From: Candidatus Odyssella thessalonicensis
GTDB taxonomy: Bacteria; Pseudomonadota; Alphaproteobacteria; Bin65
Reading direction: 5' to 3'
DNA length: 21,782 nt
Assembly: GCA_005240015.1 (NCBI GenBank)
Contig: SBBV01000237.1
Span: forward strand, 1 to 21,782
Shown: piece after piece, positions 1 to 21,782 of the stretch
How the letters are laid out: the number at the start of each line of letters is the position of its first letter
Position numbering within the stretch: the first letter of the stretch is position 1
Program-made: the position numbers and the translations under genes
Notes under the pieces: model-generated
What the model saw: the letters and a program-made list of their open reading frames with translations, nothing else
Databases searched by the model: none
Told to the model about the DNA's origin: nothing

Positions 1-1
1 C

Positions 2-1153
2 TCACGCGCGCGGCGCTTCCGCGTGCACGCGCTGCGCCGTCGGCGTTCTGCGCGTGCCCCAGCCGCGCAGGCGCCGGCGCAGCGGCTTTTCGACGTAGAG
101 ATAGGAGAGCGCGGAGAGCCCGAGCACCAGCGCGAAGTAGAGCGCGAAATCGAGGATGTTCAGCAGCTCGATGTCCAATTCGCGCGGCCCGTACCATTCC
201 CAATAGAAGCCGATCGGCTGGTGCAGCGCGTAGATCGAGTAGCTGATGTTGCCGAGGAACACGAGCGGCGCCGTCGAGAGCGCGCGATAGGCGAAGTGCC
301 CCCTCTGCGCGGCGCCCAGGATCAGGAGGCTGAAGAAGATCGCGAGCACCGCGTTCGAGCGGATGCGCGCGGGCAGATCTTCGAGGTCGGCGAACAGGAT
401 CATGAGGCCGACCGCGCCGACGGCGAACATCCAGCCGGCCAGGGCCGGGGAGGGCCGCGGGCCTTCGAGATGCATGCGCCCCAGCGCCACGCCGAGGATG
501 AACTGCGGCAGGTGAAACAGCGGGAAGAACTGCGCGAGGTTCCAGCCGTCGGGCCCTTGCTCGCCGATCGGCGCCATCACGACCACGCGGAACGCCGCCA
601 CCGCCACGACGAGGAGATAGGCGCCGGCCGCGAACGCGGTGCTCGAGACGAAGCGCTGCGCCCAGAGGATGAGCGGGAAGCTCAGATAGAGGAACCACTC
701 GACCGACACCGACCAGGCCGGCGGATTCCACGAGAGTGCGGAGGGTGGCCACCACGATTGCAGCGAGGTCAGCACCAGTACCGCGTGGGTCGAGAAGTCG
801 CGCGGGTTCTCCTCGTCGAGGAAGAAATAGGCGGCGACGAAGAACGGCAGCGCCAGCAGCAGCCCGAGATAATAGGCGGGCGCCAGCCGCGCGAAGCGCG
901 CCACGAAAAAGGCGCGCAGGTCGAGCTTCGGGCGCTCGCCGCCGGTGCCGAGATAGACGTAGCCGAGCACGAAGCCCGAGAGCACGAAGAAGAACGTGAC
1001 CGCGTCATAGCCCGTCTCCAGCCAGTTCTGCAGGAAATCGGGCATGCGCGTGAAGCGCTCGGGGTCGTAATGGAAGGCCACGACCACGGCGGCGGCGAAA
1101 AACCGGAGCGAGGTGAGGGGGAGGATGTCGGGGCGCTTGGCCGGGACGTGCAT
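2..1153 (-). CDS. Acyltransferase 3 family integral membrane protein (OafA/YrhL-like)
   Basis: This 383-residue polytopic membrane protein is predicted to transfer an acyl group, commonly acetyl or succinyl, onto a cell-surface glycan or lipid. Seen: an N-terminal LTSLRFFAA segment with the R-x10-H motif (R17, H28), FFFVLSGF at residues 54-61, many hydrophobic segments, the WSVSVEWFLYLSFP stretch, and a closing YVEKPLRRR typical of the family. The frame is open up to 1462, but the family homology starts at MHVPAKRPD, so I use the ATG at 1153; the upstream part would be unrelated and overlaps the TetR gene. A weak GAAG lies before this start. The stop codon is at 2-4, so the gene is complete. 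It is downstream of the TetR gene on the same strand after a 155-base gap. Its substrate cannot be told, and a link to the catabolic genes is not evident. Confidence 0.9.
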   Translation of the reverse strand: MHVPAKRPDILPLTSLRFFAAAVVVAFHYDPERFTRMPDFLQNWLETGYDAVTFFFVLSGFVLGYVYLGTGGERPKLDLRAFFVARFARLAPAYYLGLLLALPFFVAAYFFLDEENPRDFSTHAVLVLTSLQSWWPPSALSWNPPAWSVSVEWFLYLSFPLILWAQRFVSSTAFAAGAYLLVVAVAAFRVVVMAPIGEQGPDGWNLAQFFPLFHLPQFILGVALGRMHLEGPRPSPALAGWMFAVGAVGLMILFADLEDLPARIRSNAVLAIFFSLLILGAAQRGHFAYRALSTAPLVFLGNISYSIYALHQPIGFYWEWYGPRELDIELLNILDFALYFALVLGLSALSYLYVEKPLRRRLRGWGTRRTPTAQRVHAEAPRA

Positions 1154-1308
1154 TATGCAGCTTCGCTTTTGTGGGGGGCTCAGGCGCAAACTACGCGGTT
1201 CGGTGACGGCAGCAACGAGACTCTTGCGCGCGACCTGCCGCGTCCGAAGCTTGGAATACCGCATTTGCCCGGAAAATGGGCGGAGGAAATTGCCCGCACG
1301 GGTTATGA

Positions 1309-1980
1309 TTACGAGCGCCGCGCGGCGCGCGTTGCCCGCGCGCGCCGCGGTGGCGCCGGCGCGCCGAACAGTCCGCGCGCGACCAGGCGTGTGAATTCGT
1401 CCGCCACGCGATCCAGGCCGAACTCGGCCGCGGCGCGCGACCAGCGCGCCACGGTGTTGCACATGCCGAGGATGGCCAAGGTCGCGAGCTGCGCGTCGAT
1501 CGTCGCGGCGATCACGCCGCCGCGCTGGCCCTCCTCGATCAGCGCGCGCCAGAGCGCCTCGTACGCGTGCGCCTGGGCATCGAGCGGCCGGCGCAGCGAT
1601 TTCGGCAGGTCACGGCGCTGGAACAGGAAGGCGTGGACGTAGAAGCGCTGCTCGAGCATCGGCTCCAAGTGCGCGCGGATCGCGCGGCGCACCTTCTCCT
1701 CGACCGGCAGAGAGGCGGCATAGATGGCGCCGAGGCGTTCGACGAAGGCGGTGATGCCGGTGCGGCAGATCGCTTCCAGGATCGCGGTCTTGGAGGGGAA
1801 ATAGTAGTAGATCGCGGCCTGGCGCACGCCGAGGCGCGCCGCGATGTCGCGCATGCTGGCGCCGTGGAAGCCGCGCTCGGCGAACACGCCGGCCGCCGTC
1901 ATCAGGATTTCCTCGCGCCGCCGCGCGTGCCGTGTCTTCGGCCGCCCCGGCCCGCGCTTCAGGCGCGCGTGATCGGACAT
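1309..1980 (-). CDS. TetR/AcrR family transcriptional regulator
   Basis: This 223-residue protein has the TetR N-terminal DNA-binding domain. A basic arm (RGPGRPKTRHARRREEIL) leads into a helix-turn-helix with GASMRDIAARLGVRQAAIYYYF, about residues 40-62, followed by the usual FPSK.AIL.AI. The C-terminal ligand domain is divergent, as normal for TetR proteins. The gene is divergent from the RdhA-like gene at 2188. The perfect palindrome at 2148-2157 inside that gene's predicted promoter is the best candidate operator, so the likely role is repression of the 2188-5033 gene pair, relieved by a pathway substrate or its CoA thioester. The family call comes from sequence; the target and ligand are inferred. 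The tail (RRARATRAARRS) is low-complexity and basic. Confidence 0.93.
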   Translation of the reverse strand: MSDHARLKRGPGRPKTRHARRREEILMTAAGVFAERGFHGASMRDIAARLGVRQAAIYYYFPSKTAILEAICRTGITAFVERLGAIYAASLPVEEKVRRAIRAHLEPMLEQRFYVHAFLFQRRDLPKSLRRPLDAQAHAYEALWRALIEEGQRGGVIAATIDAQLATLAILGMCNTVARWSRAAAEFGLDRVADEFTRLVARGLFGAPAPPRRARATRAARRS

Positions 1981-1996
1981 GGGGGCAACACTAGAC

Positions 1997-2118
1997 CGTC
2001 ACCCTGAGCGAAGCGACACGGGACCGCGCGGCTGCAGCCGCGCTCTTTCCCGGCGGCGGGGACAACGGCGCGCCTGGAGGCGCGCGGTCCCAGATTCACC
2101 GCTTCGCTTGCGATGACG
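1997..2118. repeat. Palindromic repeat element, diverged copy
   Basis: The element is bounded by imperfect 19-bp inverted ends: CGTCACCCTGAGCGAAGCG at 1997-2015 and CGCTTCGCTTGCGATGACG at 2100-2118. Inside is a second, nested structure. GGGACCGCGC (2020-2029) pairs with GCGCGGTCCC (2082-2091), enclosing a perfect 16-bp palindrome CGCGGCTGCAGCCGCG (2027-2042) and a hairpin GCGCGCC-TGGA-GGCGCGC (2068-2085). The ends match the intact inverted repeat at 9173-9278, and the GGGACC core recurs near 20994. It has no coding capacity and looks like a non-autonomous REP- or MITE-like element parked between the TetR gene and the RdhA-like promoter. Confidence 0.75.
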
Positions 2119-2134
2119 AAAACCTGCAGCGCCC

Positions 2135-2162
2135 TTGCCATTTATTGAACGATCGTTAAATT
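2135..2162 (+). promoter_or_regulatory. Predicted sigma-70-type promoter of the RdhA-like gene
   Basis: A -35-like TTGCCA (2135-2140) and a -10-like TAAATT (2157-2162) are separated by 16 bases. This is the most AT-rich stretch in the neighbourhood and ends 25 bases before the ATG at 2188. A strong ribosome binding site, GGGGAAGGA, follows at 2170-2178. Predicted by eye only. Confidence 0.5.
2148..2157. promoter_or_regulatory. Palindromic operator candidate (AACGATCGTT)
   Basis: A perfect 10-bp palindrome, AACGATCGTT, sits between the predicted -35 and -10 elements of the RdhA-like gene, where bound protein would block RNA polymerase. TetR family operators are commonly short palindromes of this kind, and a TetR gene lies divergently next to it. 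The assignment to that regulator is inferred from position. Confidence 0.5.
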
Positions 2163-2187
2163 AATTGCGGGGGAAGGACACTATGCA

Positions 2188-3447
2188 ATGGCAGAGCCGG
2201 CACCCAATCGTCTGACACGCGAAAATCAGCCGACGAGCGAAGGCCCGTACCGCGCGAAAGGCTCGCCGCAGCGCGACCTGGACGCGGCGTGCGGCTTCGA
2301 GGTGCGCGACGATTTCGAGCGCTTCAATCAGTGCAACGACATCTACTCGCGCGCCCAGTGGGACGAGCGCGTCCGCTCGAAGAAGGCGATCGACTGGTTC
2401 AAGGGCATGTTCATCCCCGGCTTGGGCGCCCGCAACGCCGAGGGCTACGGCGTCAAGGACTTCGCGCTGCGCAACGCCGGATGGATGGGCACCAACCTCG
2501 TGATCCAGCGGAGCCTCGACCAGGACCGCGTCGACGCGTTCGGCGACTACATCCGCCCCTTCTCCGAGCCCAATCCCGACAAGATCGAGGTGCCCTCGCC
2601 GGCCGAGATGAGCGAGGAGATCAAGCGCGTCTCGCGCCTGTTCGGCGCCGACGGCGTCGGCATCACGGCCTACGATCCGCGCTGGCACTTCACCGACAAT
2701 TTCTCGATCAAGACGCTGACGCAGAAGCCCTATCGCTTCCCCGAGGATCTGCCCAACGTCATCGTCGTGATCACCGCAATGCACTACGAGGCGGTGAAGT
2801 GCTATCCCTCGGCCACCGCCGGCGTCGCGGTCGGGCACGGCTACTCGAAAGACTGCGAGCTCGTGCAGAGCATCGCCACCTACATCCTCAACCTCGGCTA
2901 TCGCGCGATCGCGTCGGTCAACGATTCGAGCCAAGCCATCCCCTACGCGATCCAGGCAGGCTTGGGCGAATACGGCCGCAACGGCCTGCTCATCACCAAG
3001 GATTTCGGCCCGCGCGTCCGCATCGGGCGCATCCACACCGACCTGCCGCTTACGCACGACAAGCCGATCCGCTTCGGCGTGCGCGAGTTCTGCGACACGA
3101 CCTGCCGGCGCTGCGCCGAAGCCTGCCCGCCGCAGGCGATCTCGCACGACGCGCCGACCGAGAGGGTGCCGACGCAGTCGCAGATGAAGGGGATCCGCAA
3201 ATGGCAGGTGGATCCCGAGCGCTGCTTCAAGTTCTGGACCAACCAGGGCACCGAATGCGGCATCTGCATGCGCGTCTGCCCCTACAACAAGGATGTTTCG
3301 CGCTGGTGGAAACGGCTCTATTACCGCTTCTGGCAGCGCCTGGCCGCGTCGCCGCTGAAGCGCGCGGCGCTCAAGCTCGACGTGGCCTTGGGCTTCGGCA
3401 AGCGCATGAAGCCCAGCGAATACTGGCGCCGGTTCCGCACGCGCTGA
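2188..3447 (+). CDS. Reductive dehalogenase-like (RdhA/QueG superfamily) corrinoid and two-[4Fe-4S] protein
   Basis: This 419-residue soluble protein has no Tat or Sec signal. Seen: a C-terminal double cluster-binding domain with C302-x3-C306-x2-C309-x3-C313-P and C346-x10-C357-x2-C360-x3-C364-P. The second includes CFKFW..QGTECGICMRVCPYNK, close to the C..FW...G..C..C..VCP pattern of reductive dehalogenases. Before it is AGLGEYGRNGLLITKDFGPR (257-276) followed by R...HTDLPL, the signature shared by RdhA and epoxyqueuosine reductase (QueG), which bind cobalamin. The extended N-terminus (about 1-130) is unlike QueG. Known family chemistry is corrinoid-dependent reduction of an aryl or vinyl halide, or of an epoxide. 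It lacks the fused flavin/ferredoxin reductase of aerobic catabolic RdhAs and no RdhB-like anchor gene is nearby, so its electron donor is unknown. The start is set by GGGGAAGGA at 2170-2178. The CoA ligase begins 26 bases after its stop. Confidence 0.78.
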   Translation: MAEPAPNRLTRENQPTSEGPYRAKGSPQRDLDAACGFEVRDDFERFNQCNDIYSRAQWDERVRSKKAIDWFKGMFIPGLGARNAEGYGVKDFALRNAGWMGTNLVIQRSLDQDRVDAFGDYIRPFSEPNPDKIEVPSPAEMSEEIKRVSRLFGADGVGITAYDPRWHFTDNFSIKTLTQKPYRFPEDLPNVIVVITAMHYEAVKCYPSATAGVAVGHGYSKDCELVQSIATYILNLGYRAIASVNDSSQAIPYAIQAGLGEYGRNGLLITKDFGPRVRIGRIHTDLPLTHDKPIRFGVREFCDTTCRRCAEACPPQAISHDAPTERVPTQSQMKGIRKWQVDPERCFKFWTNQGTECGICMRVCPYNKDVSRWWKRLYYRFWQRLAASPLKRAALKLDVALGFGKRMKPSEYWRRFRTR

Positions 3448-3473
3448 CCGGGCCGGCGCCGAGGTCGCGCCTC

Positions 3474-5033
3474 ATGCAGACGAATCTGGTGCGCGCGCTC
3501 CGCGCCGTGATCCGCCACAACGGCCTGCGCCCCGCCATGCTCGACGTGGCGAAGAGCTACAGCTGGAGGGAGTTCGGCGAACGCGTCGGGCGCGGGGCCG
3601 GCGCACTGCAGGCGCAAGGAGTCGGCGCCGGTGCGCGCTTCGCGGTGCTGGCGCGCAACGGCTTCCGCTTCGAGGAGCTGAAATGGGCCGGCTTCTGGCT
3701 CGGCGCGATTCCGGTGCCGATCAACTGGCGCCTGGCGCCGCCCGAGATCGCGGCGCTGCTCGAGGATTCGGGCGCGGTGGCGCTGCTGATCGAAAATCAT
3801 TTCCAGGGTGTGCTCGATCATGCGGCGATGAGCGCGTGGAAAAGCAAGGCGATCCTGATCGGCGACGTCGCGGGACCGACCCTCGGCGCCTATGAGGAGA
3901 TGCTGGCGCGCGCCGCACCGCCGTCGCCCGCCGATCCCGCGCCCGACGACGACGCGATGCTGATCTACACCGGCGGCACCACGGGGCGCAGCAAGGGCGT
4001 GCGCCTCACCCACGCCAACATCATTGCCAACGCGATGGCATTCGGCCTCGCGATCGGCGCGCGCCGCGAGCAGACCTATCTCCACGCGGCGCCGATGTTC
4101 CACTCGGCCGATCTGCTGGCAATGGGCTGGTTCCTGCAGGGTGCCGCGCAATGCTTCCTGCCGGCGTTCTCGCCCACGGCGTTCCTCGAGGCGATCCAGC
4201 AGTTCCGCGTCGGCGCCGTCGTGACGGTGCCGACGATGCTGGTCGCGACGGTGTCCGATCCCAATTTCGTCAAATTCGATCTCTCGAGCCTCAAGACGCT
4301 GATCTACGGCGCGGCGCCGATGGCGATCGAATGGATCGAGCGCGTGGCCAAGGCGTTTCCCGCGGTCAACTTCTCGAACAGCTACGGCCTCACCGAGACC
4401 GCGCCCGATCTCACCGTGTTCGATCCCTTGGAATTCCGCGCCGCGATCGAGCGCGCGGCCGCAACCGGCGACCGCTCGGGTCCGCTCACCTCGGTCGGCA
4501 AGCCCAATGCGGGCAACGAGATCAGCATCGTCACACGCGAGGGCCGCGAGGCGAAGCCGGGCGAGGCGGGCGAGCTCATCGCGCGCGGGCCCAACATCAT
4601 GAAAGGCTATTGGAACCGGCCTGAAGAAACGGCGGCCGCGCTCAAGGATGGCTGGCTCCACACCGGCGATATCGCGCGCATCGACGAGGACGGCTACGTC
4701 TATCTGCTCGACCGCTTGAAGGACATGGTGATCACCGGCGGCGAGAACGTCTATTCGTCGGAAGTGGAGGCGGTGCTGCATCGGCACCCGGCCGTAGCCG
4801 AGGCGGCCGTCATCGGCGTGCCCGACGAGCGCTTGGGCGAAACCGTCATGGCCGTGATCGTGCCGAAGCCTGCCACGGCGCCGAACCAAGAAGAAATCGC
4901 GCAGCACTGCCGCCAGTTCCTGGGCGGCTACAAGATTCCGCGCCGCTTCGCCTTCGTCGAGCGCCTGCCGCGCAGCGCCATGGGCAAGGTGCTGAAGACC
5001 GAACTTCGCAAGTCATATGCCGGAACGCGGTAG
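3474..5033 (+). CDS. AMP-forming acyl-CoA synthetase (class I adenylate-forming ligase)
   Basis: This 519-residue protein is predicted to activate a carboxylic acid to its CoA thioester by way of an acyl-adenylate. Motifs seen: the P-loop-like YTGGTTGRSKG from residue 165, NSYGLTETAPD, GWLHTGDIARIDEDGYVYLLDRLKD with ITGGENVYSSEVE, and the C-terminal LPRSAMGK with K505 as the expected catalytic lysine. The length is normal for fatty-acid or aryl-CoA ligases. The ATG at 3474 is 26 bases after the RdhA-like stop, so the two genes are almost certainly one transcript. The acyl substrate cannot be read from sequence alone; context suggests the acid handled by the neighbouring redox protein. The gene ends 54 bases from the convergent AraC gene. 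Confidence 0.92.
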   Translation: MQTNLVRALRAVIRHNGLRPAMLDVAKSYSWREFGERVGRGAGALQAQGVGAGARFAVLARNGFRFEELKWAGFWLGAIPVPINWRLAPPEIAALLEDSGAVALLIENHFQGVLDHAAMSAWKSKAILIGDVAGPTLGAYEEMLARAAPPSPADPAPDDDAMLIYTGGTTGRSKGVRLTHANIIANAMAFGLAIGARREQTYLHAAPMFHSADLLAMGWFLQGAAQCFLPAFSPTAFLEAIQQFRVGAVVTVPTMLVATVSDPNFVKFDLSSLKTLIYGAAPMAIEWIERVAKAFPAVNFSNSYGLTETAPDLTVFDPLEFRAAIERAAATGDRSGPLTSVGKPNAGNEISIVTREGREAKPGEAGELIARGPNIMKGYWNRPEETAAALKDGWLHTGDIARIDEDGYVYLLDRLKDMVITGGENVYSSEVEAVLHRHPAVAEAAVIGVPDERLGETVMAVIVPKPATAPNQEEIAQHCRQFLGGYKIPRRFAFVERLPRSAMGKVLKTELRKSYAGTR

Positions 5034-5045
5034 CTCGCGCGGAGC

Positions 5046-5081
5046 CGCGGAGATTTCGAGAGTCTCCTCCGCGTCTCCGCG
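5046..5081. terminator. Hairpin between convergent genes, possible bidirectional terminator
   Basis: CGCGGAGA (5046-5053) pairs with TCTCCGCG (5074-5081), and a smaller GAGA-G-TCTC hairpin lies inside. It fills most of the 54-base gap between the ligase stop and the convergent AraC gene stop. There is no clear T-run, so it may be a repeat remnant rather than an intrinsic terminator. Confidence 0.35.
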
Positions 5082-5087
5082 TGCCCG

Positions 5088-6002
5088 TCACCTGGCCCGC
5101 CGCCGCTCGGCGCCCGGCGAGACGCCCGTGACGCGGCGGAACGCGGTCGCGAACGCGTAGGCGTTGCGGTAGCCGACGCGCTGTGCCACCTCGGCGATAC
5201 CGAGCGCGCTTTCGCGCAAGAGATTGGCCGCGACCGTCATGCGCCAGCGCGTCAAATAGGCGAGCGGCGTCTGGCCGAGTGTCGCCGTGAACGCGGCGGC
5301 GAAGGCCGAGCGCGAGCGCCCGGTTTCGCGCGCGAGCCGCGCCACGGTCCAGTCGCGCGCCGGCGCCGTGTGGATGGCTTCGAGCGCGCGGCCCAGCGCC
5401 GGATCGCGCAGCGCCGCGATCCAGGCGACATTCGCGGCGTCGGGACGCTGCAGGCACGTGCGCAGCGCGTAGACGAGCATGAGGTCGATGAGGCGGTCGA
5501 TCACGGCCTGGCTGCCGGCGCTCGGCCGATCCAGCTCGTGCGCGAGCGCGTCGGTGAGGGCCTTCAGCTGCGCGTGGCCGCCGATATCGGCGGCGCTCAC
5601 GTGGATGATGCGCGGCAGGCCGCGCAGCGCCGAGAGCAGCGTGGTCTCGAACTGGTAGGTGCCATAGAGCACCAGCGCGCTGCCCCTGGGCGCGGGGAAG
5701 CGCGGGCGGCGGCGCCATTGCCGGCGGAGGCGCGGAATGAGCGTCGCGATCGGCACCGCGTGCGTGTCGGGCGAAGAGCCGAGCTCGTGCGGCGTATGGT
5801 CGAGCACGAGCACGAACTCGCCGGCCTTGATCCTGAGCCGCTCGCCGCGCGCCCGCAGCCAGCATTCGCCGGCGAGCACGAAGTCGAAATAGACGAGCGG
5901 CGAGGCCGGAAACGCGATGCCCCAGGGCGCCTTCTGCAGGCTCCTGCCCAGCACCACGCCGCGCGGGCGCATCACGTCGAGCAGGCTATCGAGTACATCC
6001 AT
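5088..6002 (-). CDS. AraC family transcriptional regulator with cupin-type sensor domain
   Basis: This 304-residue protein has an N-terminal cupin-like ligand domain, about 1-180 (PLVYFDFVLAGECWLRARGE, then IKAGEFVLVLDHTPHEL), as in the Cupin_6/AraC-binding group. A C-terminal AraC double HTH, about 205-300, includes WTVARLARETGRSRSAFAAAF and the second-helix motif IAEVAQRVGYRNAYAFATAFRRVTGVSPG. The second HTH matches the family consensus well. It is divergent from the Fe-S/QueG-like gene at 6158 across 155 bases, so it probably activates the 6158-9153 pair. It converges on the first ligase. The effector is unknown. Confidence 0.93.
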   Translation of the reverse strand: MDVLDSLLDVMRPRGVVLGRSLQKAPWGIAFPASPLVYFDFVLAGECWLRARGERLRIKAGEFVLVLDHTPHELGSSPDTHAVPIATLIPRLRRQWRRRPRFPAPRGSALVLYGTYQFETTLLSALRGLPRIIHVSAADIGGHAQLKALTDALAHELDRPSAGSQAVIDRLIDLMLVYALRTCLQRPDAANVAWIAALRDPALGRALEAIHTAPARDWTVARLARETGRSRSAFAAAFTATLGQTPLAYLTRWRMTVAANLLRESALGIAEVAQRVGYRNAYAFATAFRRVTGVSPGAERRRAR

Positions 6003-6157
6003 GTGGGCCGGCCATTGGACGAATACGAAGGAAATCTGGACTGAAACCTATCGACACGCCAGGGCCGGCTGCCTAGCCTTTCGCTGGGGTGCCGGGGAGA
6101 CCGGGTGCCGGCGAAGCCGGCTTAGCCGCGTCCCGGCGCGGCCTGGGAGCGGCAAGG

Positions 6158-7075
6158 ATGAAGAGGTCCCGCGACATCGATCCCATCGCCGCCAAGGCGG
6201 CAATTCTCGACTACTGCCGGCGGAAAGGGGCGCTCGCGGCCGGCGTCGCCGATCTCGCCGCGATCGAGCGCATCGCGCCGCCCGGCCACCGCCCGAAGGA
6301 CCTCATGCCGCGCGTCAAGTCGGTGATCGCGCTCGGCGTCGGCGGACAGACCCAGGGCGCCTGGACCGTGCCGGCCAAGGCGCTCGGCTATTTCGGCTCG
6401 ACCGAGACGCGCGCCTACAAGATCGCCTATGGCTGCGCGTTCTTCATCGAGCAGAAATTCGGCTTCCGCTCGGTCTACTGCCCGCCCGACATGGACCCCG
6501 ACGGCGGCCCGCGCGTGCCGCTGCAGTCGCTGAAGCTCCACGCCGAGCTCGCCGGCATCGGCGCGCGTTCGCTGGCGGGCGACATCCTGCTCCATCCCGA
6601 ATACGGCTACATGTACTTCGCCTCGGTGTTCACCGAGCTCGAGCTGCCGCCCGACCAGCCGATGGCCGACAATCCCTGCCCGGCGCCTTCCTGCGTCGCC
6701 ATGTACCGCTCGATCGGGCAGACGCCGTGCATGAAGTTCTGCCCGGTGCAGTGCCTCACCGGCGAGGTCGGCGAGGACGGCAAGCAGAAGGTGATGCGCT
6801 ACGACATGGCCGCGTGCTCGGAGATGTCGCAGCAATACGAGACCGTGCCGACGCGCATCGTCGAGGCGATCCGCGCCGAGACCGAGGCCGAGCGCGAGGA
6901 CGCGCTGTTCGACCCCGACAACAAGATGCTCTGGTACAAGGTCTCGGCCGGCTCGGGCGGCTGGTTCGCGCAATGCTTCGAATGCATGCGCGCCTGCCCG
7001 ATCGCGACCAAGGCGCCGCTCGCCGATCCCTTGCTGCGCGGCCAAGCCCAGCGCGCCGCAGCGGAAAAGAAGTAA
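6158..7075 (+). CDS. QueG/RdhA-like iron-sulfur protein (4Fe-4S double cluster-binding)
   Basis: This 305-residue soluble protein has no signal peptide. The middle carries AELAGIGARSLAGDILLHPE (129-148) and a following F..VFTELELPPD, which parallel the AGLG...N.LLI..E.G...FTDLPL signature of QueG and reductive dehalogenases. Cysteines fall in two groups: C174, C179, C191-x3-C195-P-x2-C199, then C220 and C273-x2-C276-x3-C280-P, enough for two [4Fe-4S] clusters although the first group is spaced unusually. The frame opens at an ATG at 6089, but I choose the ATG at 6158: the purine-rich GGGAGCGGCAAGG precedes it and homology begins there. It is paired with the ligase at 7183 across a 107-base gap. 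Reaction and donor are unknown; an electron-transfer partner or corrinoid reductase is possible. It is distinct in sequence from the 2188 protein. Confidence 0.72.
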   Translation: MKRSRDIDPIAAKAAILDYCRRKGALAAGVADLAAIERIAPPGHRPKDLMPRVKSVIALGVGGQTQGAWTVPAKALGYFGSTETRAYKIAYGCAFFIEQKFGFRSVYCPPDMDPDGGPRVPLQSLKLHAELAGIGARSLAGDILLHPEYGYMYFASVFTELELPPDQPMADNPCPAPSCVAMYRSIGQTPCMKFCPVQCLTGEVGEDGKQKVMRYDMAACSEMSQQYETVPTRIVEAIRAETEAEREDALFDPDNKMLWYKVSAGSGGWFAQCFECMRACPIATKAPLADPLLRGQAQRAAAEKK

Positions 7076-7079
7076 GTGC

Positions 7080-7149
7080 GCGGGGAGGCGGGGAGAAATG
7101 TTCGTGGGCGCGCAAAGCGCGCCCGTACTTTCCCTCCCCGTCTCCCCGC
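7080..7149. repeat. Long nested hairpin before the second ligase
   Basis: An outer, slightly imperfect stem joins 7080-7098 (GCGGGGAGGCGGGGAGAAA) to 7129-7149. An inner perfect stem, GGGCGCGC-AAA-GCGCGCCC, occupies 7106-7124. It lies 5 bases after the stop of the Fe-S gene and 33 bases before the ATG of the ligase, so it will form in the joint mRNA. It could be a transcription brake, an mRNA end-stabiliser or a mobile palindromic repeat. No T-run follows, so I do not call it a terminator. Confidence 0.6.
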
Positions 7150-7182
7150 TTCTCTGCCAATCGCGGTTGCAAGAGTGACGGC

Positions 7183-9153
7183 ATGGCCCGTGGACTGACG
7201 CGCGAGCAGGTGGGTGTGACGGAAGAGATGATCGCCACGTTCGGCGACATCGTCTTCCGCATGAGCCACAATTACCAGGAGCGCACCGGCGATCCGGTCA
7301 GGAAGCTCGATTGGGCCGAGATCGAGCGCCAGAAGGAGGACATGGGGCTCACCGATCAGCAGATCGCTGACAAGCTGGGGCTCACGCGCAACCAGGTGCT
7401 GTTCATCCGCACGATCGAGGAGCGGCGCCGCTTCCGCACGGGCCACCATGCGCGCCTTTTGGAGCTCGGCGGCGGCAAGCGCTTCCGCGCCGAGCGGATG
7501 ACGCCCGCGCTCGACCATTTCCGCTACAGCGAGAGCGCCCTGGCGCTGCGGGCCGCGCTGCGCTTCGATCCCGAGCGCGCGCGCGAATATGTGCGCCGCG
7601 GCTGGTGGCGCGACGACACGCTCCCGAAATGGCTCGCGCGCCACGCCGCCGAGCGGCCCGAGGCGCCGGCGCTGATCCACGCCGGCAGGGCGATCTCGTG
7701 GAAGGAGCTCGCCGAGAAGGTCGCGCGCCTTGCCGGAGCGCTGCATCGCGCGGGCGTCGCCGCCGGCGACGTGGTGGCGGCGCAGCTGCCCAACGTTCCC
7801 GAGTTCGTCGTCGCCTATCTCGCGGTCTGCCGGCTCGGCGCCGTGCTCTCGACCATGCACATGCCCTATCGCGCGGCCGAGATCGAGAACCTGCTCGCGC
7901 ACAACAAGGCGGTGGCCGCGATCGTGCCGTCGGAGGGGAAAGAGTTCCGCCCCGCCGAAGCGGTGCTGGCCTTGCGCGCGCGGCTGCCGCAGCTCAAGGC
8001 CGTCATCGCCCATGGCGCGAAAATCGAGGGCGCGTTCGTGCTCGGCGAGATGATCGACCAATCGCCGCCGCTCGACGATGACGCGGTGACGCCGCCGGTC
8101 GCGGCCGATCCATTTCTCTTGCTCTACACCTCGGGCACGACCGCGGCGCCCAAGGCAGTTCCGCACAACTACCACACGCTGCTCGCGAACGCGCGGCTCG
8201 GTGCGCCCGAGCACGGCATCACCGCTGGCGATCGCGTGCTCTCGGCGGCGCCGTTCACGCACCTGTTCGGGCTCTACAGCGTGCATGTCGCAATGGCGGT
8301 GGGCGCGGCGATGGTGCTGCTGCCGGCCTTCACGCCGGCTGACCTCGCCGCCACGATCGCGCGCGACAAGCCGACCGCGCTCTGGACCGCGCCGGCGCAT
8401 TTCGCCGCGCTGCGCGCGCAGGACCTCGTCGCCAAGCACGATTTCTCCTCGCTCAAGATGATGATCATGTCGGGCAGCGCCTGCCCGCCCGATCTCGTGC
8501 ACTGGACCGCGGCGCAGCTCGCGAACTGCGCCGTCACGCAACTTTGGGGCATGACCGAGACGCAAGGTGCGCTCTACACGCGCCCCGGCGATTCCATCGA
8601 GATCGCGGCCAATAGCGCCGGGCGCCCGAGCCCCGGCACCGAGGTTCGCATCGTCGATGCCGAGGGGCGGCCGTGTCCGCCCGGCGAGGAGGGCGAGCTG
8701 CAGGTGCGCGGCTGCCTGCTTTTTCCGGGCTTCGTCAACAACGCGGCCGCCAACGAGGCGAGCTTCACCGCCGACGGCTGGTACCGCACCGGCGATCTCG
8801 CCACCGCCGATGCCGCCGGCAACGTCGCGATCACCGGCCGCAGCAAGGACGTCATCAACCGCGGCGGCGTGAAGTTCAACCCGCGCGACGTCGAGGATTT
8901 GCTCGACGCGCATCCCCAGATCCTGCAATCCGCGATCGTGCCGATGCCGGATCGGGTGCTCGGCGAGCGCGCCTGCGCGTTCGTCACACTGCGCCCCGGC
9001 GCCGCCGCGCCGACGTTGGACGAGCTCTGCGCCTATCTACTCGGAAAGAGCATCGCCAAGCTCAAGCTGCCCGAGCGCCTCGTCGTCGTCGCGGAGATGC
9101 CGCTGACGCCGACGCGGAAGATCATCAAGGGCAAGCTGCGGCTCCCCGGCTAG
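7183..9153 (+). CDS. Acyl-CoA ligase with N-terminal HTH-like extension
   Basis: This 656-residue protein is about 105 residues longer than usual. The C-terminal 550 residues form an AMP-dependent ligase resembling cyclohexanecarboxylate/aryl-CoA ligases. Motifs are YTSGTTAAPK (315-324), LWGMTETQGA (454-463), GWYRTGDLATADAAGN (532-547) with GRSKDVINRGG, and PLTPTRK with K646 as the likely catalytic lysine. The usual Gly before that lysine is Arg. Residues 1-105 form an extra domain. LTDQQIADKLGLTRNQVLFI (56-75) looks like a helix-turn-helix, followed by basic ERRRFRTGHHARLLELGGGKRFR. An internal ATG at 7498 would give a standard-length ligase, but the frame upstream is open and no good ribosome site precedes 7498, so a fusion is preferred. 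The ATG at 7183 has only a weak purine-rich site before it. Confidence 0.88.
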   Translation: MARGLTREQVGVTEEMIATFGDIVFRMSHNYQERTGDPVRKLDWAEIERQKEDMGLTDQQIADKLGLTRNQVLFIRTIEERRRFRTGHHARLLELGGGKRFRAERMTPALDHFRYSESALALRAALRFDPERAREYVRRGWWRDDTLPKWLARHAAERPEAPALIHAGRAISWKELAEKVARLAGALHRAGVAAGDVVAAQLPNVPEFVVAYLAVCRLGAVLSTMHMPYRAAEIENLLAHNKAVAAIVPSEGKEFRPAEAVLALRARLPQLKAVIAHGAKIEGAFVLGEMIDQSPPLDDDAVTPPVAADPFLLLYTSGTTAAPKAVPHNYHTLLANARLGAPEHGITAGDRVLSAAPFTHLFGLYSVHVAMAVGAAMVLLPAFTPADLAATIARDKPTALWTAPAHFAALRAQDLVAKHDFSSLKMMIMSGSACPPDLVHWTAAQLANCAVTQLWGMTETQGALYTRPGDSIEIAANSAGRPSPGTEVRIVDAEGRPCPPGEEGELQVRGCLLFPGFVNNAAANEASFTADGWYRTGDLATADAAGNVAITGRSKDVINRGGVKFNPRDVEDLLDAHPQILQSAIVPMPDRVLGERACAFVTLRPGAAAPTLDELCAYLLGKSIAKLKLPERLVVVAEMPLTPTRKIIKGKLRLPG

Positions 9154-9172
9154 ATGCCGCGCACTCCCAATT

Positions 9173-9278
9173 CGTCATCCTGAGCGAAGCGAAGGATCTC
9201 TCGCGCGCGGGGCGGCGCGCCCGCGGGCGGAGCAATCCACCTGCATCCGAGAGATCCTTCGCTTCGCTCAGGATGACG
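9173..9278. repeat. Perfect 31-bp inverted repeat element
   Basis: Arms at 9173-9203 and 9248-9278 are exact reverse complements over 31 bp. They begin CGTCATCCTGAGCGAAGCG and end GGATCTCTCG, with a 44-base GC-rich spacer. The ends match the diverged element at 1997-2118. It sits between the convergent ligase and livF genes and could fold both transcripts, so it may serve as a terminator without being built as one. It is probably a non-autonomous palindromic repeat; I recall similar CCTGAGCGAAGCGAAGGAT sequences in many bacterial genomes. Confidence 0.88.
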
Positions 9279-9316
9279 AGAGGGATTGGAGGGGGCAGGA
9301 AGCGATTCGGAAAGCG

Positions 9317-10027
<711 letters not shown>

Positions 10028-10050
10028 GCCTACGCGCCTATGAACCGATC

Positions 10051-10143
10051 GATGGCAAAAAAGGGGTCAGACCCCTTTTCACGTTTGCCATCGGCACCTT
10101 GCCCCCGTCGGCGAGGCCAAAAAGGGGTCTGACCCCTTTTTTG
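10051..10143. repeat. Paired GGGGTC palindromes between livG and livF
   Basis: Two copies of an AAAAGGGGTC-N-GACCCCTTTT palindrome lie in opposite orientation, at about 10057-10079 (central A) and 10119-10143 (central T). The first is itself flanked by an inverted repeat, GATGGCAAA (10051-10059) and TTTGCCATC (10084-10092). Each copy ends in a T-run on both strands, so each could form an intrinsic-terminator-like hairpin within the liv transcript. Similar AAAAGGGGTCAGACCCCTTTT repeats are common in proteobacterial genomes as REP-like elements (recalled, not searched). Confidence 0.85.
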
Positions 10144-10172
10144 CGATAAGTCATCGCGTGGGCGCGTTGGCA

Positions 10173-10914
<742 letters not shown>

Positions 10915-10922
<8 letters not shown>

Positions 10923-12168
10923 GGTGCGTCCGGGTTTCCTGCCAGTAGCGCAGCGCCAGGGCGATCAGGATGCTGGCGAAGATCACATAGAGCGGCAGGT
11001 GCGGGATACCGCTCGCCGTGAGCTTAAGGATCGGCGAAGTCCGCGACATCAGCCAGATGAACGCCGCCAGCGCCGCCACGAAGAGGCCGATGCGCACGAT
11101 GAACATCGGCACGCCGCGCATCTGATGCGGGAGCAGGCTGTAGATGCCGCGATTGGCGAACAACACCAGCATCACGAGCATCGGCCCCAGCACCATCTGC
11201 CAGTAGTCCTTGCCGACATAGCCCTCGAGGATCTCCTCGAGCGTGAGCAAGCCGATCGCGCCGATCACCGCGCCGTAGATCGTGCCGACGCCGCCCAGGA
11301 TCACCATGATCAGGAAGTCGCCCGAGCGGATCCAGTTCATGTACACCGGCGAGAGGAACTGCTGGTGATTGGCGAAGAGGAAACCGGCGACGCCGCAAAT
11401 GGTGCCCGCGATCACGAACGCGGCGAGGCGGTAGCGGTAGATCGGGAAGCCGATCGCCTGCATGCGCACCGGGTTCGACATCGCGCCGCGGATCACCATG
11501 CCGAAGCGCGAATGGACCAGCCGGCGGCAGAGCCACACGGCGGCGATGAGCGCGATGTAGGAAGCGTAGTAGATCGCGGCGCCGTCGCGGTCGTCGACCT
11601 TGCAGTCCTTGTCCACGCGCTTCTCGCAGGTGAAGACGTTGTCGTTGAGCGTGAAGTCGAGGCCGAGCGCGCGCAGACTGAAATCGCTGCGCCGCGTGTT
11701 CATGCCGTCGTCGCCACCGAACGGCTCGAGGCTGATGCCGAGGTAGTAGAGCATCTGCGTGAAGGCGAGCGTGATCATGATGAAGTAGACGCCGCTCGTC
11801 CGCAGCGAGATCGCGCCGATGAACAGCGCCACCAGCGCCGAGCCGGCGATGGCGCAGACGAGCTGCAGATAGCCGTTGTCGACGCCGTATTTCGACCACA
11901 CCGCGACCGCGTAGGCGCCGAGGCCGATATAGGCGGCGTGGCCGAAGCTCACCATGCCGCCATAGCCCAAGATGAGATCGAGCGAGACGGCGGCGATGGC
12001 GAAGATCAGCATCTTCGCCACCAGCGAGACGAGATAGGTCTGGCCCCAGACGTAGCCGAAATAGGGGAAGAGCGCCAAGACGACCGCGCCGAGCGCCAAG
12101 AGCACGAAGCGCGGATCGCCGAGCGACGTGCGCAGCTCGGGAATGCGGGCGACGGCGGCGCCGGCCAT
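10915..12168 (-). CDS. livM: ABC transporter permease, branched-chain amino acid type (LivM)
   Basis: This 417-residue membrane permease pairs with LivH. Seen: the LivM hallmark LDLILGYGGMVSFGHAAYIGLGAYA (63-87), many hydrophobic segments, and SRFGMVIRGAMSNPVRMQAIGF, the cytoplasmic coupling region that contacts the ATPase. It is longer than many LivM proteins. An insertion at about residues 160-199, after GGDDGMNTRRSDF, is acidic and polar and holds two cysteines (C181, C189); it probably forms a structured periplasmic loop. The C-terminus adds two hydrophobic segments (from about 350) beyond the transporter core. Its ATG is 4 bases after the livH stop and its 3' end overlaps livG. Confidence 0.94.
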
Positions 12169-12172
12169 GGCG

Positions 12173-13177
12173 TCAGCCGGTGCGCGCAGGGAACAGGCCC
12201 TGCGGGCGGAAATAGAGGACCGCGGCCATCAGGATGTAGATGCTCATCGAGGCGAGCGCCGGGCCCGCCGTCTGCGCGAACTCCTCGGGCAGGAACTCGC
12301 GCAGCATGTCCTTCATGAACACGCGGCCGATCACCTCGACGAGGCCGACGATGATCGAGGCGATGAAGGCGCCGCGGATCGAGCCGATGCCGCCGATCAC
12401 GATCACGACGAAGGCGAGGATCAGCTTGTTCTCGCCCATGCCCGATTCGACGGATTCGATCGGACCGATCATGACGCCGGCGAGGCCCGCGAGCGCGGCG
12501 CCGATGCCGAAGATGAGCGTGAACAGCATGCGCACGTTGACGCCGAGCGCCCCCACCATCGGCCGGTTGCTCGCGCCGGCGCGAATCAGCATGCCGACCC
12601 GCGTCTTGGCGATCACGAGGTAGAGCCCGAGCGCCACGAGCAGGCCCACCACGATCACGATCAGGCGGTAGGAAGGGTAGGTGAAGCCGAACAGCGGCAT
12701 CGGGAAGTTGATCGAATCGGGCAGGCGGAATTCCTGGCTCGTGGCGCCGAACACGCGCAGCACGAGTTGATTGAAGAAGAGGATGAAGCCGAAGGTGGCC
12801 AGCACCTGGTCGAGATGGTCGCGCGCATAGAGCGTGCGCAGCGCCAGGAACTCGAGCACGATGCCGAGCAAGAGCGAGAACGGGATCGCGACCGCGATCG
12901 CCAGCGCGAAGCTATCCGACTGCTGGAAGACGTAAGAGCCGATATACGCGCCCATCATGAACAGGGAGCCGTGCGCGAGGTTCACCATGTTCATGATGCC
13001 GAAAACGAGTGTGAGGCCGGCCGAGATCAGGAACAGGAAGACTCCGAACTGCACGCCGTTGAGCGCGGTCTCGAACAGGAGCTGATCGTTGCGGATGAAA
13101 ATGCGGTAGAGGCCGTAGGCCACGATGACCGCGACCGCCGCCCATCCCAACGCGGACCTTGGTGTGACTCGACGCAT
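12173..13177 (-). CDS. livH: ABC transporter permease, branched-chain amino acid type (LivH)
   Basis: This 334-residue membrane permease carries the LivH signature: LNGVQFGVFLFLISAGLTLVFGIMNMVNLAHGSLFMMGAY (about 39-78). The coupling region is TRVGMLIRAGASNRPMVGALGVNV, and a late VIVIGGIGSIRGAFIASIIVG segment is also typical. The N-terminus has an extra transmembrane helix before the core. It is followed after 4 bases by livM. The ribosome site is weak (GGAGG about 13 bases before ATG), and a strong hairpin separates it from the receptor gene upstream. Together these suggest lower expression of the permease than of the receptor. Confidence 0.94.
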   Translation of the reverse strand: MRRVTPRSALGWAAVAVIVAYGLYRIFIRNDQLLFETALNGVQFGVFLFLISAGLTLVFGIMNMVNLAHGSLFMMGAYIGSYVFQQSDSFALAIAVAIPFSLLLGIVLEFLALRTLYARDHLDQVLATFGFILFFNQLVLRVFGATSQEFRLPDSINFPMPLFGFTYPSYRLIVIVVGLLVALGLYLVIAKTRVGMLIRAGASNRPMVGALGVNVRMLFTLIFGIGAALAGLAGVMIGPIESVESGMGENKLILAFVVIVIGGIGSIRGAFIASIIVGLVEVIGRVFMKDMLREFLPEEFAQTAGPALASMSIYILMAAVLYFRPQGLFPARTG

Positions 13178-13226
13178 TGCCGGGCCGCCCCCCTCCGCGC
13201 GCCCTCGCCCCCGATGCCGAAATGCC

Positions 13227-13254
13227 GCGGGGACACCTCGAAGGGTGTCCCCGC
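13227..13254 (-). promoter_or_regulatory. Intercistronic hairpin between receptor 1 and livH
   Basis: A perfect 11-bp stem, GCGGGGACACC (13227-13237) with GGTGTCCCCGC (13244-13254), has a 6-base loop. It lies 28 bases after the receptor stop and 49 bases before the livH start in the transcript. No T-run follows, so partial termination or 3'-end protection of the receptor mRNA is more likely than full termination. Confidence 0.6.
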
Positions 13255-13282
13255 CGCCTTCTTTTACACTCCGCCGATTGAC

Positions 13283-14473
13283 TTACAAGCGCTTATCGGC
13301 CGGGCACTTCTCCCAGTACGCGTCCTTTTGGTTTCGGTAGATCGTGCCGCGCGTGACGATCGTGGGCTTGCCGTCCGCACCCTTCACGACTTCGCGCAGG
13401 TAGAAGTTCTGAATCGGCATGCCGTTGACGTTGTAGGTGTAGGGACCGCGCGCCGAATCGTACTTGGCCTTGCGGATCGCGCGGGCCAGGGCCGGCCCGT
13501 CCTGGAACTTGCCCCCGGCTGCCTTCAGCCCGGCGGCGATGATGCGGGCACCGTCATAGGCCTGGGCCGCGTAGTGCGAGGGATTGCGGCCATAGGCGGC
13601 GACGAAGTCCTTCACGTAGGCCTTGTTGGTCGGGTTATCGAGGTCGACGTTCCAGTACATCGTGTGATAGGTGCCGAGCGCCGCGTCGCCGATCGCGGGC
13701 AGCGTCGACCAGTCGACCGTGAACGCCGTGTAGAGCTTGATGGTCTTGCCGGCGCCCGACGCCTGCCAGTTCTTGAAGAACGCGACGCCCATGCCGCCGG
13801 GTGCGAACAGGAACACGGCCTTGGCGCCCGAAGCGCGCACCTTCGAGATGCTCGCCTGGTGGTCGGTCTCGCCGAGCTTGAAGTAGTCCTCGCCGATGAT
13901 CTTCGGGCCTTTCAACGTGCGCTTGACGCCCGCCACCATGTCCTTGCCCGCCTGGTAGTTGGGCGCGAGCATGTAGATCGATTCGATCTTGTCCCGGTTC
14001 ATGCGCTCGCCGAGCGCCTCGGGAACCTGGTCGTTGTTCCACGACGTCGAGGTCAGCAGCGGATTGCACATCTCGCCCGCGAACTGCGACGCGCCGGCAT
14101 TGGTGATGACGTAAGGGATGTTCTTGGCGATCGCCTTGGGATAGACCGCGAGCGCCACGTTCGACCAGATGATGCCGGCCAGCACGTTCACCTTCTCCTG
14201 GTCGAGCAGCTTCTCGGCCTCGCGCACGCCGGCGTCGGTCTTCTGCTGGTCGTCGCCCCAGATCACCTTGGTGGGCACGCCGGCGAACTTGTCGCCGTCC
14301 TTGGTCCAGCCTTCGTGCTTGAGGCCGATGGTGAAGCCCTTCTGCAGCTCGGTGCCCGGCCCGGCGCCGGGGCCCGACAGCGTCGTGATCACGCCGAGCT
14401 TGAACTCCTGCGCCGAAGCCGTCGCCATTCCCGCCGCCAGCGCCGTGCCGGCGAGCAAAACGATTCTCAGCAT
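13283..14473 (-). CDS. Periplasmic solute-binding protein of Liv-type ABC transporter (receptor 1)
   Basis: This 396-residue secreted receptor is of the Peripla_BP_6 (LivJ-like) family. A signal peptide runs to about residue 21 (ASA before QEFKLGV) and has no lipobox, so the protein is soluble in the periplasm. The LGVITTLSGPGA start, GDDQQKTDAGVREAEKLL, FAPGGMGVAFFKNW and YNVNGMPIQNFYLREVVKG are shared with the two receptors upstream. Only two cysteines remain in the mature protein, in GEMCNPLL and in the C-terminal EKCPADKR, and probably form a disulfide. GGAGGA precedes the ATG at ideal spacing. It is the receptor nearest livHMGF and has its own strong predicted promoter (14620-14647). Ligand unknown; family members bind amino acids, aromatic acids or amides. 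Confidence 0.93.
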   Translation of the reverse strand: MLRIVLLAGTALAAGMATASAQEFKLGVITTLSGPGAGPGTELQKGFTIGLKHEGWTKDGDKFAGVPTKVIWGDDQQKTDAGVREAEKLLDQEKVNVLAGIIWSNVALAVYPKAIAKNIPYVITNAGASQFAGEMCNPLLTSTSWNNDQVPEALGERMNRDKIESIYMLAPNYQAGKDMVAGVKRTLKGPKIIGEDYFKLGETDHQASISKVRASGAKAVFLFAPGGMGVAFFKNWQASGAGKTIKLYTAFTVDWSTLPAIGDAALGTYHTMYWNVDLDNPTNKAYVKDFVAAYGRNPSHYAAQAYDGARIIAAGLKAAGGKFQDGPALARAIRKAKYDSARGPYTYNVNGMPIQNFYLREVVKGADGKPTIVTRGTIYRNQKDAYWEKCPADKRL

Positions 14474-14607
14474 GATGGTTTGTCCTCCTTCGCATAAGAG
14501 GTCCGTTGCGCAGGCTCGCGCCGCGCCCCGGACGAGTTGAAATTCCCTCGCTGGCGGTTCCCCACCGCAGCGGCGCGCCGGGCCATATGCGCGTTGCGCC
14601 AGGCCGC

Positions 14608-14617
14608 CGATCGATCG
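14608..14617. promoter_or_regulatory. Palindrome at predicted start of receptor 1 transcription
   Basis: A perfect 10-bp palindrome, CGATCGATCG, begins 3 bases after the -10 element of the receptor 1 promoter, about where transcription should start. Its first half (GACGATC) is conserved at the Rieske promoter, the second half is not. It is a possible regulator site. Confidence 0.3.
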
Positions 14618-14619
14618 TC

Positions 14620-14647
14620 AGTATACGGACCAACCCTGGCGTTTCAA
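14620..14647 (-). promoter_or_regulatory. Predicted promoter of receptor 1-livHMGF
   Basis: On the minus strand a -35 TTGAAA (14642-14647) and a near-consensus -10 TATACT (14620-14625) are separated by 16 bases. The block is almost the same as the predicted Rieske promoter: after TTGAAACGCC both have a short variable part, then TCCG, YATACT and GACGATC. The leader to the ATG at 14473 would be about 135-140 bases long. Confidence 0.72.
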
Positions 14648-14698
14648 GCTATCGGACGGTGATGACTGGATTGCGGGCCTTCACCGCGCGGCGTGCGG

Positions 14699-14727
14699 GG
14701 ACCGCGCGCCTCCGCGGCGCGCGGTCC
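14699..14727. terminator. Strong hairpin after receptor 2
   Basis: A perfect 12-bp stem, GGACCGCGCGCC (14699-14710) and GGCGCGCGGTCC (14716-14727), has a 5-base loop and starts 6 bases after the stop of receptor 2. No T-run follows, so it may be a partial terminator or a decayed GGGACCGCGCGG-type repeat like those at 2020 and 20994. Confidence 0.55.
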
Positions 14728-14733
14728 AAGACG

Positions 14734-15927
14734 TCAAACCCGCTTGTCGGCCGGGCACTGCTGCCAGTAGGCGTCCTTGTGATTGGTGAACACGGTGCGC
14801 ACCGTCTTGATCATCGGCTTGCCGTCGCCGCCCTTCACCACCTCGCGCAGATAGAAATTTTGAATCGGGATGCCGTTCACGTTGTACTGGTAGTCGCCGC
14901 GGATCGACGGATACTTCGCCTTGCGCATCGCCTTCATCAGGGCGAGCACGTCCTCGGTCTTGCCGTTCACGGCCTTCAGCCCGGCCGCGATCAGCGCCGG
15001 CGCATCGTAGGATTGCGCCGCGAAATGCGACGGGCGGTGGCCGAACTTGGCGACATAGGCCTTGAAGAACTTCTGGTTCGCCGGATTGGGGTCCTCCGGG
15101 TTCCAGTAGTTCGTATGGTAGCTGCCGAGTGCTGCTTCGCCGATCGGGCCGAGCGTCAGGTAGTCGACCGTGAACACGGTGTAGAGCCTCACCTCCTTGC
15201 CCGCGCCCGAGGCCGCCCACTGCCGCATGAACGCGACGCCCATCCCGCCGGGCGCAAAGATGAAGAGCGCGTCCGGCTTGGCCGCGCGAATCTTGGAGAT
15301 GTCGGCCTGGAAGTCGGCCTCGTTCACCTTGTAGAGCGTGGTGTCGATGATCTTGCCGGTGCCTTTGTAGAAGCGTTGGAAGCCGGCGAGCATGTCCTTG
15401 CCGGCCTGGTAGTTGGGCGCCATCAGCCAAATCGACCTGAACTTCTCCTCGGTCATGACCTGGCCCATCGCCTCGGGCGTCTGGTCGTTGTTCCACGAGG
15501 TCGAGATGAAGTACGGCGAACACTTGGCGCCGGCCATCGGCGAGGCGCCGGCGTTGGTCGAGAGCACGCCCACCTTGTTGTCGATCGCGTATTGCTGGAC
15601 CGTCATCAGCACGTGCGACCAGATGTTGCCGGCGATGATGTGGACCTTGTGGTTGCCCACCATCTTCTGCGCTTCGGCCAGACCCACCTCGGGCTTCGAC
15701 TGATCGTCGCCGTAGAAGATCTTGGTCGTGACGCCGCCGAGCTTGTCGCCGTCCTTCATCCAACCCTGGTGCTCGAGGCCGAGCTTCCAGCCGTTCACCT
15801 GATGAGCGCCGATGATGGCCTGAGGGCCGCTCGTCGTGCTCATGTAGCCGAGGCGCAATTCCTGCGCCGACGCCGATGCAGCGGCGAGCGCGAGCGCGCC
15901 GCCGCAAAGCAATGCCAGCCTAAGCAT
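14734..15927 (-). CDS. Periplasmic solute-binding protein of Liv-type ABC transporter (receptor 2)
   Basis: This 397-residue paralogue of receptor 1 has a signal peptide to about residue 21 (SASA before QELRLGY). Family features seen: YMSTTSGPQAIIGAHQVNGW, the KLGLEHQGWMKDGDKLGG stretch, YGDDQSKPEVGLAEAQKM, FIFAPGGMGVAFMRQW and SYDAPALIAAGLKAVNG. Mature cysteines are in GAKCSPYF and in QQCPADKR, at the same places as in receptors 1 and 3. GGGAGG stands before the ATG. It is separated from receptor 1 by a 260-base gap holding a hairpin and the receptor 1 promoter, so it may be a separate transcript or read through. It has no permease genes of its own, so it presumably delivers to LivHMGF. Ligand unknown. 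Confidence 0.93.
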   Translation of the reverse strand: MLRLALLCGGALALAAASASAQELRLGYMSTTSGPQAIIGAHQVNGWKLGLEHQGWMKDGDKLGGVTTKIFYGDDQSKPEVGLAEAQKMVGNHKVHIIAGNIWSHVLMTVQQYAIDNKVGVLSTNAGASPMAGAKCSPYFISTSWNNDQTPEAMGQVMTEEKFRSIWLMAPNYQAGKDMLAGFQRFYKGTGKIIDTTLYKVNEADFQADISKIRAAKPDALFIFAPGGMGVAFMRQWAASGAGKEVRLYTVFTVDYLTLGPIGEAALGSYHTNYWNPEDPNPANQKFFKAYVAKFGHRPSHFAAQSYDAPALIAAGLKAVNGKTEDVLALMKAMRKAKYPSIRGDYQYNVNGIPIQNFYLREVVKGGDGKPMIKTVRTVFTNHKDAYWQQCPADKRV

Positions 15928-16068
15928 GTTTCTTGCCTCCCAAATGCACTGCCCGACAACTGCCCTGGGCGCGCGAGGCGCGATCGGGCATGCCGGAACG
16001 TTTCCCAGACGAAGGCCCCATGCCGTCTAACGCGGCGATTGCGGGCCGAGGCACGATACTAAACAATT

Positions 16069-16099
16069 GGGCGCATCCAGGGAAACCCTGGATGCGCCC
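16069..16099 (-). terminator. Probable terminator after receptor 3
   Basis: A perfect 14-bp stem, GGGCGCATCCAGGG (16069-16082) and CCCTGGATGCGCCC (16086-16099), has a 3-base loop and lies 41 bases beyond the stop of receptor 3. On the minus strand it is followed by AATTGTTTAG, a weak T-rich tail. This is the best intrinsic-terminator candidate in the window. Confidence 0.7.
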
Positions 16100-16139
16100 G
16101 CCGATACCGAAAGGCCCGCCCGGAGGCGCGTTCGCCTGA

Positions 16140-17333
16140 TCAAATACGCTTATTCGCCGGGCACTTCTCCCAATAGGCGTCCTTGTGATCGAAGATCTTC
16201 GCGACGCCCTTGATCGCCGGCTTACCGTCGGCGCCCTTGACCACCTCCAGGCGCCAGTAGGGCTGCAAGACCATGCCGTTGACGTTGAACGTGATCGTGC
16301 CGCGCGGCGAATCCATCGTGCCTTTGCGGATCGCCTTGGCGACCGCGGCCATGTCGTCGGTCTTGCCGCCGACCGCCTTCATGCCCTTGGCGATGAGCGC
16401 GGGCGCATCGTAGGACTGCACCGCGAAGTAGGACGGCATGTGGCCGAACTTCGCCATGTAGTCCTTCACGAAGCGCTTGTTCTTCTCGTTGTCGAGATCG
16501 GGATTCCAGTGACTCGCCTCGATGGCGCCGATCGCGGCTTCGCCGATCGCCGGGATCGTCAGGCCGTCGACGGTGTAGATCGAATAGAGCTTGATCTCCT
16601 TGTTGAGGCCGGAGGCCACCCACTGCTTCATGAACGCGATGCCCATGCCGCCCGGCGCGAAGATGTAGAGCGCCTGGGGCTTGGCCGCGCGCACCTTGGC
16701 GAGATCCGCCTGGAAGTCGCTCTCGCCGATCTTGAACAGGATCTGATCGACGACCTTGCCGCTCTTGAACGTGCGCATGAAGCCGTTCACGTTGTCCTTG
16801 CCGGCCTGGTAATTGGGCGCCATCGCGACCACGGTCTTGATGCCGTCCTTGGTCGCCATCACGCCGGTCGCCTCGGCGTTGCCGTCGTTCATGAACGACG
16901 ACGAGGTGAACAGCGGGTTGCAGAGCTCGCCGGCGAGCGGCGAGGGCCCGGCGTTGGCGCTCAGGATCATCACCTTCGCGTCGAAGACGGGCTTCTGGAT
17001 CGTCATCATCACGTTCGACCAGATGATGCCGCTCACGATGTGGACCTTGTCCTGCTTCAGGAACTTGTCCACTTCCCTCAATCCGATTTCGGGCTTCTGC
17101 TGGTCGTCGGCGTAGAAGATCTTGGTCGGCACACCGCCGAGCTTGTCGCCGTCCTTTTTCCAGCCGGCATGCTCGAGGCCGAGCACCCAGCCGTTCATCA
17201 GGTGCTTGCCGATGATGGCCGAGCCGCCGGTCAAGGTGTTGAGGAAGCCGATGCGCAATTCCTGCGCGCCGGCGTTCTGCGCCGCGACGAGAGCCGCCGC
17301 AGCAATGGCGGCCGCCAATGTCGATTTCTGCAT
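16140..17333 (-). CDS. Periplasmic solute-binding protein of Liv-type ABC transporter (receptor 3)
   Basis: This is a 397-residue Peripla_BP_6 receptor. I place the start at the ATG at 17333, not the in-frame TTG two codons upstream, because GGGAGGA ends 7 bases before this ATG. The signal peptide MQKSTLAAAIAAAALVAAQ ends near AGA before QELRIGF. Seen: LNTLTGGSAIIGKHLMNGW, VLGLEHAGWKKDGDKLGG, YADDQQKPEIGLREVDKFL, FAPGGMGIAFMKQW and FNVNGMVLQPYWRLEVVKG. The last differs from IQNFYLREVVKG of receptors 1 and 2, so its ligand may differ. Cysteines are in GELCNPLF and EKCPANKR. It is probably the first gene of the minus-strand series and is followed by a strong hairpin, so it may be a separate transcript. 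It is divergent from the Rieske gene. Confidence 0.93.
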   Translation of the reverse strand: MQKSTLAAAIAAAALVAAQNAGAQELRIGFLNTLTGGSAIIGKHLMNGWVLGLEHAGWKKDGDKLGGVPTKIFYADDQQKPEIGLREVDKFLKQDKVHIVSGIIWSNVMMTIQKPVFDAKVMILSANAGPSPLAGELCNPLFTSSSFMNDGNAEATGVMATKDGIKTVVAMAPNYQAGKDNVNGFMRTFKSGKVVDQILFKIGESDFQADLAKVRAAKPQALYIFAPGGMGIAFMKQWVASGLNKEIKLYSIYTVDGLTIPAIGEAAIGAIEASHWNPDLDNEKNKRFVKDYMAKFGHMPSYFAVQSYDAPALIAKGMKAVGGKTDDMAAVAKAIRKGTMDSPRGTITFNVNGMVLQPYWRLEVVKGADGKPAIKGVAKIFDHKDAYWEKCPANKRI

Positions 17334-17401
17334 GTTCAAGTCCTCCCTCGCTGGCGCTCGTATCGATCGCGTGATCGCGTCCGCTCGAGCGCAGCTTCGA
17401 A

Positions 17402-17407
17402 ACTATA
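17402..17407 (-). promoter_or_regulatory. Possible -10 element of receptor 3
   Basis: On the minus strand TATAGT (17402-17407) stands 69 bases before the ATG at 17333. A recognisable -35 is lacking; TTCGCG lies 17 bases upstream. Weak call. Confidence 0.3.
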
Positions 17408-17519
17408 CAGGTCGGCCTGCCGGGCGCGAAGAGGGTCGGGCGCGGGCTCCGCCCAACGCCAATTCCTGCCCGCTCTACGACCCTGTAAAAAATCTGATGG
17501 GCCTCGCGCGTTTAACACC

Positions 17520-17547
17520 TTGAAACGCCGGGTCTGTTCCGCATACT
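17520..17547 (+). promoter_or_regulatory. Predicted promoter of the Rieske oxygenase gene
   Basis: TTGAAA (17520-17525) and CATACT (17542-17547) are separated by 16 bases. The block matches the receptor 1 promoter at 14620-14647 in about 30 of 35 positions, including spacer bases and the GACGATC following the -10. A leader of about 50 bases with a small GCCGT-CGAAA-ACGGC hairpin (17562-17576) and GGAGGA (17595-17600) leads to the ATG at 17605. Confidence 0.68.
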
Positions 17548-17604
17548 GACGATCTCGCGACGCCGTCGAAAACGGCAAGGCGGCCGGCAATTCCGGAGGA
17601 CGCG

Positions 17605-18624
17605 ATGTTCCTGCGCAATCAGTGGTACGTGGCGGCCATGGGCAAGGAGCTCGGCCGCGCGCTCCTGCCGCGCACGCTCTTGGGCGAGCCGCTCGTGCTC
17701 TACCGCACCGAAGCGGGCGCGCCGGCGGCGATGGAAGACCGCTGCCCGCATCGCCGCGCGCCGCTCTCGCTCGGCAAGCTGGTCGGCGACCGCGTGCAGT
17801 GCGGCTATCACGGCATGGAGTTCGCGCCCGATGGCAAGTGCATGCGCATTCCGGGGCAGGTCTCGATTCCGCCGCGCTTGAAGGCACGCACCTTTCCGAT
17901 GGCTGAGCGCCATGGCTGGGTGTGGATCTGGATGGGCGAGCCGGCGGCCGCCGATCCCGCGCTCATCTCGGACTATCACTGGAACGAGACGCCGGGCTGG
18001 CGGCCGGTCTACGGCTATCTGAACTTTGCCGCCGAATACCGGCTGGTCATCGACAACTTGATGGATCTCACGCACGAGACGTTTCTGCATCCCACCTCGA
18101 TCGGCATGTACGAAGTGGCGGAGACGCCGATCACGACCGAGGCCAAGGACGGCAAGGTGAAGGTCACGCGCCTCATGCCCGGCTGCCCGGCGCCGCCGCT
18201 GTTCCGGAAGGTGCGCGGCCTTACGACCATCGACCGCTGGCAGCACATCCATTTCGAGGCGCCGGCGCACATCAAGATCGACGCCGGCGGCGTGCCCGCC
18301 GACACCAAGGACATGACGAAGGCGCTGCGCTGGTGGGTGTGCAACGCGCTCACCCCCGAGACCGAGCGCTCGACGCACTATTTCTGGGCGCTCACGCGCA
18401 GCTTCGAAACCGAGGACGAGGCGCTCTCGAAGACGCTCGAGGAGCAGATCTACAAGATCTTCAACGAAGACCGCGGCATGCTCGAGCAGCAGCAGCGCAT
18501 GATCGAGACCGATCCGCTCCGCCGCCCGCTGCTCTCGACCAACTGCGACGCCGGCGGCGTCGCCGCGCGCCGCATCATCGACCAGCTGCTCGCCGCCGAG
18601 GCAAGGCCGCAGGCGGCGGAGTAG
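17605..18624 (+). CDS. Rieske non-heme iron oxygenase, VanA-like (aromatic O-demethylase/hydroxylase)
   Basis: This 339-residue cytoplasmic oxygenase is close to the normal length of VanA. The Rieske [2Fe-2S] ligands C47-x-H49 and C66-x2-H69 are in DRCPHRRAPLS and VQCGYHG. The mononuclear iron site is in IDNLMDLTHETFLHP, with D154 as the bridging Asp and H157 and H162 as ligands. The opening MFLRNQWYVAAMGKEL is a VanA-family hallmark. Such enzymes use O2 and electrons from a flavin/[2Fe-2S] reductase to demethylate methoxy-aromatics or oxidise related substrates. No reductase gene is adjacent, so it must borrow one. GGAGGA precedes the ATG. It is divergent from receptor 3, shares a promoter block with receptor 1, and converges on the CopD-like gene only 16 bases away. 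Vanillate itself is not proven as substrate. Confidence 0.92.
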   Translation: MFLRNQWYVAAMGKELGRALLPRTLLGEPLVLYRTEAGAPAAMEDRCPHRRAPLSLGKLVGDRVQCGYHGMEFAPDGKCMRIPGQVSIPPRLKARTFPMAERHGWVWIWMGEPAAADPALISDYHWNETPGWRPVYGYLNFAAEYRLVIDNLMDLTHETFLHPTSIGMYEVAETPITTEAKDGKVKVTRLMPGCPAPPLFRKVRGLTTIDRWQHIHFEAPAHIKIDAGGVPADTKDMTKALRWWVCNALTPETERSTHYFWALTRSFETEDEALSKTLEEQIYKIFNEDRGMLEQQQRMIETDPLRRPLLSTNCDAGGVAARRIIDQLLAAEARPQAAE

Positions 18625-18640
18625 GCCGAAGCTCGCCGCT

Positions 18641-20581
18641 TCAACGGTGCAGGTGGGTCGCGGAGCGCTGTACCGCCGGCGTGCGGCGCATGGTTTCGAC
18701 CTCGCGCCGGAATGATTCCGGATCCGTCCACCGGGGGCTCCGGACGCCGGGATGCCAGAGCGCCCGCAAGGCTCCGGCCTGATCGATCAGCAGCTCGGTC
18801 CCCTCGATCTGGTCACGGCCCCTGTAGATCGCGAGAACCTGCGCCAGGTTCGCGTCGTCGGCCACGCAGAATGCCGGGTCCGGCGGAGGTGCGGCATCCT
18901 GCGCAACCAAGATCGTCACGACGTCGGCCGCTCTGGCGCGCTCGGACAAGCGTGCAATCTGTTCAGTGCCGTTCGCGCCGGAAACGACTACATGGATGAC
19001 ACGCCCGCGCAGCGCATCAGAGGCGAGCGCCGCGCCATCGGGACACCGGAGAGAGAAGCTCGGCGCCGGATAAGCGATGCGGCGCGCGGTGCCGGCGAAG
19101 GCGCCCAGGCGCGTGCCGTCGATGTTGGCGTAGAGGAAATCGATCAGGTTCCAGACCGAATCCTCGTCGATGACGCGCGCAAACCCAGGCATCGCGCCGC
19201 CGATGCCCTGCGTGATCCACCAATACAGATCGCCGACGGTGTGCGCGTAGATGTGGCCGCTGACGAGATCGCTCGGTTTCACCCTTGCCGGGACCGCCGC
19301 CGGCCCGTCCCCCCGGCCGGTGGGACCGTGGCAGCTGGAGCAGTGTTGCGCGAATAAGTGGCGACCCCGTGCAATCGAGGCCGTCGTGTACCCGGTCGGC
19401 GACGCATAGAACGAGGTCGGGTAGGCCTCGGTAAGCATGTCGCCGAGGCCGCGGCCGAAGTAGGCGACGACGGCGGCGCCGCCGAGGATCATCACCCATC
19501 GCAACTTGCGCCAGAACAGGCCGGAGACGGCAAGTGCCATGCCGAGCGCGGTCATGCCGATCGCGGTCAGCACCCGCGGGCCCAGTTCCGGATGGTCGAA
19601 GATCTCGGCGCTCACGCGGAACGGCAGCGGCCAGTTCGGCTGCGTGTGCAAGGCAGGCGGCAAAGTGCCGAGCGCGCCCACGATCACGAATATGATCAGC
19701 CCCAATCCGATCTCGAGCGCACTGTTCCGGATAAGCTGACGCCGGGCGTTGCCGGGCGCGCCGGAGAGCGGCTGCGAGAGCCGCGGCGTCAATCGCAGAC
19801 GGTTGACGGCGGCCACCGAGAGCATAGCGCCGAAGAGAGCGATCTTGATCAGCAGCAGGCGGCCGTAGTCGGTGCCGAGCAGCGCGGGCAAGCTTCCTGC
19901 AAGCATCCAGGTATTGACGGTGCCGGTGCCCAGCAGAATCAGCACGCCGACAATTCCGAGCGTCGAGAAGCGCAACGTCGCGATGCGCGCGATGTGGTCC
20001 CAGGTTCGATCGGCACGTCGGCGCGCCGTCGCCAACAGCATCGCGAGCGCGACCAGGCTCCCGAGCCATGTGCCGGCAGCTAGGAGATGGAGCGCGTCGG
20101 CGACGACATGAAGATGCCCCGCAAGGCGCTCGGTCGCTGCCGCGTGACCGGTCCAGGCCAGCGCGCCGAGCAAGCCTGCGGCCAGCAACGGTGCGGCCCA
20201 GCGCGCCCAGAGTCGCGATCCGAAGTAAGAGAGGGAAACGCCCAGCAGGACGGCCAGAACCAGGCGAATGTCGGAGGCAAGCCCGAACGTGGTGCGGGTC
20301 AGGACTGTCCTCAGGACACCTTCCGCGATCGCGTCGCGGAGCGGTCGACCGCTCATCTTCGCGGCCTCGAGCATGACCCAGGCCGCGCCCGAGACAACTG
20401 CCGCCGCGAGGCCGATCGCCGCGATGCGCACAGCCCGGCGTCGGTATTCGCTCGCGGCGAGATCGGCCCCGGCGGCGCGAAAGGCTGGGCCCGCCACCAG
20501 CACCAAGAACGCCATCACGCCCACGGTCATGGCCGTGGCGGCAAAATGGACCGCGCGAACGGCAAAGATGGGATCGTTCAC
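18641..20581 (-). CDS. CopD-domain membrane protein fused to cytochrome c and a thioredoxin-like tail
   Basis: This 646-residue protein has three parts. Residues 1-310 form a CopD-type copper-resistance membrane domain with many helices (HFAATAMTVGVMAFLVLVAG, WTGHAA, HLHVVADALHLLAAGTWLGSL, RFSTLGIVGVLILLGTGTVNTW). Two further membrane segments, about 335-375, lead to a periplasmic class I cytochrome c domain with C414-S-S-C417-H418 and likely axial M464 (GGAMPGF). The tail, about 503-620, begins YPAPSFSLRCPDG, like peroxiredoxin/thioredoxin folds, but has no CxxC. The start is GTG at 20581 with GGGAGA in front; no nearby ATG fits. It follows copC after 39 bases. Roles known for the family are copper uptake or delivery to periplasmic enzymes; coupling to electron transfer is suggested by the haem domain but is inferred. 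Confidence 0.88.
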   Translation of the reverse strand: MNDPIFAVRAVHFAATAMTVGVMAFLVLVAGPAFRAAGADLAASEYRRRAVRIAAIGLAAAVVSGAAWVMLEAAKMSGRPLRDAIAEGVLRTVLTRTTFGLASDIRLVLAVLLGVSLSYFGSRLWARWAAPLLAAGLLGALAWTGHAAATERLAGHLHVVADALHLLAAGTWLGSLVALAMLLATARRRADRTWDHIARIATLRFSTLGIVGVLILLGTGTVNTWMLAGSLPALLGTDYGRLLLIKIALFGAMLSVAAVNRLRLTPRLSQPLSGAPGNARRQLIRNSALEIGLGLIIFVIVGALGTLPPALHTQPNWPLPFRVSAEIFDHPELGPRVLTAIGMTALGMALAVSGLFWRKLRWVMILGGAAVVAYFGRGLGDMLTEAYPTSFYASPTGYTTASIARGRHLFAQHCSSCHGPTGRGDGPAAVPARVKPSDLVSGHIYAHTVGDLYWWITQGIGGAMPGFARVIDEDSVWNLIDFLYANIDGTRLGAFAGTARRIAYPAPSFSLRCPDGAALASDALRGRVIHVVVSGANGTEQIARLSERARAADVVTILVAQDAAPPPDPAFCVADDANLAQVLAIYRGRDQIEGTELLIDQAGALRALWHPGVRSPRWTDPESFRREVETMRRTPAVQRSATHLHR

Positions 20582-20620
20582 GCTGCTCTCCCGGCGCAGG
20601 GCGCGCCGAGCCTAGCCGGC

Positions 20621-20974
20621 CTAGGGACGAACGTGGAAGTGAAAGGCGCCTTGCGTCGTGTGCGTGTCGACCGAAAGCGCGCGCCAAGTCACGCCGTAGG
20701 TTCCGGCACCGATCGGCCGCAACGAGACCCGCATCACGTTGCCGTCGACGCGGACGCCGCCGGCATCGACGCGCCCCCCGCCGGCGTCGGTGACCGCGAC
20801 GGTGCTGAAGGAAGGCTCCAGCTTCTGGTTGAACCAGAGCACGACTTCCCGAGGCGGCGTTCGCACCGTGCTGCCTACACCCGGGCTGGCGCGCAGGAAC
20901 ACACTGTGCGCGTGCGCACCGATCGACCCGAGCACGAGCATCGCAAGCAGAGCGACGGCGCCGAGGGAGCGCAT
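20621..20974 (-). CDS. copC: CopC-like periplasmic copper-binding protein
   Basis: This 117-residue protein has a signal peptide (MRSLGAVALLAMLVLGSIGAH..). Cleavage probably at AHA leaves a mature N-terminal His, the usual Cu(II) ligand of CopC. Seen: AHAHSVFLRASPGVGSTVRT, PPREVVLWFNQKLEPSFS, and the terminal SVDTHTTQGAFHFHV, which holds the other conserved Asp and His. No Met-rich Cu(I) loop is visible, as in many short CopC proteins. It is transcribed with the CopD fusion 39 bases downstream. The link of this copper pair to the catabolic genes around it is unclear; it may be an unrelated insertion. Confidence 0.92.
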   Translation of the reverse strand: MRSLGAVALLAMLVLGSIGAHAHSVFLRASPGVGSTVRTPPREVVLWFNQKLEPSFSTVAVTDAGGGRVDAGGVRVDGNVMRVSLRPIGAGTYGVTWRALSVDTHTTQGAFHFHVRP

Positions 20975-20993
20975 GATGGTTTTTCCACGCCCT

Positions 20994-21059
20994 GGGACCG
21001 CGCGGCTCCAGCCGCGCTCTTTCGTTGACAGTGGGAGGTGCGCGCCTGGGAGGCGCGCA
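20994..21059. repeat. GGGACCGCGCGG-type double hairpin
   Basis: A hairpin CGCGGCT-CC-AGCCGCG (21001-21016), preceded by GGGACCG and followed by CTCTTTC, is nearly the same as 2020-2049. A second hairpin TGCGCGCCT-GGG-AGGCGCGCA (21039-21059) matches the second half of that element. It lies between the fourth receptor gene and copC. Same family as the core of 1997-2118; not coding. Confidence 0.7.
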
Positions 21060-21067
21060 CTCTCCAG

Positions 21068-21708
21068 TCAGATCCGCTTGTCCGCCGGGCACTTCTCGGT
21101 GTTGGTGTCGGGGCGCTCCCAGATCTTGCTCTCGATCTTCAAGCCCGGCTTGCCGTCGCCGCCTTTCACCACCACGGCCTTGTAGAAAGGCTGGATGGGA
21201 AAGCCGTTGACGTTGTACTTCAGGTTGCCGCGCACCGAGTCGAGCGGGGCCTTGCGCATCGCGCGCGCCAGCACCGCCGTATCGTCGACCTTGCCGCCGG
21301 TCGCCTTCAAGCCCGCCGCGATCACGGCCGGCGCGTCGTAGGACTGCGCCGCGAAGTTCGACGGCATGTGGCCGTACTTGGCCACATACTCCTTGACGAA
21401 CTTCTCGTTGCGCGGATTGGCGACGTCGTGGTTCCACATCGTCGGCACGATCGCGCCCACGGCCGCATCGCCCATGGCGCCGAGCGTCACGTAGTCGATC
21501 GAGAACGCCGTGTAGAGCTTCATCTCCCTGTTGAGGCCGCTCGCCGACCATTGCTTGACGAACGCGATGCCCATCGGTCCGGGTGCGAACGCGAACACGG
21601 CCTCGGGCTTCAACGAGCGCACCTTGGCGAGCTCCGCCTGGAAGTCGGTCTCGCCGAGCTTGTAGTAGATCGTCTCGAGCACCTTGCCTTTGTAGAAGCG
21701 GTGGAAGC
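21068..21708 (-). CDS. Fourth Liv-type receptor, C-terminal half, broken at an inverted junction
   Basis: The last 210 or so residues of a Peripla_BP_6 receptor are present: FHRFYKGKVLETIYYKLGET, FAFAPGPMGIAFVKQW, SYDAPAVIAAGLKATGG, YNVNGFPIQPFYKAVVVKG, and the shared end EKCPADKRI. All parts are collinear with receptors 1-3 until F-H-R, where homology stops. Upstream in this frame there is a TGA and no start, because the next bases are a receptor N-terminus in the opposite orientation. The N-terminal half, with signal peptide and first cysteine, is therefore missing. The gene is probably intact in the organism and broken here by an assembly or amplification chimera; a true inversion is the alternative. 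GPMG replaces GGMG of the other receptors. Confidence 0.85.
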
Positions 21709-21782
21709 TCGGCCTTGCGCATCAGGGCTGGATGAAGGACGGCGACAAGCTCGCCGGCGTTCCGACCCGGATCTTCTACGCC
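21702..21782 (+). CDS. Receptor N-terminal fragment in opposite orientation, cut by the window end
   Basis: Twenty-seven codons on the plus strand read WKLGLAHQGWMKDGD, then KLAGVPTRIFYA, matching the region about residues 45-72 of receptor 2 (KLGLEHQGWMKDGDKLGG). There is no start and the frame runs off the window. It shares TGGAAGC (21702-21708) with the minus-strand fragment. Most simply, it is the missing N-terminal part of the same fourth receptor, flipped. Confidence 0.8.

Follow-up and report, generated by a model that had tools for sequence, protein, structure and literature searches.

The stretch of DNA analysed here (21,782 nucleotides; the window) carries on its forward strand an uninterrupted open reading frame, 2188–3447, whose 419-residue product, P0001, belongs to the reductive dehalogenase (RdhA) family. 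Base composition across this frame is coding-like (GC1/2/3 = 0.59/0.47/0.90). The gene and the features around it are as follows:

1309..1980, − strand: TetR-family regulator, divergent from RdhA (PF00440, PF17932), 87% identical to its counterpart at the same place in locus L001
2188..3447, + strand: RdhA-family protein P0001, 419 aa, of the soluble reductive-dehalogenase type with two [4Fe-4S] clusters and, presumably, cobalamin
2842..3021, + strand: codons of the putative active-site triad, Tyr219 (2842–2844), Asn245 (2920–2922) and Arg278 (3019–3021)
3091..3129, + strand: first [4Fe-4S] motif, CDTTCRRCAEACP, CX3CX2CX3CP with one extra residue (C302-DTT-C306-RR-C309-AEA-C313-P)
3223..3282, + strand: second [4Fe-4S] motif, CFKFWTNQGTECGICMRVCP, read directly from the sequence
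3474..5033, + strand: AMP-forming acyl-CoA ligase ACS1, 519 aa, 26 bp past RdhA (PF00501, 248.5 bits)
5088..6002, − strand: AraC-family regulator with a cupin domain (PF12852, PF12833), 90% identical in L001
6158..7075, + strand: QLP (P0121), 305 aa, a previously unrecognised Fe–S protein of the RdhA/QueG fold
7183..9153, + strand: second ligase ACS2, 656 aa, extended at its N-terminus by about 140 residues that include an HTH-like stretch (PF00501, 278.6 bits)
9317..17339, − strand: ABC importer of the branched-chain-amino-acid type, with two ATPases, two permeases and three tandem binding proteins (PF00005, PF02653, PF13458)

P0001 scored 186.1 bits against the RdhA model TIGR02486 (E = 1.4e-54), above the curated cut-off of 160.35 bits, and matched PceA in the PDB at E = 3e-55. 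The model is spanned by a single RdhA core, and PceA structures (PDB 8q4h, 4uqu) matched the RdhA fold of P0001 across nearly its full length. Its score against the Pfam RdhA model PF13486 was 14.6 bits, below the gathering cut-off of 24.3, and PF13486 is present in many of the listed relatives at up to 64% identity. The TIGR02486 and PceA matches and the number of homologues (2,586 proteins at E ≤ 0.001, out of 5,728 candidates) are far beyond chance. P0001 is very likely a stand-alone RdhA.

Both [4Fe-4S] motifs and the strings CFKFWTNQGTECGICMRVCP and GLGEYGRNGLLI noted in the original prediction were borne out in P0001. For the first motif, its presence held but its expected spacing did not: all four cysteines are there, with one residue inserted relative to the CX2CX2CX3CP given for RdhAs (PMC6797604, excerpt). 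The CX3C spacing was found in 57 of 120 listed homologues, P0001 included, and CX2C in the other 63; the CX3C sequences are at least 70% identical to P0001 and the CX2C sequences at most 72%. In a tree of 81 rows, the 15 CX3C rows formed one group with a support of 100/100. The one-residue insertion in the first motif marks one clade, and it looks new. The second motif is CX2CX3CP with an upstream cysteine (C346, C357, C360 and C364), and none of these four residues varies among 59 aligned relatives.

An alignment with reference enzymes placed Tyr219, Asn245 and Arg278 of P0001 on the Tyr, Asn and Arg of a Sulfurospirillum RdhA, which has all eight Fe–S cysteines in common with P0001. At these three positions, a Dehalococcoides RdhA has Tyr, Gln and Arg, three fused catabolic RdhAs including BhbA have Tyr, Val or Ala, and Lys (the lysine standing where P0001 has Arg278), and QueG has Arg, Ala and Tyr. 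We take the Tyr/Asn/Arg triad to be the catalytic residues of PceA, and an active-site Tyr with Arg or Lys, as in Tyr219 and Arg278 of P0001, to be the mark of the PceA or NpRdhA type. All 59 aligned relatives conserve the three residues, and likewise Asp246, where the Sulfurospirillum reference carries Gly. The PDB titles among the structural matches name K488Q NpRdhA and the Asp134 catalytic loop of QueG.

P0001 looks cytoplasmic, as had been proposed. It has no Tat signal (twin arginines occur only at 307 and 414, and there is no N-terminal hydrophobic stretch) and no membrane helix (highest 19-residue Kyte–Doolittle mean, 1.0), and it lacks the N-terminal transmembrane helices of the transmembrane hybrid RdhA (PMC6797604, excerpt). 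In respiratory RdhAs, a Tat signal is accompanied by an RdhB anchor (PMC6797604, excerpt); by contrast with PceA, which is of that class, P0001 is missing both. The strings RRx[FLVI] found within the first 60 residues of 7 of the 120 listed homologues were rejected as Tat signals, the highest hydropathy mean among the 120 being 1.54. No RdhB gene adjoins the P0001 gene, whose immediate neighbours are the divergent TetR gene and a ligase with its ATG at 3474, 26 bp past the RdhA stop; these two leave no space for an adjacent rdhB. Among the window ORFs scanned with Pfam, we found no reductase or ferredoxin gene, and no cognate electron donor turned up nearby. With its 419 residues and one RdhA core, P0001 also lacks both a vestigial duplicated N-terminal B12 domain and a fused reductase, unlike NpRdhA (PDB 4ras) and BhbA, both of which have the vestigial domain, and BhbA the reductase domain as well; most catabolic RdhAs of the BhbA/NpRdhA kind carry such a fused reductase. 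The absence of an anchor gene and of a reductase partner, as originally predicted, was thus upheld. Several window ORFs with no Pfam family resemble antisense frames by GC3. No Rfam family reached its gathering score in the window; a cobalamin riboswitch is present in the source genome.

The suggestion that the missing anchor and fused reductase are themselves unusual did not hold, because Tat-less single-domain RdhAs are known. Ros_A3X954 of Roseobacter sp. MED193 is a Tat-less reductive dehalogenase that debrominates 2,6-dibromophenol, a free bromophenol, and a Tat-less triiodophenol enzyme from Pararhodobacter (A0A2T7UTL8) is 72% identical to it (PMC13101508, excerpt). The 389-residue protein of locus L079 carries exactly both Fe–S motifs of Ros_A3X954 at their reported positions, 283 and 337, and is likely, by sequence, its orthologue. 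This stand-in is single-domain, 45% identical to P0001 and placed on the P0001 side of the 81-row tree, in which the basal forks are open and the QueG row lies on that side too. Ros_A3X954 resembles P0001 in having no Tat signal, and differs in having the canonical CX2C first motif. None of the rhodobacterial relatives L078–L083 has a same-strand acyl-CoA ligase within 1.9 kb. Four RdhA subfamilies have been described, the catabolic ones with the vestigial duplicated B12 domain, and the same source mentions a catabolic RdhA clade that lacks the reductase domain (PMC10463259, excerpt). Among 398 genomes spread over the phylum, relatives of P0001 at E 1e-60 occurred in 7, namely its own genome and six of family f23, which from the Ros motifs we would guess to be Rhodobacteraceae or a similar family.

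The link to an acyl-CoA ligase noted in the original prediction is real and is kept in close relatives. Of the 13 loci whose RdhA is at least 53% identical to P0001 (counted per locus, with six of the 13 being species of one genus and three having less than 1.9 kb of flank on one side), 12 have an AMP-forming ligase on the same strand no more than 1.9 kb away, as opposed to 1 of 28 loci at 41–52% identity and 4 of 35 below 40% (18 of these 63 more distant loci having such a short flank); the count covers 76 RdhA-type genes from the window and the fetched loci, with two duplicate loci left out, and three of the five ligase queries were picked for an adjoining RdhA, which favours finding those types. 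By lineage, six genera in three families (f1, f8 and f217) show the linkage and one lineage (L002) does not. The CX3C clade contributes three loci to the count (the window, L001 and L002), two of them linked; no ligase occurs in the 13 kb of L002, so the ligase is not obligatory. Ligases are common, with 35–71 PF00501 matches per genome in seven genomes, and their density there gives a chance expectation of about 0.02–0.05 ligase neighbours per locus.

The ligases at this place are of different kinds. ACS1 has a fatty-acyl-CoA synthase and a feruloyl-CoA synthetase as its best PDB matches (297 bits), and its counterparts beside RdhA are 80% identical in L001 and 62–63% in L041; this type occurs in the window, G001 and G017, at 63–80% identity, in the last of these upstream of RdhA rather than downstream. 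Within the group of at least 53% identity, three types, 26–33% identical to each other, occupy the RdhA-adjacent position. The second stands beside eight of the 13 RdhAs, one being the L044 ligase and the others 70–95% identical to it. The closest solved relative of the L044 ligase, which adjoins a sister-clade RdhA gene, is 4-chlorobenzoate:CoA ligase (PDB 3cw8; 387 bits, the next match scoring 224). The known 4-chlorobenzoate pathway is hydrolytic, not reductive, after CoA ligation. The window ACS1 is 27–28% identical to this L044 type. The third type, in L003, is nearest to malonyl-CoA synthetase, with an acyl-CoA dehydrogenase between the ligase and RdhA. On contig C295 of the source genome, a distant RdhA paralogue (29% identical) is immediately followed by a fourth type, which shares 23–38% identity with the others, 28 bp separating the aligned parts; a similar RdhA–ligase pair is found in G001 (L088). 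Because different ligases fill the same place, the tie between RdhA and ligase would be functional and not mere inheritance. This clade-specific linkage looks new; among the papers listed by our searches of open-licence full texts, we saw none reporting that an RdhA gene adjoins one for a CoA ligase.

Further along the locus, the QLP gene and the second ligase, which look new as parts of the same locus, had been missed by the original prediction, as had the extra residue of the first Fe–S motif. The top structural match of QLP was NpRdhA, tied with QueG. At E 1e-80, QLP was found only in its own genome among the 398 spread over the phylum, and is therefore rare; a search for plasmid homologues gave none. 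QLP was present in 11 of 385 genomes, including all six that have RdhA at E 1e-140, a co-occurrence that is uncorrected for kinship (a single family accounts for four of the six) and that assumes both draws to be the same 385 genomes. The ligase part of ACS2 has a salicylate–AMP ligase as its best PDB match and is nearest to aryl-acid adenylating enzymes. Its N-terminal extension is kept at 49–66% in seven of the eight loci searched, the eighth ending at a contig end. The HTH-like stretch in this part (7183 to about 7600) matched PF13384 at E 0.06 only; ACS2 may possibly be an AMP-ligase joined to a DNA-binding domain.

The ATPases of the importer (9317–10922) have counterparts of 70–73% identity 5–8 kb from RdhA in L040, L046 and L047. 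Its placement fits organic-acid uptake, although such importers are common and the acid is not identified thereby; that it belongs to the RdhA system is our guess. Four paralogous periplasmic binding proteins lie around it (13283–14473, 14734–15927, 16140–17339 and 21071–21721, all − strand), the last being a piece 55–57% identical to the other three. At 18644–20575 (− strand) is a 644-residue protein in which a membrane domain of the CopD type is joined to a cytochrome c domain.

We lean, with somewhat better than even confidence, towards P0001 being a soluble, stand-alone catabolic reductive dehalogenase whose action on halogenated acids, probably aromatic ones, is coupled to activation with CoA. 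That it works as a catabolic reductive dehalogenase is likely, and the linkage supports a locus centred on the activation of an acid with CoA. The halogen would be removed from the substrate by Co(I) cobalamin within the RdhA core, with Tyr219 as the proton donor and Arg278 and Asn245 steadying the substrate. A general ferredoxin or flavodoxin system of the cell would re-reduce the cobalamin by way of the two [4Fe-4S] clusters. The enzyme would serve carbon use, not respiration. The 26-bp gap suggests that RdhA and ACS1 are co-transcribed, and because of this pairing the substrate would probably be a halogenated carboxylic acid, aromatic or similar, either free or as the CoA thioester, in whichever order the two steps would run; uptake of the acid may fall to the neighbouring importer. 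The nature of the ligases counts against this reading, since ACS1 is closest to feruloyl and fatty-acyl ligases, not to 4-chlorobenzoate ligase, and the L003 ligase is nearest to malonyl-CoA synthetase. Should the main reading be correct, several alphaproteobacterial lineages couple RdhA chemistry to activation with coenzyme A, and the locus offers concrete genes for testing the reductive dehalogenation of halogenated aromatic acyl-CoA esters. To our knowledge, the genes for that reaction are still unnamed; the RdhA–ligase pairing hints at a little-known breakdown route for halogenated acids.

There is a considerable chance, if somewhat short of even, that the halogenated substrate of P0001 is a free phenol or phenolic acid, as it is for Ros_A3X954 and BhbA, with the ligase activating only the dehalogenated product or another acid and no thioester being dehalogenated. 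The catabolic RdhAs characterised by 2023 are described as specific for ortho-halogenated phenols (PMC10463259, excerpt). The free-phenol substrate of Ros_A3X954 and the lack of a same-strand ligase within 1.9 kb in L078–L083 count against CoA coupling; that substrate and the ligase-free L002 speak for a free phenol, and varied ligases would fit if many products feed in. Against it, the ligase linkage is clade-specific (12 of 13 loci versus 1 of 28), and one of the ligase types is similar to an enzyme whose acid substrate still bears its halogen. A stronger form of CoA coupling, which we regard as unlikely, is a two-component system in which a halogenated (aryl) acyl-CoA produced by the ligase is dehalogenated as the thioester by the CX3C RdhA, and QLP acts as the partner of this RdhA, either as an electron relay or as an equivalent, supplied in trans, of the vestigial B12 domain found in NpRdhA. 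If true, it would supply genes for the reductive dehalogenation of halogenated acyl-CoA esters. The Fe–S insertion and the QLP gene offer checkable handles on electron supply to soluble RdhAs without a fused reductase.

It is also conceivable, though improbable, that P0001 is an RdhA-fold reductase that does not dehalogenate but uses Co(I) to cleave another bond of an acyl-CoA (C–O, C–S, an epoxide or an activated double bond). QueG shows that non-halogen chemistry exists in the superfamily, the invariant Asp246 next to Asn245 has no match in the Sulfurospirillum reference, and an acyl-CoA dehydrogenase and a TPP enzyme are further encoded in L003; against such a role stand the invariance of the PceA-type triad and the position of L079, probably orthologous to a debrominase of demonstrated activity, on the P0001 side of the tree. 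That P0001 is itself a QueG-type tRNA epoxyqueuosine reductase or a paralogue is scarcely credible. Some sources label its relatives QueG, and P0001 shares the B12 and 4Fe-4S core of QueG (PDB 5d08, 5d6s). It matches the QueG model TIGR00276 weakly, and the single QueG row of the tree, with a branch length of 6, sits at an open fork on the stand-alone side, so that the tree alone does not exclude QueG. However, the TIGR00276 score of 50.2 bits is far below the curated cut-off of 200, whereas that against TIGR02486 is above its own; the triad residues differ; and the structural overlap with QueG is about half as large. On these grounds the QueG assignment was rejected, and the reading of P0001 as RdhA-type was supported.

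Other RdhA- and QueG-like genes are numerous. Between 7 and 17 matches to P0001 per genome, weak QueG-like ones included, occur in G001, G002, G004, G010 and G017, and G575 has 21 first-look RdhA/QueG-type candidates. In L003 (976–4270), two divergent QueG/RdhA-like genes lie directly upstream of RdhA, followed by the acyl-CoA dehydrogenase, the ligase and the TPP enzyme. G004 has tandem pairs of RdhA-type genes at L061 1222–3529 and L099 4950–7105. Locus L012, titled Euryarchaeota, has an RdhA and flanking layout nearly as in the Gemmatimonadales loci L004–L007 (Gemmatimonadota), a likeness that reflects either a mis-binned contig or a recent transfer.
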